64,000 nt of DNA from Opitutia bacterium. GTDB lineage: Bacteria > Verrucomicrobiota > Verrucomicrobiia > Opitutales > UBA953. Both the position numbers and the translations under genes were made by a program. Of this stretch, positions 1-64,000 are shown piece by piece (position 1 is the stretch's first letter; every line of letters starts with the position of its first letter). The notes below the pieces were generated by a model. The model made no database searches. It was not told the DNA's origin and saw only the letters and a program-made list of their open reading frames with translations. The stretch spans positions 248,001 through 312,000 of the forward strand of contig CANGFP010000002.1 in NCBI GenBank assembly GCA_947453335.1, written 5' to 3'.

Positions 1-311
1 ACGACGACCGCGACCGGAGCGACCGCAGCGCCCGGGGCGCGGACGATGGTCGGGGCCGGCCGCGGAGACGGCGAGGTCACCTCGACCATCGCAGACGCCA
101 AGGCCGTGCCGCTCCCCAAGGACGGCCCCTGCTTCACCTCGCCCGGAAGCCCCATCGGTTCCGCGATCAGCTGGACGAGGATCAGGCCGCCGGTCGGGGC
201 TTCGGCGCCACCGCTGCGACCGGTCCCGCTCGCGGCGACACCCGCCCATGCGGCCAGATGCAGGCAGCCGACGGCGGTCCAGATCAGGCGATGGCGGCGC
301 TGTTCGCTCAC
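1..311 (-). CDS. TonB-like energy transducer, N-terminal part (cut by window edge)
   Basis: Reading from a GTG at 311 the frame stays open to the left edge, giving about 103 residues with no stop. It starts with a short basic segment, then one hydrophobic stretch (LIWTAVGCLHLAAWAGVAA), then a Pro/Ala/Val-rich linker (for example SPSPRPAPTIVRAPGAAVAP). A single N-terminal anchor followed by a proline-rich periplasmic spacer is the layout of TonB-family proteins, which pass proton-motive energy from the inner membrane to outer-membrane receptors. The diagnostic C-terminal domain lies outside the window, so this is inference from architecture only; another Pro-rich envelope protein is possible. 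It follows sixA on the same strand after 46 bases and may be cotranscribed. Confidence 0.45.
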   Translation of the reverse strand, partial: MSEQRRHRLIWTAVGCLHLAAWAGVAASGTGRSGGAEAPTGGLILVQLIAEPMGLPGEVKQGPSLGSGTALASAMVEVTSPSPRPAPTIVRAPGAAVAPVAVV

Positions 312-357
312 GACGCAGGGTCGCTGGCCGCCCCACGGCAGTCAAGACGCAGCCATG

Positions 358-846
358 TCATCGGACCGTCGGCGGCGGCTGCAGGGCCTTGAGCCGCCAG
401 GACCCGTAGGGCTTGCGCGCCGTCGGACCGGCCAGCCGCTCCAGCGTCACCAAGGCCGCTTTACGGAAATGGATGCCCGCCGCGCCCTCCCTCAGGCCCA
501 GCAGCAGCCCGACCAAGCCGGCCAGGTGCGGATTATGGCCCACCAGGAAACGCGCGGAGCGAGACTTCGCCAGGACGCGCGCGGTCGCCCGCGGATCGGC
601 CTCCGGTTCGAGGCCATCGAGCACCCGCAACGGCTGTCGGACCTTGGCCGCGACCCGCACCCGGGCCGCCGTATCGGCGGCGCGCCGCAACGGGCTATGC
701 TCAAGGAACCGCACCTGGGACCAGACCTCGAAGCCGAGCCCGCGGGCGAGCCGGGCGCACTGCCGGCGGCCCTTCGGCGACAACGGACGGTCCGCGTCGG
801 GCTCGCCCGGTACCGCGTCCGCATGCCGCAACAGGAAGACGATCAT
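358..846 (-). CDS. sixA: SixA-type phosphohistidine phosphatase
   Basis: A 162-residue histidine phosphatase of the short SixA branch. The N-terminal RHG-type motif is LLRHADA (R7, H8; H8 would be the phosphorylated nucleophile) and the second conserved histidine sits in VGHNPH near residue 104. Length matches SixA (about 160 residues), which removes phosphate from histidine phosphotransfer domains in two-component or PTS relays. The start ATG at 846 opens directly into the catalytic strand, so no upstream extension is needed. It is divergent from dacA, with an 78-base AT-richer spacer between them. The family is clear; the cellular substrate cannot be inferred. Confidence 0.85.
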   Translation of the reverse strand: MIVFLLRHADAVPGEPDADRPLSPKGRRQCARLARGLGFEVWSQVRFLEHSPLRRAADTAARVRVAAKVRQPLRVLDGLEPEADPRATARVLAKSRSARFLVGHNPHLAGLVGLLLGLREGAAGIHFRKAALVTLERLAGPTARKPYGSWRLKALQPPPTVR

Positions 847-924
847 CTTGCCGCGACGCTAGCGGACAGAAAATATTATGCAATTGGACTTGCCGAAAAA
901 CCGCGTCCGCCGACGAATGCTGCC

Positions 925-1905
925 GTGCGCCGGCCGCTCCTCGCCACCCTTCTGCTCTGCCTTTCGGCCGGGGCGGGCGTCGCCGCCGTCTCCGAGGCCG
1001 GCGCCACCTACGACGGCACCATCTGCGTTGACGCCGCGACCGGCGCCATGCTGTCCGAAAGCAAGGCCGATTGGCCTGGCCACCCGGCCAGCGTGACCAA
1101 GCTGATGACGATGCTCCTCGTGCTCGAGGACGTCAAAGCCGGCAAGACCACCTTGGGGACGCCGATCACCATCACCCGGGCCTCCGTCGGTACGGGCGGC
1201 TCCATGGTCTGGCTCGCCGTCGGCGAAAAGTTCAGCACCGACTCGCTGCTATACGCGCTCATGCTGCAGTCGGCGAACGACGCCGCCGTCGCCTTGGCCA
1301 TTGACCGAGCCGGTACCACCCAGGCCTTCGTCGCGCGCATGAACCAGCGGGCCGCGGAACTCGGGATGACCCACACCATCTTCGTCACGCCCAACGGGCT
1401 CACCTACGGGAAAGGCCCGCACGACACCACGACCGCACGGGACCTCGCCAAGCTCGGCGTGGTGCTCGTCGCGATCCCCGAGGCGTTGCGCTACACCTCG
1501 ACCAAGACCTACACCTTCCGGCCGGGCCCGAAGGGCGTGAACCTGACGAACCACAACCACCTCCTCGCATCCTTCAAAGGCTGCGACGGCCTGAAGACCG
1601 GCTGGACCGTGGCCGCCGACGCCTCGATGGTGACCACCGCCCACGATGGCGACCGCCGCGTCGTCGCCGTCGTCCTCGGTTGCGATAGCCCGCAAGGCGC
1701 CAAGGCTGCCCAACGCGTCCGCGATCAGATGGCCGCACGCCTGATGACCGAGGGCCTTGCGCGCGTGGCCTTGCTGGACGAACAGAAGGCCAAGCTCCAA
1801 GCCCTTTCGGCCCGGACGACACCCGTCGCCCCTAAGCCGAAGACTACCAAAACCGTCGAAGAACCTGGCTTTTTCGATTGGCTAGGGGGTTTATTTAGCT
1901 TTTAA
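925..1905 (+). CDS. dacA: D-alanyl-D-alanine carboxypeptidase (PBP5/DacA family, S11)
   Basis: A 326-residue serine DD-carboxypeptidase that trims the terminal D-Ala of peptidoglycan stem peptides in the periplasm. All three S11 motifs are present: SVTK (56-59, catalytic Ser56), SAN (116-118) and KTG (224-226). The frame is open far upstream, but a GTG at 925 gives a proper signal peptide (RRPLLATLLLCLSAGAGVAA), whereas the upstream extension is antisense to sixA and resembles no protein. The C-terminus ends in Lys/Pro-rich sequence and an aromatic amphipathic tail (FFDWLGGLFSF), like the membrane-anchoring helix of PBP5. No strong ribosome site precedes the GTG, so the start is a reasoned choice. 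Confidence 0.85.
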   Translation: MRRPLLATLLLCLSAGAGVAAVSEAGATYDGTICVDAATGAMLSESKADWPGHPASVTKLMTMLLVLEDVKAGKTTLGTPITITRASVGTGGSMVWLAVGEKFSTDSLLYALMLQSANDAAVALAIDRAGTTQAFVARMNQRAAELGMTHTIFVTPNGLTYGKGPHDTTTARDLAKLGVVLVAIPEALRYTSTKTYTFRPGPKGVNLTNHNHLLASFKGCDGLKTGWTVAADASMVTTAHDGDRRVVAVVLGCDSPQGAKAAQRVRDQMAARLMTEGLARVALLDEQKAKLQALSARTTPVAPKPKTTKTVEEPGFFDWLGGLFSF

Positions 1906-1936
1906 CCCCTCTGTTCAGGGGGGTGGAAGAAAGTAG

Positions 1937-1950
1937 TGAACATTTGTTCA
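1937..1950. promoter_or_regulatory. SOS (LexA) operator upstream of recA
   Basis: The 14-base perfect palindrome TGAACATTTGTTCA lies 57 bases before the recA start. It fits the GAAC-N4-GTTC consensus of the Bacillus-type LexA/DinR box. Its place directly before recA makes SOS control likely. No lexA gene is in the window to support the pairing. Confidence 0.7.
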
Positions 1951-2007
1951 TTTTACTTGCCAGGCCTTCCAGCGTGGGCAGTTTGGGGTTCTCACTACCG
2001 CACGCCC

Positions 2008-3093
2008 ATGTCCACCACCAAGACCGACGCCTCCGCCAAAGAAAAGGCGGCCACGCAGTCCGCCGAGCGCAAGACGCTCGATCTCGCCCTTTCCGCCATC
2101 AACAAGCAGTACGGCGACGGCACGCTCATGCGCATGGGCGACGCCACCAAGATGACGGTCTCCACCGTCTCGACCGGCTCGGTCGCCATCGACCTCGCCC
2201 TCGGCGTGGGTGGCCTCCCCCGCGGCCGCATCGTCGAGATCTTCGGACCGGAGTCGTCCGGTAAGACGACGCTCTGTCTCTCCATCATCGCCGAGATCCA
2301 GCGCCAAGGCGGCAATGCCGTCTTCGTCGACGTCGAGCACGCCCTCGACCCGCGCTACTCCAAGGTCGTCGGCGTGGACCTGGACAACCTCCTGGTCTCC
2401 CAACCCGAATCCGGCGAAGACGCGCTCAACATCGCCGAGACCCTCATCCGCTCCGGCGCGGTCGACGTCATCGTCATCGACTCCGTCGCCGCCCTCGTCT
2501 CCAAGCAGGAGCTCGACGGCCAGATGGGCGACTCCACCGTCGGCGTCCAGGCACGCATGATGAGCCAAGCCATGCGCCGCCTCACTGCCGCCATCAGCCG
2601 CACGAACTGCGTGGTGATCTTCACCAACCAGATCCGCGAGAAGATCGGCGTGATGTTCGGCAGCCCCGAAACCACCCCAGGTGGCCGCGCCCTCAAGTTC
2701 TTCTCCTCCGTCCGCATCGACATCCGCCGCATCGGCCAGATCAAGGAGCCTTCGGGCAAGGTGATCGGCAACCGCACCAAGGTGAAGGTCGTGAAGAACA
2801 AGGTCGCCCCTCCCTTCACCGAGTGCGAATTCGACATCATGTACAACGAGGGCATTTCCCGCACGGGCTCGGTCCTCGACATGGGCATCGAACACAAGAT
2901 CCTCGAGAAGAAGGGCGCCTGGATCGCCTACAATGGTCAGCTCATCGGCCAGGGCCGCGAAGCGGCCAAGGACTACCTGATGAAGAACCAGAAGGTCCTC
3001 GAGGAGCTCCAGAAGACCATCCTCGAGAAGGTCCAGGTCGTCGGCGGCATGACGCTCGGCGCCGGCACCGGCGAGAACGTCTCCGCCGAATAA
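2008..3093 (+). CDS. recA: Recombinase RecA
   Basis: A 361-residue RecA, the strand-exchange ATPase that also triggers LexA self-cleavage. The Walker A motif GPESSGKTT spans 80-88 (Lys86); conserved RecA blocks such as the [21 protein letters not shown] and [10 protein letters not shown] stretches are intact. The ATG at 2008 gives the usual short polar N-terminus; an in-frame GTG at 1936 is disfavoured because it overlaps the SOS palindrome and adds a non-conserved leader. Single-gene unit: LexA-type operator upstream, strong terminator downstream. Confidence 0.97.
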
Positions 3094-3120
3094 GAAGTTT
3101 CGTTGTTGGCTGCCATAGCC

Positions 3121-3152
3121 CGGGCCGCACGCAAGTGCGGCCCGTTTCATTT
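3121..3152 (+). terminator. Rho-independent terminator after recA
   Basis: GGGCCGCAC (3122-3130) pairs perfectly with GTGCGGCCC (3135-3143) around a GCAA tetraloop, followed by a T-rich tail (GTTTCATTTT). It starts 28 bases past the recA stop. Confidence 0.9.
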
Positions 3153-3267
3153 TCAGGCCAAACTCTCCACGGGACAACCCACACCAAGCCAGGGGAAACG
3201 TTCGATGGGATGAACCTCACGGCCGCGTCCTTGCGCAAAAGGACAAGCCACAGGTGAATGCCGTCCC

Positions 3268-3723
3268 ATGGATACCCATCGTCTCAACTCCTTCGTCACT
3301 TGGCAGCGCAGCGTCCAGCTGGCCGCCGAAATCACCAAACTGCCGGCCTCGATCAGGACGCCGGCTCCCCGCTTCTTCGAGGAGTTGACCGAGGACGCCA
3401 TCGGTCGCGCGGCCAACCTGGCCGACTGTTATCTGAACCCGGAGCCGATGTTCAGTTCCTGGGGGAGCTGCGACACGCGGGCCCTTGCGCTGAGCGTCAG
3501 GCTCAAGGCCGCCGAGCTTGCCGGGCTCATCCCCGAGCGGGAAGCCCGCCGCCTGCTGGCGATGCACGAAGAGGTGGAACGCCTGGCCGAAAACTACTTC
3601 CGCTCGCGGGAGAAACCCACCTCGACCGACCCGGAACGCACGGAAATCAGGCCGAGCTGGCGGAAGGAGGACTTCAAGCCTCTCACCGAATCCAAATACC
3701 CGCGGCCAAAGCAAGGAACGTGA
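3268..3723 (+). CDS. Small helical protein, possible four-helix-bundle (S23-like) family
   Basis: A 151-residue soluble protein I cannot assign with confidence. The N-terminus (FVTWQRSVQLAAEITKLP) and a middle segment built of regularly spaced Ala/Leu/Glu helices recall the small four-helix-bundle proteins related to ribosomal S23 intervening-sequence proteins, which typically begin with a Trp-Gln-containing helix. The C-terminal 35 residues are charged and probably disordered (KPTSTDPERTEIRPSWRKEDF). It has no signal peptide or membrane segment. The ATG at 3268 is preceded by AGGTGA about 14 bases upstream. Its 3' end overlaps the convergent membrane-protein gene by 41 bases. Codon use looks like that of its neighbours. 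Confidence 0.5.
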   Translation: MDTHRLNSFVTWQRSVQLAAEITKLPASIRTPAPRFFEELTEDAIGRAANLADCYLNPEPMFSSWGSCDTRALALSVRLKAAELAGLIPEREARRLLAMHEEVERLAENYFRSREKPTSTDPERTEIRPSWRKEDFKPLTESKYPRPKQGT

Positions 3724-4501
3724 GCAGGTCCGCGCGCGCGCGGATCATCTCGGCCGGGACGCCCTCGGCGCGACGGTCCAGGAACCACAGGCTGGCGCCG
3801 CCGAAAGCCGCCGCCACCGAGGGGCCGGCGGCTCCGGGTACGGCCATGAAGGTGAAGATGGCCCCGAGCACGGCCGCGAACATCGGCGCGAGGCGCAGCT
3901 GCCACGGCCGGGATGGATCCTCGGCGCGACGGATCACGGAGAGGTTGGCCAGCGCCAACGCGAACACGGGCAAGGCGAACCCAAGGTACATGACATGCAC
4001 CGTCACGCCGGTCTCCGGCATCCGGACCGACTGCTTGGCCGCCAGCAGGGTCAGGATCAACGCCACGCCGCAGGCCCGATAGAACCAACCCGACGACGGC
4101 GCGTAGGTCGCGTTGAGGATGAGGAACAGCGGAGCGAGGAAGAAGGCCGAACGGTATTTGGCGAAAGCGTCGACGACCGGCGCGAAGGCCGGGGCCGCCG
4201 GGCTGAGCAGGCCGGCGAGGACCACCGCGGCGACGGCGAGGAAGACCCAGCCATGACGGAGGACGAACGCATGACGGGCGCTGCCGCCCTTGGTGAAGCC
4301 GCGCCGGGCATCCATCCAACGTTCCAAGGCATAACCCACGAACAGCACCCAAGCCAAGGCGGCGGTCTCCCACGGACGTCCGCTGAACGCTCCTGGCTGG
4401 ACGACCTCACGGGCGAGCAGCACGAACGCGGAACCTTCCAGGCAGACGGCCGAGGGCCAGGCCCACCAAGGCGTAGCCGCCGTAGACGCGGCGTCCTTCA
4501 C
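3683..4501 (-). CDS. Multi-pass membrane protein of unknown function
   Basis: A 272-residue protein with about seven to eight hydrophobic segments (for example WETAALAWVLFVGYAL, WVFLAVAAVVLAGLL, SAFFLAPLFLILNA, MFAAVLGAIFTFMAV) and few charged residues outside short loops. The loop ERWMDARRGF after the second segment is faintly reminiscent of the polar loops of UbiA-type prenyltransferases, but the Asp-rich motifs of that family are not visible, so I give no function. The GTG start at 4501 overlaps the TGA of the preceding aminotransferase gene (GTGA), indicating translational coupling. Confidence 0.6.
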   Translation of the reverse strand: MKDAASTAATPWWAWPSAVCLEGSAFVLLAREVVQPGAFSGRPWETAALAWVLFVGYALERWMDARRGFTKGGSARHAFVLRHGWVFLAVAAVVLAGLLSPAAPAFAPVVDAFAKYRSAFFLAPLFLILNATYAPSSGWFYRACGVALILTLLAAKQSVRMPETGVTVHVMYLGFALPVFALALANLSVIRRAEDPSRPWQLRLAPMFAAVLGAIFTFMAVPGAAGPSVAAAFGGASLWFLDRRAEGVPAEMIRARADLLTFLALAAGIWIR

Positions 4502-5658
4502 TTCAGGCCAGGGGCGCGCGCGACGACGGCCCTCATGCGTCGGAGGATCTCCCGCAGACGTTCGCGAGGGCAGCCGAAATTGAGGCGGACGTGGCCAGGG
4601 CCGCCGAAATCGGCGCCGTTGCTGAAGCCGATGCCGCCCTTCTCGAACTCGGCGTGCGGGTCCTCGAAGCCCAAGGCCGTGACGTCGAACCAGGCCAGGA
4701 AGCTGGACTGCGGGCGCTGACGGAGGACGACGCCGGGCATCGTCCTGAGTTCCGCCTCGATGAGGTCGAGGTTGCCGCGCAGGTACTCGACGCAGGCGAG
4801 CCGCCAGGGCTCGCCATGGTCGAAGGCCGCCTGCGTGGCGACGAGGCCGAAGGCGTTCTGGTCAAGCGACAGCCCCTGCAGGATGCGGCGGAAGCGCGTG
4901 CGCAGGCCCGCGTCCGGGATGATCGCGAAGCCGCAGGTCAGCCCCGCGACGTTGAAGGTCTTGCTCGCGGCCATCAAGGTGACCGTGCGGGCGGCGAGGT
5001 CCTCGGACATGGAGGCGAAGACGGTGTGCTTGGCCTGCGGGTCGAGGATGAGGTCGCAGTGGATCTCGTCCGAACAGACCACGAGGTCATGCTTGCGCAC
5101 CAGCGCCGCGAGGCGGTCGAGCTCGGCGCGGTCGAAGACGCGGGCGAGCGGGTTGTAGGGGTTGCAGAGCAGCAGCACCTTGGCGTGGGGCTGCGCGCAA
5201 GCCTCCTCGAGCCTGGCCCAGTCGAAGGTCCAGCGGCCATCCACGAAGACCATCTCCAGCTTGAGCGGGTTGCGCTCCGAGAGGACCGGGGCGGTCAGGA
5301 ACGGCGGGTAGACCGGGGCCGTGGTGACGACCGACTCCCCGGTTTTGCTGGCGCAACGGATCGTGGCGTGGATGCCCGGGACGAGCGAGCACATGAACGT
5401 GATCCACTCGGGCCTGATCTCCCAGCCATGGCGACGGCGGACATGGTTCACGATCGAGGTGAAGACGGCGTCGCGCTGCGCAGGATAGCCGAAGACGCCG
5501 TGCGCGGCGCGGGCCTGGACGGCCGCGACGACCTCGGGCGGCGACATGAAATCCATGTCGGCGATCCAGCAGGGGATGATGTCGCGATCGGCATACTTAT
5601 GCCACTTCGTGCTGTCCGTCCCGGAGCGTTCCGGACAGCTGTCAAAATTGAAAGCCAT
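4498..5658 (-). CDS. PLP-dependent MalY/PatB-type cystathionine beta-lyase/aminotransferase
   Basis: A 386-residue fold-type I PLP enzyme of the MalY/PatB branch of class I/II aminotransferases, whose known members cleave the C-S bond of cystathionine-like substrates. Typical marks are the N-terminal GTDSTKWHKY block followed by PCWIADMDF, the CNPYNPLARVF segment, the SDEIHCDLI block carrying the PLP-ring Asp, the AASKTFNVAGL segment with the Schiff-base Lys, and a C-terminal VRLNFGCP with the carboxylate-binding Arg. The start was set at 5658 (MAFNFDSCPE) because the longer frame would run into the divergent ogt gene. It is coupled to the downstream membrane protein through GTGA. Confidence 0.85.
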   Translation of the reverse strand: MAFNFDSCPERSGTDSTKWHKYADRDIIPCWIADMDFMSPPEVVAAVQARAAHGVFGYPAQRDAVFTSIVNHVRRRHGWEIRPEWITFMCSLVPGIHATIRCASKTGESVVTTAPVYPPFLTAPVLSERNPLKLEMVFVDGRWTFDWARLEEACAQPHAKVLLLCNPYNPLARVFDRAELDRLAALVRKHDLVVCSDEIHCDLILDPQAKHTVFASMSEDLAARTVTLMAASKTFNVAGLTCGFAIIPDAGLRTRFRRILQGLSLDQNAFGLVATQAAFDHGEPWRLACVEYLRGNLDLIEAELRTMPGVVLRQRPQSSFLAWFDVTALGFEDPHAEFEKGGIGFSNGADFGGPGHVRLNFGCPRERLREILRRMRAVVARAPGLK

Positions 5659-5696
5659 TCTGGGGTGAACCTTGGATTGAAGTCGGGTGCGGGCAA

Positions 5697-6179
5697 ATGC
5701 ATTTTCTGCCAATGACGCCGACCTGGGTCAGCCCCTCCGCGCTCCGCGACCGCAAGGTCTTCCTCGGTCGCCGGGGCGGGATGACCGAGGCGGTCACGAG
5801 CGAAGGCGAACTTATCCTGCGCATCCCGTCGCCGCTCGCGATGGCACGGACGCGCCTCGCCGCATGGGGGCTGGCCCCGAAGGTAGGGCCGCTCCCCATC
5901 ACCCGCAGCATCCTCGCGGGCGGGACAGCCTTCCAACACCGCGTCTGGCAAGGCTGCCTGCAGATAGGGCGTGGGCGGACTGCGACCTACGGCGAGCTGG
6001 CCAAGCGCATCGGCTGCCGATCGGCCCAAGCGGTCGGCCAAGCCTTAGGAGCGAATCCGCTCGCGAAGGTCATCCCGTGCCACCGCGTCCGGAGCGCGAC
6101 CGGGGCCGGGGGGTTCGCCTGGGGTGAGCGCCGCAAGGCAGCTTGGCTCAAACAGGAGTCCAATGGGGCTCCTCGATGA
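5697..6179 (+). CDS. ogt: Methylated-DNA--[protein]-cysteine S-methyltransferase (Ogt/MGMT type)
   Basis: A 160-residue suicide repair enzyme that moves alkyl groups from O6-alkylguanine to its own cysteine. The active-site motif PCHRV is at 127-131 (acceptor Cys128), preceded by the wing/helix segment FQHRVWQGCLQIGRGRTATYGELA and followed by GAGGFAWG. The N-terminal RNaseH-like domain is short, as in many bacterial Ogt proteins. An alternative ATG lies five codons downstream at 5712. It is divergent from the MalY-like gene (38-base spacer), and its 3' end overlaps comF by 17 bases. Confidence 0.88.
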   Translation: MHFLPMTPTWVSPSALRDRKVFLGRRGGMTEAVTSEGELILRIPSPLAMARTRLAAWGLAPKVGPLPITRSILAGGTAFQHRVWQGCLQIGRGRTATYGELAKRIGCRSAQAVGQALGANPLAKVIPCHRVRSATGAGGFAWGERRKAAWLKQESNGAPR

Positions 6180-6891
6180 CCTCGACCGCGGCCTCGTCGA
6201 CCTGATCTTCCCCCGGGACTGTTCGGTCACGCAGCTGCCGCTGGATGACGGGCCCTTCCGGCATCTCTCCTTGGCCGGTGCCGAGGCCCTCCCACGTATC
6301 TCTGACCCACGCTGCCTGACCTGTGGACACCCCTTCGATGGCTGGCTGGAAGGCGACCGGAGCTGTCCGCACTGCGTCGAACTCCACCCGGCTTTCGACC
6401 GGGCGGTGTGCGCTTTCCGGGCCAAAGGTCCTGTCCGGCACATTCTCCACCGCATCAAGTACGGCCGGTCGCCCTACCTCGCGGACGACCTCGTCGAGGT
6501 CGCCTCGCAGGACGAAGCCTTTCGACGCCATCTGGCCGGATCGGTGCTCGTGCCGGTCCCCATCCATCGGTCCAAGGCCTGGAGCCGCGGCTACAACCAG
6601 ACGGACCGCATCGTGGACGGGCTCGCCCGGCGAATTCCGGGATGCGCGGTCGCCCGGCTGCTGGAGAAGCACGTGGCCACCGAATCGCAGACGCGGCTGG
6701 ACCGGACCAGCCGCCTGCGGAACGTGGCGAAGTCGTTCCGCCTGCAGCCGGGCGCCCGTGTCGACCCGGCCCGGCGGCATGTGGTCGTCGACGACGTCCT
6801 CACCACCGGCGCGACGCTCCATGCCTGCGCCGCGATCCTCCGCTCCGCGGGGGTCCGCGCCGTCGACGCGGCCGCCTTGGCCCACGGCTAG
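6163..6891 (+). CDS. comF: ComF-family phosphoribosyltransferase-like protein
   Basis: A 242-residue ComF-type protein: an N-terminal zinc-ribbon (C51-x2-C54, C68-x2-C71) followed by a type I phosphoribosyltransferase domain with the PRPP loop VVVDDVLTTGAT (207-218). The family conserves VPxPxHRSKxWxRGYNQ-like sequence, here VPVPIHRSKAWSRGYNQ. Known members assist DNA uptake, and in other bacteria phosphoribosyl transfer or DNA repair; the substrate is unknown. The ATG at 6163 is chosen because AGGAG lies six bases before it and the protein then begins as ComF proteins do (MGLLDDLDRGLVDLIFPRDC). The stop codon shares the palindrome CTAG with the convergent pseudouridine synthase. Confidence 0.87.
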   Translation: MGLLDDLDRGLVDLIFPRDCSVTQLPLDDGPFRHLSLAGAEALPRISDPRCLTCGHPFDGWLEGDRSCPHCVELHPAFDRAVCAFRAKGPVRHILHRIKYGRSPYLADDLVEVASQDEAFRRHLAGSVLVPVPIHRSKAWSRGYNQTDRIVDGLARRIPGCAVARLLEKHVATESQTRLDRTSRLRNVAKSFRLQPGARVDPARRHVVVDDVLTTGATLHACAAILRSAGVRAVDAAALAHG

Positions 6892-7691
6892 ACGGCCAGC
6901 GCAGCGTCGAGCTCCGCCGCCGCCACACCCATCTTCGAGAGCGCGAACGCGCGCATGTCCGCCGCCAAAGGCGCCTTGAAGACGCGCTGGAACTGCGGCG
7001 CCCGGAAATCCAGGCGGAAGGCGTGCAGCGCCTGACGTTCCATCTCGAGCGTCCGGCCCAGCCGTCCCGTCCAACCTTGCTCGACGAACTCGAGGTAGAG
7101 CGAGTCGTCGCCGCCGTAGAGCTTGTCGCCGACGACCGGATGCCCCAGCCACAGCGCGTGCGCGCGGATCTGGTGCTTGCGGCCGGTATGCGGGCTCACC
7201 CGCGCCAACGTGTAGCCGCCGCGGACCAGGGCCGGTTCGAAGAACGTCGCCGCCGGCGAGGTGCCGGGACCGGCGCGCACCGCGGTCTTCACGACGACCT
7301 TGCTGGTCTCGTCAGGACCCAACGGCTGGTCGACCTGTACGGGCTCGCGCAGTTCGCCCTTCAGGATGGCGAAGTAGGTCTTCGACACCCAGCGCCGCTC
7401 CATGGCCGTCTGGGAGAGCGACGCGGCCGCGGCGTGCTTCGCAATGAGGATGATGCCGCTGGTCTCGCGGTCGAGCCGGCTGACGAGGTGCAGCGTCTCG
7501 AGCCCTTTCCATTCCCGGACGGCCCCCACCAAGGACGACCACGGGCCATCCTTCGACGGATGGCAGACGAGCCAACCTGGCTTGTCGAAGACGAAGAAGT
7601 CCGCGTCCTCCTCGACCAGCCAACCCGGGAGCTCGAGCGGGTCGACCTTGGGCGCGGGACGCGTGGACGGCGAAGCCCCGTCGCCGTTCAT
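6888..7691 (-). CDS. RluA-family RNA pseudouridine synthase
   Basis: A 267-residue pseudouridine synthase that isomerises uridine in structured RNA. The catalytic motif is SRLDRETSG (71-79) with Asp74; the usual preceding His is Ser here. Other family blocks are present: VFDKPGWLVCHPS, SKTYFAILKG and HTGRKHQIRAH. There is no N-terminal S4 domain, so it resembles the short RluA/TruC-like group rather than RluD. The start at 7691 forms an ATGA overlap with the folC stop, indicating coupling in an accD-folC-rluA-like operon; the frame extends upstream inside folC but without homology. The target RNA cannot be predicted. Confidence 0.85.
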   Translation of the reverse strand: MNGDGASPSTRPAPKVDPLELPGWLVEEDADFFVFDKPGWLVCHPSKDGPWSSLVGAVREWKGLETLHLVSRLDRETSGIILIAKHAAAASLSQTAMERRWVSKTYFAILKGELREPVQVDQPLGPDETSKVVVKTAVRAGPGTSPAATFFEPALVRGGYTLARVSPHTGRKHQIRAHALWLGHPVVGDKLYGGDDSLYLEFVEQGWTGRLGRTLEMERQALHAFRLDFRAPQFQRVFKAPLAADMRAFALSKMGVAAAELDAALAV

Positions 7692-8956
7692 GGCTTCGGC
7701 GGCAGGCGGTCCTGCCATGCGGAGGTCGGAACGTCCGCGCCTTGGTGGCGCGCCAGGACCTCGCCGACGAGGTAGAGCGACCCGAGGACCACGACGGTGT
7801 CGCCGCTGGCCGTACAGGCGCCGGCGGACGGGAAGAGTTCGTCGACCCTCGCGCAACGGACCGGCCCCGCGAAGCCCGGCGGCACCAAGGCGGCCAGCTC
7901 CTCGGCCGCGCAAGCTCGTTCGTTGTCGGGACGCACGAACACGAGCGCCGACGCCTGCCGCGCGGCCGCGGCGACGAGGGGACGCGCGCGCTCGACGCCG
8001 AGCGCGCCGACGACGATGGTCGGGCGACCCAAGCCGGCGAGCAGCGGTTCGACCGCGCGGATGCCTTCCTCGTTGTGCGAACCATCGACGAACAGCGCGC
8101 GGCCGTCGCGCAACGGCAGCCGCTGCCAGCGACCCGCCCAGGACACCTGGCGCAGCGCCGCGGCGGCGACCGCCGGATCGAAGCGGAGGCGCGCGGCGAG
8201 CTCGCAGGCCAGCCAGGCCGCGCCCGCGTTCCAGCGTTGATGTTCGCCGAGGAGGTTGGTCTCCGGAAGTCCGCCCGCGAAGCGTTCCCGCACGAGATGC
8301 AGCGGCGCACCGACCTCGCGGGCCCGACGGGCGACCACCGCCTCGGCCTCGGCGGGCAGGCGGCCGACGACGACGGGCACGCCTGGCTTGAGGATGCCGG
8401 CCTTCTCGCCGGCGATCGCCGCCAGCGTCTCGCCGAGGTATTCCTGATGGTCGAAGCCGACGGAAGTGATGACGCAGACCTCAGGCGCGCAGACGTTCGT
8501 CGCGTCGAGCCGTCCGCCCAGCCCGGTCTCGAGGACCATCACGTCGACCTGCGCGGCGCGGAACTCGAGCCACGCGGCCGCCGTGATCAGCTCGAAGAAC
8601 GTGGGCGCCAGCCCCGCGTCCTCAGCGGCGATGGCCTCGTAGTGCGGACGCAGCTCCTCGGCGAGCGCGACCACGCGGGCGTCGGTCGCCGGCACGCGGT
8701 CGACCTGCAGGCGTTCGCCGATCCGCACCAGGTGCGGGCTCGTGTACAGCCCCGTGCGGCGGCCATGCGCGCGCTGGACCGCCTCGATCATCGCGGAGGT
8801 CGAGCCCTTACCGTTCGTCCCGGCGACGTGGAAGCATGGCGCGCAGCGTTCGGGCTGGCCCAGCCGGGCGGACAACGCCCGCATGCGGTCGACGCCGAGG
8901 CGCGAGCCGAGGTTGCGGAGCCCCGTCAACCAACGCAGCGTGGCGGCCGCTTCCAT
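7688..8956 (-). CDS. folC: Bifunctional folylpolyglutamate / dihydrofolate synthase
   Basis: A 422-residue Mur-ligase-fold enzyme that adds L-glutamate to dihydropteroate and to reduced folates with ATP. The P-loop AGTNGKGST is at 45-53 and is followed by the family segments GLYTSPHLVRIGERLQVD and FELITAAAWLEF; VLETGLGGRLDATN and VGFDHQEYLGETLAAIAGEKAGI mark the central ATP/Mg region, and FVDGSHNEEGI opens the C-terminal glutamate domain. Length is normal. It lies 16 bases downstream of accD, a pairing common in bacteria, and is coupled to the following pseudouridine synthase gene. Confidence 0.93.
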   Translation of the reverse strand: MEAAATLRWLTGLRNLGSRLGVDRMRALSARLGQPERCAPCFHVAGTNGKGSTSAMIEAVQRAHGRRTGLYTSPHLVRIGERLQVDRVPATDARVVALAEELRPHYEAIAAEDAGLAPTFFELITAAAWLEFRAAQVDVMVLETGLGGRLDATNVCAPEVCVITSVGFDHQEYLGETLAAIAGEKAGILKPGVPVVVGRLPAEAEAVVARRAREVGAPLHLVRERFAGGLPETNLLGEHQRWNAGAAWLACELAARLRFDPAVAAAALRQVSWAGRWQRLPLRDGRALFVDGSHNEEGIRAVEPLLAGLGRPTIVVGALGVERARPLVAAAARQASALVFVRPDNERACAAEELAALVPPGFAGPVRCARVDELFPSAGACTASGDTVVVLGSLYLVGEVLARHQGADVPTSAWQDRLPPKP

Positions 8957-8972
8957 GGACGGCCGAGGCCGG

Positions 8973-9842
8973 TTAGGCCGCGCGGCGCTTGCCGCCCTTC
9001 GGCGCGCGATGGGCCAAGGCCCGCAGCAGGCTGGCCAGCTTGGACTTCATCTCCTTGCGGTGGATGATCATGTCGATCAGGCCTCGCTTGAGGAGGAACT
9101 CGGAGGTCTGGAAGCCGTCGGGCAGGTCCTGGTTGGTCGTCTCCTTGATGACGCGGGCGCCGGCGAAGCCGATGAGCGCGCCGGGCTCGGCCACGATGAC
9201 GTCGCCGAGCGTGGCGTAGGAAGCCATGACGCCGGCCATGGTCGGATTGGTCAGGACGGCGATGTAGGGCAGGCCGGCGGCGCGGAGCTTGGCGAGCGCG
9301 GCGCTGGTCTTGGCCATCTGCATCAGGGAAAGGATGCCTTCCTGCATGCGGGCGCCGCCGGAGGCGCAGACCACGACGCACGGGCACTTCATCTTGATCG
9401 CGCGCTCGATGGCGCGGGTGACCTTCTCGCCCGCGACGGACCCCATCGAAGCGCCCATGAACGAGAAGTCCATGATCGCGAGGGAGACCGGCAGGCCGTC
9501 CATGAGGCCGTGGCCGCAGACGACGGAGTCGCGGAGACCGGACTTCTTCTGGTGCTGGGCCACGCGCTCGGGGTAGGACCCGCCGGCGGTGAACTTAAGG
9601 GGATCGCGGGAAGAGAGCTTGGAGTCGGTCTCCTTCCAGGTGCCTTCGTCGATCAGGAGCGCGATGCGCCGCTTCGTCGACAGACGGTCATGGTAGCCGC
9701 TGACCGGGAAGACGTTCCAGTTGGCCTCGAGGTCCTTGGTGTAGACCATCTCGCCCGACTGGGGGCACTTGGTCCAGAGACCCGCCGGGATATCCTTCTT
9801 CTTCGGAGTCGGAGTGTGCGTGCGCTTGCGGAAGACAGCCAT
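8973..9842 (-). CDS. accD: Acetyl-CoA carboxylase carboxyltransferase subunit beta
   Basis: A 289-residue AccD, the beta half of the carboxyltransferase that moves CO2 from carboxybiotin to acetyl-CoA in fatty-acid synthesis. The crotonase-like core is well conserved ([57 protein letters not shown]). The N-terminal zinc ribbon is degenerate: of the four cysteines found in E. coli (27, 30, 46, 49) only C26 remains, the others being S29, F45 and S48. The protein must therefore fold without this zinc site or bind metal differently. A structured inverted repeat lies just upstream. Confidence 0.95.
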
Positions 9843-9897
9843 GGTGGAGAGGCCGAGATGTTGAGAGTTTCCGTCGGGCGGCGAAAGGTTAAAGCAA

Positions 9898-9950
9898 GCC
9901 AGCCGACCCAGAAAAACGGCGTTTTAGGCCTCTTTTCGGAGTCGGCTGGC
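9898..9950 (-). promoter_or_regulatory. Structured inverted repeat upstream of accD
   Basis: GCCAGCCGAC (9898-9907) and GTCGGCTGGC (9941-9950) are perfect 10-base arms separated by 33 bases; the spacer itself holds a small hairpin with AAAAC/GTTTT arms. Read on the minus strand it sits 56 bases before the accD start and 15 bases after the M20 peptidase stop. It lacks a classical terminator layout (no T-run after the outer stem), so it may be a leader structure, an mRNA-processing signal or a weak composite terminator. No recognised riboswitch class. Confidence 0.45.
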
Positions 9951-9965
9951 GAAACGAGGCAAGCC

Positions 9966-11345
9966 TCAGCGACGCGGCGTGCCGGCGATGCGTTCCAACA
10001 GCAAACCGTAGGCCTTCACGGCCTTTTCCGCCATGCCGAGCTCGAAGTTCTCGTCGGGGGCGTGCAGGTTGGATTCCGGCGTGAACAAGCCGATCATGAC
10101 CGAGTCCAAGCCCGTCTCGCGCCGGATGTCGCCGATGATCGGCACGCTGCCGCCTTCGCGGAGGTAGAGCGGCCCCTTGCCGAAGGCTTCGCCGATGGCC
10201 TTGTCGGCCTCGCGGAAAGCGCGGGCCAAGACCGGGTTCTGGTCCTTCGGGGTGTTGGGCCGGTCGGGCGGGCAGACGTAATAGGCCGCGTTGCCCTGCA
10301 TCTCCTTGATCTCCACGCGGACGCCCTTCGGGGCGCGGGCGCGGATGGCGTCGGCGACCTTGCGGTGCACGTCGACGGGGTCCTGGCCGGGAACGAGGCG
10401 GCAGGTGATCTTGGCGAAGACCTTGGAAGGAATCACCGTCTTGGAGCCCTTGCCCTGGTAGCCGCCGCCGATGCCGTTGAATTCCAGCGTCGGCGCGAAA
10501 CGCACCGCCTCGAGCGCATCGAGGCCAGGGGCCGGATGGAGCTCGTCGACCGCCAGGAAACGACGGTACTCGTCCTCGGTGAGCGGCAGCTTGCGCAGCT
10601 CTTCGCGCTCCCAGCGCGTCGGCTGCTCCACGCCCTCGTAGAAGCCCTCGACCGTCACCGCGTTGTCGGCGTCGTGCAGCGAAGCGCACAGTTCCGCCAA
10701 GGCCTGGATGGGGTTGTAGACCGCGCCGCCATGCAGCCCGGAATGCAGGTCGGAACGCGGGCCCGTCAGGCCGACCTCGAGGCCGATGATGCCGCGCAGG
10801 CCCGTCGTGATGACGATCTGGTCGGTCGACGGCGAAGCCGTGTCCGAGAGCACCACGCAGTCGGCCTCGGAGAGCTCCTTCTTGTGGTTGTGCAGGAACT
10901 CGGGGAAGCTCGGGGAGCCGATCTCCTCTTCACCCTCGATGAGGAACGTGATGCGGAGCGGGAGGTCCGGACGGCGCTTGAGCAGCTGCGCGAGCGCGAC
11001 CACGGCCACGAGGTGCGGGCCCTTGTTGTCGGCGGTGCCGCGGCCCCAGATGCGGCCGTCGCGGACGACCGGCTCGAAGGCCGGCGTCGTCCAGAGGTTC
11101 AAAGGGTCGGCCGGCTGGACGTCGTAGTGGCCGTAGAGGACGACATGGGGCCATTCCGCGGGACCGCGCCGACGGGCCAGCACGATCGGATGGAGCGGCG
11201 TCGGCACGACCTCGATCTCCAGGCCCGCCTGCTTCAGCAAGCCGCAGATGTGCTCACGGGCGCCCGTCATCCCCGCCTTGAAGGCCGGGTCGGTCGAGAC
11301 GCTGGGGTGCTTGACGTATTCGATGAGTTCGCGGACGAGATCCAT
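9966..11345 (-). CDS. M20 family metallo-dipeptidase
   Basis: A 459-residue zinc dipeptidase/deacylase of the M20 (CNDP/DapE-like) family. The first metal motif is GHYDVQP (His73, Asp75), the bridging Asp106 is in GTADNKGP, and the general base plus metal Glu are in IEGEEEIGS (139-140). Residues around 210-330 form the dimerisation lid domain with LHSGLHGG, and a late His in ESNLHAPDE completes the site. The start at 11345 gives the canonical N-terminus. There is no signal peptide, so it acts in the cytosol, probably on small peptides. It is transcribed divergently from tyrS (109-base spacer). Confidence 0.88.
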   Translation of the reverse strand: MDLVRELIEYVKHPSVSTDPAFKAGMTGAREHICGLLKQAGLEIEVVPTPLHPIVLARRRGPAEWPHVVLYGHYDVQPADPLNLWTTPAFEPVVRDGRIWGRGTADNKGPHLVAVVALAQLLKRRPDLPLRITFLIEGEEEIGSPSFPEFLHNHKKELSEADCVVLSDTASPSTDQIVITTGLRGIIGLEVGLTGPRSDLHSGLHGGAVYNPIQALAELCASLHDADNAVTVEGFYEGVEQPTRWEREELRKLPLTEDEYRRFLAVDELHPAPGLDALEAVRFAPTLEFNGIGGGYQGKGSKTVIPSKVFAKITCRLVPGQDPVDVHRKVADAIRARAPKGVRVEIKEMQGNAAYYVCPPDRPNTPKDQNPVLARAFREADKAIGEAFGKGPLYLREGGSVPIIGDIRRETGLDSVMIGLFTPESNLHAPDENFELGMAEKAVKAYGLLLERIAGTPRR

Positions 11346-11454
11346 GCGTCCATTAGGTCGTTTTGGGAGCGGAGGGCAAGGCGCACCCGGACGAAGCCCG
11401 CGGTTTGGTCGCTTTTTGACTTCCCCCAGGACCGCCTTCGGAAACATTAGGAGC

Positions 11455-12642
11455 ATGTCCCCCGCGGAACAGTTGAAGGTCATGAAATCCCGCACCGAGA
11501 AGTTCATCGGTGAGGCGGAGATCCTCAAGCGCCTCGAAGCCGGCAAGACCCTGCGCGTGAAGCTCGGCGTCGACCCCACCCGGCCTGACCTGACCTTCGG
11601 CCACATGGTCGTGTTCAACAAGCTCCGCCAGTTCCAGGAGCTCGGCCACCAGGCCGTCCTCATCATCGGCGACTACACCACGCGCATCGGCGACCCCACC
11701 GGCAAGTCCGAGACGCGCCCGGTGCTGTCCGAGCAGGAGATCGAGGAGAACGCCAAGACCTACCTCGAGCAGGCCTTCCGCATCCTCGACCCGAAGAAGA
11801 CCGAGGTCCGCCGCAACAGCGAGTGGTTCGGCAAGATGTCCTTCCTCGACGCGCTGCAGCTCAGCCGCCGGATGACCGTCGCGCAGATGCTCGCCCGCGA
11901 GGACTTCGCCAAGCGCCACGCCTCCAACACGCCCATCTCGATCGTCGAGTTCCTCTACCCGCTGCTCCAGGGCCACGACTCCGTCGAGCTCCGCAGCGAC
12001 ATCGAGATCGGCGGCAGCGACCAGCTCTTCAACATGCTCGTCGGCCGCGACCTGCAGGAACAGCACGGCCAGCCCGCGCAGTCCGTGCTCGGCATGCCCC
12101 TGCTCGTCGGCCTCGACGGCGAGAAGAAGATGTCGAAGTCGCTCGGCAACTACATCGCCTTCAACCACGGCGCGAAGGACATGTTCGGCCGCATCATGTC
12201 GGTCCCCGACGCCACGATGTGGGTCTACTACGACCTGCTTCTGCTGGCGACGCCGGAGGAGCTCGCTGCCCTCAAGGCCGGCCACCCGATGGAAGCCAAG
12301 AAGCAGCTCGCCACGCGCCTGACGGACATGTTCCACGGCGCGGGCGCGGGCGCGAAGGAACGCGCCGAGTTCGAGAACGTCTTCTCCAAGGGCGGCGTGC
12401 GCACGGACATGCCGGAGTTCGCCTGGGCCGCCGTCTCCGGCGGCGCCGCGGAGGTCGGCATCGTCGACCTGCTCGCCGCGACGAACCTTTTCCCCTCCAA
12501 GAAGGAGATCCGCCGCCTCATCGAGGGCGGCGCGGTCAAGCTCGGCGAGGACAAGGTCTCCGACCCTGCGCTCAAGGTCGCCCAGCCCACCGGGGAACTG
12601 GTCATCCAGGCCGGCAAGCGGACCTTCGTGAAGGTCAAGTGA
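11455..12642 (+). CDS. tyrS: Tyrosyl-tRNA synthetase
   Basis: A 395-residue class I synthetase that charges tRNA-Tyr. The HIGH-like signature appears as LTFGHMVVF after GVDPTRPD, the form typical of the TyrZ-like subgroup of TyrRS, and KMSKS is intact at 225-229. The tyrosine pocket block EIGGSDQLFNM is present. The C-terminus carries an S4 RNA-binding domain (FPSKKEIRRLIEGGAVKLG). The ATG at 11455 has AGGAG four bases upstream, one of the better ribosome sites in the window. Confidence 0.95.
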   Translation: MSPAEQLKVMKSRTEKFIGEAEILKRLEAGKTLRVKLGVDPTRPDLTFGHMVVFNKLRQFQELGHQAVLIIGDYTTRIGDPTGKSETRPVLSEQEIEENAKTYLEQAFRILDPKKTEVRRNSEWFGKMSFLDALQLSRRMTVAQMLAREDFAKRHASNTPISIVEFLYPLLQGHDSVELRSDIEIGGSDQLFNMLVGRDLQEQHGQPAQSVLGMPLLVGLDGEKKMSKSLGNYIAFNHGAKDMFGRIMSVPDATMWVYYDLLLLATPEELAALKAGHPMEAKKQLATRLTDMFHGAGAGAKERAEFENVFSKGGVRTDMPEFAWAAVSGGAAEVGIVDLLAATNLFPSKKEIRRLIEGGAVKLGEDKVSDPALKVAQPTGELVIQAGKRTFVKVK

Positions 12643-12747
12643 CCCGGCGGCGACCGCCGACGCGGCCCTGTGGACAAGTCGGCGAATAACCGCGCGATTA
12701 TCCCCTTCCCCTGCCCTGCGCCCGCGACCTATTATCGCGGTCTCCGC

Positions 12748-15700
12748 ATGGCCGATCCGGAATCCATCAGTCGCGACTTCGTGCACCTCCACGTGCACAC
12801 CGACTACAGCATGCTCGACGGCTGCTCGCGCATCGACCGGCTCATGGAGCGCGCCTGCGACATGAACATGCGCGCGGTGGCGATCACCGACCACGGGAAC
12901 CTCTTCGGCCTGTTCGACTTCTGGAACGAGGCCAAGCAGCGCTCCAAGGGCGACGTGAAGCTCAAGCCCCTCCTCGGCTGCGAGCTCTACCTCGTCTGGG
13001 ACCATGCGCTCACCGACAAACCCGACCGCCGCGAGCACAAGTACTACCACATGGGCGTGCTCGCCCGGAACTTCAAAGGCTACCAGAACCTGACGAAGCT
13101 CGTCTCGGACGCGCACGTCCGCGGCCTGCACTACAAGCCGCGCACCGACATCACCCAGCTCGCCAAGCACGCCGACGGCCTCATCGGGTTCAGCGGCTGC
13201 CTCCAGGGCGTCATCCCCCAGCACCTGCTCAAGGGCGACTACGAAGGCGCGCGCCAGGCGTGCGGCCGCTTCGTCGAGATCTTCGGCCGCGAGAACTTCA
13301 TCATCGAGCTCATGGACCACGGCCTCGAGGAGCAGAAGCGCATCATCGCCGACCTCCTCAAGCTCGCCACCGAGTTCAACCTCCGCGTCGTCGCGACCAA
13401 CGACGTCCACTACGTCGACGCCTCCGACAACCAGGCGCACGACGCGATGCTCTGCATCCAGACGGGCGCCCGCCTGGCCGACGAGCGCCGCATGAAGTAC
13501 ACGGCGCAGGAGTTCTACCTGAAGAGCGAGGCCGAGATGCGCCGCGTCTTCGGCGAGGTCCCCGAGGCCATCACCAACACCGTCGCCATCGCCGAGATGT
13601 GCGACGTCCAGCTGCCCGTCGGGAAGAACCACTACCCGGTCTACGTCTTCTCCGAGGGCGTGAAGCCCAAGCCCGCGAAGAAGATGGACGCCATCCTCGA
13701 CGGGTACGAACGGCTGAAGAACGGCCTCCTCGTGGCCGCCGGCAAGAAGGGCGACTTCACCATCCCCGAAGAGACGCGCCAAGGCATGCGCGCCAACGGC
13801 TCGTACCTCCTCGAGGTCGTCAAGCTCGGCCTCAAGGAGCGCTACGGCGTCGACTACGACGACCCCAAGGCCCAGCAGGACGAGAAGGTCCCTGGCCCCG
13901 GCCAGGCCAGCCCCGCGGAGCTCTGCCGGCGCGTCGACTACGAACTGGGCGTCATCGCCGGCACGGGCTTCGTCGACTACTTCCTGATCGTCTGGGACTT
14001 CATCGACTGGGGCCGCCGCCAGGACATCCCCGTCGGCCCGGGCCGCGGCTCGGGCGCCGGCTCGATCGTCGCGTACTGCCTCAAGATCACGGACATCGAT
14101 CCGATCCGCTTCGGCCTCCTCTTCGAGCGCTTCCTCAACCCCGAGCGCGTCTCGGCGCCCGACTTCGACATCGACTTCTGCATGCGCCGCCGCGACGAGG
14201 TCGTCGACTACGTCCGCGGCAAGTACGGCGCCGACCGCGTCGCCAACATCATCACCTTCGGCACCTTCGGGGCCAAGATGGTCGTGCGCGACCTCGCGCG
14301 CATCCGCGACCTGCCGTTCATCGAGACGAACCGCCTCGCGAAGCTCGTCCCCGACGACATCAACATCTCGCTCGACGACGCGCTGAAGAAGTCCAACGAG
14401 CTCCGCGCCGAGGTCCACAGCAACCCCACGGCCGCCAGCATCATCGAGACGGGCCGCGTCATCGAGGGCATGGTGCGCAACAGCGGCAAGCACGCCTGCG
14501 GCATGATCATCGCGGACCGCCCGCTGACCGACATCATCCCGGTGACGGTGCAGGAAGGCGACCTCACGACGCAGTACGCCAAGGACCCCGTCGAGAAGCT
14601 GGGCCTGCTGAAGATGGACTTTCTGGGCCTCAAGACGCTCACGGTCATCGACGACGCCCAGAAGCTCGTGCGCAAGCACCGCAAGCTGCCGAAGTTCGAC
14701 ATCGAGAAGGTCGGGTTCGACGACGCCAAGACATTCGCCCTGCTCAACGAGGCCAAGACGGTCGGCGTGTTCCAGCTCGAATCCGGCGGCATGCAGTCGC
14801 TCTGCCGCCAGTTCAACATCACGGCCATCGACGAGATCGTCGCGCTCATCGCGCTCTACCGCCCGGGTCCGATGCAGTTCATCCCGGACTACATCAAGGG
14901 CAAGAAGGACCCGAACTACGTCAAGTACGCGCACCCGCTGCTCGAGAAGGTCGCCAAGGAGACCTACGGCATCCTGGTCTACCAGGAACAGGTGATGGAG
15001 GCCGCGCGCGTCGTCGCCGGCTACACCCTCGGCGGCGCCGACATGCTCCGCCGCGCGATGGGCAAGAAGATCAAGGAGGAGATGGAGAAGCAGCGCGACG
15101 TCTTCGTGGCCGGCGCCAAGGCGACGAACAACATCGAGAAGAAGAAGGCCGAGGAGATCTTCGCCACCCTGGAGAAGTTCGCCGAGTACGGCTTCAACAA
15201 GTCCCACTCCGCGGCCTACGCGATCCTGTCGTACCGCACCGCCTACCTGAAGGCCAACTACCCCGTCGAGTTCATGTCGGCGGTGCTGACGTCCGAGCAG
15301 GGCAACGCCGACAAGCTCGCCGAGTTCGTCGCCGAGGTCGAGGCCCTGGGCATGAAGATGCTCGGGCCCGACGTGAACCAATCCGACACCGACTTCACGC
15401 CGGTCATCGCCGACAACGCCATCCGCTTCGGCCTCGGCGCGATCAAGGGCGTCGGCGAAGGCGCCGCGCGCGCCATCGTGGCCGAACGCGAGGCCAACGG
15501 CCCGTTCAAGGACTTCGCGGACTTCATCAGCCGCATGGGCGACCAGGCCCTCAACGCGCGTTCGATCGAATGCCTCGCCCGCGCCGGCGGCTTCGACTTC
15601 ACCCGCGAGGACCGCCGCCACCTCGTCGACTCGATCGAGTCGGTCCGGCGCCACTTCTCGTCGGAGCGCAAGGAACGCGCGAGCGGCCAGGGCAACCTCT

Positions 15701-16494
15701 TCGACATGCTCGGCGCCGAGGACAGCGGATCGATGAACGCGGCCGACCTCATCCTCCGCAAGGGCGAGCCGATGCCCAAGCTCGAGATGCTGAACAACGA
15801 GAAGCAGCTCCTCGGGTTCTACCTGAGCGGCCACCCGCTGGCCGACTACCACGGGCTCGACGAGGCCATCGCCAACTTCAGCACGCCGCTCGACCGCATC
15901 ACGCTCGACCAGAAGGAGCGCCACATCGTGCGCCTCTGCGGGATCGTCGGCGGGCTCGAGAAGAAGATCTCGAAGAAGGACAACCGTCCGTGGGCGCTCT
16001 TCCACGTCGCGACGCGCGCGGTCAACATCCCCGTCACGATCTTCACCGACGCCTACGACGCGGTCTCCGTCCTCAAGGACGGCGACGCGCCGCTGCTGAT
16101 GGACGGCGCGCACGTGATCGTCGACGCGCGCCTGTCCTACCGCGAGGAGCGCAGCGAGTGGTCCATCAGCGCCCACGCCGTCCAGCCGCTCCGCAACGCG
16201 CCGGCGCAGATCAAACGCATCCTCTTCGCGCTGCGCCCCGGCCCCGAGGCGGGGGATTTCATGGAGAAGCTCGTCGCCCACACCCGGCGCGTGGACGGGA
16301 GCACGCTCGTGCAGGTGGGCATCCTCCAGGCCGACGGCCGCGTGCTCGTCGCCGAAGCCGCCCGCGGGATGACGACCCGCTTCGACCCGGTCATCTACGG
16401 CGTCCTCGCCAAGCACCCCGCCCTCGCCGGCGTCCAGATCGACCCGCTGGCCCCGACGCAACCGCCGCAGCGCAAATACGGCCCGCGCGCCTAG
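12748..16494 (+). CDS. dnaE: DNA polymerase III subunit alpha
   Basis: A 1248-residue replicative polymerase. It begins with an intact PHP domain ([15 protein letters not shown], then ITDHGN), followed by the C-family polymerase core with PGRGSGAGS and the catalytic aspartates in PDFDIDF (471-477), the thumb/fingers region with [10 protein letters not shown] and YQEQVM, a helix-hairpin-helix region, an internal beta-clamp-binding pentapeptide QGNLF (981-985) and a C-terminal OB fold and tau-interaction region. Length and domain order are those of DnaE1, not the mutagenic DnaE2. The ATG at 12748 gives the standard N-terminus just ahead of the PHP motif. A glycosyltransferase-like gene follows after three bases. 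Confidence 0.97.
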
Positions 16495-16497
16495 GCC

Positions 16498-17301
16498 ATG
16501 GCCAAGGTCTCGATCTTCATCCGCACCTACAAGCGAGACGTCGCCTGGCTGGACTTCTGCCTGCAGTCCATCCACGCCAACCTCAAGGGCTGGGATGAGA
16601 TCGTCGTCGCCGTCCCGGAAGGCCAGGAAGGCCACCTGAGCCATCTGGGTTCCGAACGCCGCGTGACGACGCCACGCTTCCTCGAGGACTACGTCGGCCA
16701 ACAGGTCGCCAAGCTCCAGGCCCATCGACACGTGACCGGCGACTACGTCTTCTTCGTGGATTCCGACGTCGTCTTCCTTCCGGGATCGGACGTCCGCGCG
16801 TTCCTCGACGGCGACCGCCCGATCGTCGGTAAGCGTCTGTACGCATCGCTCGCCCGGGAAGGCTCCGCTTCCCTGAAGTGGCAGGAGGTCGTCGCGGACT
16901 TCTTCGGCGCCACCCCGGAATGGGAATACATGCGCGGCCATGGCTGCCGCCTCTACCGAACCGCGACGCTGAAGGCTCTGGCGGACGAATTCCCCGGGCT
17001 GGAAGGGTACGCCCGCGGCGTCCCCAGGCGTCGCTTCAGCGAATTCAACCTGCTCGGCTACTTCGCCGAATCGCGGGAACCGGACCGCTACCGCTTCATC
17101 GACGAGGAGACAGGTAAGCTGCCAGATTCCCGCTCCCGCCAGTTCTGGACCATCGACGGCCTGACGCCTGGGACGCTCGCCGAACTGGCGGCCCTCGGGT
17201 TCCGTCCCCGCTGGCCGACGACGCTTTCGGCCTTCGACCGGGCGAAAGCCTGGCTGTCCCAGACGACCCGCGCGGTGAAGCGCTGGCGCCACCGCCCATG
17301 A
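16498..17301 (+). CDS. GT-A-fold glycosyltransferase-like protein
   Basis: A 267-residue soluble protein. The opening KVSIFIRTYKRDVAWLDFCLQSI resembles the nucleotide-sugar strand-helix of GT2-type enzymes, and DYVFFVDSDVVF supplies a DxD-like metal motif near residue 88. The rest resembles the loosely defined DUF6492-type glycosyltransferase-like proteins, though I hold that name weakly. It starts three bases after dnaE and overlaps the next gene by ATGA, so it may be partly read through from dnaE, marking the point where housekeeping genes meet glycan genes. The sugar donor and acceptor are unknown. Confidence 0.6.
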   Translation: MAKVSIFIRTYKRDVAWLDFCLQSIHANLKGWDEIVVAVPEGQEGHLSHLGSERRVTTPRFLEDYVGQQVAKLQAHRHVTGDYVFFVDSDVVFLPGSDVRAFLDGDRPIVGKRLYASLAREGSASLKWQEVVADFFGATPEWEYMRGHGCRLYRTATLKALADEFPGLEGYARGVPRRRFSEFNLLGYFAESREPDRYRFIDEETGKLPDSRSRQFWTIDGLTPGTLAELAALGFRPRWPTTLSAFDRAKAWLSQTTRAVKRWRHRP

Positions 17302-18296
17302 AGCCCGTCCTCCGTCTCGCCTTCAGCGACTTCATCTTCGGCCGCAACGACCGCGACCGCATGGCGTCGTTCAACCCGCAGGACAACGTCTTCACGCGGC
17401 TGCTCGCCCAGGCCTGGGACGTCCGCGTCGTGCCGATGGCCGAGGCCGAGGTGCTCGTCTACTCCACCTTCGGCGAAGACCATCGGACCTTCCGCGGCCG
17501 CAAGGTCTTCTACACCTCCGAGAACGTCCTGCCTGACTTCGACGCCTGCGACCACGCGATCACGTTCTGCCATCTGCCGGACGACCCGCGGCATTTCCGT
17601 CTGCCGCAGTACGTGTTCTACGTCGACGACGTCCGGCGCCTGCTGAAGCCGGCGGGTTTCGATGCGGTCGCCGCCCTGCGCGCCAAGACGAAGTTCGCCA
17701 ACTTCGTGGTCTCCAACCCGCGCTGCCCCGAACGCAACCGCTTCTTCCGGCAGCTCCATCGCCGCCGCCACGTCGATTCGGGCGGACGCCACTTCAACAA
17801 CCTCGGCAAGCCCATCGCGGACAAGCTCGCCTTCATCCGGGACTACAAGTTCACCCTGGCCTTCGAGAACTCCGCGTCCCCCGGCTACACCACCGAGAAG
17901 CTCGTCGAACCGATGCTCGCCGGCAGCGTCCCCATCTACTGGGGCAACCCCGAGGTCGCGCGCGACTTCAATCCGCGCAGCTTCATCGACGTCGCGCGCT
18001 TCCCCAGCTTCGACGCGGCCATCGACCATATCCTGCAGGTCGACGCGGACGACGCCCTCTACCTGCGGTACCTCCGCGAGCCCTGGTTCAACGAAAACAT
18101 CCCGCCCAGCTGGTTCGACGCGGCGGAGCACCTGGCGACTTGGCGCCGGTTCCTGTCGACGCCGTGGACGGAACGACCGCGCATCTACCGCGACCGCGGA
18201 CTCCGCGACCATGCGCGGGGCACCGGCCTGGGACGGCACCTCTCGAGCCTCGGGACGAAGCTCGATGGCTTGCTCTGGAAGGCCGGCTGGCGCTGA
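17298..18296 (+). CDS. GT10 family fucosyltransferase
   Basis: A 332-residue protein with the C-terminal signature of GT10 alpha-1,3/1,4-fucosyltransferases: KFTLAFENSASPGYTTEKLVEPMLAGSVPIYWGNPEV, here split across residues around 190-215, which binds GDP-fucose. The N-terminal half has the acceptor-domain blocks VFYTSENVLPDF and DHAITF. No membrane anchor, as usual in bacteria. The donor GDP-L-fucose would come from gmd and fcl at 54.4-56.4 kb, although those belong to another operon on the other strand. It is coupled (ATGA) to the preceding GT-like gene and converges on the ColD-like gene after six bases. Confidence 0.85.
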   Translation: MKPVLRLAFSDFIFGRNDRDRMASFNPQDNVFTRLLAQAWDVRVVPMAEAEVLVYSTFGEDHRTFRGRKVFYTSENVLPDFDACDHAITFCHLPDDPRHFRLPQYVFYVDDVRRLLKPAGFDAVAALRAKTKFANFVVSNPRCPERNRFFRQLHRRRHVDSGGRHFNNLGKPIADKLAFIRDYKFTLAFENSASPGYTTEKLVEPMLAGSVPIYWGNPEVARDFNPRSFIDVARFPSFDAAIDHILQVDADDALYLRYLREPWFNENIPPSWFDAAEHLATWRRFLSTPWTERPRIYRDRGLRDHARGTGLGRHLSSLGTKLDGLLWKAGWR

Positions 18297-18302
18297 GCCT
18301 CG

Positions 18303-19466
18303 TCAGATCGGCTTCGCCACTTCGCGGAAATGCTTCGCCACGTAGGCGACGTCTTCGGGCGTGATGTTCGCGTGGTTCGGCAGGTAGAGGCCGAAGTCGT
18401 GCACCTTGTCGGCGACGGGCAGATGGGTCACGCCGAACTTCTTGATCCAGAAAGGCTGGCGGCCCATCGAGCCGCAGACCAGCGGGCGGCACTCGATCCC
18501 CTGCGCCAGGAGGTGCTTGGAGAGTTCGAGGCGGTTCGCCGCGAAGGTCCCGAAGGAGAAGCTGGAGACGAAGCTGTCCGGGCTGTGCTGGGAGAAGAAC
18601 TCCGGCAAGGCCTGCCGGTAGAGCTCGAAGTTGCGGGCGCGGACCTTGGCGATCGCGGGCAGCCGCTTGAGCTGGAGGCGTCCGAGGTAGGCGTTGAGGT
18701 CGGTCGAACGCAGGTTGTAGCCGGCGTAGTAGAAGCTGTAGAACTCTCGGAAGTCGTCGATCTGGTACTCCTTCTTCCAGGCCTGGCGGTCGGCCTCGGG
18801 GACGTCGCGCGACCAGCCGTGCGAACGGATGGACAGCATGACGCTGTAGAGCTTGTCGTCGCTGAGGGTGATGGCGCCGCCCTCGATGCTCGAGATATGG
18901 TGCCCGTAGTAGAAGGAGAACGAGCCAGCCAAGGAGAGCGCTCCGGTCTTCTTGCCTTTGTATTCGGAACCCAAGGCCTCGCAGGCGTCCTCGATGACGA
19001 GGCAACCGTACTGGTCGCAGAGGCGATGGATGGCGTCCATCTTGTTGGGGTGCCCCAGGATGTGGACGAGGATGAGGAGCGCCGGCCGCTCCTTCTTCAG
19101 CAAGGCCTCGAGATGGTTCAGGTCGACGCCCAGGTCCTGCGCGTCGGAGTCGCAGAGGAAGCACTCGAAGCCCATCTGCACGAACGGCGACAAGGTCGTG
19201 ATCCAGGACACGGCGGGGACGACGACCTTCTTGTTCCGGAGGTAGCCCGCCTCGAGGAGGCTGTAGGCCATCAGCAGGTTCGCGGAGGAACCGCTGTTCA
19301 CCATGATGCTGTACTTGGTCCCGGTGTAGGCCGCGAACTCCGCCTCGAACTCGCGGGTCAGGGGGCCCTTGGTGAGCTGCTTGCCCTCCTGGAGCCAACC
19401 GGCGAGGGACCGGATCTCCTCCTCGGAGATCGTGTTGTCGGCCAGCTTGATGGAACGCTTAGTCAT
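18303..19466 (-). CDS. ColD-like 3-dehydratase of the DegT family (Lys-to-His)
   Basis: A 387-residue PLP protein of the DegT/DnrJ/EryC1/StrS fold. In aminotransferases of this fold the PLP lysine lies six residues before the EGG turn; here that place is His189 in FYYGHHISSIEGG. The same substitution defines GDP-4-keto-6-deoxy-D-mannose 3-dehydratase (ColD, His188, 388 residues) and the RfbH/E1 enzymes, which remove the C3 hydroxyl rather than transaminate. There is no iron-sulfur cysteine cluster of the E1 type evident. The proposed role is making a 3,6-dideoxy sugar such as colitose; gmd in this window could supply its substrate. It overlaps the upstream glycosyltransferase gene by eight bases. 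Confidence 0.75.
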   Translation of the reverse strand: MTKRSIKLADNTISEEEIRSLAGWLQEGKQLTKGPLTREFEAEFAAYTGTKYSIMVNSGSSANLLMAYSLLEAGYLRNKKVVVPAVSWITTLSPFVQMGFECFLCDSDAQDLGVDLNHLEALLKKERPALLILVHILGHPNKMDAIHRLCDQYGCLVIEDACEALGSEYKGKKTGALSLAGSFSFYYGHHISSIEGGAITLSDDKLYSVMLSIRSHGWSRDVPEADRQAWKKEYQIDDFREFYSFYYAGYNLRSTDLNAYLGRLQLKRLPAIAKVRARNFELYRQALPEFFSQHSPDSFVSSFSFGTFAANRLELSKHLLAQGIECRPLVCGSMGRQPFWIKKFGVTHLPVADKVHDFGLYLPNHANITPEDVAYVAKHFREVAKPI

Positions 19467-20331
19467 GGGAGATCAGGGGACGCTTGGGGTGGAACAGTCG
19501 GTACAGGCCGTTGCGGAGCTTGGCCTTGACGCGCATGCAGAAAAGCAAGGCCCGGGCGGGCAAGTCCAGCCGGAAGGTCTTCACCAGCCAGGCGATCGTG
19601 TAGTAGAGGCGCGACTCCTGGTAGGCGCGGTAAAGGGCCTTCTTGCGCGCGGCGTCCTTATGGGCGTCGATGGTGATCGAGCCGTCATGGGAGGAGAAGA
19701 CCGCCAGCGGTTCGTCGACATAGCCGAACTTGCGGTAATCAAGGGTGGTCATCGCGGTCATGAGCCAATCCGGACCGACGCCGCGGTACTCGAAGGAAGT
19801 GAACGGCACCCGCCCGACGAGGAGGTGGTTGAGGATGTCCTTCCGGCGGATGAGCGTCGCGCCAGGCGAAACCAGCCCTTTGATCTGGTGCGACATGAAC
19901 CTGGACACCGGGTAGACGCCCGTGGGTCCGAGGCTGGTGAAGAGATAGGACAACGGCTGCTGCGTGGCGTCGTCGCGGACCTCCGCGCAGGAGAGGCAGA
20001 ACGCGACGTCGGGCCCCATCAGCGCCATGCACTTCTCGATGAAGGTCGGGGCGATGAAGTCGTCGTCGTAGTTGATGTGGACGAACTCGCCTTTGGCCGA
20101 GACCACGCCGTCCAGCCACGCGAAATGCACGCCGGAATCCTGTTCGCGTCGGACGTAGCGGATCCGGTCCCCGTAGGATCGGGCCACGGCGGGAGTGTCG
20201 TCCGAGCTGCCGTGGTCGCAGACCACGACCTCGCAAGGGAACGTCTGGGCCAAAGCCGAGTCGATGCACCGCCGGAGCATGCCGGAGCGGTTGAAGGTCG
20301 GGATGACGATGGAGACCTGCGGAGGGGTCAT
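19459..20331 (-). CDS. Family 2 glycosyltransferase
   Basis: A 290-residue GT2 enzyme with the opening VSIVIPTFNR, the donor-binding VVCDHGSSDDT and the metal triad in HINYDDDF (around residues 92-99). The C-terminal 70 residues are basic and amphipathic (PARALLFCMRVKAKLRNGLYRLF), suggesting peripheral membrane binding. It lies between the SDR (ATGA overlap upstream) and the ColD-like gene (eight-base overlap downstream), so it probably transfers the deoxysugar these two make. The acceptor is unknown. Confidence 0.85.
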   Translation of the reverse strand: MTPPQVSIVIPTFNRSGMLRRCIDSALAQTFPCEVVVCDHGSSDDTPAVARSYGDRIRYVRREQDSGVHFAWLDGVVSAKGEFVHINYDDDFIAPTFIEKCMALMGPDVAFCLSCAEVRDDATQQPLSYLFTSLGPTGVYPVSRFMSHQIKGLVSPGATLIRRKDILNHLLVGRVPFTSFEYRGVGPDWLMTAMTTLDYRKFGYVDEPLAVFSSHDGSITIDAHKDAARKKALYRAYQESRLYYTIAWLVKTFRLDLPARALLFCMRVKAKLRNGLYRLFHPKRPLISHD

Positions 20332-21113
20332 GCCCCGAGAAGTTGACGCAGGCGGGCGGTGTCGGCAACCAAGGACGTGGCCGGCCCCTCCGAGGCGTTG
20401 ACGATCTGGAGCCGGCGCGGGGCCAAGGACTGCACGAAATCGCTTATTTGGGTGCCCCGCCCGGAACCGATGTTCACGAGGCCCGTGGCCCGCTTGGCCA
20501 TCAGCGCGACGACTTTGGCGACGAGGTCATCGGCCAAGGAAAGGTCCCGGACGTCCTCCGCCCCGAAGAGCCGGAAGGGCTGAGACAGGTCCTCGGTGGC
20601 GAAACGTCGCTGCAACGCCGGATAGAGAAAGGTACCGGTCTGCGACGGGTGGTAGAAGCTGAAGATGCGGCCGATGCAGGCCGGCACGCCAGCGGCGGCC
20701 GCGGAGGCCTCGACCACCTGCTCGCCGAGCCGCTTGGAAAGGCCGTAAGGGTTGATCGGCGAGACGGGCGCCGCTTCATCGATCGGCGCGGACTGCGGAC
20801 GGTAGACATGGCTGCTGCTTGCGTAGAACAGCCAAGGCTTGCGCTCGAGGGCGCCGAGTTCGGCGACGAGGTTGGCCGTGCCGCCGACGTTGACCTGGAA
20901 AGCCCGCGCGGGATTCGCCTGGACGGACTGCGTCGGCACGAGCGCCGCGAAATGGACGATGGCGTCGAACTCGCCGGCCCGCAGCCAAGCGCGGAGTTCC
21001 TCGGGCCGACAGACGTCACCGGGAAAGGACGAGTGCGTTCGGCCTGCGGCAGACAACTGCGCCTGTAGGATTTTACCCAAAGTCCCTCGGCCGCCTGTGA
21101 TCCCGATATGCAT
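20328..21113 (-). CDS. NAD(P)-dependent epimerase/reductase of the extended SDR family (ColC-like role possible)
   Basis: A 261-residue short-chain dehydrogenase with the dinucleotide motif GITGGRGTLG at 4-13, catalytic YGLSK (Tyr-x3-Lys) and the preceding SSSHVY block with the active Ser. It is first in a three-gene unit with a glycosyltransferase and the ColD-like 3-dehydratase. In colitose synthesis the product of ColD is finished by ColC, an SDR that epimerises C5 and reduces C4; this protein is placed to do that, but sequence alone does not distinguish it from other nucleotide-sugar reductases or epimerases. Its 122-base upstream region is shared with the divergent glycosyltransferase gene; I saw no convincing promoter boxes there. 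Confidence 0.75.
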   Translation of the reverse strand: MHIGITGGRGTLGKILQAQLSAAGRTHSSFPGDVCRPEELRAWLRAGEFDAIVHFAALVPTQSVQANPARAFQVNVGGTANLVAELGALERKPWLFYASSSHVYRPQSAPIDEAAPVSPINPYGLSKRLGEQVVEASAAAAGVPACIGRIFSFYHPSQTGTFLYPALQRRFATEDLSQPFRLFGAEDVRDLSLADDLVAKVVALMAKRATGLVNIGSGRGTQISDFVQSLAPRRLQIVNASEGPATSLVADTARLRQLLGA

Positions 21114-21235
21114 CTCTATTCGACGGTATTTGCGGGGGGCTCCGGTTCAACCCGAAAGGTCCATGAGGGCCTTGCTTCAGATTAAGGAAATCCATTGCCC
21201 CGGAGGCAGATTCCGGCTCCTTCGCCACAACCGTC

Positions 21236-22237
21236 ATGGCGTCCCCTCGGACCATCAGCGTCGTCCTACCGACCTACAACTGCCGCGGCCTGCTCGTCGG
21301 GCACCTGCAAGGCATGCAGGCGTGGCTGGACCTTGCGCACGAGGTCATCGTCGTCGATAGCCGCTCGACCGACGGCTCGCTGGAGCTGATCCGTTCCGAA
21401 CTCCGGCACCCGCGCCTGCGCATCATCGAGCGGGACCGCGGGCTTTACCAGTCCTGGAACGAGGGCATCGCGGCGACCACCGGCGACTGGGTCTACATCA
21501 GCACCGCAGGCGACGGCATCACGCGTGAGCACCTGCTCCACCTCCGCGAAGTCGGCGAAGCGTTGGCGGCGGACGTCGTGGTAAGCCCTCCGTTCTTCGC
21601 CCATGAGGACGGCCGGCCGCACCGTGACCTTGGTTGGCCGCCCGCGGCGCTGCTGCAGGCCTTCGGCCGAGGGCGACCGTTCGCGATCCATCCGGAGGCC
21701 ACTCAGTTCCTGGCTTTCCAGAACTGCCCCAACGCCCTGCTGGGGAGTTCCGCAGCGGACCTCTACCGGGGAGACCATCTCCGCGTCCGTCCTTTCCCGA
21801 CAGAATACGGCGTGGTCGGTGATACGGCCTGGATCATGCGTTTCGGCCATGAAACCCGGCTGGCCCTGACGCCTAGGCGCGGGTCGACGTTCTGCATCCA
21901 CGAGAAGGAGTCCAAGCTCACGCCCGCACAATGCGTGGAACTCCACCTTCGCCTGCTCGACGGCGAGCGTCGTCGCCTCTCCGGACATGACCAAGAAGCG
22001 CGGACGATGCTGGAGGCTTATTTCGACTCCTTGGAGCTCCCCAACCGGACCAAGCGCCTTTGGGCTGAAAAGCGCGTGCTTTGGCACGCCAAGGAGAACC
22101 GCTGGCGCAACAAGCTTCGCTGGATCCGGACGACCGCCAGCTATCTCTGGCATCGCTCGCAGATGAAGCTCCGTACGCACCGCGAGCTGTCGCAACTGCA
22201 GGCCAAGCCGGAGTGGTTCAGCCACCCGAAATCCTGA
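21236..22237 (+). CDS. Family 2-like glycosyltransferase
   Basis: A 333-residue GT-A protein starting TISVVLPTYNCRGLL and continuing IVVDSRSTDGS, the donor-binding strand of GT2 enzymes. The expected DxD is altered to the segment YISTAGDGIT, so activity or metal use may differ. The middle part (RPFAIHPEATQFLAFQNCPNALLGSSAADLYRG is the region, residues about 143-175) is unlike standard GT2 lids. The C-terminus is strongly basic (RWRNKLRWIRTTASYLWHRS), probably membrane-associated. It is the first gene of a plus-strand run with an oxidoreductase, a DUF4838 protein and a sugar transferase. Confidence 0.7.
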   Translation: MASPRTISVVLPTYNCRGLLVGHLQGMQAWLDLAHEVIVVDSRSTDGSLELIRSELRHPRLRIIERDRGLYQSWNEGIAATTGDWVYISTAGDGITREHLLHLREVGEALAADVVVSPPFFAHEDGRPHRDLGWPPAALLQAFGRGRPFAIHPEATQFLAFQNCPNALLGSSAADLYRGDHLRVRPFPTEYGVVGDTAWIMRFGHETRLALTPRRGSTFCIHEKESKLTPAQCVELHLRLLDGERRRLSGHDQEARTMLEAYFDSLELPNRTKRLWAEKRVLWHAKENRWRNKLRWIRTTASYLWHRSQMKLRTHRELSQLQAKPEWFSHPKS

Positions 22238-22290
22238 CGACCACAGGTTCTGCCTTCCCCTGCCCCCTTGGGTTCCGTTAGCGTCCGGCC

Positions 22291-23394
22291 ATGAGCGCGA
22301 AAACCCTTGGTTTCGGGATCTGGGGAACCGGCATGATCGCCGAGTTCCATGCCAAGGCGCTGGCGGAAATCCCGGGCGTGAAGGTCGTCGCCGCCTACAA
22401 CCGAACAGCGGCCAAGGCCGAGGAGTTCGCCCGCAAGCATGGTGCGGCGGCCTGCGCCACGCCGGAGGCCCTGCTCGCCCATCCCGAGGTCGACGTGGTC
22501 TGCCTCTGCACGCCAAGCGGCGACCATCTCGCGCCCGCCCTTGCCTGCGCCCGCGCGGGCAAGCATGTCGTGGTCGAGAAGCCCCTTGAGGTGACGCTGG
22601 CCCGCTGCGACGAATTGACGAAGACCTGCGCCCAAGCCGGCGTGGTGCTCGCCGGCATCCTGCCCCGCCGCTTCGGCGCGGGATCGCAAGCCCTCAAGGC
22701 GGCCATCGACGCAGGACGGTTCGGTCAAATCACCTTGGCGGGCGCCCTCATTCCTTGGTGGCGAACCCAGGCCTATTACGACTCCGCGGCTTGGCGCGGG
22801 ACGTTCGCCCTGGATGGCGGGGGCGCCTTGATGAACCAAGGCATCCACACGATCGACCTGTTGCTCTGGTTCCTCGGCCCGGTGAAACGCGTCTCGGCGA
22901 CCGCCGGACTCGTGGCCCATGACGGGATCGAGGTAGAGGACATCGCCACCGGCTGGATCGAGTTCGCGAACGGTGCCCGCGCCACGCTCGCCGGCTCGAC
23001 GGCCTGCTGGTCCGGCACGGGCTTCCCGGCGGAGATCCGCATCCACGGGACGACGGGCTCCGCGGTGCTCCGGGACGACAAGCTGACGGCTTTCGAGTTC
23101 GCCACGCCCGAAGCCGCCGACGCGCGCCATCTCGCTCCCGCCACCGAAGGCGCCGGCGCGGGCGCCAACGACCCCAAGGCGATCGGACACGCCTGGCATC
23201 GCCTGAACCTGGAGGACGCCATCGCCGCGATCCGCGCCAAGGGCCGACCCGGCGTCGATGGCGCCGAAGGCCGCAAGGCGGTCGAACTCATCCTCGCGCT
23301 CTACGCTTCGGCGCAAAACGGCGGCGCACCGGTCGACCTGCCGCTGCCGGCGGATCCGCAGCTGCGGCCGCTGGGCGTGAAGAAGAAGTCCTGA
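22291..23394 (+). CDS. Gfo/Idh/MocA family NAD(P)-dependent oxidoreductase
   Basis: A 367-residue enzyme with an N-terminal Rossmann domain (GFGIWGTGMIAEFHAKAL, then CLCTPSGDH) and the family hallmark EKPLEVT, followed by the alpha/beta substrate domain in which GGALMNQGIHTIDLL supplies the Asp/His catalytic segment. Family members oxidise or reduce sugars, inositols or nucleotide sugars. With glycan genes on both sides, a sugar-modifying or sugar-catabolic reaction is likely; the substrate is not predictable. There is no signal peptide. Confidence 0.85.
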   Translation: MSAKTLGFGIWGTGMIAEFHAKALAEIPGVKVVAAYNRTAAKAEEFARKHGAAACATPEALLAHPEVDVVCLCTPSGDHLAPALACARAGKHVVVEKPLEVTLARCDELTKTCAQAGVVLAGILPRRFGAGSQALKAAIDAGRFGQITLAGALIPWWRTQAYYDSAAWRGTFALDGGGALMNQGIHTIDLLLWFLGPVKRVSATAGLVAHDGIEVEDIATGWIEFANGARATLAGSTACWSGTGFPAEIRIHGTTGSAVLRDDKLTAFEFATPEAADARHLAPATEGAGAGANDPKAIGHAWHRLNLEDAIAAIRAKGRPGVDGAEGRKAVELILALYASAQNGGAPVDLPLPADPQLRPLGVKKKS

Positions 23395-23444
23395 CGGCCG
23401 ACCGCAGGAAATCACCCTTTGCAGAGGCTCGTCGGGCGGCTTTA

Positions 23445-25763
23445 ATGGCCGCCATGCCCCTGCTTGGTCGAATCTTCTGCCTCTTGGCCTGTTGCCAGCT
23501 GACCGCCGCCGAGGCGCTCTTCGAGCACGGGCGCTGGCAGGTCGCGGTGGTGATGCCGGCCGACCCCGAACCGGATGAATGGTACGCGGCCCACTCGCTC
23601 GTCGATTGGTGCGAGCGCGTCACCGGACGGCGGCCGGAGCTCGTCGAGGAAGCGAAGGGCGTCAGTCGTCGGGGCATCTACGTCGGTCGGACGAAGGCCA
23701 GCCTGTTGGCAGGCGTCTCACCGGCGTCGGCCGAGGGCGACGTCGCCTTGAGCCGCACCATCGGATCGTCGACCTTCCTGCTGGGGAACAACCCGACGGC
23801 GACGCGCATCGCGGTCGGCCGTTTCTGCGAGCGGTCGCTGGGTGTCTTCTTCGCCTTCCCAGGTCCACGCGGCGCCGACTGGACGATGCTCAGCGCCGTG
23901 GCGGCTCCGGACGGCGACGAGTTCCGTCCGGCGTTCGCTTGGCGCGAAATCGGAGGCATCCGCAACGAGCTCAGCCAGGAATGGGCCTTCAGCGTGGGCT
24001 ACGGCAAGGCGCCGTCCTTCTCCCATGGGCTCTACGCCGCGTTCGGGAAACCGGAGTTCGCCGAGGATCCTTCGCTTTTCGCGTCGGTCGACGGCGTCCG
24101 CTCGGCCCCGCAGGGCAATGGTTACGACGCCAACCCGAACCTCGCCCACCCACGCGCCCCTGAAATCGGCGCCCGCTTCGCCCGTACGTGGTTCCACAAG
24201 CACCCCGACGACTTCTGCGTGCCGCTCGGCGTCAACGACACCTTGTCGTTCGATGACACGGCCAAGTCCGAGGGCTGGTATCGCGAACGCCCGGTCCGGA
24301 CCGATTACGTGGTACGCTACCTCAACGAGGTCGCGCGGTCCTTCTGGCAACCCGCCGGCGACCTGCACGGCGAGCGCCATGCCATCGGCACCCTCGCCTA
24401 CCTGCACACCTTGAAGGCCCCGACGGTCCCGGTGGACCCCGCGATCTTCCCTTGGGTGTGCGCGGACCGCATGGGCTACGCCGACCCCGGCTTCGCGGCC
24501 CAGGAAACGGCCAACCTCAAGGCCTGGGCCCGCTCGGGCGCGAGGCGCGTGGGAGCCTACGACTATTGGTACGGCGTCGACTACGCGGCGCCCCGCGCCA
24601 ACTTCACCGCGCAGTCGGAGGCGATCGGCGCCGCCCACCGTGCGGGAATCAAAGGCTGGTACGCGGAACTCGCGCCGGTCTGGGGCTTCGACGCGCCCAA
24701 GGCCTGGCTTGGCGCCAAGCTGCTGGAGCGACCCGACCAGGACGCCGAGGCTTTGCTGCAGCGCTGGTTCACCGCGGCCTACGGCGACGCCGCCGCGCCG
24801 ATGCGCGCCGCCTATCGCGTCGTCGAGGCCGCCTGGGCCCGCGACGCCCGCGCCGGCGGCGCCAACCAATGGATCCGTCATTTCCGCTCCGAGACATCGG
24901 CCGCGGTGCTGACGGACGACGAAGCCGCGGAGGTCGCCGCATGCCTCGCCGCCGCCGAGGCGGCGCTCGCCGGAAACGACAAGGCGTCCTTCCGGCTCGA
25001 GAACCAGCGCTGGCGCCTCAGCCAGTTCAGCGATGCATGGAACCTTTCGGTGAAGTTCCGCGAGGTCAGCCGCCTGCGCCAGGCCACGCCGCCCGAGTCC
25101 GCCGCCGCGCTCGGACGGCTGCAGAAACTGGTGAAGGCCGAAGCCGCGTGCCAACTGCAGCAGCAACGTTTCAACATAGCCTGGGGCGCCTACGGCCTGC
25201 CCGTGCATTGGCTCGAGTTCATCCCGACCGACCCGCGGCATCAGCTGGCTAGCGCGGCCTGGGCGCGACCGGAGCTGGGCGATGAGCTCAAAGCGCTCGT
25301 CGCCACGGACAAGACCGGGCTGTCGGCGCTCGATGTCTTCTGGCTCGAACACGCCGAGGAGGCGACGACGCTTTCGGCCCCCGCGTCGCCGGAGGAACTG
25401 CACGAAGCTTGGGCCTTCCGCCGCGCGAACCACGAGCATAGCGTCATCCATCCTGGTCCGGGATTGCTGCGGGTGACGCAGGACCACGGCTCCTTGACGC
25501 GGACGCAGCCGATCGCCGAAGGCCGCTTCGTCAAGCTGGCCGTCCGCCTGCGGGACGACGCGGGCGCCGCGGACGCCCGGATCGCGATGACCTTCAAGGG
25601 AAGCGGTAAACCGCTGACCCGCTCGGTCCGCTGCGGCGGGACCGGAGGCTGCCTGATCCTGCCCGCGCCGGCCGGGGCGACCGAAGTCGAGTTTACCGTC
25701 GTCTTCGAAGGAGGCATCCATCTGATGTCCGTCGAAGCCGCGGCCCTCGCGCCGCGCCGCTGA
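23445..25763 (+). CDS. Secreted DUF4838-type glycan-active protein
   Basis: A 772-residue exported protein: a signal peptide (PLLGRIFCLLACCQLTAAEA) is followed by a small N-terminal domain resembling alpha-glucuronidase/hexosaminidase domain 2, then a large TIM-barrel-like region of the DUF4838 kind with the segment CVPLGVNDTLSF and later GAYDYWYG, a helical region (about 470-600) and a C-terminal beta-sandwich possibly binding carbohydrate. DUF4838 proteins are abundant in Verrucomicrobiota and Planctomycetota and are thought to be glycoside hydrolases, without firm biochemistry that I can cite. ATG at 23445 or 23454 are both possible. It may trim or remodel the polysaccharide made by the neighbouring genes, or feed on host or algal glycans. 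Confidence 0.72.
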   Translation: MAAMPLLGRIFCLLACCQLTAAEALFEHGRWQVAVVMPADPEPDEWYAAHSLVDWCERVTGRRPELVEEAKGVSRRGIYVGRTKASLLAGVSPASAEGDVALSRTIGSSTFLLGNNPTATRIAVGRFCERSLGVFFAFPGPRGADWTMLSAVAAPDGDEFRPAFAWREIGGIRNELSQEWAFSVGYGKAPSFSHGLYAAFGKPEFAEDPSLFASVDGVRSAPQGNGYDANPNLAHPRAPEIGARFARTWFHKHPDDFCVPLGVNDTLSFDDTAKSEGWYRERPVRTDYVVRYLNEVARSFWQPAGDLHGERHAIGTLAYLHTLKAPTVPVDPAIFPWVCADRMGYADPGFAAQETANLKAWARSGARRVGAYDYWYGVDYAAPRANFTAQSEAIGAAHRAGIKGWYAELAPVWGFDAPKAWLGAKLLERPDQDAEALLQRWFTAAYGDAAAPMRAAYRVVEAAWARDARAGGANQWIRHFRSETSAAVLTDDEAAEVAACLAAAEAALAGNDKASFRLENQRWRLSQFSDAWNLSVKFREVSRLRQATPPESAAALGRLQKLVKAEAACQLQQQRFNIAWGAYGLPVHWLEFIPTDPRHQLASAAWARPELGDELKALVATDKTGLSALDVFWLEHAEEATTLSAPASPEELHEAWAFRRANHEHSVIHPGPGLLRVTQDHGSLTRTQPIAEGRFVKLAVRLRDDAGAADARIAMTFKGSGKPLTRSVRCGGTGGCLILPAPAGATEVEFTVVFEGGIHLMSVEAAALAPRR

Positions 25764-25765
25764 CC

Positions 25766-26362
25766 ATGGTCAAACGCCTCTTCGACATCTGCTTCTCCCT
25801 CGGCTGGCTGATCGTCTTCAGCCCGCTGCTGGCCGTGGTCGCCTTACTGGTGCGCCTGAAGCTCGGCTCACCGGTGCTCTTCCTGCAGGAACGTCCCGGC
25901 CGTGGAGGCCGACCGTTCAGGGTGGTGAAGTTCCGGACGATGACCGACGGGGTGGACGCCACCGGACGGCCTTTGCCCGACGAGGTGCGCCTGACGGCGT
26001 TCGGTCGCTTCCTGCGTTCGACGACCCTCGATGAGTTCCCGCAGATGTGGAACGTGCTCGTCGGCGACATGAGCGTGGTCGGTCCGCGGCCGCTGCTCAT
26101 GCGTTACCTCCCGCGCTACAACGCCTTCCAGGCCCAACGCATGCTGGTGAAGCCCGGCGTCACCGGTTGGGCCCAGGTCAACGGCCGCAACGCGCTCACG
26201 TGGGACGAGAAGTTCGCCCTCGATGTGTGGTACGTGCAGAACCGGAGCCTCTGGCTCGACCTCCGGATCGTCGTGAAGACGTTCTTCGTCGTCTTCGGAC
26301 GCCGCAACGTGAACTCGTCCAACGCCGCGACGATGGAGGAGTTCATGGGCGAAGAGCGGTAG
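25766..26362 (+). CDS. PglC-like undecaprenyl-phosphate sugar phosphotransferase
   Basis: A 198-residue monotopic phosphoglycosyl transferase (bacterial sugar transferase family) that would start glycan assembly by moving sugar-1-phosphate from a UDP-sugar to undecaprenyl phosphate. The N-terminal re-entrant helix (RLFDICFSLGWLIVFSPLLAV) leads into FLQERPGRGGRPFRVVKFRTM, and the catalytic Asp-Glu dyad is in TTLDEFPQMWNVLVGDMSVVGPRP. The small size corresponds to the PglC subgroup (for example diNAcBac-phosphate transfer) rather than the large WbaP/WcaJ type. It is the only initiating transferase in the window, so it likely serves the large operon on the opposite strand. It starts two bases after the DUF4838 gene. 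Confidence 0.9.
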   Translation: MVKRLFDICFSLGWLIVFSPLLAVVALLVRLKLGSPVLFLQERPGRGGRPFRVVKFRTMTDGVDATGRPLPDEVRLTAFGRFLRSTTLDEFPQMWNVLVGDMSVVGPRPLLMRYLPRYNAFQAQRMLVKPGVTGWAQVNGRNALTWDEKFALDVWYVQNRSLWLDLRIVVKTFFVVFGRRNVNSSNAATMEEFMGEER

Positions 26363-26379
26363 CCGGGGCATCCGGGCGC

Positions 26380-26404
26380 AAAAAAAGCCGCACAGGGTGC
26401 GGCT
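26380..26404 (-). terminator. Rho-independent terminator of the 30-kb glycan operon
   Basis: AGCCGCAC (26386-26393) and GTGCGGCT (26397-26404) form an eight-pair stem with a three-base loop; on the minus strand it is followed by seven T (the A-run at 26380-26386). It lies 22 bases after the ugd stop and ends the long minus-strand operon. Confidence 0.9.
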
Positions 26405-26426
26405 CGTTCGTCGGCTGGCGTCGGCT

Positions 26427-27773
26427 TCAGCCCGCGGGCGATCCGATGACGCGAAGACCGAGGCCGGCCTGTCGCACCGCTGCACGATCGACTATGCCGC
26501 GGCCATCGAAGACGGTCGCCCCCGCCGCGACGCCGACGGAGGCCCAAGGCAGCGTCGCGAACTCCTCCCACTCGGTCAGCACGGCCACCGCGCCGACCCC
26601 GGCCAACGCCTGGCGGGCGGAGGCGGCGACGGTGAAGCCCGTGGCGTCGCCGAGCTCCGACGCGAAGCGCGCGCCCTCGACGCGTGGGTCGTAGGCTACT
26701 ACTTCGCAACCCGAGCGCAGGAGCGAACGGACGACCTGGAGCGCGGCCGATTCCCGGAAATCGTTCGTGTCCTTCTTGAACGCCAAGCCGAGCACGGCGA
26801 CGCGGCGGTTCTTGGCCGCGGCGGCGACCTCGGCGGCGACGCGGCGCTTCTGCCACTCGTTCAGGTCGACGACCTGCTGCCAGTAGGCGGCGACCTCAGG
26901 CAGGCCATGGTGCTCGCACAGGTAGACCAAGGAAAGCAGGTCCTTCCGGAAGCACGACCCGCCGAAACCGACGGACGCCTTGAGGAACTTCGGGCCGATG
27001 CGGGAATCCGTCCCGACCACCGCGGCGACCTCCCCGATCTCCGCTCCGGTGCGCTCGCACAGCGCGGAGAGGGAGTTGATCGAGGAGACGCGTTGCGCCA
27101 GGAAGGCGTTCGCCGCGAGCTTCGAAAGCTCCGCCGACCAAAGCCCGGTCGTCAGGATGCGCTCGGGCGGCACCCATGTCGCGTAGAGCGACCGCAAGGA
27201 CCCGACGGCGGCGGCATCCTCGCCGCCGATCAGCACGCGGTCCGGCTGGAGCAGGTCGCGGATGGCCGTCCCTTCCGCGAGGAACTCCGGATTGGAAAGC
27301 ACGGTGAACGTCGCGCCGGTCGCGTTGGCTGCCAGGACCTGCTGGATGCGTTCCGCGGCGCGGACCGGCATGGTGGATTTCTCGACCACGATCGTATGGC
27401 CGCGAGCATGTTCCGCGATGAAGCGGGCGCAGGCCTCGACGTAGCGCAGGTCGGAAGCCTTGCCGGCGCCTTCGCCCTCGGTCTTGGTCGGAGTCTGGAC
27501 GGAGATGAAGATGACGTCGGCTTCCGCCAGGGCCGCCAGGCCGGCCCGCTGCTCGACGAACCAAAGGTTGCGGCCGCGGGCACGCCCGACGATCTCCGCG
27601 AGGCCCGGCTCGAACACCGGCAGGCGGTCGCTGTTCCACGCGGCGATGCGGCCGGCATCGTGGTCCAACACGGTCACTCCGACGGCAGGACAGCGCTCGG
27701 CGATGACGGCCATGGTCGGACCACCGACGTAGCCGGCGCCGATGCAGACGATTTTCTCGGGAAGCGGGTTCAT
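26427..27773 (-). CDS. ugd: UDP-glucose 6-dehydrogenase (eukaryote-like type)
   Basis: A 448-residue NAD-dependent enzyme oxidising UDP-glucose to UDP-glucuronate. The Rossmann motif CIGAGYVGGPT is at 10-20, the catalytic cysteine is Cys274 in GFGGSCFRKDL, and TPTKTEGEG, EKSTMPVRAAE and NPEFLAEGTAI are present. Several blocks, including AWNSDRLPVFEPGLAEIV and SVQTPTKTEGEGAGKASDL, match the animal UGDH form more closely than the usual bacterial form; numbering of the catalytic Cys (276 in human) agrees within two residues. The start at 27773 avoids overlap with the preceding uxs gene, whose product uses UDP-glucuronate. Last gene of the operon. Confidence 0.93.
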   Translation of the reverse strand: MNPLPEKIVCIGAGYVGGPTMAVIAERCPAVGVTVLDHDAGRIAAWNSDRLPVFEPGLAEIVGRARGRNLWFVEQRAGLAALAEADVIFISVQTPTKTEGEGAGKASDLRYVEACARFIAEHARGHTIVVEKSTMPVRAAERIQQVLAANATGATFTVLSNPEFLAEGTAIRDLLQPDRVLIGGEDAAAVGSLRSLYATWVPPERILTTGLWSAELSKLAANAFLAQRVSSINSLSALCERTGAEIGEVAAVVGTDSRIGPKFLKASVGFGGSCFRKDLLSLVYLCEHHGLPEVAAYWQQVVDLNEWQKRRVAAEVAAAAKNRRVAVLGLAFKKDTNDFRESAALQVVRSLLRSGCEVVAYDPRVEGARFASELGDATGFTVAASARQALAGVGAVAVLTEWEEFATLPWASVGVAAGATVFDGRGIVDRAAVRQAGLGLRVIGSPAG

Positions 27774-27775
27774 GT

Positions 27776-28708
27776 TCAGCGCTGGACTTGGGTGCGGAAG
27801 TAGGTCGCCGTACGGCGCAAGCCGGTGGTCAGTTCGACCGACGGACGCCAGTCCAGCAAAGCGGTGGCTTTCGAGATGTCCGGGCAACGCTGGCGAGGGT
27901 CGTCCACCGGGAGGGGGAGGTGCGCGATCGCCGTCTTCGCGCCGACCTCCGCTTGGACAGCCTGGGCGAGTTCCAACATCGTGAATTCGCGGGGATTGCC
28001 GAGGTTGATCGGGCCGTGGTTGGTCGGCGCAGCGAGCACGCGCGCGAATCCCTCGATGAGGTCGTCCACGTAGCAGAAGGAGCGCGTCTGGCTGCCGTCG
28101 CCATAGACGGTCAACGCCTCTCCGCGCATCGCCTGCAGCAGGAAATTCGTCACCACACGGCCGTCATCGTGACGCATGTTCGGCCCATAGGTGTTGAAGA
28201 TGCGGACGAGGCGGGCGTCGACGCGACCACGACGGTGGAAATCGGCGCAGAGCGTCTCCGCCAGGCGCTTGCCTTCGTCGTAGCAGGCGCGCGGGCCGAT
28301 CGGGTTGACGTTGCCGAGGTAGTCTTCGCGCTGCGGATGGACCAAGGGGTCCCCATAGACCTCGGACGTCGAAGCCTGCAGCAGACGCGCCCCATGCCGT
28401 TCGGCGTTCTCCAAGGCATGCAGCGTCCCGAGGAAGGCGATCTTGGCCGTGTAGACCGGATCTTTCTGGTAATGCGGCGGAGAAGCCGGACAGGCCAGGT
28501 TGCAGACCACGTCGACGGCGTGGTCGTAAGGGACGGTGACGTCATGCCTGACGAAGCGGAACCCCGGTTGCGCGGACAGCGCCTGGACGTTGGCTTCGGT
28601 GCCGGAATGAAAATTGTCCAAGCCAATCACCTGATGTCCATCGCGCAGCAGGCGCGCGGAGAGGTGATAACCGAGGAAGCCGGCCGCGCCGGTGACGAGA
28701 TAACGCAT
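27776..28708 (-). CDS. uxs: UDP-glucuronate decarboxylase (UDP-xylose synthase)
   Basis: A 310-residue extended SDR that converts UDP-glucuronate to UDP-xylose through a 4-keto intermediate. Motifs: VTGAAGFLGYHL NAD-binding at the N-terminus, the family-specific ACPASPPHYQ, catalytic ACYDEGKR (Tyr-x3-Lys), the LVRIFNTYGPNM loop, and NPREFTMLEL with DDPRQRCPDI near the C-terminus, which together separate UXS from epimerases. It sits two bases before ugd, which makes its substrate, so the pair forms a route from UDP-glucose to UDP-xylose. Confidence 0.92.
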   Translation of the reverse strand: MRYLVTGAAGFLGYHLSARLLRDGHQVIGLDNFHSGTEANVQALSAQPGFRFVRHDVTVPYDHAVDVVCNLACPASPPHYQKDPVYTAKIAFLGTLHALENAERHGARLLQASTSEVYGDPLVHPQREDYLGNVNPIGPRACYDEGKRLAETLCADFHRRGRVDARLVRIFNTYGPNMRHDDGRVVTNFLLQAMRGEALTVYGDGSQTRSFCYVDDLIEGFARVLAAPTNHGPINLGNPREFTMLELAQAVQAEVGAKTAIAHLPLPVDDPRQRCPDISKATALLDWRPSVELTTGLRRTATYFRTQVQR

Positions 28709-28713
28709 GGAAT

Positions 28714-29748
28714 TCAGGAAAGTCGCCGGACGATGGAGGCCACGCGGTCGGCGAAGGCCTGCGGGCCGTGGGTGCGCGCGCGGCGCAGCGATGCGGACTG
28801 CGCCCGCGCCAAGGCGGCGTGGTCGTCTCCTGCCAGATGGAGCAGCGCGGCGGCCATGCCGACCTGCGAGCCGACGGGGACGACCACGGCGTTGAGGTCC
28901 GGGGCCGCGAAATCATGCCGCGCGCCGATGGCGTCGGACAGCAGAAGTTGGCAACCTGAGAGGGCGGCCTCATGCACCACGAGTCCCCAAGCTTCGCTGC
29001 GGCTGGGCAACGCGAAGATACGCGCCTCCCGGTAGAGCGCGCCGAGCTGCTCGGGCTGGACGAAACCATGGACCCGGATGCGCGGGTGGTCAGTCAGCCG
29101 TTCCCGCAAAGGGCCGCTGCCATACAGGTGCAGTTCCCATTCCGGGAGTCGGTCGGCGACGGAAGCGAAAGCCGTGGCCAACCCCACGCAGTCCTTCCGC
29201 TCGATGTACTGTCCGACGAACAGGATGCGCTTCGGCCGTTCGGCCAGGGGTGGACCATCGAAGAAGAGCTTCGGGTCGGCGCCGTAGAGCCCTTCGAAAA
29301 CATCCTCGTCCGCGAAACCATACCAGCGCGCCAAACGGCGTCCGGACACCCCCGGGACGAGGACGGCGGCGAACTTGCGCTTCATCGTCAGCCGGAACCA
29401 CGGCCCGCCGAGCAGCTGCCGCAGGTCTCCGCGCCAATCGTTGTCCATCAGGAGGCAGACCTTGCCGCCAGCCGCGCGGACCTCGTCGCCGAGCGCTTGG
29501 AACGCCGGGCAAGACCAGCCGGCCTGGAAGAAGACGCGCGGGACGGGCAGCCCGAGGCCGGCCCAGGTGGCGTCGTCACCGGACTCGACCCAATGGATCG
29601 GTTGGCCCAGCGCGGCCTCCATGCCTTGGATCGGCACGCCCGGTCGGGTGCCGACGACGGCAGCGCCACCGGGAATACGGTCGATCGCGGCACGCAGCTG
29701 ACGGGCGGCGTACTGCGGCAGGCCTTGCCAGGAAAAGGCGACGGTCAT
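28714..29748 (-). CDS. Family 4 glycosyltransferase
   Basis: A 344-residue GT-B enzyme. The C-terminal donor domain shows RILFVGQYIERKDCVGLATAF and the GT4 Glu-x7-Glu region SRSEAWGLVVHEAALSG, where the two glutamates bind the nucleotide sugar. The N-terminal acceptor domain is less conserved. The start at 29748 forms an ATGA overlap with the Wzx-like gene; the frame extends much further upstream but only as a shadow of wzx. Donor unknown; UDP-xylose and UDP-glucuronate are made by the two following genes. Confidence 0.85.
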   Translation of the reverse strand: MTVAFSWQGLPQYAARQLRAAIDRIPGGAAVVGTRPGVPIQGMEAALGQPIHWVESGDDATWAGLGLPVPRVFFQAGWSCPAFQALGDEVRAAGGKVCLLMDNDWRGDLRQLLGGPWFRLTMKRKFAAVLVPGVSGRRLARWYGFADEDVFEGLYGADPKLFFDGPPLAERPKRILFVGQYIERKDCVGLATAFASVADRLPEWELHLYGSGPLRERLTDHPRIRVHGFVQPEQLGALYREARIFALPSRSEAWGLVVHEAALSGCQLLLSDAIGARHDFAAPDLNAVVVPVGSQVGMAAALLHLAGDDHAALARAQSASLRRARTHGPQAFADRVASIVRRLS

Positions 29749-31196
29749 GGACGGATAGGGGTCTCCCGCGCCTCGCGACGCATGACGTCGAAGAAGATCC
29801 AGGCGGAAACCGCCGCGATGAGGCCGGTGGGGAGCAGGCCGGTGAAATCTCCGGCCGAGGGCGGGACGGCGTATTGCGCCAGCCCGAGGGCGGCCGCTGA
29901 ACCCACCGCCCAGGCGATCGTTTGGCCGCCGAGCCAATGGCCTGTCCGATAGCGCATCACCAAGACCATGAGCACCGCGTAGGCGCAACCTCCGGCCGCG
30001 AAGGCGATGGCCGCCCCGCGCAAGCCGAACGGACCGACCAAGGCGAGCGGCAGCAAGGCCAGGATCAGGTTGGAGATCAGCTCCGCACCGAGCACCAGCC
30101 GCGACGAACCGCGCGCCTGCAGCCAGAAGCCCAGCGGCCAGGAGACCAGCCGCAGGAACACGCCCCAGACCATCCACGGCAGCAGCGGGATCGCGGGGCC
30201 GAAGTTGGCGGAAGCATAGAGCCAATGGATGCAGACCCGCCCCATCGTCAGCAACGCCGCCAGGAACGGCAACGCCAGGAGCAGGCCGGCCTGGATCTGC
30301 TTCTCGACCAGCTGACGCGCCTCCTGCTCGTCCGGAGCCGCGGCCACGCGCGGGAAGAAGTCCGTGGCCATCGCCGCGAAGACGAAGCCCGGCAGGCTGC
30401 TCGCGATCGCCAAGGCCGCCTGATAGTGCCCCGCGGCGACCAGGCCCAGTTCCTGCAGGACGACCATCCGGGCCACGTACTGCGAAAGCTGGAAGAGCAG
30501 CCCCACGACCATCAGCGCGCCACCGAGGTGCAGGAGCTCCTTGACCGCCACGGGGTCGGCGACGACGGCCGGATCGACCGGGCAATGCCTGCGCGCGGCC
30601 CACCAGGACAGCAGCGACGGACTGGCGGTCGCGACGAGGATCCCGAGCGCGACGCCGAAGAGCGAGTGCCCGGCCTGATGGCAGACGTAGATCAACGGCA
30701 GCCCCAGGACGATGCCCGCGAAGGCGGACAGGACCTGCGTGGTGGCCAGGACGCGCAGGTGGCCGCCGGCCTGCAGCAACGCGCCCCACATGCCAGCCGC
30801 GACCAGGAACGGCACCGCGAGTCCGGCCAAACCGAGCTCAAGGATATGGCTCTCTTCGGAGCGGAACGTCCACAGGCCGACGGGCCAGAAGACGACGGCC
30901 ATCGCCAGCAGGCCGAGCCAGCTGAGGCGACGGCCGAGCCAGCGGACGGCCGCCGTCTTCGCCGGCCGTTCCGCGGGCGCGGCGGCGGCGACGAGGCGGA
31001 CCCCGGCGGTGCCTATCCCCCACCCTGCCGCGAGCGCGAAGATAGTGTTGAAGTTGACCAAGGTGCCCGCGAGGCCGACGCCTTCGGGGCCGACCATGAG
31101 CGCGATGGCCTTCGTCCGGAAGAAACCGGCCAGCAGCACCAGGACCGAGGCTCCGCCCATGAGCGCGCTGGAACGAAGGATGCGGGCGAAGGCCAT
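29745..31196 (-). CDS. Wzx-type polysaccharide flippase
   Basis: A 483-residue integral membrane protein with about twelve to fourteen hydrophobic segments, of the MOP superfamily (polysaccharide biosynthesis/Wzx). The N-terminal SSALMGGASVLVLLAGFFRTKAIALMVGPEGVGLAGTL layout (residues about 9-45) is typical of O-antigen/enterobacterial common antigen translocases (WzxE-like). It would flip undecaprenyl-linked repeat units across the inner membrane. It stands between an aminotransferase and a glycosyltransferase gene and is coupled to the latter. It fits a Wzx/Wzy-dependent pathway together with the polymerase-like proteins at 38.7 and 50.9 kb. Confidence 0.85.
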   Translation of the reverse strand: MAFARILRSSALMGGASVLVLLAGFFRTKAIALMVGPEGVGLAGTLVNFNTIFALAAGWGIGTAGVRLVAAAAPAERPAKTAAVRWLGRRLSWLGLLAMAVVFWPVGLWTFRSEESHILELGLAGLAVPFLVAAGMWGALLQAGGHLRVLATTQVLSAFAGIVLGLPLIYVCHQAGHSLFGVALGILVATASPSLLSWWAARRHCPVDPAVVADPVAVKELLHLGGALMVVGLLFQLSQYVARMVVLQELGLVAAGHYQAALAIASSLPGFVFAAMATDFFPRVAAAPDEQEARQLVEKQIQAGLLLALPFLAALLTMGRVCIHWLYASANFGPAIPLLPWMVWGVFLRLVSWPLGFWLQARGSSRLVLGAELISNLILALLPLALVGPFGLRGAAIAFAAGGCAYAVLMVLVMRYRTGHWLGGQTIAWAVGSAAALGLAQYAVPPSAGDFTGLLPTGLIAAVSAWIFFDVMRREARETPIRP

Positions 31197-31202
31197 GACG
31201 GC

Positions 31203-32327
31203 TTAACGGAGGACGGACTTCACGCCGGCGATGACGCGGTCGCGGTCTTCCTCGGACATGCCTGAGCCGGATGGCAGGCAGAGGCCTTGCGCGAAAAGGC
31301 GTTCGGCGACCTGTCCGCCATGGCTTTCGGCCCCGGCGAAGACGGGCTGCAGATGCAAGGGCTTCCAGAGGGGGCGGGCCTCGATGTCGAGCTTCTCCAA
31401 GGCCAGCCGGACGTCTTCCGCCGTCGCGCCGGCCACGGCGGGGTCGACGGTCAGGCACGACAGCCAATGCGTGGATTGGCCCCACGCGGCCTCCGGCTGC
31501 ATCTCGACCCCCGCGAGACCGGCGAAGGCCTTGCGGTACGCGCGGTAATGGTCGCGGCGACGCGTGACCTTGCCCGCGAGACGCAGCAGCTGGCCGCGGC
31601 CGATGGCGGCGCTGACGTTGCTGAGGCGGTAGTTGTAGCCGATCGTCGAATGCTGGTAATGCGGGGCCGGGTCGCGCGCCTGCGTCGCGAGGAACCTGGC
31701 CTGCTGCGCCAGCGCGGCGTCGTCCGTGACGAGCATGCCGCCGCCCGAAGTGGTGATGATCTTGTTGCCGTTGAAGGAATGGATGCCGAAGAGCCCGTGC
31801 GATCCCGGGCTGGTCTCGCCGTAGCTCGCGCCCAAGGCCTCGGCCGCGTCCTCGATCAGCTTCACGCCATGGCGTTCGCAGCAGGCCTTGATCGGGGCGA
31901 TGTCGGCGGACTGCCCGTAGAGATGGACGAGCACCAGGGCCTTGGGCGCGCGACCGGCCTTGGCTTTGCGCTCGATGACTTCGCAAGCCAGCGCGGGGTC
32001 CATGTTCCAGCTCCGGGCCTCCGAGTCGATGAAGACGGGCTTGGCGCCCAGGTAGTTGATCGGCGCCGCGGAAGCGATGAAGGTGAGCGTCGAGCAGAGG
32101 ACCTCGTCGCCGGGGCCTACGCCGGCGAGGCGCAGGGCCAGATGCAAGGCCGCGGTACCGGACGAGACCGCGACCGCGTGGCGCGAACCGACGAGATCGG
32201 CGAACTCGCGCTCGAAGGCGTCGAGCTGCGGCCCGACCGGCGCGATCCAGTTGGACTCGAACGTCTCGAGCACGAACTCGACTTCGGCGCTGCCGACGTC
32301 AGGTGGAGAAAGGTAAAGGCGAGGCAT
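31203..32327 (-). CDS. DegT-family nucleotide-sugar aminotransferase (PglE/WecE-like)
   Basis: A 374-residue PLP aminotransferase that keeps the catalytic lysine (Lys189 in SFNGNKIITTSGGG), unlike the ColD-like protein at 18.3 kb. Other blocks are AVSSGTAALHLAL near residue 54, DEVLCSTLTFIAS, and ALVLVHLYGQSADI ahead of LIEDAAEALGASY. The FNGNKIITTSGGG sequence is typical of PglE-like enzymes acting on UDP-4-keto-6-deoxy sugars. It is near a PglD-like acyltransferase, giving a likely 4-amino-4,6-dideoxy sugar that is then N-acylated. No matching 4,6-dehydratase for a UDP- or dTDP-sugar is in the window, so the keto-sugar source is missing here. Confidence 0.85.
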   Translation of the reverse strand: MPRLYLSPPDVGSAEVEFVLETFESNWIAPVGPQLDAFEREFADLVGSRHAVAVSSGTAALHLALRLAGVGPGDEVLCSTLTFIASAAPINYLGAKPVFIDSEARSWNMDPALACEVIERKAKAGRAPKALVLVHLYGQSADIAPIKACCERHGVKLIEDAAEALGASYGETSPGSHGLFGIHSFNGNKIITTSGGGMLVTDDAALAQQARFLATQARDPAPHYQHSTIGYNYRLSNVSAAIGRGQLLRLAGKVTRRRDHYRAYRKAFAGLAGVEMQPEAAWGQSTHWLSCLTVDPAVAGATAEDVRLALEKLDIEARPLWKPLHLQPVFAGAESHGGQVAERLFAQGLCLPSGSGMSEEDRDRVIAGVKSVLR

Positions 32328-32333
32328 GGCGGT

Positions 32334-33059
32334 TCATTTCCAAGGTTGGTCCGCATAGATTCCGAGACCCTGCAGGGCCTGCAGGAACTCCCGGTTGGCG
32401 GGGTCGGCGAGGAGCTGGTCTATCGGGAGATTGGAGGAGATGCGGATGAACATCTGCTCGCTCTTCTGGTTCAGGCCATAGGTGCGGATGTCTTTCCAAA
32501 GCAGCGGGAGCCGCTCCAGCCGGCCGACGAGGCCGTCGCGCCAGCCGGCCGCCTGGTCCTCGTAACGGTTGGGCTGGCCGTCGACGAGATGCCAGAAGGC
32601 GACGTTCTGCCGACCGCCCGAGGGCACGAGGTACTGCCCGAACTCGTAGGGCAGCAACGCGCGGCCACCGACCTGCCCGGCGACGGCGTAGCGTCGTTCG
32701 GTGCGCACGCAGCCGCTGTTCACCCAGCAGGAATCCGGATTATGCGAGCCGGCGTCGACGACCGAGGCCTTGCCGGGCTCCCAGTAGGCGGCGTATACGA
32801 GGATGGAGGTCTCGCCGCGCACATAGATGGCTTGGGCCGCCTGGCTGAAGTTGAGGATGCCCTGGACGTTCAGGTTGCCGGCCTTGCTGTCGGCGACGGG
32901 GATGTCTCGACGCGTCCAACCCGCGACGGCGCGCGGCAAGGCGTCCGCGACCTGTCCCGTGAAACGGCGCGGGCGATGCGTGAAACCCTCGGCGGCGAGC
33001 ACGAGCGCCAGCAACAGCGCCAACAGGACGGATCCGGCGATGAGCAGCCCTTTGCGCAT
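32334..33059 (-). CDS. epsI: EpsI / exosortase-associated protein (DUF3485-like)
   Basis: A 241-residue exported protein with one N-terminal membrane helix (LLIAGSVLLALLLALVLAAEG) and a periplasmic domain with the EpsI hallmarks: a short LPRAVAGWT segment, VYAAYWEPGK, then HNPDSCWVNSGC in the place of the conserved His/Cys/Gly-Trp region, and SIL/FWHLVDG strands. EpsI-type proteins accompany exosortases in exopolysaccharide loci, as separate proteins or as C-terminal domains of the exosortase. No exosortase or PEP-CTERM protein is in the window. It overlaps the PglD-like gene by one base (TGATG). The family call is from pattern, not alignment. Confidence 0.75.
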   Translation of the reverse strand: MRKGLLIAGSVLLALLLALVLAAEGFTHRPRRFTGQVADALPRAVAGWTRRDIPVADSKAGNLNVQGILNFSQAAQAIYVRGETSILVYAAYWEPGKASVVDAGSHNPDSCWVNSGCVRTERRYAVAGQVGGRALLPYEFGQYLVPSGGRQNVAFWHLVDGQPNRYEDQAAGWRDGLVGRLERLPLLWKDIRTYGLNQKSEQMFIRISSNLPIDQLLADPANREFLQALQGLGIYADQPWK

Positions 33060-33685
33060 CAGAGCACGCGGGCAGGATTGCCCACGACGGTGACGTCCGC
33101 CGGGACGTCGTTGATGACGACGGCGCCCGCACCGAGCACGGAACGGCTGCCGATGGATTTGCCGGGGATGACCGAGGCTTGGCTCCCCATGAAGACTCGG
33201 TCCGCGACCTGGACGCGGCCGGTCACGTCGCAATGGGCGCTGAGCGTCGACCATGCGCCGACGGAGGCGTCATGCCCGACCGTGGCGTGCAGGTTCAGCA
33301 TCACGAAATCCCCCAGGACGATGTCGGCGCTCGCGATCGCCCCAGGGCAGAGCACCACGCCGCGGCCCAGCTTGACGCGGTCGCCCACCAGCGCGCGCGG
33401 ATGGATGAAGGTGAGGAACTCGGCGCCGGCGTCGAGCAGCGGACGCAGGAGCTTCTCCTTCACGGGCGGCAGCCCCAAGCCGCAGAGGTAGAGCGCGCCG
33501 GGATCGACCGCATGCCCGGTCAGGGGCGCGATCGGCGCGAAATCCCCGAAGGCGCGCAAGGCCTGCGCGTTGTCGTCGAGGAAGCCGGCGACCTGCCAGG
33601 CGCGGCCATGGTCAGGGTGCTGGCGCGCCCAGACATGCATCTCGCGGCCGAAGCCACCGGCTCCGACGATCCATAGTTTCTTCAT
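33059..33685 (-). CDS. PglD/NeuD-type hexapeptide-repeat sugar acyltransferase
   Basis: A 208-residue left-handed beta-helix acyltransferase. The N-terminal Rossmann-like sugar-binding part (LWIVGAGGFGREMHVWARQ) and the C-terminal hexapeptide repeats (VLGDFVMLNLHATVGHDASVG and on, with the catalytic His in this segment) are diagnostic of the PglD/NeuD family, which N- or O-acetylates nucleotide sugars using acetyl-CoA. It follows the small ACP gene by an ATGA overlap and is close to the aminotransferase at 31.2 kb. Because of the ACP/KASIII neighbours, the donor could be an acyl-ACP rather than acetyl-CoA; that is an inference. Confidence 0.85.
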   Translation of the reverse strand: MKKLWIVGAGGFGREMHVWARQHPDHGRAWQVAGFLDDNAQALRAFGDFAPIAPLTGHAVDPGALYLCGLGLPPVKEKLLRPLLDAGAEFLTFIHPRALVGDRVKLGRGVVLCPGAIASADIVLGDFVMLNLHATVGHDASVGAWSTLSAHCDVTGRVQVADRVFMGSQASVIPGKSIGSRSVLGAGAVVINDVPADVTVVGNPARVL

Positions 33686-33906
33686 GGGGTTTCAGGGATA
33701 AGGGAAAGGAGGTCGCCGACGGTCGCGCACGCGCGCACCTGGGCGCTCGTGACCGTCAGGCCATGCTTGGTCTCGCAATGCAGGATGACGAGGAGCACGG
33801 CCAAGGAGCCCCACCCCGGCAAGGCCTCGAGGCGGGTGGACGTCGTCGCACCCGCGAAGAGGTCGACGTCGGCCTGCAAGGCCGCGAGTCGCGAGGGGCT
33901 GCTCAT
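33682..33906 (-). CDS. Acyl carrier protein-like protein with GWGSL motif
   Basis: A 74-residue protein with ACP size and helix layout. The phosphopantetheine site reads LPGWGSLAVLL with Ser34; carrier proteins of sugar-modification loci usually read GWDSL, so the Asp before the serine is replaced by Gly. Whether a holo-ACP synthase still recognises it is uncertain. It is translationally coupled on both sides (ATGA with the KASIII upstream and with the PglD-like gene downstream), strong evidence that the three work together. The upstream in-frame extension is a shadow of the KASIII gene. Confidence 0.7.
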   Translation of the reverse strand: MSSPSRLAALQADVDLFAGATTSTRLEALPGWGSLAVLLVILHCETKHGLTVTSAQVRACATVGDLLSLIPETP

Positions 33907-34979
33907 GCTTGGCGGGGGAAGGGCTGCACCGGGGCGACGACGAGCGGACCGAACTCGCCGGCGACGGCGCCCCAGGACCAGCCGACGCCGAATCCGCACA
34001 GCGCGAGCCGCAACGGACCAACGGCGAGCCGCTCGCCGTACGCTTCGGTCAGCGCGCAGGGAATCGAGGCGGAGCTCTGGTTGCCGAAACGTTCGGCGAT
34101 GCCGTCAGGGGTCTTCTCGGGAGGGAAGCCGCACTTGCGGCCCACCGCGGAGACGACGAAGCGGTTGGCTTGGTGCAGCACGAGGCCATCGGTCGTGGCG
34201 GCGGCGTAGCCGGCATGACGGAGCACGGAGGCGACGGCGGCGGGCACCTCCCGCAGCGTGAAGTTGAACACTTCCCCTCCCTGCATCGCGAGGTTCTCCG
34301 CATGGCGGCCGTTCCCGTCGAAATCCGGCACGACGGTCAGGGGCCGGCTTCCCGCCGGCGCGCGCGCGCCGCCTTGGGGGACGATGATCGCGCCGGCGCC
34401 GGAACCGTCCGCGCCCAGTTCGAAATGCCAGGGAGCGGCGCCGCCGGTGCGTTCGATGAGCGCCGCCGAGCCCGCGTCGCCGAACAGCGGGTCGGTGGAG
34501 CGGTCCTGCGGGTGCGTCAGCCGGGAAAGCGTGTCCCCCGCGCAGAGCAGGACGCGTCCAGCCCCGCCATGGGCGCAGAGCAAAGCCGCCTGGTGCAGGC
34601 CGTAGACCCATCCCGAGCACCCCAAGGAAAGGTCGAACGCCGCGACGCCCTTGGCGAGGCCGAGGCGTGCTTGGAGGAACGAGGCGTTGTTCGGCTGCGG
34701 ATGGTCCGGGGTCTGCGTGACGAAGATCACGGCGTCGACGGAGGAAGCGTCGAGGCCGGCCGCGGCGAACAGGCGGCGGGCGGCGTCCTCGCAGAGGTCC
34801 AAGGCGGTCACTCCGGGAGCCGCGACGCGACGCTCGCGGAGGCCGACGGTCTGGGCGGTCCGCTCCAGCACGGCACGGTCGAGGCCATGCGCGAGGCCTT
34901 CGGCGAGGTAGTCGCGGACCACCGACCCGGTGGAGACGGCGAGGCCCGCGAGACGGACATTGGCAAGGGAGCTATGCAT
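33903..34979 (-). CDS. 3-oxoacyl-ACP synthase III (FabH-like KASIII)
   Basis: A 358-residue thiolase-fold condensing enzyme with the complete KASIII triad: Cys121 (LSLGCSGW), His269 (LHQANRF) and Asn300 (FGNQSS). FabH-like enzymes join an acyl-CoA starter to malonyl-ACP. It lies between asnB and a dedicated ACP gene within a glycan operon, not with other fatty-acid genes, so it is unlikely to be the housekeeping FabH. The start at 34979 begins at the first conserved strand. Together with the ACP, SDR and AMP-ligase genes it could make a short 3-oxo- or 3-hydroxyacyl group. Confidence 0.88.
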   Translation of the reverse strand: MHSSLANVRLAGLAVSTGSVVRDYLAEGLAHGLDRAVLERTAQTVGLRERRVAAPGVTALDLCEDAARRLFAAAGLDASSVDAVIFVTQTPDHPQPNNASFLQARLGLAKGVAAFDLSLGCSGWVYGLHQAALLCAHGGAGRVLLCAGDTLSRLTHPQDRSTDPLFGDAGSAALIERTGGAAPWHFELGADGSGAGAIIVPQGGARAPAGSRPLTVVPDFDGNGRHAENLAMQGGEVFNFTLREVPAAVASVLRHAGYAAATTDGLVLHQANRFVVSAVGRKCGFPPEKTPDGIAERFGNQSSASIPCALTEAYGERLAVGPLRLALCGFGVGWSWGAVAGEFGPLVVAPVQPFPRQA

Positions 34980-34987
34980 CGGAAAGT

Positions 34988-36889
34988 TCAGCGGCCGGCG
35001 AACTGGCGGAGCCACGACTCGACGCACAGCACGCCGAGCAGCGAATAGGCGGCGTCGACCTCGCCGCGGCGATCGGCCTCAAGCAGACGGAGGACGCCGG
35101 CCCCGTCGAAGACGCCGGTGGCGTCCAAGCGGCCGGAGGCGGCCAAGCGGCGAAGCTGCGGCGCGTAGATTTCGTGGAAGAGCCCGCGCAACGGCAGGCC
35201 GAACCCGGATTTGGGCCGGTCGAGGACGTCATCCGGGACGATGCCGCGGAGCGCCTGGCGGAAGAGATGCTTGGCTTCGCCGCCGCGGATGCGCTGGTCG
35301 TCCTTCAGGCGCTCGGCGAAGGCCGCGAGGTCCGGATCGAGCAGCGGGACGCGGATCTCCACACCGCAGGCCATGCCCATCTTGTCCTTGTAGTTGAGGT
35401 TATGGCTGGCGAGGAAGTAGCTGCGGTCGAGATGCAGCATGCGGCTCAGGCGAGTCACGCCGTCGGGCAGCCGCGCCATGGAGGCGACCAGCAGATCCGC
35501 AGGCTTATGGACGCCAAGCTGCTCCCGGAAGCCGGAGGAAAGCATCGGTCGCATCGTCTCGTCGTTCAGCCAGAGGAAATAGCCGGCCAGGCGGGCATCG
35601 GGTTCCTCATCCGCATGCGCGAAGAGCTTTGCGAGACGTCGGGACAGCGGGTCGGCGGCGGATCGGCCCGAGGACCATCGGCGCAGGCCGGCGCGCAGCG
35701 GCCGAGGCCACCAGCCCCAATAGCGTTCGGAGCGCAGCGCCAGGTGCCGACGGTATCCGCTGAACAGGTCGTCTCCCCCCGCGCCGGACAGCAGGACCTT
35801 CACGCCATGCTCACGCGCATGGCGGCTGATGGCATAGGTCATGAACGCGGCCGGATCCGGCGTCGGCTCATCGAGCATCCAGACGAGTCGGTCCACGTCA
35901 TGGATGGCGGCCGATTCGCGGGTGACGGCATACAGAGGCACGCCGAGGTGCTCGGCCGCCCGGTGAGCGTAAGGATGGTCGTCGACGAAGCCTTCTTGGC
36001 CCATTTTCGCGCCGGCCGAGGAAGCCACGGTGAAGCAGGGGTATTTGCGGCCATCGCGGAGGGCGCTGACCGCGAACGCCGCCAGCGCCGTCGAGTCGAC
36101 CCCGCCGGACAGGAATCCGCCGACCGGGACATCGGCGACGAGCTGGCGATCGACGGCTTGCCGGAGATAGGAACGGCAAGCCGTGACGGCGTCATCCATG
36201 CCGAGGTCGTGAGGCATCTGCTCGTTAGGCAGCGCCGCGAAGCGCGCAATCCTCGGAGTGACGCCATCGCGCCACTCCATCCATTCGCCTGGCTGCAGCT
36301 TGCGCACGCCACGCGCAGGCGTGAGGTCGCCGGGCGCATAGAGGAGCGACAGGTAGGCCGAGATCGCCACGGGGTCGGGGCTCCAGTCGACGCCGTGGAC
36401 TGGCTTGAGCGCCTTGAGCTCGGACGCGAAGGCCAGGCCGTCCGAGCCACTGGCCCAGTAAAGAGGCTTCACGCCCGCGGCGTCCCGCGCAAGGAGCAGC
36501 CGACGTTCCGCGGGGAACCACGCCGCGAAGGCGAAGATGCCGTTCAGCCAAGGCAGGCACTTTTCGCCGTGGCGGGCGAGGAGCTCGACCAGGACTTCCG
36601 TATCGCTGTGCCCGCGGAAGACGGCGCCGGCTTCTTCGAGCCGACGCCGGAGCTCGCGGAAATTGTAGATCTCGCCGTTGAAGGTGAGCACGACACGCCG
36701 GTCGGCCGACGCCATCGGCTGCGCACCTGCGGGAGACAGGTCCAGGATCGCCAGCCGCGCATGGGCGAGCCCGACGCGGCCTTCCGACCACGCGCCCTGG
36801 CCGTCGGGCCCGCGGTGCGAGATGGCCGCGGCCATCTCGTGGAGCAAGGGGGCCGCATGACCACCCAGGTATCCGGCGATGCCGCACAT
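34988..36889 (-). CDS. asnB: Asparagine synthetase B-type glutamine amidotransferase
   Basis: A 633-residue class II amidotransferase. The N-terminal nucleophile is Cys2 (MCGIAGYLGG), SHRGPDG and FNGEIYNF form the glutaminase site, and the C-terminal synthetase domain has the P-loop FLSGGVDSTAL. AsnB-like enzymes within O-antigen loci (for example WbpS of Pseudomonas aeruginosa O6) are thought to convert a sugar carboxylate to its amide. With WecC and Ugd making uronic acids in the same operon, sugar-uronamide formation is a reasonable role, alongside plain asparagine synthesis. It begins one base after the preceding glycosyltransferase stop. Confidence 0.9.
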   Translation of the reverse strand: MCGIAGYLGGHAAPLLHEMAAAISHRGPDGQGAWSEGRVGLAHARLAILDLSPAGAQPMASADRRVVLTFNGEIYNFRELRRRLEEAGAVFRGHSDTEVLVELLARHGEKCLPWLNGIFAFAAWFPAERRLLLARDAAGVKPLYWASGSDGLAFASELKALKPVHGVDWSPDPVAISAYLSLLYAPGDLTPARGVRKLQPGEWMEWRDGVTPRIARFAALPNEQMPHDLGMDDAVTACRSYLRQAVDRQLVADVPVGGFLSGGVDSTALAAFAVSALRDGRKYPCFTVASSAGAKMGQEGFVDDHPYAHRAAEHLGVPLYAVTRESAAIHDVDRLVWMLDEPTPDPAAFMTYAISRHAREHGVKVLLSGAGGDDLFSGYRRHLALRSERYWGWWPRPLRAGLRRWSSGRSAADPLSRRLAKLFAHADEEPDARLAGYFLWLNDETMRPMLSSGFREQLGVHKPADLLVASMARLPDGVTRLSRMLHLDRSYFLASHNLNYKDKMGMACGVEIRVPLLDPDLAAFAERLKDDQRIRGGEAKHLFRQALRGIVPDDVLDRPKSGFGLPLRGLFHEIYAPQLRRLAASGRLDATGVFDGAGVLRLLEADRRGEVDAAYSLLGVLCVESWLRQFAGR

Positions 36890-36890
36890 G

Positions 36891-37907
36891 TCAGGGACGC
36901 GCCTCCTTGAACGGCATGCCGTCCGCCAACCATGCGATGAGGTCGGGCAGGCGATCGACGACCTTGTCGACCGAAGCCGGTCCGGGCCGACCGGAACATC
37001 GCTCGACCTGTTCGGCGATGGCTTCCGCGGAAAGCGGATCGAAGACCAGATGCGGCTCGATCACGGCGTGCGCGTAAGGCCGGTCGGCGGCCAGGACGGC
37101 GCAACCGGCGTCAGCGGCCTCCAACAGACCCAACCCGAAGCTCTCGACCAGCGAAGGATAGAGCTGGTAACCGCATCGCGCGTAGATGGGCGCCGGGTCC
37201 GCGAAGCCGTGGTTGGTGACGTCGGCGCCGTCGCGGCGCAAGGCCGCGATCTCCGCAAGCACGCGCGGGTAGGCCGAGGTGACGGTCAGGTGCAGCCCCG
37301 GCCGGAGGCCGCGAGCCAACAGAAGGCGCCATGCCTGGAACAAGGTCGCGTGGTTCTTGTGCGGGTGGGCTTCGGCCACGTAGGCGAACTGGTCCCAGCG
37401 GCGGGAGGAATCGGGACGGAGGACTGCGCGCGGCAAGGCGAAGAACGGAAGTTCGGCGATCCGGGCGGAAGGCAGTTGGTTGCGCAGCGCCGTCGTCATG
37501 TTGGCGGACTGCACGAGGAACCAATCCGAGTTGGCGGCGTAATGCCGGATGTACGCCATCTTGAACGCGAGGTCCGTCCGTTCCCGCCAGGACTGCCCGG
37601 GGAAACGCTCGCAAAGAAGGAGGTTGTGGAAATACGTCGCGGTCGGGACGGCCAGCCTGCGCAGCGGCGGCACGTTGCCGAAGCACAGGACCCGCGAGAA
37701 ACCGGACGCGTGGTCCCGGTAGAAACGGCGCCGCGCCCAGTGACTCGGAGCCGCGTCGACGACGCGGAAGCCGGTCGTGTCGAGATCCGTGACGCGCACG
37801 TCGCGCAGCACCGTCGCGTCGGCGCGACCACGCAGTGCGCCCAGCAGACGGCGAAGCAGGCCGATGCCGCCGCCGACGTTGACGTAGGTAGCGTCGATGA
37901 GGATCAT
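36891..37907 (-). CDS. Family 4-like glycosyltransferase
   Basis: A 338-residue GT-B protein. The C-terminal half shows the GT4 donor site: QFAYVAEAHPHKNHATLFQAW, then YPSLVESFGLGLLEAADAG with the Glu-x7-Glu arrangement. The N-terminal part (MILIDATYVNVGGGIGLLRRLL) has the glycine-rich acceptor loop. The ATG at 37907 overlaps the upstream GT2 stop (ATGA). No signal peptide or anchor. Donor and acceptor unknown. Confidence 0.82.
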   Translation of the reverse strand: MILIDATYVNVGGGIGLLRRLLGALRGRADATVLRDVRVTDLDTTGFRVVDAAPSHWARRRFYRDHASGFSRVLCFGNVPPLRRLAVPTATYFHNLLLCERFPGQSWRERTDLAFKMAYIRHYAANSDWFLVQSANMTTALRNQLPSARIAELPFFALPRAVLRPDSSRRWDQFAYVAEAHPHKNHATLFQAWRLLLARGLRPGLHLTVTSAYPRVLAEIAALRRDGADVTNHGFADPAPIYARCGYQLYPSLVESFGLGLLEAADAGCAVLAADRPYAHAVIEPHLVFDPLSAEAIAEQVERCSGRPGPASVDKVVDRLPDLIAWLADGMPFKEARP

Positions 37908-38743
37908 GTTCCGCAGGTCAGCCGGGCCAAGGGTCGTCCGCGATGGCGACGGGTATCCGTCCACGCGGCGAAGGCGCTGCCGTCGGCCAGCTTGAGGGCC
38001 GCCGAGAGGAACCGGGCCCACCACGACAGGCGGTAGCCCAGTCGGTCGTAGAGGGCGGCGACCTCGGCTTGGATCTCGTGGGCGCGCGGGTTGACGTATG
38101 CCGAGAACTGGTCGGCCGTCTTGGACTGCTCGTGCATCCGGAAGGCCCAGCAGTAGTGGGCGAAGCGGCGCGGGTAATGCCCCCGCGCCATGAACCGCAG
38201 CCACAGGTCGATATCCATCGCGTACCGGAGGTCCGGCGAGAATCCCCCGACCGACCGGAAGAGTTCGGCGGAGAAGAAGCTGCTTGGCCCGCAGACGGTG
38301 ATGGGCGCATCGGGGCGACGGAGCCAAGCAGGCTGGTCGGTCGGTCCACGGAAGCAGGCGAGGACGTCGAGGGCGGCGGTCGTGCGCACGAAGTCGCCGG
38401 AGGCCCAGGCGTGTCGCCCGTCGGCGAGCGCCGCCTTGGCCGCAGCGAGCGTGCCGGGAAGCAGGATATCGTCGGCGTTGAGCCAGACGAAATAACAGCC
38501 GCGGGCGCGGGCGAAGCCCTTGTTGAAGGCGTCGCTTTGGCCGCGGTCGGGTTCGCTCACCCACCACGCCAGCCGCGGCGCGTACTCCTTCAGGATCCCG
38601 ACGGTCCCGTCCGTGCTCCCGCCGTCGACGACGATGAGCTCGAAGTCCTGGCAAGACTGCCCTAGGACCGAATCCAGCGCCGTGCGCAGGAACCGTCCGT
38701 AGTTATAGCTGGCGATGACGACGGTGAAGCAAGGTGCGTCCAT
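37904..38743 (-). CDS. Family 2 glycosyltransferase
   Basis: A 279-residue GT2 enzyme: FTVVIASYNYGRFLRTALDSVL, VVDGGSTDGTV for the nucleotide, and VWLNADDILLP supplying the metal-binding acidic pair. MDIDLWLRFMARG fits the base-containing ED-x-L region of GT2 enzymes. Its 5' end overlaps the polymerase-like gene by 41 bases, unusually long for this operon, and its 3' end overlaps the following GT4 by four. Confidence 0.87.
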   Translation of the reverse strand: MDAPCFTVVIASYNYGRFLRTALDSVLGQSCQDFELIVVDGGSTDGTVGILKEYAPRLAWWVSEPDRGQSDAFNKGFARARGCYFVWLNADDILLPGTLAAAKAALADGRHAWASGDFVRTTAALDVLACFRGPTDQPAWLRRPDAPITVCGPSSFFSAELFRSVGGFSPDLRYAMDIDLWLRFMARGHYPRRFAHYCWAFRMHEQSKTADQFSAYVNPRAHEIQAEVAALYDRLGYRLSWWARFLSAALKLADGSAFAAWTDTRRHRGRPLARLTCGT

Positions 38744-39998
38744 CGGAGGGCGGGTTGAGGGTGGCCGCGGCCGCGGTTTCGGCGAAGGCGCGGAAGTTGA
38801 ACAGGATGAAGAGGGCGAGGCCGATGACCACGTAGGTGGAGGCGAGCCAGCCGCCGGAGATCGAGTAGACCAAGGCGTAGTTGAACGGAACCAGGATCAC
38901 GGCCTTCTGGTCGACCTCGCCGGGCGCGAAGAACACGCGGGCGGCGGCGTAGAGCAGCGCCAGCCAGATCAGCACCGTCAGCACGACGCCGAGCTTCAGC
39001 ACCGGCGTCAGCGTGCTGTAGTGGAGCCCTGTGGTGATGACCTTCATCGGCGCGCCGGTGTCCGGGTCGTACCCGTTCATCAGGAAGCCGGTGCCCAGGC
39101 CGTTGCCGAGCACCCACCCACGCGGGGTCATCTGGTCGCGGAACTCGTCGAACTCCTCGTTGCGGCCCGTGGAGTCGGCGATGCTTTCGATGCCGCGCGC
39201 GTCGGTGATCGAATCCAACATGTAGTACCCGCCCAGGCCCATGAGCGGAAGGACCATGAAGAGCCACACGGTGAAACCGGTGGCGAAGGATCCCATCGCG
39301 CGCCGCAGCAGGAGGAGCAGGAGCTGGCCGAAGAGCAGGAAGAAGGCGATGGCGATGGACCGGGTGAGCGTGAAGTAGGCGACGAGGCCGACCATGCCCA
39401 CCGAGAGCACCGGCAGGAGCAGGCCGAGCCGGAAGACGACCTGCAACGGCACCAGGAAGAGCAGCGGGCCGATGACGTAGAAGAGGCTGATGCTGACGAC
39501 GCGGTTGCTGGCGTCGGCGTCGATCTGCACGTAACCGAAGCGCATGAGCAGGATGTTCGCGGCGCCCATCAGCACGCAGCACCAGGAGACCCGTGAGACG
39601 AGCGTGCGCAGGGATTCGAACGAGGCCTCGCCCAGCTTCAGGCCGAAGGCCACCGACAGGAAGAGCAGGCCGTCGAGGATGAGCTCGCGCCAGCCGAGCG
39701 GCCAGGCGTTCTCCCCGTTGCGGGTCAGGTACGTGACGGCGAAGCCGTAGACCATCAGGGCGAGGGCCCACTTGGAGGTGCCGCGCCAAGCGCTCCGGAG
39801 GAAGAGGTACGGCACCGCCACCAGCAGCATGATCGCGCCGAAGACGACGTCTCCGTAGTACGGCAGGACGGCCTTCACCCATTGCGTCGGCATCGTGAGG
39901 ATGACGTACGCCGCGGCCAGGACCCAGGTCGTCACGACGCCGACGGGTACGAGCTTGCGCGCGGTGGGCGGGACGGACGGCGGGGGCGGCGGGCGCAT
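38703..39998 (-). CDS. O-antigen polymerase-like membrane protein (Wzy candidate)
   Basis: A 431-residue protein with about ten to eleven hydrophobic segments and one large hydrophilic loop (residues about 255-330, DSITDARGIESIADSTGRNEE onward), the layout of Wzy/WaaL proteins. The loop segment TPRGWVLGNGLGTG followed by GLHYS resembles the conserved G-x-G-x-G...H region of the O-antigen ligase/polymerase family. It would polymerise the repeat units flipped by the Wzx-like protein. A second protein of the same general type is at 50.9 kb, so which is polymerase and which ligase is open. Confidence 0.75.
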   Translation of the reverse strand: MRPPPPPSVPPTARKLVPVGVVTTWVLAAAYVILTMPTQWVKAVLPYYGDVVFGAIMLLVAVPYLFLRSAWRGTSKWALALMVYGFAVTYLTRNGENAWPLGWRELILDGLLFLSVAFGLKLGEASFESLRTLVSRVSWCCVLMGAANILLMRFGYVQIDADASNRVVSISLFYVIGPLLFLVPLQVVFRLGLLLPVLSVGMVGLVAYFTLTRSIAIAFFLLFGQLLLLLLRRAMGSFATGFTVWLFMVLPLMGLGGYYMLDSITDARGIESIADSTGRNEEFDEFRDQMTPRGWVLGNGLGTGFLMNGYDPDTGAPMKVITTGLHYSTLTPVLKLGVVLTVLIWLALLYAAARVFFAPGEVDQKAVILVPFNYALVYSISGGWLASTYVVIGLALFILFNFRAFAETAAAATLNPPSDGRTLLHRRHRQL

Positions 39999-40001
39999 GG
40001 G

Positions 40002-40874
40002 TCAGAAGGTTCGGCCGAGCACGGTGACGGCGGGGGCGGTGCGGAGGCGCTCCTCGAGGAACGGCAGGTCGCGGCAATAGAGGGTGTTGTGCGGACCTGG
40101 ACGGTCCAGGGGGAGCAGGCGCCGCGCGAACGGGTCGTAGGCGCAGGCACGGAAGCCCGCCGCCAGCAGTTCGTCGTGCAGCGCGAGTTCGTCGTAGCCG
40201 TAGCCCCGGCCGAGGCCGTTGAGCTCCACGATGAGCGCGCGCAAGGCCGGGTCCGCCAACAGGCGGCGCGCCCCACGGAAGACCTCGGTCTCGAAACCTT
40301 CGACATCGACCTTCAGCAGCAGCGGCGTCTCCGCGAGGTCGGCGTCCAACGTGACCACGGGCACCTCGATCCCGGCCGGCTCGCCCGGCAAGGCCACATG
40401 GTTCATCGCGTCCAGGCCCTGGCTCATGCGCAGGACGCCGGGCGCGGCGCCGACCGCGGCGGCGACGAGACGGGAGCGGGCGTCGGCGGCCGCGTTGAGG
40501 GCGAGGTTGTCGCGCAGCAGGGCGAAGGTCGCGGGGACCGGCTCGTAGCTGACGGTGCGGGCCCCGCGCGCGCCGCGCGCGAGGACGGTGTAGCTGCCCA
40601 GGTTGGCGCCGACGTCGGCGAAGAGGTCGTCCGGGCGGAGCAGATGCAGCAGGAAGGCCATGTCCTCGAACTCGTGCAGGCCGGCGTAGTAGTTGCCGGT
40701 GAGTCCGCCCCAACCGGAACGCAGCCAGAGCTTCGCGCCGCCGACCCACGCGTACCGCCGACGGCCGGGCCGCAGACGCGACGCGCACTGCCACCAGAGG
40801 AACCGCGGGAACGCGATCCAGGGCCGGCCGCGCAACAGCGGATGCCCGAGGAGGAAGCGCAAGGTGGGGTGCAT
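40002..40874 (-). CDS. FkbM family methyltransferase
   Basis: A 290-residue SAM-dependent methyltransferase. DDLFADVGANLGSYTVLA gives the SAM-binding motif I, VSYEPVPATFALL motif II and PLLLKVDVEGFETEVFRGA the characteristic FkbM segment near the C-terminal third. FkbM-type enzymes O-methylate sugars in many surface polysaccharides. It lies between the polymerase-like gene and the AMP-ligase gene, each two to three bases away. It probably methylates a residue of the same glycan. Confidence 0.87.
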   Translation of the reverse strand: MHPTLRFLLGHPLLRGRPWIAFPRFLWWQCASRLRPGRRRYAWVGGAKLWLRSGWGGLTGNYYAGLHEFEDMAFLLHLLRPDDLFADVGANLGSYTVLARGARGARTVSYEPVPATFALLRDNLALNAAADARSRLVAAAVGAAPGVLRMSQGLDAMNHVALPGEPAGIEVPVVTLDADLAETPLLLKVDVEGFETEVFRGARRLLADPALRALIVELNGLGRGYGYDELALHDELLAAGFRACAYDPFARRLLPLDRPGPHNTLYCRDLPFLEERLRTAPAVTVLGRTF

Positions 40875-40876
40875 CT

Positions 40877-42220
40877 TCAGCGGGTCTTCTTGAGGCGAGG
40901 CCCGCCCACGGCGTCGACGAACAGCACGCGCGTCGGGACCTTGTGGGCCGCGAGCGCCCGGCGGCAGGCCGCGCGGATCGACGCGCGCAGGGCTTCCTGA
41001 TCCGCGGCGGGCGCGGCGACGACGTCCGCCACGACGGCCTGGCCGATGAGCGCGTGCGCCTCTCCGCGGACGCGGCAATCCACGACCGCCGGGACGCCGA
41101 GGATGACGGCTTCGACCTCCGCCGGCATCAGCTTCTCGCCGCCGACGTTGATGGCCTCGCCGAGGCGTCCGAGGATGCGCAGCGTGCCGTCGGGCCCGAG
41201 CTCGACCTTGTCGCCGGTCCGGAACCAACCGTCGGCGGTGAACCTGTCCGCGCCCTCCTGCGGATTGAGGTAGCCGTCGATCTGCGTGCGGCTGCGGAGC
41301 CAGAGTTCCGCGTCGACGACCTTCCACTCGAGGAGGGGGTCGGCGAAGCGGATGAAGGTCGACGAGGCGTCAGGGCTCTCCGTGCGGGCGATGCCGGTCT
41401 CGCTCGTCCCGAAGGTCTGGATGAAGCGGACGGCCGGAAAGGCGCGGCGCAGACGCCCAAGCAACCCCTCGGGCATCGGTTCGGTGCCGTAGGTGATGAC
41501 GCGCAAGGCGCCAAGGTCGCGCGTGCCTGCCTCACCCGAAGCGAGCAGGAGGTTGAGGAACGTCGGGGACGCGGGCAGCACCGCCACGCGATGGCGAGCC
41601 ATCGCCGCCGCCACGACGGGCGGGGAGCGGTCCGCCGGGACGACCAAGGTGGACCCGGCCGCCAAGGTCGCGAACAAGGTGTTCAGGCCGCCGATGTGGT
41701 CGAAGCCGAGCAGGGCCAGGACGGGGAGCCGGTTCGGGCGGCGGCCGGCGAAGGTGTCGAGCAACACGGTCAGGTCCTGCACCATGGCCTTGGGCCGGCC
41801 GCTCGTGCCGCTCGAGAAAAGCACGAGTCCGGCATGCCCGCGCTCCCGCAGACGCAGGAAGGCCGGATGCACGGACGGCTCCGACATCCGCGGCAGGAGC
41901 TTCCAGCCGAAGCCGGCGACGGTGACGATCCATTGCGCACCGACCTCCGCGAGCTTGCCAGGGTGCTCGGCGAGGTTGCCGGCCAAGGGCGCCACCGCAT
42001 GCCCCTCCGCGGCCAAGGCGAACAGCCAGGCCACCGCCGCTGGCTCGTGTTCGCCGACGAGGGCGAAGACACTGGGGCCATCCAAGGCCAAGGCGCGGAT
42101 GTCGGCGCGCGCCGCCGCGGTCAGGCGTCCCAGTTCCGCATACGTGCAATCGCCCCACGGGCCGCGCAGCGCGAAACCGGCGGCACGCTCCTCAAGGCGC
42201 TGGACGAACCAATCGGACAT
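40877..42220 (-). CDS. AMP-dependent acyl ligase (ANL superfamily)
   Basis: A 447-residue adenylate-forming enzyme, shorter than full acyl-CoA synthetases. The phosphate loop is LVLFSSGTSGRPKAM, followed by FGTSETG, DGWFRTGDKVEL and a C-terminal GEAINVGGEKLMPAEVE hinge; the last catalytic Lys would be among LKKTR at the very C-terminus. Such enzymes activate a carboxylic acid as its adenylate and load it on CoA or on a carrier protein. It overlaps the SDR gene by one base (TGATG), and an ACP gene is two genes upstream, so loading of that carrier is likely. Substrate unknown. Confidence 0.87.
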   Translation of the reverse strand: MSDWFVQRLEERAAGFALRGPWGDCTYAELGRLTAAARADIRALALDGPSVFALVGEHEPAAVAWLFALAAEGHAVAPLAGNLAEHPGKLAEVGAQWIVTVAGFGWKLLPRMSEPSVHPAFLRLRERGHAGLVLFSSGTSGRPKAMVQDLTVLLDTFAGRRPNRLPVLALLGFDHIGGLNTLFATLAAGSTLVVPADRSPPVVAAAMARHRVAVLPASPTFLNLLLASGEAGTRDLGALRVITYGTEPMPEGLLGRLRRAFPAVRFIQTFGTSETGIARTESPDASSTFIRFADPLLEWKVVDAELWLRSRTQIDGYLNPQEGADRFTADGWFRTGDKVELGPDGTLRILGRLGEAINVGGEKLMPAEVEAVILGVPAVVDCRVRGEAHALIGQAVVADVVAAPAADQEALRASIRAACRRALAAHKVPTRVLFVDAVGGPRLKKTR

Positions 42221-42912
42221 CAGCCTAGTCGGGCAAGGTAACGAACCGTCCCGGTGGAGGATGGGGCGCCACCCCATTCTTCGGCCACGAAACCGACGGC
42301 TTCCGCGAGCGTCGTGCCGGACGGACGGCCGATGCGGACGTTCAACGCGGCGAGCTGGTCACGGCCGACCGCGCGCGTGAGGTCCGTGTCGACCGGGCCG
42401 AGGCCGACGGCGACGACGCGGACGCCATGCGGCTGGAGCTCGTTGGCGGCGACCTTGGTCAGGGCCTCGACGGCGGCCTTGCTCGCGACGTAGGCGGCTT
42501 CGCCCGAAAGGGCCAGCGGCACGGCGACGGAGGTAAGGTTGACGATCGTTCCGGCGCGCTGCCGCACCATGGCCTTGCCCACGGCCTGAAGGCAGTGGAA
42601 CGCGCCGAGATAGTTCACGCGCATGAGCATCTCCGCCTTCTTCGCGGGCGTCAGGAGCAGGGAATTCATGGAAGCGGCGCCGGCGTTGTTGACGAGCAGG
42701 TCGACGCGTCCGGAGGTCTCCAAGACCGCGGCCACCGCGGCCTGCACGGCGGCCTCGTCGCCGACATCGACGGCATGGGCGCGGAAGGCGGGATGCGCCA
42801 AGGCCTGGGGACCGCGCGCGAAGCCATGCACGGTCCAGCCGTCGCCCAGGAGGCTTTCGGCGAGGGCTCGGCCGAGGCCGCGCGAGGTTCCGGTGACAAG
42901 GGCGATGCGCAT
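42220..42912 (-). CDS. Short-chain dehydrogenase (FabG-like ketoreductase)
   Basis: A 230-residue classical SDR: cofactor motif VTGTSRGLGRAL at 6-17, NNAGAAS, and the catalytic region with AAYVASKAAVEAL (Tyr-x3-Lys), typical of 3-oxoacyl-ACP reductases and related enzymes. Situated between a carrier-protein gene (four bases upstream) and the AMP-ligase gene (one-base overlap). In that context reduction of a 3-oxoacyl-ACP made by the KASIII to a 3-hydroxyacyl group is the simplest role; a sugar oxidoreductase role cannot be excluded. Confidence 0.85.
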   Translation of the reverse strand: MRIALVTGTSRGLGRALAESLLGDGWTVHGFARGPQALAHPAFRAHAVDVGDEAAVQAAVAAVLETSGRVDLLVNNAGAASMNSLLLTPAKKAEMLMRVNYLGAFHCLQAVGKAMVRQRAGTIVNLTSVAVPLALSGEAAYVASKAAVEALTKVAANELQPHGVRVVAVGLGPVDTDLTRAVGRDQLAALNVRIGRPSGTTLAEAVGFVAEEWGGAPSSTGTVRYLARLG

Positions 42913-42916
42913 GGGT

Positions 42917-43228
42917 TCAGGCTTGGGCGGCGGCGACGAGCTCGACGAGATGGTCGGCCAGCAGGCCGACGCGGCGGAAGGGAGAGGTCAGGCGGCTCAT
43001 CGCGCGCTCGTCCGCGATGACGATCCGCACGCCGCACGCGCGATGGATGTCCTCCTCGAGGTCGGACATCAACGTGACGAGCCCGATGCTGTCGAGATGG
43101 GAGGCCTCCCCGAAAAGCCGCGTCTGCTCATCGGCCTGGGCCAAGGCGGGCTTGCCGAGTTCCGCGCCCAAACGGGCGAGGCGGAGCAGGATGAGCCGGA
43201 CGGCGGCTTCGCGGTTGAAGACGGACAT
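42917..43228 (-). CDS. Acyl carrier protein
   Basis: A 103-residue carrier protein. The phosphopantetheine attachment site is LDSIGLVTLM with Ser47, followed by an acidic helix II/III (SDLEEDIHRACG). It is longer than FabF-cluster ACPs because of an N-terminal helix of about 25 residues and a C-terminal tail. It is located with an SDR and an AMP-ligase gene on one side and a glycosyltransferase gene two bases away on the other. It is distinct from the short, atypical carrier at 33.7 kb. Confidence 0.82.
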   Translation of the reverse strand: MSVFNREAAVRLILLRLARLGAELGKPALAQADEQTRLFGEASHLDSIGLVTLMSDLEEDIHRACGVRIVIADERAMSRLTSPFRRVGLLADHLVELVAAAQA

Positions 43229-43230
43229 GT

Positions 43231-44457
43231 TCAGGAAAGTCGGCGGCCGACGGACTCAAGGGTGGCGACGAAGCGGGCGGCGAGGTCGGCGCGGGCGAAA
43301 CTCGTCTCGGCCAAGACGCGGGCGGCCGCGCCCGCGCGGGCGCGGCGGACGGGATCCGCCGCGAGGGCCTGCAACGCGTCGGCGAAGGCGGCAGGGTCGT
43401 TGGGCGGGACGACGATGCCCGACCGCGAACGCTCGATCAGACCTGCCAGCCAGCCGGGGTAGTTGTTGACGATCGGGATGCCGGCCGCGGCGTAGTCGAA
43501 GAACTTGTTGGGGGAGGTCCCGTCGGAGAAGGCCGGCACGTCCTTCAGCACCATGAGGCCGCAGTCCAAGGACGCGGTGATGGCGCCAAGGCGATGCTTC
43601 GGAACCGGATCGAAGAAGAGGCAGTTGCCGAGACCCTCCCGAGCCGCCACGGCGCGCAAGCGGTCCTTTTCCTTGCCGTCGCCGATGAACGCCAGCTTCA
43701 CCCGCGCGTCGCCGCGTCGCCGCAGCTCGCGGGCGACCTCAAGCAACGCGTCCAGCCCGTTGGCGGGGCCGTGCGCGCCGGTGAAGCCGGCGACGAAATC
43801 GCCGGGTTGCACGCCCGGGAGGTCCAATGGCGCACGGAGGCGCGGATGGAAGATCTCCAGGTCGCTGCCGTTGGGGATCAAGGCCACCTCGCGGCCGCGG
43901 GGAGCGCGGCGCGCGATGCCGGCGACGATGCCCGGCGACAGCCCGACGCAGGCGTCGGCCCCGCGGTAGGCGGCCCATTCCAGACCCGACATGCCCGCGA
44001 GGAGCAGCGGGTTCCGCACGCCGAGCGCGCGCGGGAGCTCAGGCCAGAGGTCGCGGACTTCGAAGACGAACGGCTTGCCGCGCAACCAACGGGCGGCGAG
44101 GCCCGGCAGGGCCGCGGTCAAGGGCGTCGACGTGGCGAAGACGAGGTCGCAGGGCTCGGACAAGGCGAACCGCAGCGAAAGCCAGGCGAACCGGACGAAG
44201 GCGAGCCCGCGACGCGGCAACGGATCGCGGTTCGAATAGGCCAAGGGCAAGGAGACGACGTCGATGCCGTCGACGTCGCCGCGCGACCAGCCCGCGCGTC
44301 CGTCCCACGGCAAGTCCAGGCCGGAATGGGCGTGCGCGCCGCAGACCATCGTCACCTGGTGGCCGCGGGCGACCAAGGCGCGGGCGAACTCGTACGAGCG
44401 CGTGCCGCCGGACCCCTGGGGCGTGGCGAAGTGCTGATGGAAATACAGGACGCGCAT
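43231..44457 (-). CDS. WbuB-like family 4 glycosyltransferase
   Basis: A 408-residue GT4 enzyme. The N-terminus MRVLYFHQHFATPQGSGGTRSYEFARAL (residues 1-28) is typical of the WbuB group, known for transfer of N-acetyl-L-fucosamine in some O-antigens. Later blocks are FEVRDLWPE, IPNGSDLEIF, GFTGAHGPANGLDALLE and the donor motif DGTSPNKFFDYAAAGIP. It is adjacent to wecB and near wecC, a frequent arrangement in capsule and O-antigen loci. The donor may be a UDP-HexNAc-type sugar; not determinable here. Confidence 0.85.
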   Translation of the reverse strand: MRVLYFHQHFATPQGSGGTRSYEFARALVARGHQVTMVCGAHAHSGLDLPWDGRAGWSRGDVDGIDVVSLPLAYSNRDPLPRRGLAFVRFAWLSLRFALSEPCDLVFATSTPLTAALPGLAARWLRGKPFVFEVRDLWPELPRALGVRNPLLLAGMSGLEWAAYRGADACVGLSPGIVAGIARRAPRGREVALIPNGSDLEIFHPRLRAPLDLPGVQPGDFVAGFTGAHGPANGLDALLEVARELRRRGDARVKLAFIGDGKEKDRLRAVAAREGLGNCLFFDPVPKHRLGAITASLDCGLMVLKDVPAFSDGTSPNKFFDYAAAGIPIVNNYPGWLAGLIERSRSGIVVPPNDPAAFADALQALAADPVRRARAGAAARVLAETSFARADLAARFVATLESVGRRLS

Positions 44458-44470
44458 GCGGCGGCGAGGC

Positions 44471-45622
44471 TCAGGCGAGGTCGCGTTCCAGGACGGCCCG
44501 GATGCGCGCCGCGGCGGTGCCGTCGCCGTACGGATTCTGCAGACGCGAGCGCCGTAGGTATTCCGCCGGGTCGTTGAGCAGCCGCTCCGTCTCCAGGCAG
44601 ATGCGGGCCGGGTCGGTCCCGACCAAGGTGCATGTGCCGGCCGCGACCGCCTCGACGCGCTCCGTGGCGTTGCGCAGCACGAGGACGGGCTTGCCCAGCG
44701 AAGGGGCTTCCTCCTGCACGCCGCCGGAATCGGTCAGGATGACCGTGGCGCGGTCCATCAGCCAGACGAAGTCCTCGTAGCGGGCCGGCGGGATCAGCGC
44801 GATCCGTTGGTTCCGGCCAAGCAGGCGATGGACAGGCTCCTGCACCAAGGGGTTCAGGTGCACAGGATACAGCACCCCAAGGTCGGGGTTGCGGTCGGTC
44901 AGCTGCTGCAGGGCGAGGCAGATCTGCTCGAAGCCCTGCCCGAAGGATTCCCGGCGATGGCCGGTCACCAGCAACCACTTCGCCTTCGGGTCGTCGAGGT
45001 AACGGCGGGCGAAGTCCACCGGGATGCCCAGGCGGGCGACGACGTCGGCATCGGCCGTCCGGCCCTGCAGGCGTTCGCGCGTCCAAAGCAGCGCGTCGAC
45101 GACCGTGTTCCCGGTGACCGTGCACGAGGCGTCGTCGACGGCCTCGCCAAGAAGGTTCTCGCGCGCCTGTTGGGTCGGGCAGAAGTTCCACCGCACGAGC
45201 GGGGCGGTGAGGCGCCGGTTCATCTCCTCGGGATACGGGGAACGCATGTCGTCCGTGCGCAGGCCGGCTTCGACGTGGCCGATCGGGATGTTCGCGTAGA
45301 ACGCCGCCAGGGCCGAGCCGAGGACGGTGGTGGTGTCGCCTTGGACCAGTACGGCGTCGGGACGGGCCATGCTCAGCCAGGAGTGGACCGACGTCAGGAC
45401 GCGCGCGGTCAGGTCCGGCAGGCCTTGGCCGGGCTGCATGAGGTTGAGGTCGACGTCGGGGCGGAGGCCGAAGACGGCCAAGGTCTGGTCGAGCATCTGG
45501 CGATGCTGCGCGGTCGCGACCAGGACGGGACGCAACCGCTTCGAGCGCATCAGCTCGAAGTAGAGCGGGGCCATCTTGATGCACTCCGGACGGGTGCCGA
45601 CGATCAGGGCGACGGTGCGCAT
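44471..45622 (-). CDS. wecB: UDP-N-acetylglucosamine 2-epimerase (non-hydrolysing)
   Basis: A 383-residue enzyme interconverting UDP-GlcNAc and UDP-ManNAc. It begins VALIVGTRPECIKMAPL and shows VQGDTTTVLGSALAAFY, HVEAGLRTDD, EEMNRR, VTGHRRESFG and LTDSGGVQEEAPSLGKPVLVLRNATERVE across its length, all diagnostic for the WecB/MnaA family with the nucleotide-binding GT-B-like fold. Length matches the family. Together with wecC three genes upstream it supplies UDP-ManNAcA. Confidence 0.95.
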   Translation of the reverse strand: MRTVALIVGTRPECIKMAPLYFELMRSKRLRPVLVATAQHRQMLDQTLAVFGLRPDVDLNLMQPGQGLPDLTARVLTSVHSWLSMARPDAVLVQGDTTTVLGSALAAFYANIPIGHVEAGLRTDDMRSPYPEEMNRRLTAPLVRWNFCPTQQARENLLGEAVDDASCTVTGNTVVDALLWTRERLQGRTADADVVARLGIPVDFARRYLDDPKAKWLLVTGHRRESFGQGFEQICLALQQLTDRNPDLGVLYPVHLNPLVQEPVHRLLGRNQRIALIPPARYEDFVWLMDRATVILTDSGGVQEEAPSLGKPVLVLRNATERVEAVAAGTCTLVGTDPARICLETERLLNDPAEYLRRSRLQNPYGDGTAAARIRAVLERDLA

Positions 45623-45629
45623 GGTGGTT

Positions 45630-47558
45630 TCAGAGAGGGATGGCGGCGCCGTCGACGACGACGGCGGCGGGACGCAGCTCGACGCGGCAACCCAAGGCGG
45701 TGACGAAGATCACGTCCGCGCCGCGGACGGCGAGGCGGCGAGTCCATGCGGCCTGACGGCGCCCGTAGCCGTCGGCGCGGAAGCCTTCGCCGGTGGAGGC
45801 CTCGCCCGTGAGCCAGGTTTCCTCGGCGGTTTCGGAACAGGCCAGTGAAAGCTGCTCCAGGCCGGCGCGGGTCCGGCCATGCCAACGGAGCTCGCATGAC
45901 GCGTCGGCGCGCGGAGTGCGCACGCGGTCGACGACGACGAAGCCTTGCGGGAAGCGCAGGACCCGGCGCGTCCACTCGGCTCCGCCAAGGAGGGCCAGGC
46001 GGGCGCGGAAACCGGCCGGCTCGGGCTCGCGCGCGCACGTCGCCCAAGGCGACCAGAGGAACCGGCCGACCTTGCGCATCGCGCCGCGCCGGTCGACGGT
46101 GACGCCGTTGTGGTGGAGCGCCGACCCGAAGTCGTCGGCGCCGACGCCGCGATAGGAGAACGTGCCGCAGTCCTCGGCGATCCACTCGCCGTCCCAACGG
46201 AGGGAGACCTGGAGCTGGTCGGCGTGGCTCGGACGGGCGGACCAGCAGGTGGGGGCGCGGAAGAAGGCGACGCCGCGGAGATTGCGCAGCAACCCGACGC
46301 CGGCACGCGGGCGATCCACCTTGGAAGACCTTCCCGCGCGCCGCGCGGTGACCGGCATCGGCCCCAGCAGGAGCAGGGCGGCCTCGTCCCATGGCCCGGC
46401 CGGCAGGCGTTCGCCGAGGAACAAGGCCTGGGCGGCGCCGAGGGCCGGACGGAAGTCGTCCGCGGGCAGGCCGCTCAACGGGCAAAGATCGGCGCTGTCG
46501 TCGGCGCCATAGCGCGGCACCGTGCCGTCCGTCTCCATGAGTTCGCCCAGGAACTCCGTGGCGAGGCAGACCTGGTCGCGCGCGTGCGGAGGCAGGCGTT
46601 CGCCTTCGGAACGCAGCACGACCTCCGCCCAGGTCATGAGCTGCAGGAACAGGCGGTGGTAGTTCGTCGAATGCTGGCTGAAGCCGCCGTCGGCGTCGAC
46701 AAGGTCGTCGACCTGCGGGAACAGCGACTCGAGGCCTTGGTCGCGCCAACCCGCCGCGTCCGCGAGGTGCGGCCAGAGGGCGCCCGCCGTGTAGAGGCCG
46801 ATGGCTTCGGCGACGCCGTGGTTGTTGCGCTGCGAACGGGCGTAGGAAAGGTGCGCGGAGATGCGGGCGGCGGTCGCGCCCGCGAAGCGAGCCGCCGCCA
46901 GGACGCGCGCATCGGTGGTCGCCGGATGGTCGCGGAAGGCCTGCAGCGCGTAGGCCACGGCGATGAGCCGGATCGACGCTTCCTGGCCGCACATCCATTG
47001 CGGGCCGCGGTTGGGCGGGTTGGCCGCCAGCCAATCCTCGAAGAGGAACCAGAAGCGCTCGACATGGCGCGCCTCACCGTCGAGGACCCAGGCGCGCACG
47101 AGCGGATAGACCCAGGCGAAGCGGGACAGCTCCCACACGCCCTTGATGTCGACCGCGCCGGCGTCCGACAGCCTAGTCCAATGGACGTCCGCGCGGACGC
47201 TTTGCCCGTCGAGGACACTCGCCGACCAACGCGGACGGACGCCGGCGTCGACGAGGTCGCGGTTGAAGACGCGGAAGCGGCCATGCGCCAAGAGGTCCGC
47301 ATCCGCGACCGGCGAACGTCCGGTCGCAAGGGACCAGACGTCGAGGTGCGGCGCCAGGTAGGCGCGGTCGATCCTGGCGATGGGCAAACGCGGCGAGGTC
47401 CGACGCCAGCGCGAAGCGCAATCAGGCGGGACGGGGACGTCGGCCCAGGCCTGGAGCGGACAACGGCGTTCGAGCAGGCCGAACGCGCGTTCGGCCCGGA
47501 ACCAGAGACGCCGGGCGACCCAGGCGGGGCCGAGATGCATAAGGGCGGAGAGGTACAC
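45630..47558 (-). CDS. Heparinase II/III-fold protein
   Basis: A 642-residue protein with an N-terminal alpha/alpha-toroid (residues about 80-370; SRFAWVYPLVRAWVL, GQEASIRLIAVAYAL, RNNHGVAEAIGLYTAGA) and a C-terminal beta-sandwich (from about 400; HADQLQVSLRWDGEWIAEDCGTFSY), the layout of heparinase II/III polysaccharide lyases. The HADQL-type segment and RNNHG contain the catalytic His/Asn candidates. There is no signal peptide, so it may act in the cytosol or on the pathway rather than as a secreted lyase. Such proteins recur with wecB, wecC and WbuB-like genes in surface polysaccharide loci, where their task is unsettled. GTG start at 47558; an ATG six codons later is possible. Confidence 0.82.
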   Translation of the reverse strand: MYLSALMHLGPAWVARRLWFRAERAFGLLERRCPLQAWADVPVPPDCASRWRRTSPRLPIARIDRAYLAPHLDVWSLATGRSPVADADLLAHGRFRVFNRDLVDAGVRPRWSASVLDGQSVRADVHWTRLSDAGAVDIKGVWELSRFAWVYPLVRAWVLDGEARHVERFWFLFEDWLAANPPNRGPQWMCGQEASIRLIAVAYALQAFRDHPATTDARVLAAARFAGATAARISAHLSYARSQRNNHGVAEAIGLYTAGALWPHLADAAGWRDQGLESLFPQVDDLVDADGGFSQHSTNYHRLFLQLMTWAEVVLRSEGERLPPHARDQVCLATEFLGELMETDGTVPRYGADDSADLCPLSGLPADDFRPALGAAQALFLGERLPAGPWDEAALLLLGPMPVTARRAGRSSKVDRPRAGVGLLRNLRGVAFFRAPTCWSARPSHADQLQVSLRWDGEWIAEDCGTFSYRGVGADDFGSALHHNGVTVDRRGAMRKVGRFLWSPWATCAREPEPAGFRARLALLGGAEWTRRVLRFPQGFVVVDRVRTPRADASCELRWHGRTRAGLEQLSLACSETAEETWLTGEASTGEGFRADGYGRRQAAWTRRLAVRGADVIFVTALGCRVELRPAAVVVDGAAIPL

Positions 47559-47561
47559 GGA

Positions 47562-48791
47562 TCAGCGGAGGGCGCCGCGTGTGTCGATGAGCGCCTTGCC
47601 GGCGAGGTCGGCGAGGCTCAGCGAGCCGAAGGCGCGGTGGTCGACGAGCAGCACCACCACGTTCGCGCGGGCGAGGGCCGCGGGCAGGTCGACGAGCTGG
47701 ACCTTGCCGGCCAACGCCGCCGGCAAGGCCTGCACATGCGGCTCGACGGCAAGCACGGTCAGGCCGCCGTCCGCGAGGGCGCCGGCGATCTCCACGGCCG
47801 GCGATTCGCGGAGATCGTCGACGTTGGCCTTGAAGGCCAGGCCGAGGCAGGCGACGACCGGCCGGGCCTGGCGGGCGGCCGCGGCGCGCACCTGCGCCAC
47901 GACGTGATGGGGCTTGCGGTCGTTCACCTCGCGGGCGACCCGGAGGAGACGCGCCTCCTCCGGCGCGGCGGCGACGATGAACCAAGGATCGACGGCGATG
48001 CAATGCCCGCCGACGCCGGGGCCCGGCTGCAGGATCTTCACGCGCGGGTGCCGGTTCGCCAGGCGGATGAGCTCCCAGACGTCGATCCCGAGCCGGTCGC
48101 AGATCAGCGAGAGCTCGTTCGCGAAGGCGATGTTGACGTCGCGGAAGGCGTTCTCCGTGAGCTTGGCCATCTCGGCCGTGCGCGCGTCGGTCAGGAAGAT
48201 CTGCGCGGTGCAGAAGGTCTCGTACAGCTGCTTGGCCTTCGCCGCCGCGGCCGGGGTGAGCCCGCCGGCGATGCGGTCGTTGGAGACGAGCTCCTTCAGC
48301 ATCTGCCCAGGCAGGATGCGTTCGGGACAATGGGCGTAAAGGAGGTCCGCGACGGGCGGGAGGCCCCGCCGGGCGAGCTCGTCCTCCAGCCAGCCGCGCA
48401 CCTTCTCCGTCGTGCCGACAGGCGAGGTGGACTCCAGGATGATGAGGTTGCCCGCACGGACGTGCGGAGCGAGCGAGCGCGTCGCGGCCTCGACGAACCG
48501 GAGGTCCGGCTGCCGGGCGCCGTCGGCGAGGACGTCGAACGGGGTCGGTACGGCGAGGATGAACACCTCGGCCGGAGCCGGCTGTCCGGCGGCGCGCAGG
48601 TTCCCGGACTGCACGGCGGCGCGGACGAGGACGTCGAGGTCCGGCTCCTGGATGTGGATGCGGCCGTGGTTGATGGTCTCGACGACGTCGGGCGAGACGT
48701 CGACGCCGAGCACGCGCTTGCCTTTGGTGGCGAAGATGGAGGCCGTAGGCAGGCCGATGTAGCCGAGGCCGAGGACGCAAAGGTCGTTCAT
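47562..48791 (-). CDS. wecC: UDP-N-acetyl-D-mannosamine dehydrogenase
   Basis: A 409-residue NAD-dependent nucleotide-sugar dehydrogenase: CVLGLGYIGLPTA at the N-terminus, AVPTPFD, ILESTSPVGTTE, HCPERILPGQ, AKLTENAFRDVNIAFANEL and the catalytic Cys in GPGVGGHCIAVDPWF. The GHCI form and the ERILPG sequence match WecC (UDP-ManNAc to UDP-ManNAcA) rather than Ugd. Its substrate is made by wecB in the same operon. Three bases separate it from the heparinase-fold gene. Confidence 0.93.
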   Translation of the reverse strand: MNDLCVLGLGYIGLPTASIFATKGKRVLGVDVSPDVVETINHGRIHIQEPDLDVLVRAAVQSGNLRAAGQPAPAEVFILAVPTPFDVLADGARQPDLRFVEAATRSLAPHVRAGNLIILESTSPVGTTEKVRGWLEDELARRGLPPVADLLYAHCPERILPGQMLKELVSNDRIAGGLTPAAAAKAKQLYETFCTAQIFLTDARTAEMAKLTENAFRDVNIAFANELSLICDRLGIDVWELIRLANRHPRVKILQPGPGVGGHCIAVDPWFIVAAAPEEARLLRVAREVNDRKPHHVVAQVRAAAARQARPVVACLGLAFKANVDDLRESPAVEIAGALADGGLTVLAVEPHVQALPAALAGKVQLVDLPAALARANVVVLLVDHRAFGSLSLADLAGKALIDTRGALR

Positions 48792-48795
48792 GGGA

Positions 48796-50859
48796 TCAGG
48801 AAACGGTCAAGGCCTGGAGGCGGATGGACCAACGGGAGACCTCGAGGAGTTCCTCGACCGGGATCGGCGACGGCGCCTCCGCGCGGACGGCGGCAAGGAA
48901 GGCCTGCACGGCCCAGCGATGGCCTTTGTCCGGCGTGGACCTCCAGAAACCGCCGCGGTCGAAACCAGGGATGCCGCGCCCACGGCACCGGGTCCAGTTG
49001 TCGAGCTCGACCTCCCAGCCGTCGCCGGAGATCAGGAAGCGCTCCTTCGGCAAGGCCGGATCGAGGTCGGTGAGGTAATGGATGTGACCGGTGGAACCGT
49101 CCGCGAACTCGAGCACGAAACGTCCGGCGTCCTGACCGTCGGCGCCGCGGCTGACCGCGTGGGCGGAGACGATCGGGACGCCCGCCCAGAAGCGGAGCAG
49201 GTCCACGAAATGGCAGGCCTCGCCGACGATGCGTCCACCACCGACGCGGGGATCGAGCAGCCAATGGTCCGGAGGCAGGACGCCGGCGTTGATGATAGCC
49301 TCGAAGCGCTTGGGGCCGGGAACCTCGCGGAGCCGACGGCCGATATGCTGGGCCAACGGAGCGAAGCGGCGGTTGAAGCCGACCATCAGGATGCGGCCGC
49401 TTTCCGCCTGCGCGGCGGCGAGGTCGGCGAGCTCCCCCTCCGAAAGGGCCAGGGGCTTCTCGACCCACGCGGCCTTACCGGCACGCAGGACGGCGCTGGC
49501 CTGGGCCGCATGCAGGTGATGGCGCGTGGAGATGAAGACCGCGCGCACGGCTTCGTCGGCCAACACCGAGGCGAGGCCGGTCGCGACGCGGGCGGCGCGG
49601 ACCTGCCGGGCCAGGACCAAGGCGGAGGCCCCGCGCGCGGAGACGACATGAGCGACCGCCGGACGCGGCTCCTGGGCGAGGAGCGCCGGCGCCAAGGTGC
49701 GCGCGGCGAAATTGCCCGCCCCCACGAGCGCGACGACGGTCTGGGCGGGGACCGGCAGGGCCGACGACAGGACGAGCTCGCGCGCCAGGACTCCCTCTCG
49801 TCCGCCGTACGCGAGCAGGAGGCCAAGGGTGCCGCCACGGTGGAGGTCGTCGTAGGCCCGCGGGGCCGCGGCGAACTCCAGACGACCCGAGACCAATCCG
49901 TCCGTCGTGAGGCGACCCTGGGACATCAGCTCAAGGACGGCGCGGAAATTCCCTTGCGCGGAATAGGCGTCGGCCGGGTCGGCGACGCCATACGAACGCG
50001 AAACCTGGAAGCTGACCTCCTCGCGGTAGAAATCCGCGCGGTCGAGCTGCAGGCCGACGACGCCGACGAGCACGACCTTGCCATGCCGGCGACAGCAACG
50101 GGCGGCTTGGTTGACGGGGGCGGAGTCGGCCGTCGACGCGGTGATGAGCACGCCGGCGACGCCCTGCCCGCCCGACCAGGCCAAGACGCTCGGCACCGGA
50201 TCGGCCAGGGAATGGAGCGTGAAGCAGCGGGCCCCGAACCGTCCGGCCGCGAGGCATTTGTCGGGATCCGGATCGAGCCCGTAGACCTCGCAGCCTTGGG
50301 CGACGAGCAGGCGCACCGCCAACTGGCCGATGAGCCCGAGGCCCATGACGACCACGCGGGCGCCGGGGGCGACGCCCATGAGCCGGATGCCTTGGAGCGC
50401 GATCGCCGCCAGCGGGACGAAGGCCGCGTCTTCGTCGGGCACGTTGTCGGGGATCCGCGCGACGAGCCCGTCGGCCACGGAGACGACCTCCGCGTGAGGA
50501 CCGTTGGAAACGACGCGATCGCCGACCGCGAGGTCGGGCCGCGTCGGCGCCGAGACGACGCGACCGACATGGCAATACCCCATCGGGATCGGCTGCGCGA
50601 GCTTGCCGCGGATGGCCGTGAGCGTCGGCCAGAGGCCATCGGCGCGGACCTTCCGCCAGACCTGGCGCAGCCGTTCGGGCTGCTGGCGCGCCTTGCTGAT
50701 CCAGTTGGCGCGGCCGAACGACACCAGCATGCGTTCCGTCCCCAAGGAGACCAAGGACTGCGTCGCCTGGATGAGCACGCGGCCGGACTCCGGCCCGGGA
50801 GCGGGCACGTCGGCCAGTTCCGTCCTGCCGGAACCAAGGTGCTGGAGGATCTGCCGCAT
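48796..50859 (-). CDS. Bi-domain oxidoreductase: MDR alcohol dehydrogenase fused to Gfo/Idh/MocA
   Basis: A 687-residue fusion. Residues about 1-350 form a zinc-type medium-chain dehydrogenase (LVSLGTERMLV, MGYCHVGRVV, VGDRVVSNGPHAE, cofactor VVVMGLGLIGQLAVRLL), and about 365-687 a Gfo/Idh/MocA domain (VALVGAGNFAARTLAPAL, VEKPLALSE, GGRIVGEACHFVDLL). The MDR half lacks an obvious structural-zinc four-cysteine lobe. This arrangement recurs next to heparinase-fold, wecB and WbuB-like genes in polysaccharide loci, though its reaction is not established; coupled oxidation and reduction of a sugar intermediate is plausible. Start at 50859 chosen because the upstream extension overlaps the ligase gene's stop. 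Confidence 0.87.
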   Translation of the reverse strand: MRQILQHLGSGRTELADVPAPGPESGRVLIQATQSLVSLGTERMLVSFGRANWISKARQQPERLRQVWRKVRADGLWPTLTAIRGKLAQPIPMGYCHVGRVVSAPTRPDLAVGDRVVSNGPHAEVVSVADGLVARIPDNVPDEDAAFVPLAAIALQGIRLMGVAPGARVVVMGLGLIGQLAVRLLVAQGCEVYGLDPDPDKCLAAGRFGARCFTLHSLADPVPSVLAWSGGQGVAGVLITASTADSAPVNQAARCCRRHGKVVLVGVVGLQLDRADFYREEVSFQVSRSYGVADPADAYSAQGNFRAVLELMSQGRLTTDGLVSGRLEFAAAPRAYDDLHRGGTLGLLLAYGGREGVLARELVLSSALPVPAQTVVALVGAGNFAARTLAPALLAQEPRPAVAHVVSARGASALVLARQVRAARVATGLASVLADEAVRAVFISTRHHLHAAQASAVLRAGKAAWVEKPLALSEGELADLAAAQAESGRILMVGFNRRFAPLAQHIGRRLREVPGPKRFEAIINAGVLPPDHWLLDPRVGGGRIVGEACHFVDLLRFWAGVPIVSAHAVSRGADGQDAGRFVLEFADGSTGHIHYLTDLDPALPKERFLISGDGWEVELDNWTRCRGRGIPGFDRGGFWRSTPDKGHRWAVQAFLAAVRAEAPSPIPVEELLEVSRWSIRLQALTVS

Positions 50860-50869
50860 CAGGGGACGT

Positions 50870-52543
50870 TTAGCCGGCGGACTCGCCATCGGGCTGGGCC
50901 CGCAGGTCGTGTTCGGTGAAGGTCACCATGGCCGCGGCGACCAACGCCAAGGCGTAGAGCAACGGCGTGAACCAGAAGATCAGCTCCAACCAAGCATGCA
51001 GGCCGACGAGGACGAGGACGCCCGCGAGCGGGATGGCTTCGGGATGGCCCCGGCGGCAGGCGCGACGGATCCAACGCGCCAACCACCACAGACCGGCCAG
51101 CACGGGCAGCATGCCGAGCACGCCCCACTCCGCCAGCATCTGAAGCCAATCGCAATGGGCGTAGGTGGCGCGGATGGCGAGCTTGCCCTTGGAGTCCTGC
51201 AGCGCCTTCTCTTCGGCCTGGAAGACCGGCGACACCCAGCGGTAGGAACCGGCGCCCCACCCCGTCCAGACCTTGCCCGACCATCCGCCCGCCGTGGCCA
51301 TGGTCCATGTCGACCGCCGCAGCGGCGCGCGATCGTCGCCGCCGGAGAGCCGATAGGCCGCGGCCTTCTGCTGGACCTTCTTTTCCAGGCTGCGGAAATC
51401 GCCCACGAACGCAAAGGCCAGCGACACGATGAGCAACCCGCCGGCGGCGAACCAGAAGACCTCGCGGTGGACGTCGCCGTCGCGGGGCGCGCCCAGGAAA
51501 TAGGCCAGCGGCGCCACGACCAGCAGCAGGAGCAGGCTGACGACGGAGGCGCCGATGCTGGTGGTGAAGAACACGAACAGGCTCAGGAAGACCGTGAGGA
51601 ACGCCGCGAGCAGGTAGGGCCCGCCGCGCACGACGGAGGCCTGCGAGCGGCGGAGATGCCAGAACGTGAGCGCCAAGGCCAAGGCCGCGTGCAGATAGAA
51701 GTAGATCCCGGCGTGGTTGCGGTTGATGAACGTGCCGAAGGTCGTCGCACCGACGGGCACCGGATAGCCCAAGATGGACTCCGTATAGCCGCGCTGGTTC
51801 AGGAAGCCGAAGACGGCGTACCCGGACGCCACGACGACGCTCGTCCACGCGAGGATGACCAATCCTTGGCGCCGACGCAGGCCCGCGCGCAGCGCGCCGA
51901 ACACCAACCACGGCCCCAGGAGCGTCAGCATCAGCCGCCAGGCGTTCATCCCTCCCGGATCGTTCTCATCCGAGATGAACGGCGCGGCCAGGCCGCTCGG
52001 CAGCCAGGCCACCGGCTTCTCGCGGAAGATCCGCCAGAAGAGGTCCTTCTCGACGACGGTGCCCCACGGGTTGAGCGCTTGCACCGCGCAATAGGCGAAG
52101 AGCGCCACCACGACCCAGAACGGCACGGAGGTCGCCCAGTCGCGGAGGCATTCGCGCGCGGAACGGGACCGCAGGTCTCCGTACATCAGGATGGCGGGAA
52201 GCATCTGCCCGAGCGCGGCTCCGAGGGGGAAAGCCAGGTAATCGAGGTTCGTCGCGGCGCTGAAGCCATCAGCAGGGTTCGGTAGGCGCAACCAGGCGAA
52301 GCCCAAGGCGGCGACCCAGGTCGCCAAGGCGACGCATTGGGCGCGATGGTCGCCGACCGCCGCGATCAGCGCGGCCACGGCGAGCCCCGACGTCAGCAGG
52401 ACCGTCCAGAGCACGGCCCCGCCCCACGACCACGGCACCAACGCGAGGATGAGCCCCGTCAAGCCGATGACGGAGACCTCGCGGGGCGTGAGCGCCGGTC
52501 GGCGCGCGCGCCGGCCGGCTTCGAAGGCGATGTCGGCGGACAT
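50870..52543 (-). CDS. O-antigen ligase-like membrane protein (WaaL/Wzy family)
   Basis: A 557-residue protein with about eleven to twelve hydrophobic segments and a long periplasmic loop (residues about 370-460) that holds GWGAGSYRWVSPVFQ and AHCDWLQMLAEWGVLG. The latter contains the conserved His and the (D/E)-x2-Q-x2-x-E-x-G pattern of the O-antigen ligase family. FGTFINRNHAGIYF in the middle is another family mark, as in exopolysaccharide polymerases. It probably transfers or polymerises finished undecaprenyl-linked chains. It is the second such protein in this operon. Confidence 0.85.
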   Translation of the reverse strand: MSADIAFEAGRRARRPALTPREVSVIGLTGLILALVPWSWGGAVLWTVLLTSGLAVAALIAAVGDHRAQCVALATWVAALGFAWLRLPNPADGFSAATNLDYLAFPLGAALGQMLPAILMYGDLRSRSARECLRDWATSVPFWVVVALFAYCAVQALNPWGTVVEKDLFWRIFREKPVAWLPSGLAAPFISDENDPGGMNAWRLMLTLLGPWLVFGALRAGLRRRQGLVILAWTSVVVASGYAVFGFLNQRGYTESILGYPVPVGATTFGTFINRNHAGIYFYLHAALALALTFWHLRRSQASVVRGGPYLLAAFLTVFLSLFVFFTTSIGASVVSLLLLLVVAPLAYFLGAPRDGDVHREVFWFAAGGLLIVSLAFAFVGDFRSLEKKVQQKAAAYRLSGGDDRAPLRRSTWTMATAGGWSGKVWTGWGAGSYRWVSPVFQAEEKALQDSKGKLAIRATYAHCDWLQMLAEWGVLGMLPVLAGLWWLARWIRRACRRGHPEAIPLAGVLVLVGLHAWLELIFWFTPLLYALALVAAAMVTFTEHDLRAQPDGESAG

Positions 52544-52548
52544 GCGTT

Positions 52549-53523
52549 TCAGACGAGACCGGCCTGGTAGATGTCGTGGATGCGCAGCAGGCCGAGGCAA
52601 CGCTGCGTCTCGGGATCGGTCACGGGCAGGACGGAGATCTGGGAAGGACGGTCCTCCATCACGCGGGCGGCTTCGCCCAGGGAAACGGACGGATGCGTGC
52701 GGATGGGGTTCCTGGTCATGATATCCGCGGCGGTCGCGGCGTTGAGGTCGACGCCCCGGCCCAGCGCGCGCCGCAGGTCGCCGTCGGTGATGAGGCCGAC
52801 GAGCACCCCGTCGGCTCCGAGGATGCAGGCGGCGCCGTGCGGATGGCGCGTCATGGCGATGACCGCGTCGCGCAGCGAGGCGGTGGCGGCGACCACGGCG
52901 CAACGCTCGAGCGGCTGCAGCGCCTCGCCGACGGTCAACAGCAGGTTGCGGCCCAGCTGGCCGGCCGGGTGGAAGCGGGCGAAATCGGCGGCCGCGAAAC
53001 CACGCTTGGTCATCAGCGCGGCCGCGAGGGCGTCGCCCAAGGCGAGGGTCAGCAGCGCGCTCGTCGTCGGCACCATGCCCAACGGATCCGCCTCCGGGCG
53101 GGCCCCGATGTCGAGCACGACATCCGCCTGCGAGGCCAGCGGCGACTGCACGTTGCCGACGATGGCGATGAGCGGAGACTTGAACGTGCGGAGGACCGGC
53201 AGAAGCCGGACCAGTTCGGCGGTCGTCCCGGAACGCGAGATGAGGACGACCGGGTCGCCGGGCTGGAGGATGCCGAGGTCGCCGTGCACGGCGTCGGCGG
53301 CGTGCAGGAAGATCGCCGGCGTGCCGGTGCTGCACAAGGTGGCGGCGATCTTCTGCGCGATGAGGCCGGACTTGCCGACGCCGCAGAGGACGACCTTGCC
53401 GCGATGCGCGGCGATGCGGTCGACGGCCTGGGTGAAGGCGCCGTCCAGGCGCGTGGCCAGTTCGGCGAGGGCTTCGGCTTCGGCCTGCAGGAGGGAGCGG
53501 GCGGAGTTGAGAGGAGCGTTCAT
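52549..53523 (-). CDS. kdsD: D-arabinose 5-phosphate isomerase
   Basis: A 324-residue KdsD/KpsF enzyme converting ribulose 5-phosphate to arabinose 5-phosphate, the first step to Kdo. It has an N-terminal SIS domain (VVLCGVGKSGLIAQKIAATL, HAADAVHGDLGIL, LISRSGTTAEL) and two C-terminal CBS domains (about 205-320; AVIAMTRHPHGAACILG, LVGLITDGDLRRAL). The ATG at 53523 begins a normal KdsD N-terminus. It is separated from kdsB by 91 bases, the widest gap in the operon. Confidence 0.93.
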   Translation of the reverse strand: MNAPLNSARSLLQAEAEALAELATRLDGAFTQAVDRIAAHRGKVVLCGVGKSGLIAQKIAATLCSTGTPAIFLHAADAVHGDLGILQPGDPVVLISRSGTTAELVRLLPVLRTFKSPLIAIVGNVQSPLASQADVVLDIGARPEADPLGMVPTTSALLTLALGDALAAALMTKRGFAAADFARFHPAGQLGRNLLLTVGEALQPLERCAVVAATASLRDAVIAMTRHPHGAACILGADGVLVGLITDGDLRRALGRGVDLNAATAADIMTRNPIRTHPSVSLGEAARVMEDRPSQISVLPVTDPETQRCLGLLRIHDIYQAGLV

Positions 53524-53556
53524 GAAGGTTGGAGGCGGGGCGGAAAGGACGGCGCC

Positions 53557-53581
53557 CGTCCGCCGAAACGGCGGGCGGACG
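53557..53581. repeat. Hairpin in the kdsB-kdsD gap
   Basis: CGTCCGCC (53557-53564) and GGCGGACG (53574-53581) form an eight-pair GC stem with a nine-base loop in the widest intergenic gap of the operon. There is no T-tract on either strand, so it is not a standard terminator. It could slow transcription or protect mRNA. Confidence 0.5.
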
Positions 53582-53614
53582 TGCCTAAGCGGATGGGCGG
53601 CAGGACGCCGAAGG

Positions 53615-54349
53615 TCAGCGCAGCAGCCTGCGGGCGACCTCAAGGTCCTCGGGCGTGTCGATCGCCACGGGATGGTAGTCGGTGACGACCGTCTGGAAGG
53701 TCAGGCCATGCGCCAGGAAGCGCAGCTGCTCGAGCGATTCGGCCGTCTCGAGCTCCGTCGGCGCGAGCCGCGAATAGCCCGCCAAAGTGGCGCGGTCGTA
53801 GCCGTAGACGCCGATATGCACCCAGTAGTCGCGGCGGGAGACCCATTCGGCCGGATCGACGCCGCGCAGGTGCGGGATCGGGCTGCGCGAGAAGTAGATG
53901 GCCTCGCCGTTCTCGGCGCGCACGACCTTCACCACGCTGCTGGCCAGGAGCCGCTCCGCGGAACGGAGCTTCGAGACGGCGGTGACGAGACGGCACTTCG
54001 TCTCCTTCCAGCGCGAGATCAGGCCATCCAGGAGCGCCGGCTCGATGAAAGGCTCGTCGCCTTGGACGTTGAGGAAGAAGTCGCCCGGAACGCGGTCGAC
54101 GACGCTCGCCATGCGCGCCGTGCCGGACGGGCAGTCGGGGGAAGTCATCACGACCTCGGCGCCGAAGCCGCGGGCCGCGTGCGCGACCTCCTCGGAATCG
54201 GTCAGGAGGATCACGCGGTCGGCTTGGCGGACTTGGCGCGCCTTCTCCCAGACATGCTGCACGACCGGTTTGCCGCCGAGGTCGAGGAGGACCTTGCGCG
54301 GCAGGCGCGTCGAGGCGATGCGGGCCGGGATGCAGAGCGTGATGGACAT
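53615..54349 (-). CDS. kdsB: CMP-Kdo synthetase (3-deoxy-manno-octulosonate cytidylyltransferase)
   Basis: A 244-residue cytidylyltransferase that activates Kdo. Signature segments are CIPARIASTRLPRKVL (nucleotide loop), VMTSPDCPSGTARMASV, VNVQGDEPF-like FLNVQGDEPF with the metal-binding Asp, AIYFSRSPIPH, HIGVYGYD and LEQLRFL. Length is standard. Kdo 8-phosphate synthase and phosphatase are not in the window, so the pathway is only partly clustered; the copy inside a surface-glycan operon suggests Kdo is used in this polymer, or simply that the LPS gene was located here. Confidence 0.94.
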   Translation of the reverse strand: MSITLCIPARIASTRLPRKVLLDLGGKPVVQHVWEKARQVRQADRVILLTDSEEVAHAARGFGAEVVMTSPDCPSGTARMASVVDRVPGDFFLNVQGDEPFIEPALLDGLISRWKETKCRLVTAVSKLRSAERLLASSVVKVVRAENGEAIYFSRSPIPHLRGVDPAEWVSRRDYWVHIGVYGYDRATLAGYSRLAPTELETAESLEQLRFLAHGLTFQTVVTDYHPVAIDTPEDLEVARRLLR

Positions 54350-54370
54350 GGCTGGGAAGGGAGCGACGGG

Positions 54371-55312
54371 CTACTTCCGCGCGGCGGCGTCGTTGGCGAG
54401 GTACCAGGCATAGACGCCGCGGATGCCCTCATCGAGGCCGATGCGCGGGGCCCAGCCCAAGGCGCGGATGCGGGAGACATCCATGAGCTTGCGCGGCGTG
54501 CCGTCGGGCATGGCCGGATCGAACTCCAGCTCGCCGGTGAAGCCGACCGTGGCCGCGACCTTCTGGGCGAGCTCGCGGATGGAGAGTTCCTCGCCCGATC
54601 CGATGTTGATGTGGCCGGCCTCCGAATAGCGGTCCATGAGCGCGAGGCAGGCCTGGGCGACGTCGTCGGCGTGCAGGAACTCCCGCAGCGGCGTACCCGT
54701 GCCCCACAGCCTGAGCCGGGCGTCGCCGCGCTGCTTCGCCTCGTGCATCTTGCGGACCAAGGCCGGGAGCACGTGCGAGTTCTGCAGGGAGAAGTTGTCG
54801 CCGAGCCCGTAGAGGTTGCAGGGCATCGCGCTGATGAAGTCGCAGCCATGCTGCTGGCGCGCGAACGTGCAGAGCTTGATGCCCGCGATCTTCGCGACCG
54901 CGTAGGCCTCGTTGGTGACCTCCAGCGGCCCCGTGAGGAGGGACGCCTCCTGGATGGGCTGCGGCGCGAACTTCGGGTAGATGCAGCTCGACCCGAGGAA
55001 GAGCAGCTTGCGGACGCCGGCGACCCGGGCGCCCTCGATGACGTTGGCCGCCATCATGAGGTTGTCGTACAGGAAGTCGTACGGCGCCGACGAATTGTGG
55101 TGGATGCCGCCGACGCGCGCGGCCGCCATGATGACGTACGCCGGGCGTTCCTGCGCGTAGAAGGCGCGGACCGCGGCGCCGTCCCGCAGGTCGAGCTCGG
55201 CCGAGGTGCGCACGACGACCTGCGCATGGCCGGCGGCCTGGAGCGCGCGGACGACGGCGGAGCCCACCATCCCGCGGTGGCCGGCGACGAAGATCTTGGC
55301 GGCGCGGTCCAT
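54371..55312 (-). CDS. fcl: GDP-L-fucose synthase
   Basis: A 313-residue extended SDR (WcaG/Fcl) that epimerises and reduces GDP-4-keto-6-deoxymannose to GDP-L-fucose. [18 protein letters not shown] is the cofactor motif; [16 protein letters not shown], catalytic YAVAK (Tyr-x3-Lys), [10 protein letters not shown] and [16 protein letters not shown] are all Fcl marks. It is three bases downstream of gmd, which makes its substrate. The GT10 fucosyltransferase at 17.3 kb is a likely user of the product. Confidence 0.95.
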
Positions 55313-55315
55313 CGC

Positions 55316-56377
55316 TCAGCGATGCTTGTGGGCGACGAGCTTGAGGTCCGAGTCGACCATCTTGTGCACGAGCTGCTCGAAGGACGTCTGCTGCGGATTC
55401 CAGCCCAGTTCGCGGATGGCCTTGGCCGGGTTGCCCAGCAGTTGCTCGACCTCGGTCGGACGGAAATACCGCGGGTCGACGGCGACGAGCGTCTTGCCCG
55501 TCTTGCGATCGACGCCCTTCTCGTCCGCGCCCTGGCCGCGCCATTCCAGCTCGATGCCGGCGCGGCGGAAGGCATGGGTGCAGAACTCGCGGACCGTGTA
55601 CATCTTGCCCGTCGCGATGACGAAGTCATCGGGCTGGTGGTGCTGCAGGATCAGCCACATGCACTGCACGAAGTCCGGGGCGTAGCCCCAGTCGCGCTGC
55701 GAGGAGAGGTTGCCGAGGAAGAGGCAGTCCTGGCGGCCATGCACGATGTTGGCGACCGCGAGCGTGATCTTGCGGGTCACGAACGTCTCGCCGCGGCGCT
55801 CGGACTCGTGGTTGAAGAGGATGCCGTTGCTGGCGAAGATGCCGTAGGCCTCGCGGTAGTTGCGCGTGATCCAATAGGCGTAGATCTTGGCGACGCCATA
55901 CGGGCTGCGCGGGTAGAAGGGCGTGGTCTCGGACTGCGGGACCTCGACGACCTTGCCGTAGAGCTCCGACGTCGACGCCTGGTAGATGCGGACCTTCTTC
56001 TCCATCTTCAGGATGCGGATGGCCTCGAGGAGGCGGAGCGTGCCGACGCCGTCGGTGTCCGCGGTGTACTCCGGGACGTCGAAGGACACCTTCACGTGGG
56101 ACATGGCGCCGAGGTTGTAGATTTCGTCGGGCTGGACGTCGCCGATGACGCGGATGAGGTTGGTGCTGTCGCCGAGGTCGCCGTAGTGCAGGTGGATCTT
56201 CTTGACGTGGATGTCGCGCACGAGGTCGTCCATGTACAGATGCTCGATGCGTTCGGTGTTGAAGCTCGAGGAGCGGCGGATGAGGCCGTGGACCTCGTAG
56301 CCTTTGTTGAGAAGGAACTCGGCGAGGTAGGAGCCGTCCTGGCCCGTGATGCCGGTGATGAGAGCGCGTTTTTTCAT
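55316..56377 (-). CDS. gmd: GDP-mannose 4,6-dehydratase
   Basis: A 353-residue Gmd making GDP-4-keto-6-deoxy-D-mannose. It opens [19 protein letters not shown], has the [11 protein letters not shown] loop, the catalytic [10 protein letters not shown] (Tyr-x3-Lys), [17 protein letters not shown] and [12 protein letters not shown], which together are specific to Gmd. The product is a branch point: Fcl leads to GDP-fucose, and the ColD-like protein at 18.3 kb could lead to a 3,6-dideoxy sugar. It is the second gene of the long operon. Confidence 0.96.
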
Positions 56378-56395
56378 GTCAGGTGAAAGGGTGGG

Positions 56396-56833
56396 TCAGG
56401 CCTGGCCTTGCTTGGCGGCGGCGATGATGCGGGAACTGCTGTCGATCTTGGCGCCGAGGCCGTCGATGAGACGGGCGCCGTGGCGGTTGAGCACGGCCAT
56501 CTCGGGGATGTTGCCGGCGTGGCGGTCGCCTCCCTTGCAGAAGACGGCTTCATGCCCAGCGGCCTTGGCCTCGGCGATGAGCCGGTCGAGCGTCGCGCAG
56601 ACGGATCCATCGGCGTCGATGGCCAGCACCGCGCGGTCGACGATGCGGAGCGCGGCCGTCACCGCGAGGCGGGTGTCCTGGTCGATGAAGGACTTGCCCT
56701 TCTTGAGGGCGCCTTGCGCGTCGTTGTTGACGATGACCCAGAGGGCGTCGCCTTGGGCGCGGGACAGCTCGAGCAGCTCGAGGTGGCCGCGATGCATGGG
56801 GTCGAAGTAGCCGCTGGTGATGGCGATGCGCAT
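56396..56833 (-). CDS. Cytidylyltransferase-like nucleotidyltransferase (HldE-C/RfaE2-like domain alone)
   Basis: A 145-residue stand-alone nucleotidyltransferase. HxGH appears as FDPMHRGHLELLELS and the substrate loop as FIDQDTRLAVTAAL; SSSRII near the C-terminus matches the family's ISSTxIR-like motif. Members adenylate heptose-1-phosphate (RfaE domain II/HldE-C) or make CDP-glycerol or ADP-sugars. No heptose kinase or phosphatase accompanies it, so the substrate is open. The ATG at 56833 starts the Rossmann strand. It is the first gene of the 28-gene operon and has a 163-base upstream region with paired CCGCACGTG sites. Confidence 0.8.
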   Translation of the reverse strand: MRIAITSGYFDPMHRGHLELLELSRAQGDALWVIVNNDAQGALKKGKSFIDQDTRLAVTAALRIVDRAVLAIDADGSVCATLDRLIAEAKAAGHEAVFCKGGDRHAGNIPEMAVLNRHGARLIDGLGAKIDSSSRIIAAAKQGQA

Positions 56834-56925
56834 GAGAAGGTGACCTAGGCGGGGATTAGGGGAAAAACGCGGCTTGGACACCTCGAAAGATTCCACTGAG
56901 GCATCTTAACCACTCGGGCAGGCTA

Positions 56926-56956
56926 CCGCACGTGGAGGCGTTGGTGGCCGCACGTG
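56926..56956. promoter_or_regulatory. Paired CCGCACGTG sites ahead of the glycan operon
   Basis: CCGCACGTG occurs at 56926-56934 and again at 56948-56956, 22 bases apart centre to centre (about two helical turns), each containing the palindrome CACGTG. They lie about 95-125 bases upstream of the first gene of the operon and just past the gbsR-like stop. Phased direct copies are typical of an operator; no regulator is proven. Confidence 0.4.
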
Positions 56957-56996
56957 AGGGAAGTTCGACTGTCAGCCGACGGATCGGCCAAAAACC

Positions 56997-57521
56997 TCAG
57001 GACTCCCTCGGGGGAGGGAGCATCAAGGGAAAGAGTTCGAGCGCGCGGGCGTTCCAGCGGCGAAGCCGGGTAAGCCGTTCGAGGACCTCGGGGGAAACTT
57101 TGCCGCCTTCAGCCCCTTGGACGATGCGGTCCAAGCTGGGGCTGGATTGCTCTAGGGCGGGGAGAACCTGGCTCCTCAGCAGCGTGACTAAAGAGGCGGC
57201 CAAGGATGGCGTCGGTTGCCAACGCTCGCGGCGAGAGCCAGGCACCTTGACCGAGAGGATCATGCCATGATCGCGAAGGAACTTAAGTCCTTGACTGACA
57301 GAACCTTTGCTCATTCCAAGCCGCCCTTGGACCTGATCGAAATCGACCGGTCCAGGCGAACCATAAAGCAACGAATAGATCTCGGCCACCGAGCGGGGCA
57401 CCCCGAGAATCCCGGCCATTCTGACGAAAAAGACCGCTAATTCGACTTCATACGGGCTCAGCGGCGCGAACGAGGGGCGACTCTTTCGGCGGGAAGTCAG
57501 CTTGGCGGCAGGAGGGGTCAT
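56997..57521 (-). CDS. GbsR/MarR-type transcriptional regulator
   Basis: A 174-residue winged-helix protein. LAVFFVRMAGILGVPRSVAEIYSLLYGSPGPVDFDQVQGRLG (residues about 34-75) matches the GbsR-type N-terminal helices and HTH entry, and MSKGSVSQGLKFLRDHGMI is the recognition helix, followed by the wing. The C-terminal part is helical, as in dimerising members. The start at 57521 gives a typical basic N-terminus; the long upstream frame is spurious. It precedes the glycan operon on the same strand by 163 bases, and could control it. The known GbsR ligand is choline, but ligands in this branch are unknown. Confidence 0.75.
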   Translation of the reverse strand: MTPPAAKLTSRRKSRPSFAPLSPYEVELAVFFVRMAGILGVPRSVAEIYSLLYGSPGPVDFDQVQGRLGMSKGSVSQGLKFLRDHGMILSVKVPGSRRERWQPTPSLAASLVTLLRSQVLPALEQSSPSLDRIVQGAEGGKVSPEVLERLTRLRRWNARALELFPLMLPPPRES

Positions 57522-57547
57522 GGGGCCTAGCAGGGGGACAAAGTGAT

Positions 57548-57566
57548 GTTTCAATATTTTTTGAAC
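57548..57566. promoter_or_regulatory. AT-rich inverted repeat upstream of gbsR-like gene
   Basis: TTCAA (57550-57554) and TTGAA (57561-57565) are inverted arms around TATTTT, extended by a near-match GTT/AAC outside. It sits 27-45 bases before the regulator start, in an AT-rich patch unusual for this window. Its location suits an autoregulatory operator or promoter core of the regulator and the divergent gene. Confidence 0.35.
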
Positions 57567-57677
57567 ACACGCAAGGGCTATTTCCCTGAATGAGTTAAGA
57601 TACCTAGGACCCCTACCCTGCCGTGGCCTTGCCAGCCGCGATGCCCGAGCCCCTAATTGGGGCAAATCCCCCCTACG

Positions 57678-58951
57678 ATGAGACGTCTTTCCCTGGCATT
57701 CTGTGGCTGCGGCTCCCGGGCTCGGACCTATGCCGGCATCGCGGCCGGAATGCCCGATCGGTTCGACCTCGTCGCCGGGGCCGACCCCGTCGAGGGACGC
57801 GTCGCCTTCATCCGCGGGAAATCGGCCCAGCCGGCATCCTTCCGGGGTTATGGTTCGGCGGAAGAGATGTTCGCCGCGGGCAAGCCTGCGGACGTCGTCG
57901 TGATCGGCACCCAAGATGCGCAGCATCGCGAGCATGCCCTGCGCGCGATGGAGCTCGGCTGCGACCTGCTCCTGGAGAAGCCCGTGGCGCATGGCTGGAG
58001 GACGTGCTCGCGGTCCAAGCCGCCGCCCGCCGGCTCGGACGGCGCGTGGTCGTCTGCCACGTGCTGCGGTACACGCCGTTCTACGCCAAGGTCGAAGCCC
58101 TGCTCCGGTCAGGCCTGCTCGGCGACCTCGTGACCGCCAACCTCATCGAGGGCGTCCAGCCTTGGCACCAGGCCCACTCGTTCGTGCGCGGCCATTGGGG
58201 CGTCGAAGGGCGCTCGTCCCCGATGATCCTCGCCAAAAGCTGCCATGACATGGACCTGCTGGCCTGGTTGATCGGCCGACCCTGCCTGTCGGTCGCGTCG
58301 CACGGCGCGCTCTCGCACTTCACGGCGGCGCATGCCCCGGAGGGTGCGCCCGCGCGCTGCACCGACGGCTGCCCGGCCGCCGGTCGCTGCCTTTATGATG
58401 CGCACCTGTACGCGAAACCAGACGGCCGGCGCTGGCTCGGGATGGTCTACGACCGCGCGCAGGAAGCCACCGACGAGGAGATCCACGGCTGGCTGCGGAC
58501 GAGCCCTTGGGGCCGTTGCGCGTTCCGCTGCGACAACGACGTGGTCGACCATCAGGTGCTGGCCCTGCGGTTCGCCGGCGACATCACCGCCACCTTCACG
58601 ATGACGGCGTTCGACGAAGGCCGCCATCTGGAGCTCTTCGGCACCAAGGGCGTGCTGCGCGGGGGCGCGTTCGTCAAGAAGCAGCTGGGCTGCGACCTGG
58701 TCTTCACGCCCCACGGCTGGAACCAGCCATCCGAACGCATCACAGTCGAGACCCCGACGGGCGGTTACGCCGGACATGGCGGCGGCGACGCCGGGCTCAT
58801 GGCCACCCTGCACGCCGAGCTCACCGGCGCCAACGCCAACGCGATGCGGACTTCGCTGGAGGTCTCGATCCAAAGCCACCTCATGGCCTTCGCGGCAGAG
58901 GCCGCGCGCAAGGAAAGCCGGACCGTGGTCTTGGAGACCATGGTCAGGTAA
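57678..58951 (+). pseudogene. Gfo/Idh/MocA oxidoreductase with a frameshift
   Basis: The N-terminal half (RLSLAFCGCGSRARTYAGIAA, then VVVIGTQDAQHREHALRAMEL and the hallmark LLLEKPVA) runs from 57678 to about 57990 in one frame; the homologous continuation (LEDVLAVQAAARRLGR, RYTPFYAKVEALL, then AKSCHDMDLLAWLIG) is in the frame one base earlier, to 58951. One base is missing near 57985-57995, giving about 424 residues if repaired. No slippery heptamer is visible there, so this is a real mutation or a base-calling error. A Cys-containing insert (RCTDGCPAAGRC) lies in the second half. It is divergent from the gbsR-like gene. Confidence 0.8.
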
Positions 58952-58963
58952 AGACTTCCACCT

Positions 58964-59041
58964 TGGCGCCCCCTTGGGGATTCGAACCCCAGTTACCTCA
59001 GTGAAAACGAGGTGTCCTGGACCGGGCTAGACGAAGGGGGC
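58964..59041 (-). tRNA. tRNA-Glu (UUC)
   Basis: On the minus strand the acceptor arms GCCCCCT and AGGGGGC pair perfectly, the T-arm contains GGTTCGAATCC, the anticodon stem is CCTCG/TGAGG around TTTTCAC with anticodon TTC, and the 3' end carries an encoded CCA after discriminator G. The body is 75 bases plus CCA. Confidence 0.95.
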
Positions 59042-59104
59042 CGCTGGTGGAGAGTCGAAAATTACAGGTCACCCCACCTTGGTCAAGTTTTTAGGCTGGG
59101 CATG

Positions 59105-59137
59105 AAAAAAGGGGGTGCGCCTTTAGGCGCACCCCCC
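59105..59137 (-). terminator. Rho-independent terminator after the autotransporter
   Basis: GGGGGTGCGCC (59111-59121) and GGCGCACCCCC (59126-59136) form an eleven-pair stem with a TTTA/TAAA loop; on the minus strand six T follow (A-run at 59105-59110). It ends the autotransporter transcript 27 bases past its stop. Confidence 0.93.
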
Positions 59138-59163
59138 GATTTCAGGGGTTTAGCGGCGATTTC

Positions 59164-62100
59164 TCAGAACCGCTTGCGGTAACCGGCGTTCACGCCGACC
59201 GCGTTGCCCTTGCCCTGCTCATAGGTGAAGCCGATCGAGTACGTGGAGTTCTCGTTCGGCCCGAAGTTCAGGGAGGGATTCACGTAGAACCCTGAGCCGG
59301 CGTTCACGCGCAGGTGGGAGGTGTAGGTCGTGTCGATGCCGGTGGTGTTCGACGACGTGAAGTCGCCGAACTCACCGGAGAGCTGCTTCGCGTAGCCGAA
59401 GTCGGCGGAGAGGCGGTAGCGCCAATCCCCGCGGCCTTCTTCCCACATGTGGTGCACGCCGAAGCCGGCGCGGACCGCGGAGGAGGAGATCGAGCTGGAG
59501 GTGACCTTCATCGCGTCGGCCTGGCCGGTTTCGTTCAGGTCGGACAGCTTCGAGGTGGCGAACTCCACGCCGATGAAAGGCGTGAAGTAGGTGTCGGCGG
59601 ACTTCGTCGAGAGGACGGTGCCGAGGCGGGCCCAGGCGCCGAGCGTCAGCGCGTGCGCCGAACCGGAGTTGGAGTTGCCGGCGCCGACCACGGAAGCGCG
59701 GGTGACGGACGAGGACAGGAACGAGAGCGAGGCGCCCGCGTCCAGCGAGAGCTGGCCGCGCGCGGCGACGGTACCGACGTAAGCGCTGAGGTCGAAGCCG
59801 TTGCCGGACGCGTGGGTGTCCACGTCGCTGGAGAGCGAGAAGTGCTCGGCGGTCAGCGCGAAGCCGGCGACGCCGTCCACGCGGACCTGCGTGGAATAGC
59901 CCGCGGTGACGCCATAGGTCGTCGCCTTGTTCTTCAGCTCGCCCTTGTCGCCGACCGTGGACTGGCCGCCGATGGTGTCGACGTACCACTCGTTGGAGAG
60001 GATCGTCAGGCTCGAACGGTCGAAGCGGCGCAGCTCGAGACGGCGCGCGATGTTGTCGGTCGTCTGACGGAAGAGCGAAGCGGCGGCGGTCGCGGTGCCG
60101 GAGGCGCCGTACGGCGTCAGGTTGTCCAGCGCGGTCTGCAGCTGCGCGTCGCCGAGGATGGCCAGGCCGTAACCGACGTTGTTGAACGTCGAAGCCTTCG
60201 TCGACTGGTAGACGTCGTCGGCCGTGCCGGCGATGCCATCGACGCCGTTTCCGGACAGCGGGACGTTGACCAAGGTGATGGACTTGATGGAGGTCAACAG
60301 CGAGGCGGACGCCTTGAAGGCGTCGTAATCGGCCGGGGCGCGCACCACGTAGACCGCGAGTTCGCCGGCCTTGCCGCTGACGACGTCGGTCGGATAGGAC
60401 ACGAGGTAGCGGAGCGGGCTGACGCCCTGCGAGGTGATCTGCGCCTCGGGGATCGTCGAGGTGAAGCTGAGGGCGCCGGCGTTGGCGGTGTCCTTGAACA
60501 GGACGAAGCGACGGCCGAAGGCCGGGGCCGCCGAGCCGTACTGCTTGAGCGTGATCGTCCCGGTGCCGCCGTTGTTGAGGTCGGCCGCGCCGGAGAACTG
60601 CACCTGGTCGTTGTAGGTGCCGTTGGCCGGGGTGGCGGAGAGCTCCATCACGAAGGCGCCGGTGTTGGTCACGTTGCCGTTGACGGTCACGATGCCCGGG
60701 GAGTAGCCCGGGGCGATGGTGCCGGCGTTGACGAGGTCCGCGTTCGCACCGGCGGTGCCGATGACGACCTGGCCGCCGAGGGTAGAGCCGGCGCCGACGG
60801 CGACCTGGCCGGAGACCGCGACGGGCACGGTGCCGGTGGTACCGAGGACGACGTTCGCGGTGCCCTGTAGGGAGAGGCTGCCGGCGAAGGAGCCGGTGAC
60901 GTTCAAGGTGCCCGTGCTGCCGGCTCCGTTGCCGAGGACGTTGATCGTGCCGTTGGACGAGCTGGTCGTGAAACCGCTCGTGCCCAAGGTGGCGTCCGTC
61001 GCGTCCTGCTGGATCGCGAGGTTGCCGCCGCGGAGCGAGACGCTGCGTCCGCCGAGGATCTGGTTGGCGACCGGGGTCACCACGAGCGTGCCGGCTTCGA
61101 CCTCATAGGAGGAGAAGACGAGGCTGCTCGTGACGCCGGCGTTCGCGTTGAGGTAACCGGCGCCCGTCTTGACGAACTTGACGGCGCCGTCGAGTCCGGC
61201 GAGCGCGGTGTTGAACGACGTGGGCGCAGCGGACGTGCCGATGGCCGTGTTGACGACCAGGCAGCCGTTGACGAGCGTCAGGGCGTTGACGTTGCTGAAG
61301 CGCGAGTCGATCGCGAGGTTGCCGACCGATCCGACCGTACCGACGGTCAGGGCGATGTTGTTGCCGAGCTGGGCCGAGAGAGCCTGGTTGGTGAAGCCCG
61401 CGCGACCTGCGCCGACGATGGTCACCTGGGTGCCGGCGACGCCGAGGACGGTGCCGACGAACGAGGTGTCGATCGTCTGGTTGAGCGTGACGGCTCCGCC
61501 GGTGTTGAAGTCCAGGGTGGCCAGCGCGGTGCCGTTGACCCCGGAGATGGCCGTCTGGTTGTTCTGGCGGAGGCGGATGTAGTCGCCGAGCGAGATGGAC
61601 GCGAGGGCCGGAGCGGCGGTCAGGTTGACCGTGCTGAGGTTGGTCGTCGAATTGACGATCGACAGCGTGCCTTGCGAGGTGGAGGAGACGCCGGTGACCT
61701 GCGCACCGAGGTCCCGGGTGAAACCACCGCCGAGGCGGACCTCGAGGGTGGCGCCGGAGGCGATCTCGGCGGTCAGGAAGTCGGTGGGCGCCGAGCCGCT
61801 GCCATCGATGACGACGAGTTTGCCGGCGAGGACGATGTAATCGGAGGCCGCCGAAGCGGTGCCGAGGGTGATCTGGCCGACGCCGGTCTTGAGGATCGAC
61901 CCCGTGCCGGTGATCGGCGGGTTGTAGGTCAACGGCGTCGTGACATCGTCGTTCTGGAAACCGATGACCGCGCCCGCGGCGACATTGAGGGTCGCGCCAC
62001 CGAAACCAGGGATGGTGCCGATGAGCACGCCCGACTGCACGTCGATGGAGCCGATGACATTGGCAGGTTCGGCGACAGTGCCCGCACGGACCAGGCTCAG

Positions 62101-64000
62101 GACGCCAGGATTCAGCAGCGAAGTGGCCGCGTCACCGGCGAAGATGATGGACGGGGTGCCCTTGATTTGGCCGGAATAGGTGAGGACCGAGCCAGCGGAG
62201 GCGCCGAAGGTCAGCGTCGCGTGGTCGGCGTCGATGACCGAGGAGGTGGCGCCCGTGAGGTTGTTGAGGTTAAGCGTGGCCGTCTGACCGCCGATGATCG
62301 GGGCCGACAGCTTGGTGTTGGCCTCCAGGGAGATGGAGCGGACGTTATCGAGCGCGCCGTCGGTGCCGATCGTCAGCGTGCCGGCCTTGACGACGACGTC
62401 GCCGGTGAAGCTGAGCGGCGAGCCGATGGTGAGGTTGCCGAGGCCGGCCTTCTCGAAGACCGGATGGGCGGGCGGGGTCGCGCCGGTGTAGGTGCCGGTA
62501 TCGACGATGTCGCCGGTGATGCCGTCGCCGAAGGTCTCCTGGACAAGGATGGTGCCGTTGGCCAGCGCGGTGGTCGGAGCGCTCAGCGTGAGCGTCCCTC
62601 CCGTGAGGGCGACGACCGTGGTGCCGAGGGGGATGCCCGTGCCGCTGACGGTCTGGCCGACGGAGAAGCCGGCCGTGCCGCCGGTCACAGGGACGACGAT
62701 GCCCACGACGGTCTGCGCACCCGTGGTGCTGGCGACCGTGTCGCGGTAGGTCGTGCCGGCGGCGAGCCGGAGCGTGCCATACTCGCCCGCGGCGTAATCG
62801 GCCGGGAGGTTGTTGGCGCTGATGCGGCCAGCGCCGAGCGCGAGGTTGCCGCTCAGGTTGATGGGGCCGCTGATCGTGAGGGCGCCCGTGTTGCCGGGCG
62901 TCGTGTTGACGCCGACGTCGCCCGCGCCGGCCAAGGAGCCGGTCCACGTCAGAGCCACGTTGGTGTCGATGAGGAAGCTGCCGCCGGCGACGACGCTGAC
63001 CTGGCCGCCGACGAGCGTCCCGAGGTTGGTCGAGTTGACCACCTGGACCGAGCCGGCGTTGATGTTCACCGCGCCCGCGACCCAGCCGTTGGCGGTGTCG
63101 ATGACGAGCGTACCCGCGCCGACCTTGGTGATGCTGCCTTCGCCCGTGACACGACGGCTGAAGGAGTGGGAACCGCTGTCGACGTTGATGGAGAGGTTGC
63201 CCAAGACGCCGACGTTGATGCCGGAGGTCGCGGTCAAGGAGTTGTAGTCGACCTGCAGCGTGCCGCCGTTGACGTTCGTCGCGCCGGAATAGTCGCTGAC
63301 GCCCTTGAGGAAGAGCGTCTGGTCGCCGACCTTGGTCAGGCCGCCGAGGCCGGTGAGGTGGCCGCGGAAGGCGAGCACGTCCGCATCGGCGGTGGTCGGG
63401 GCCAGGTTATAGGAGCCGGCCGAGAGGACGCCAAGGGTGCCGGTGAGGGTCACCGCGGAAGTGCCGGTGATCATGCCCGTGGCGGCCACCGAAGTGGAGG
63501 CGCTCAGGGTGATGCTGTTCGCGCCGACGGCGGTGATCGTCGTGCCGGCGGGGATGCCGGTGCCGGAAACGGGCATGCCGACGAGGAAGCCCGTCGTGTT
63601 GGCGAGGGGCACGATCGTGCTCGCCGAGGTCTGAGCGGCCAGGGCGGTGGGGGCGGAGAGGATGGAGGCGATCGTCGCGGCACCCGTGATGCCGAAGCCG
63701 GTCACGGTCTGTCCGACGGCCAGTCCGTAGGTGTTCTTGACGACGAGCGTCGCACCGGAGCCGGCGACAGAGGTCAGGCTCGTGGGCTCGCCCAAGGCGG
63801 TCCGGAGGAAGCCGACCGTGTTGGCCTGCGACATGCCGGAGACCTGCGAGACGCCCGAATCCGTCTGGAGGAAATAGGCCGGGTTGGCGTCCGGCGTAAC
63901 GCCCGAGAAGTTGGTCAGCGCGTTGTTCAGCTGCGCCACCTGGGCGTCGGTCTTGCCGATCGTGAGCGTGGCGCCCGCCGCCACCACCACGGTGGAGCCG
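59164..64000 (-). CDS. Giant autotransporter with beta-strand repeats (5' end outside window)
   Basis: At least 1611 residues, open through the right edge. The passenger is a long beta-helix of PATR-type repeats, recognisable by recurring segments such as LTKVGDQTLFLKGVSDYSGAT, ITKVGAGTLVIDTANGW and LSFTGDVVVKAGTLTIGTDG. About the last 280 residues (from roughly 60050) form the outer-membrane autotransporter barrel with alternating strands, ending in Phe (NAGYRKRF), the BAM recognition signature. Three extra modules containing a GTGIPxGTT-like segment interrupt the repeats. It is probably surface-displayed or released, with adhesion or glycan-binding roles suggested by the family. The low-complexity Thr/Ala/Gly composition is expected for such passengers. 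Confidence 0.9.
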   Translation of the reverse strand, partial: GSTVVVAAGATLTIGKTDAQVAQLNNALTNFSGVTPDANPAYFLQTDSGVSQVSGMSQANTVGFLRTALGEPTSLTSVAGSGATLVVKNTYGLAVGQTVTGFGITGAATIASILSAPTALAAQTSASTIVPLANTTGFLVGMPVSGTGIPAGTTITAVGANSITLSASTSVAATGMITGTSAVTLTGTLGVLSAGSYNLAPTTADADVLAFRGHLTGLGGLTKVGDQTLFLKGVSDYSGATNVNGGTLQVDYNSLTATSGINVGVLGNLSINVDSGSHSFSRRVTGEGSITKVGAGTLVIDTANGWVAGAVNINAGSVQVVNSTNLGTLVGGQVSVVAGGSFLIDTNVALTWTGSLAGAGDVGVNTTPGNTGALTISGPINLSGNLALGAGRISANNLPADYAAGEYGTLRLAAGTTYRDTVASTTGAQTVVGIVVPVTGGTAGFSVGQTVSGTGIPLGTTVVALTGGTLTLSAPTTALANGTILVQETFGDGITGDIVDTGTYTGATPPAHPVFEKAGLGNLTIGSPLSFTGDVVVKAGTLTIGTDGALDNVRSISLEANTKLSAPIIGGQTATLNLNNLTGATSSVIDADHATLTFGASAGSVLTYSGQIKGTPSIIFAGDAATSLLNPGVLSLVRAGTVAEPANVIGSIDVQSGVLIGTIPGFGGATLNVAAGAVIGFQNDDVTTPLTYNPPITGTGSILKTGVGQITLGTASAASDYIVLAGKLVVIDGSGSAPTDFLTAEIASGATLEVRLGGGFTRDLGAQVTGVSSTSQGTLSIVNSTTNLSTVNLTAAPALASISLGDYIRLRQNNQTAISGVNGTALATLDFNTGGAVTLNQTIDTSFVGTVLGVAGTQVTIVGAGRAGFTNQALSAQLGNNIALTVGTVGSVGNLAIDSRFSNVNALTLVNGCLVVNTAIGTSAAPTSFNTALAGLDGAVKFVKTGAGYLNANAGVTSSLVFSSYEVEAGTLVVTPVANQILGGRSVSLRGGNLAIQQDATDATLGTSGFTTSSSNGTINVLGNGAGSTGTLNVTGSFAGSLSLQGTANVVLGTTGTVPVAVSGQVAVGAGSTLGGQVVIGTAGANADLVNAGTIAPGYSPGIVTVNGNVTNTGAFVMELSATPANGTYNDQVQFSGAADLNNGGTGTITLKQYGSAAPAFGRRFVLFKDTANAGALSFTSTIPEAQITSQGVSPLRYLVSYPTDVVSGKAGELAVYVVRAPADYDAFKASASLLTSIKSITLVNVPLSGNGVDGIAGTADDVYQSTKASTFNNVGYGLAILGDAQLQTALDNLTPYGASGTATAAASLFRQTTDNIARRLELRRFDRSSLTILSNEWYVDTIGGQSTVGDKGELKNKATTYGVTAGYSTQVRVDGVAGFALTAEHFSLSSDVDTHASGNGFDLSAYVGTVAARGQLSLDAGASLSFLSSSVTRASVVGAGNSNSGSAHALTLGAWARLGTVLSTKSADTYFTPFIGVEFATSKLSDLNETGQADAMKVTSSSISSSAVRAGFGVHHMWEEGRGDWRYRLSADFGYAKQLSGEFGDFTSSNTTGIDTTYTSHLRVNAGSGFYVNPSLNFGPNENSTYSIGFTYEQGKGNAVGVNAGYRKRF

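Follow-up and report, generated by a model that had tools for sequence, protein, structure and literature searches.

Putative acyl-supply cassette with two carrier proteins in a polysaccharide operon of an Opitutia bacterium

Why does a polysaccharide operon carry genes for building acyl chains, and what might they make? The question is raised by a 64,000-nucleotide stretch of an Opitutia genome assembly (the window), in which one minus-strand polysaccharide operon holds two sets of acyl genes, ACP2–SDR–ligase (the trio) and KASIII–ACP1–NeuD/PglD (Table 1). A sequence-only reading had placed both acyl carrier proteins (ACPs), the KASIII, the SDR, the ligase, and the PglD-like gene in one operon, and the coordinates, couplings, and motifs that we obtained match it.

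Layout of the operon and linkage of its two halves

ATGA overlaps, read from the sequence, join KASIII to ACP1 and ACP1 to NeuD, the latter being the coupling of a PglD-like acyltransferase to the first ACP that had been claimed earlier. TGATG couplings were read at NeuD/EpsI and SDR/ligase. The ligase-to-KASIII gap is 5.9 kb, and FkbM, membrane protein, GT2, GT4, and AsnB-like genes, none of them named in the sequence-only reading, lie between the two halves. The AsnB-like gene scores below the cut-off of the XrtA amidotransferase model (TIGR03108, 395.7 bits versus a cut-off of 816.9).

Table 1. Acyl genes and neighboring features of the operon, by position in the window
Feature	Position	Strand	Details
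ACP2, carrier protein of the starter-loading trio (LDSIGLV)	42917-43228	-	103 aa
SDR reductase of the trio	42220-42912	-	230 aa; adh_short 1.7e-45
AMP-forming ligase of the trio	40877-42220	-	447 aa; AMP-binding 2.5e-27
FkbM-family methyltransferase, between the halves	40002-40874	-	
AsnB-like amidotransferase, directly upstream of KASIII	34988-36889	-	Asn_synthase 7e-80
KASIII, KAS-b branch (Cys121/His269/Asn300)	33903-34979	-	358 aa
ACP1, carrier protein (WGSLA)	33682-33906	-	74 aa
NeuD/PglD-type hexapeptide-repeat N-acyltransferase	33059-33685	-	208 aa; TIGR03570
DUF3485/EpsI-like protein	32334-33059	-	DUF3485 8.1e-8 on longer frame 32334-33254
LegC/PglE-like DegT aminotransferase	31203-32327	-	374 aa; DegT 1.4e-98
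Wzx-type flippase, downstream	29745-31196	-	Polysacc_synt 7e-13
Bac_transf initiating phosphoglycosyl transferase	25766-26362	+	5.3e-64

Co-occurrence of the two halves, which the sequence-only reading had put forward as a check, was borne out in relatives. A KASIII orthologue (250 bits or more) was found in 94 of the 372 genomes of the order, and the ligase (E<=1e-50) was present in 72 of these 94 versus 21 of the 278 others (Fisher 9e-38, with kinship among the genomes ignored). Both genes were found at E<=1e-50 in 73 genomes and lay within 10 kb of each other in 41. Thirty-eight of these 41 close pairs, from six families, were on one strand, always with the ligase upstream of KASIII, and the other three were divergent. 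Among loci L002 to L030, all 13 with at least 9.5 kb of upstream sequence hold ACP2, SDR, and ligase; in L017 and L019 the two halves are contiguous, and the AsnB-like gene is absent from between them. Given this recurrence across relatives, the arrangement of the acyl genes is far above chance.

Linkage is not universal. The two genes were not within 10 kb in 32 of the 73 genomes, 24 of which are among the 37 of family f2 that have both. The ligase was missing at E<=1e-50 from 22 of the 94 KASIII genomes; L062, L079, L145, L146, and L150 among these carry a different ligase-like gene next to KASIII, some are cut contigs, and L147 and L149 show neither. Independent occurrence, which had been named as grounds for abandoning the proposed pathway, was seen: the trio is found without KASIII (L053, L080 to L083) and KASIII without the trio (L063, L077, L084). 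The trio also stands beside acyltransferases of other folds and, in L159 and L215, is paired with other KAS arrangements. Because they are also found apart, the trio and KASIII are modules; the two halves belong together yet do not form an obligate unit.

One operon might also house two independent acyl supplies, with the trio feeding one acyltransferase or sugar and KASIII–ACP1–NeuD another. The unlinked f2 genomes, the existence of each half alone, and the frequent position of the f2 trio beside a phosphoglycosyl transferase (whose gene adjoins ACP2 in several relatives) are all consistent with this reading. We nevertheless consider it unlikely, given the fixed gene order in six families. 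In addition, the KASIII-less loci L082 and L083, where the trio directly precedes NeuD, have NeuD, EpsI, and aminotransferase genes of the kind seen in the window, and a Pfam scan of 40 ORFs of the window recognized no second sugar N-acyltransferase.

The EpsI-like gene, which the sequence-only reading had missed, sits between NeuD and the aminotransferase gene; it follows NeuD in 25 of the 25 loci in the L002 to L030 set that show NeuD, and is a close companion of the cassette. Its product has an HNPDSCW motif that was invariant in 18 sequences, and the model (pLDDT 74) has one N-terminal helix followed by a beta domain. The exosortase of XrtA/PEP-CTERM exopolysaccharide systems (PF09721) had no match in the window's own genome (63% complete); it matched in the other 11 genomes, fragmented assemblies among them, and lay on the acyl-gene contig only in G219 and G154, >100 kb away.

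The DegT aminotransferase is predicted to make a 4-amino sugar. It falls short of the LegC TIGR04181 cut-off (364 versus 420 bits) and matches 1o61 and perosamine synthetase 3bn1 in the PDB. Lys189, presumably the PLP lysine from its motif, is kept in 21 of 21 sequences. A PF02719 dehydratase is encoded by a 649-aa frame in the genome (G000:C1:39133) and adjoins the cassette in G418. By family membership alone, candidate PglE- and PglF-type enzymes for a UDP-4-amino sugar are thus present.

KASIII, ACP1, and NeuD

The Cys-His-Asn triad of KASIII (numbered from the ATG at 34979) was invariant in an alignment of 20 sequences; among the loci, His was kept in all 30, Asn in all 29, and Cys in 29 of 30. 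The window KASIII groups (100/99) with the KAS-b of three loci that carry two KAS genes, the KAS-a of those loci falling outside this branch, and a single clade of all six KAS was rejected (AU p 1.5e-5). In other two-KAS loci (L033, L084, and L159) both KAS lie inside the KAS-b branch, so that replacement of KAS-a holds for three loci only. No second KAS was found among the Pfam-scanned ORFs of the window, and the genome assembly (63% complete) shows the window KAS and one FabH.

ACP1 had no Pfam match at 1e-3 and matched PP-binding at E 0.1. A 17-row profile, including three carrier proteins of other loci, found ACPs in the PDB (best E 1.1e-6). Ser34 is kept in 26 of 26 sequences, and the DSL motif reads GSL, without the Asp, in the window and eight relatives. 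ACP1 was not found in locus L016. In L066, L069 to L071, and L073, which belong to other families, a second SDR gene lies between ACP1 and NeuD; the window has none there and no KASIII-side reductase of its own.

NeuD passes the TIGR03570 model for NeuD/PglB/VioB sugar acyltransferases (175 bits versus a cut-off of 160.8), and its His138 is kept in 26 of 26 sequences. Its nearest PDB sequences include VioB 7txp and a perosamine N-acetyltransferase; acetyltransferases among them would be expected if NeuD simply N-acetylated from acetyl-CoA and the acyl genes served a lipid or other product. That explanation seems very improbable, since the ACP1 and NeuD genes overlap in a conserved neighborhood and a precedent for acyl transfer is described in Flavobacterium psychrophilum (PMC6519341).

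The starter-loading trio

ACP2 had no Pfam match even at E 10. Its Ser47 is kept in 16 of 16 sequences in the alignment of loci and in 21 of 21 in a second set, with an invariant DS motif, and a helix begins at Ser47 in the AlphaFold model (pLDDT 86). In a Foldseek comparison with the PDB the best match was the ACP MacpD (6tg5; probability 1.00, E 0.058), other ACPs also matching; a profile search was weak, with its best E of 0.013 to a chain other than MacpD. We identify ACP2 as a carrier protein because of the invariant DS motif and the model match.

The trio SDR has Tyr141 and Lys145 in 35 of 35 sequences, with Ser or Thr at residue 128. In a quick tree the trio SDRs form a clade of their own (100), separate from both the FabG-like SDRs and the TmlS group (99). 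With the trio SDR placed outside the MupS/TmlS clade, the starter may be reduced by a reaction other than that of MupS.

The adenylation motifs of the ligase are intact, and core motif residues are kept in nearly all of 19 sequences. In a tree with 16 further AMP-binding sequences from four relatives, the ligase grouped with that of the thiomarinol plasmid pTML1 (100/99), in a clade that also takes in the ligases of two ligase–SDR–ACP–PKS plasmid loci. From its position we take the pTML1 ligase to be TmlQ, whose substrate is succinyl-CoA. By its grouping with the pTML1 sequence, the window ligase appears to belong to the MupQ/TmlQ clade.

In mupirocin synthesis, MupQ, MupS, and MacpD are described as making a 3-hydroxypropionyl-ACP (3HP-ACP) starter from malonyl-CoA, and the KS MmpF and a ketoreductase as giving 3,5-dihydroxypentanoyl-ACP (PMC10098928). 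With the ligase in the pTML1 clade, this chemistry suggests the starter, instead of the KASIII product, as a possible substrate of the SDR. The earlier proposal that the ligase loads, KASIII extends, and the SDR reduces the extended chain is consistent with the intact catalytic motifs, but its reduction step may be misplaced, and the acyl group could be something other than a simple 3-hydroxyacyl.

In a different loading reaction, ACP2 would receive from the ligase a short hydroxy acid in free form, for example 3-hydroxybutyrate or a dihydroxybutyrate, with the SDR serving the KASIII product. RfbL and RfbK of the V. cholerae O1 antigen are said to work in this way, with RfbL activating 2,4-dihydroxybutanoate and joining it to CoA or to RfbK (PMC12208996). 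The intact adenylation motifs, the non-TmlS-like SDR, and the lack of any further SDR gene between those for ACP1 and NeuD would all fit such a route. It seems rather unlikely to us, since the clade of the ligase holds the pTML1 enzyme, whose mupirocin counterpart uses malonyl-CoA as described (PMC10098928), and the trio SDR is retained where KASIII is missing (L082, L083).

Proposed pathway and comparison with known systems

We think it probable that the trio and KASIII–ACP1–NeuD together build a short, likely hydroxylated acyl group for transfer to a UDP-4-amino sugar of a surface polysaccharide. As in the MupQ, MupS, and MacpD system, a small acyl unit would be placed on ACP2 by the ligase and then converted by the SDR into a hydroxyacyl starter. 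KASIII would take the starter and add two carbons from malonyl-ACP1, after which the same or another SDR would reduce the 3-keto group. The aminotransferase would make the amine from the product of a PglF-like dehydratase, and this amine would receive the ACP1-bound chain through the NeuD-type enzyme, leaving the remaining steps to a phosphoglycosyl transferase and Wzx- and Wzy-type proteins. By analogy, the amide would be 3,5-dihydroxypentanoyl or 3,6-dihydroxyhexanoyl, or 3,5-dihydroxyhexanoyl if the starter were 3-hydroxybutyryl.

The general mechanism was already proposed in 2019 for the O-polysaccharide R-group genes wfpC to wfpG of F. psychrophilum, accompanied by pglE/pglF; that locus is described as encoding two KAS, an ACP, a ketoreductase, and a PglD homologue, with a 3,5-dihydroxyhexanoyl amide seen by NMR (PMC6519341). 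By description, KAS, ACP, ketoreductase, PglD-type acyltransferase, and PglE-type aminotransferase are common to both, and the window holds a KAS with the triad, an ACP, an SDR, and a PglD-type transferase together, as a wfp-type cassette would. As in the window, the wfp system is a Wzx/Wzy locus with predicted transfer from ACP to a UDP-4-amino sugar (PMC6519341). The described wfp locus has two KAS and one ACP; the window has a single KAS and, in addition, another ACP, a ligase, and a gene of the EpsI type. Brevundimonas locus L031, ordered AT–KAS–ACP–KAS–SDR–NeuD, has the gene set published as wfpC–G (PMC6519341). What is new here is the loader trio, with a ligase of the thiomarinol-plasmid clade and an ACP model closest to MacpD.

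With the MacpD–MupS–MupQ/pTML1 cassette, as described, the window shares a pTML1-clade ligase, an SDR, a putative dedicated ACP, and a condensing enzyme and second ACP nearby. It differs in that its SDR is of another clade, its condensing enzyme is a KASIII rather than a KS-AT, and its predicted product is a sugar amide rather than an antibiotic side chain. Similar genes are reported from the flagellin glycosylation islands of enterobacteria and of Aeromonas group II (PMC7874193, PMC4875605). By description, Aeromonas orf1-3 (ACP, 3-oxoacyl-ACP reductase, and AMP-dependent synthetase) resemble the trio, but these accounts place luxE/luxC alongside and name no KASIII where the islands are described (PMC7874193, PMC4875605). 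On an Azospirillum ramasamyi plasmid (NZ_CP029830, locus L220), genes for an ACP, an AMP-binding protein, an SDR, and a KASIII lie in a row beside flagellin, with pseI near. Compared with the window, its ligase is divergent (long branch) and its SDR falls in the TmlS group; a search of this stretch for NeuD and EpsI gave no match.

More tentatively, and at somewhat less than even chance, the mupirocin/thiomarinol-type priming cassette may be a general acyl-supply module of glycan loci. The trio would make an omega-hydroxyacyl starter that is passed straight to NeuD, other hexapeptide proteins, GNAT, or MBOAT or, in the window, extended once by KASIII on another ACP to give a dihydroxyacyl sugar amide, a two-carrier mini-polyketide line that would take the place of the first KAS in the Flavobacterium-type pathway. 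If true, this would link antibiotic starter chemistry to surface polysaccharides, propose where unusual N-acyl amino sugars obtain their acyl group, and describe a mini-synthase with two ACPs and with parts exchanged from locus to locus. For the ACP–reductase–AMP-ligase genes in islands for flagellin or polysaccharide, the same reading would offer a testable role in hydroxyacyl-ACP supply.

Gene content of the window and its two carrier proteins

The seven genes on which the sequence-only reading was based were all found, with intact motifs and couplings as described. Read in the direction of transcription, the minus-strand genes are GT4, ACP2, SDR, ligase, FkbM methyltransferase, membrane protein, GT2, GT4, AsnB-like, KASIII, ACP1, NeuD, DUF3485/EpsI, DegT aminotransferase (AT), and Wzx; the EpsI-like gene in this operon had been overlooked. 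ACP2, SDR and ligase are hereafter called the trio. The assembly (1.13 Mb, 63% complete) holds the window at G000:C2:248001-312000, with a GC content of 65-72%. Both carrier proteins are divergent. For ACP1, profile searching backed its identity as a carrier (best E 1.1e-6). A Pfam search gave no match for ACP2; its DS motif is invariant among relatives, and its model has the ACP helix pattern, with MacpD as the best PDB match (probability 1.00, E 0.058).

Features of the window and of homologous loci (L)
Feature	Sequence	Position
AT	window	31203-32327
EpsI	window	32334-33059
NeuD/PglD	window	33059-33685
ACP1	window	33682-33906
KASIII	window	33903-34979
Ligase	window	40877-42220
SDR	window	42220-42912
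ACP2	window	42917-43228
Heparinase II/III-like, within operon, adjoining UDP-GlcNAc 2-epimerase and UDP-ManNAc dehydrogenase genes	window	45630-47558
697-aa frame, zinc-dehydrogenase and Gfo/Idh/MocA domains in a single protein	window	48796-50889
SIS/CBS (KdsD-like), CMP-sugar cytidylyltransferase, epimerase, GDP-mannose-dehydratase and CTP_transf_like genes, upstream of operon	window	52549-56896
Antisense ORF between EpsI and AT	L002	12713-13156
Same	L007	12714-13109
Same	L029	4466-4861
Same	L008	12717-13142
Same	L014	12702-13127
Same	L010	6094-6516
Stretch with ACP, AMP-binding protein, SDR and KASIII genes, flagellin immediately following	L220 (NZ_CP029830.1)	220133-233011

Linkage of the trio and KASIII in related genomes

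Scanning genome contigs with an alignment of 20 KASIII sequences yielded 33 loci: L002-L030 and L034 from Opitutae, Opitutus, Opitutales or Verrucomicrobiota records (L026 only "bacterium"), and L031-L033 from Brevundimonas, a Veillonellaceae and a Succinivibrionaceae MAG. Neighboring genes in L002-L030 were read by tblastn with 30 window proteins. The trio lay upstream of KASIII in 13/13 loci having at least 9.5 kb upstream; in the remaining 16 of the 29, with shorter upstream stretches, the ligase or whole trio was still visible in four. Intervening genes varied while the acyl genes were constant, and none intervened in L017 and L019. EpsI followed NeuD in all 25 NeuD-bearing loci, the other four being cut by contig ends. 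ACP1 was not found by tblastn in L016; the carrier serine was kept in 26/26 ACP1 and 16/16 ACP2 sequences. Antisense ORFs, absent from the window, lie between EpsI and AT in relatives; they resemble four-helix-bundle (S23-like) proteins.

Whole genomes were counted separately since the sets overlap (L020/G098, L017/G359 and L019/G363 are the same genomes). Among 141 genomes of the class, KASIII was found in nine (E<=1e-60), the ligase in nine (E<=1e-30) and both in six; among 372 of the order, KASIII in 126 (E<=1e-50), the ligase in 93 and both in 73. The two genes co-occur: 72 of 94 genomes with KASIII of at least 250 bits hold the ligase, versus 21/278 others (kinship uncorrected), and of the 73 two-gene genomes a single one falls among the 32 with weaker KAS. 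The ligase precedes KASIII on the same strand, no more than 10 kb away, in 38 genomes belonging to six families (f1, f2, f4, f5, f55, f65), and three more have a divergent pair within that distance. Against linkage, 32/73 two-gene genomes are unlinked within 10 kb, some through contig breaks; in family f2 the pair is unlinked in 24 of 37, and the trio there often adjoins a phosphoglycosyl transferase (PGT).

We also read 113 stretches, a non-random sample selected among matches, with profiles made from relatives. Independent occurrence of the genes had been named as evidence against a joint route; the halves are linked in many genomes, but each also occurs alone (L053, L080-L083; L063, L077, L084). 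Arrangements of trio and KASIII differ across loci, and therefore point to one common acceptor block with several supply lines.

Arrangements in the stretches read
Arrangement	Loci
ACP2–SDR–ligase–KASIII–ACP1–SDR–NeuD	L066, L073, L182-L187, L189
Same order, no second SDR	L190
ACP2–SDR–ligase–KASIII–ACP1, stretch ends	L188
Trio immediately followed by NeuD, plus EpsI and AT; KASIII absent	L082, L083 (EpsI on opposite strand)
Trio adjoining hexapeptide-repeat protein	L080
Trio adjoining GNAT	L081
Trio after MBOAT	L053
KASIII, ACP, SDR and NeuD, no trio	L077, L063, L084
Same-branch KASIII adjoining other ligase-like gene (profile from L062, L079, L033)	L062, L079, L145, L146, L150
KAS-a-kind KAS with ACP–SDR–NeuD–EpsI–AT–PGT	L158

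Phylogeny of the KASIII, ligase and SDR

In a tree of 42 KASIII rows, selected out of 111, the window KASIII groups with those of other trio genomes (100/99). This branch takes in one enzyme (KAS-b) of the two-KAS loci L031, L032 and L064 (G139), while their other enzyme (KAS-a) falls outside; a single clade of all six was rejected (AU p 1.5e-5). FabH of relatives is separate (100/100). Both KAS of L033, L084 and L159 lie within the KAS-b branch, and the partner KAS of L172 belongs to a third. The trio occupies the position of KAS-a for three loci.

The ligase tree was built after removing 18/60 rows (long branches, near copies, and two trio copies), with 16 further AMP-binding rows drawn from four relatives, and two additional ligases, for comparison. 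Twenty trio rows grouped (100/99) with the ligase of the thiomarinol plasmid pTML1 (Pseudoalteromonas SANK 73390) and those of Bradyrhizobium and Burkholderia ligase–SDR–ACP–PKS loci and a Rhizobium locus; a 60-row quick tree concurs (98). In an SDR quick tree, trio SDRs and the Rhizobium SDR form one clade (100). TmlS groups separately with Bradyrhizobium, Burkholderia and Azospirillum (99), so in this quick tree the trio SDR falls outside the MupS/TmlS clade. On a Rhizobium plasmid (L217, NZ_CP148093.1), ACP2-like, SDR, trio-type ligase and NeuD-like genes precede one annotated as a CmlS-type halogenase.

Known systems and the predicted acyl route

In the Flavobacterium psychrophilum O-polysaccharide, Qui2NAc4N bears 3,5-dihydroxyhexanoyl; the authors assign wfpC and wfpE as KAS, wfpD as ACP, wfpF as reductase and wfpG as a PglD homologue, and predict transfer from ACP to the amine (PMC6519341). 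The mechanism of the sequence-only reading is this scheme, which had already been published. Brevundimonas L031 has the wfpC-G gene set in the order AT–KAS–ACP–KAS–SDR–NeuD, which would also match the wfpC-G arrangement if those genes run in letter order. In mupirocin synthesis, MupQ, MupS and MacpD convert malonyl-CoA to 3-hydroxypropionyl-MacpD. MmpF, the product of the gene immediately downstream, condenses this starter and malonyl-MacpA, and the further action of a ketoreductase yields 3,5-dihydroxypentanoyl-ACP (PMC10098928).

Besides luxE/luxC, Aeromonas group II flagellin islands encode an ACP, a reductase and an AMP synthetase; the A. piscicola AH-3 island has the last three, and its flagellin glycan carries an unexplained 102-Da moiety (PMC7874193) that would fit a dihydroxybutanoyl residue by mass arithmetic. 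RfbL of V. cholerae is reported to activate 2,4-dihydroxybutanoate (PMC12208996), and known sugars include both 4-hydroxybutyramido and 3-hydroxybutyramido forms (PMC3210612). An Azospirillum ramasamyi plasmid (L220), with pseI nearby, has an independent ligase–SDR–KASIII set within a flagellin locus.

A joint acyl line is the best reading and a probable one: the trio would supply a starter, KASIII would extend it once on ACP1, and NeuD would transfer the product to a UDP-4-amino sugar. A MupQ-like hydroxylated starter is plausible but short of probable, because the ligase clade fits and the SDR clade does not. The cassette combines two known kinds of system; among papers listed by searches of an open-licence library, none was recognized as describing such a combination. 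A less likely reading, made slightly less so still because the trio matches the KAS-a position in three loci only, is that the mupirocin/thiomarinol-type priming cassette might be a general acyl-supply module of glycan loci, and that in the window the line of trio and KASIII might replace the first KAS of the Flavobacterium-type pathway.
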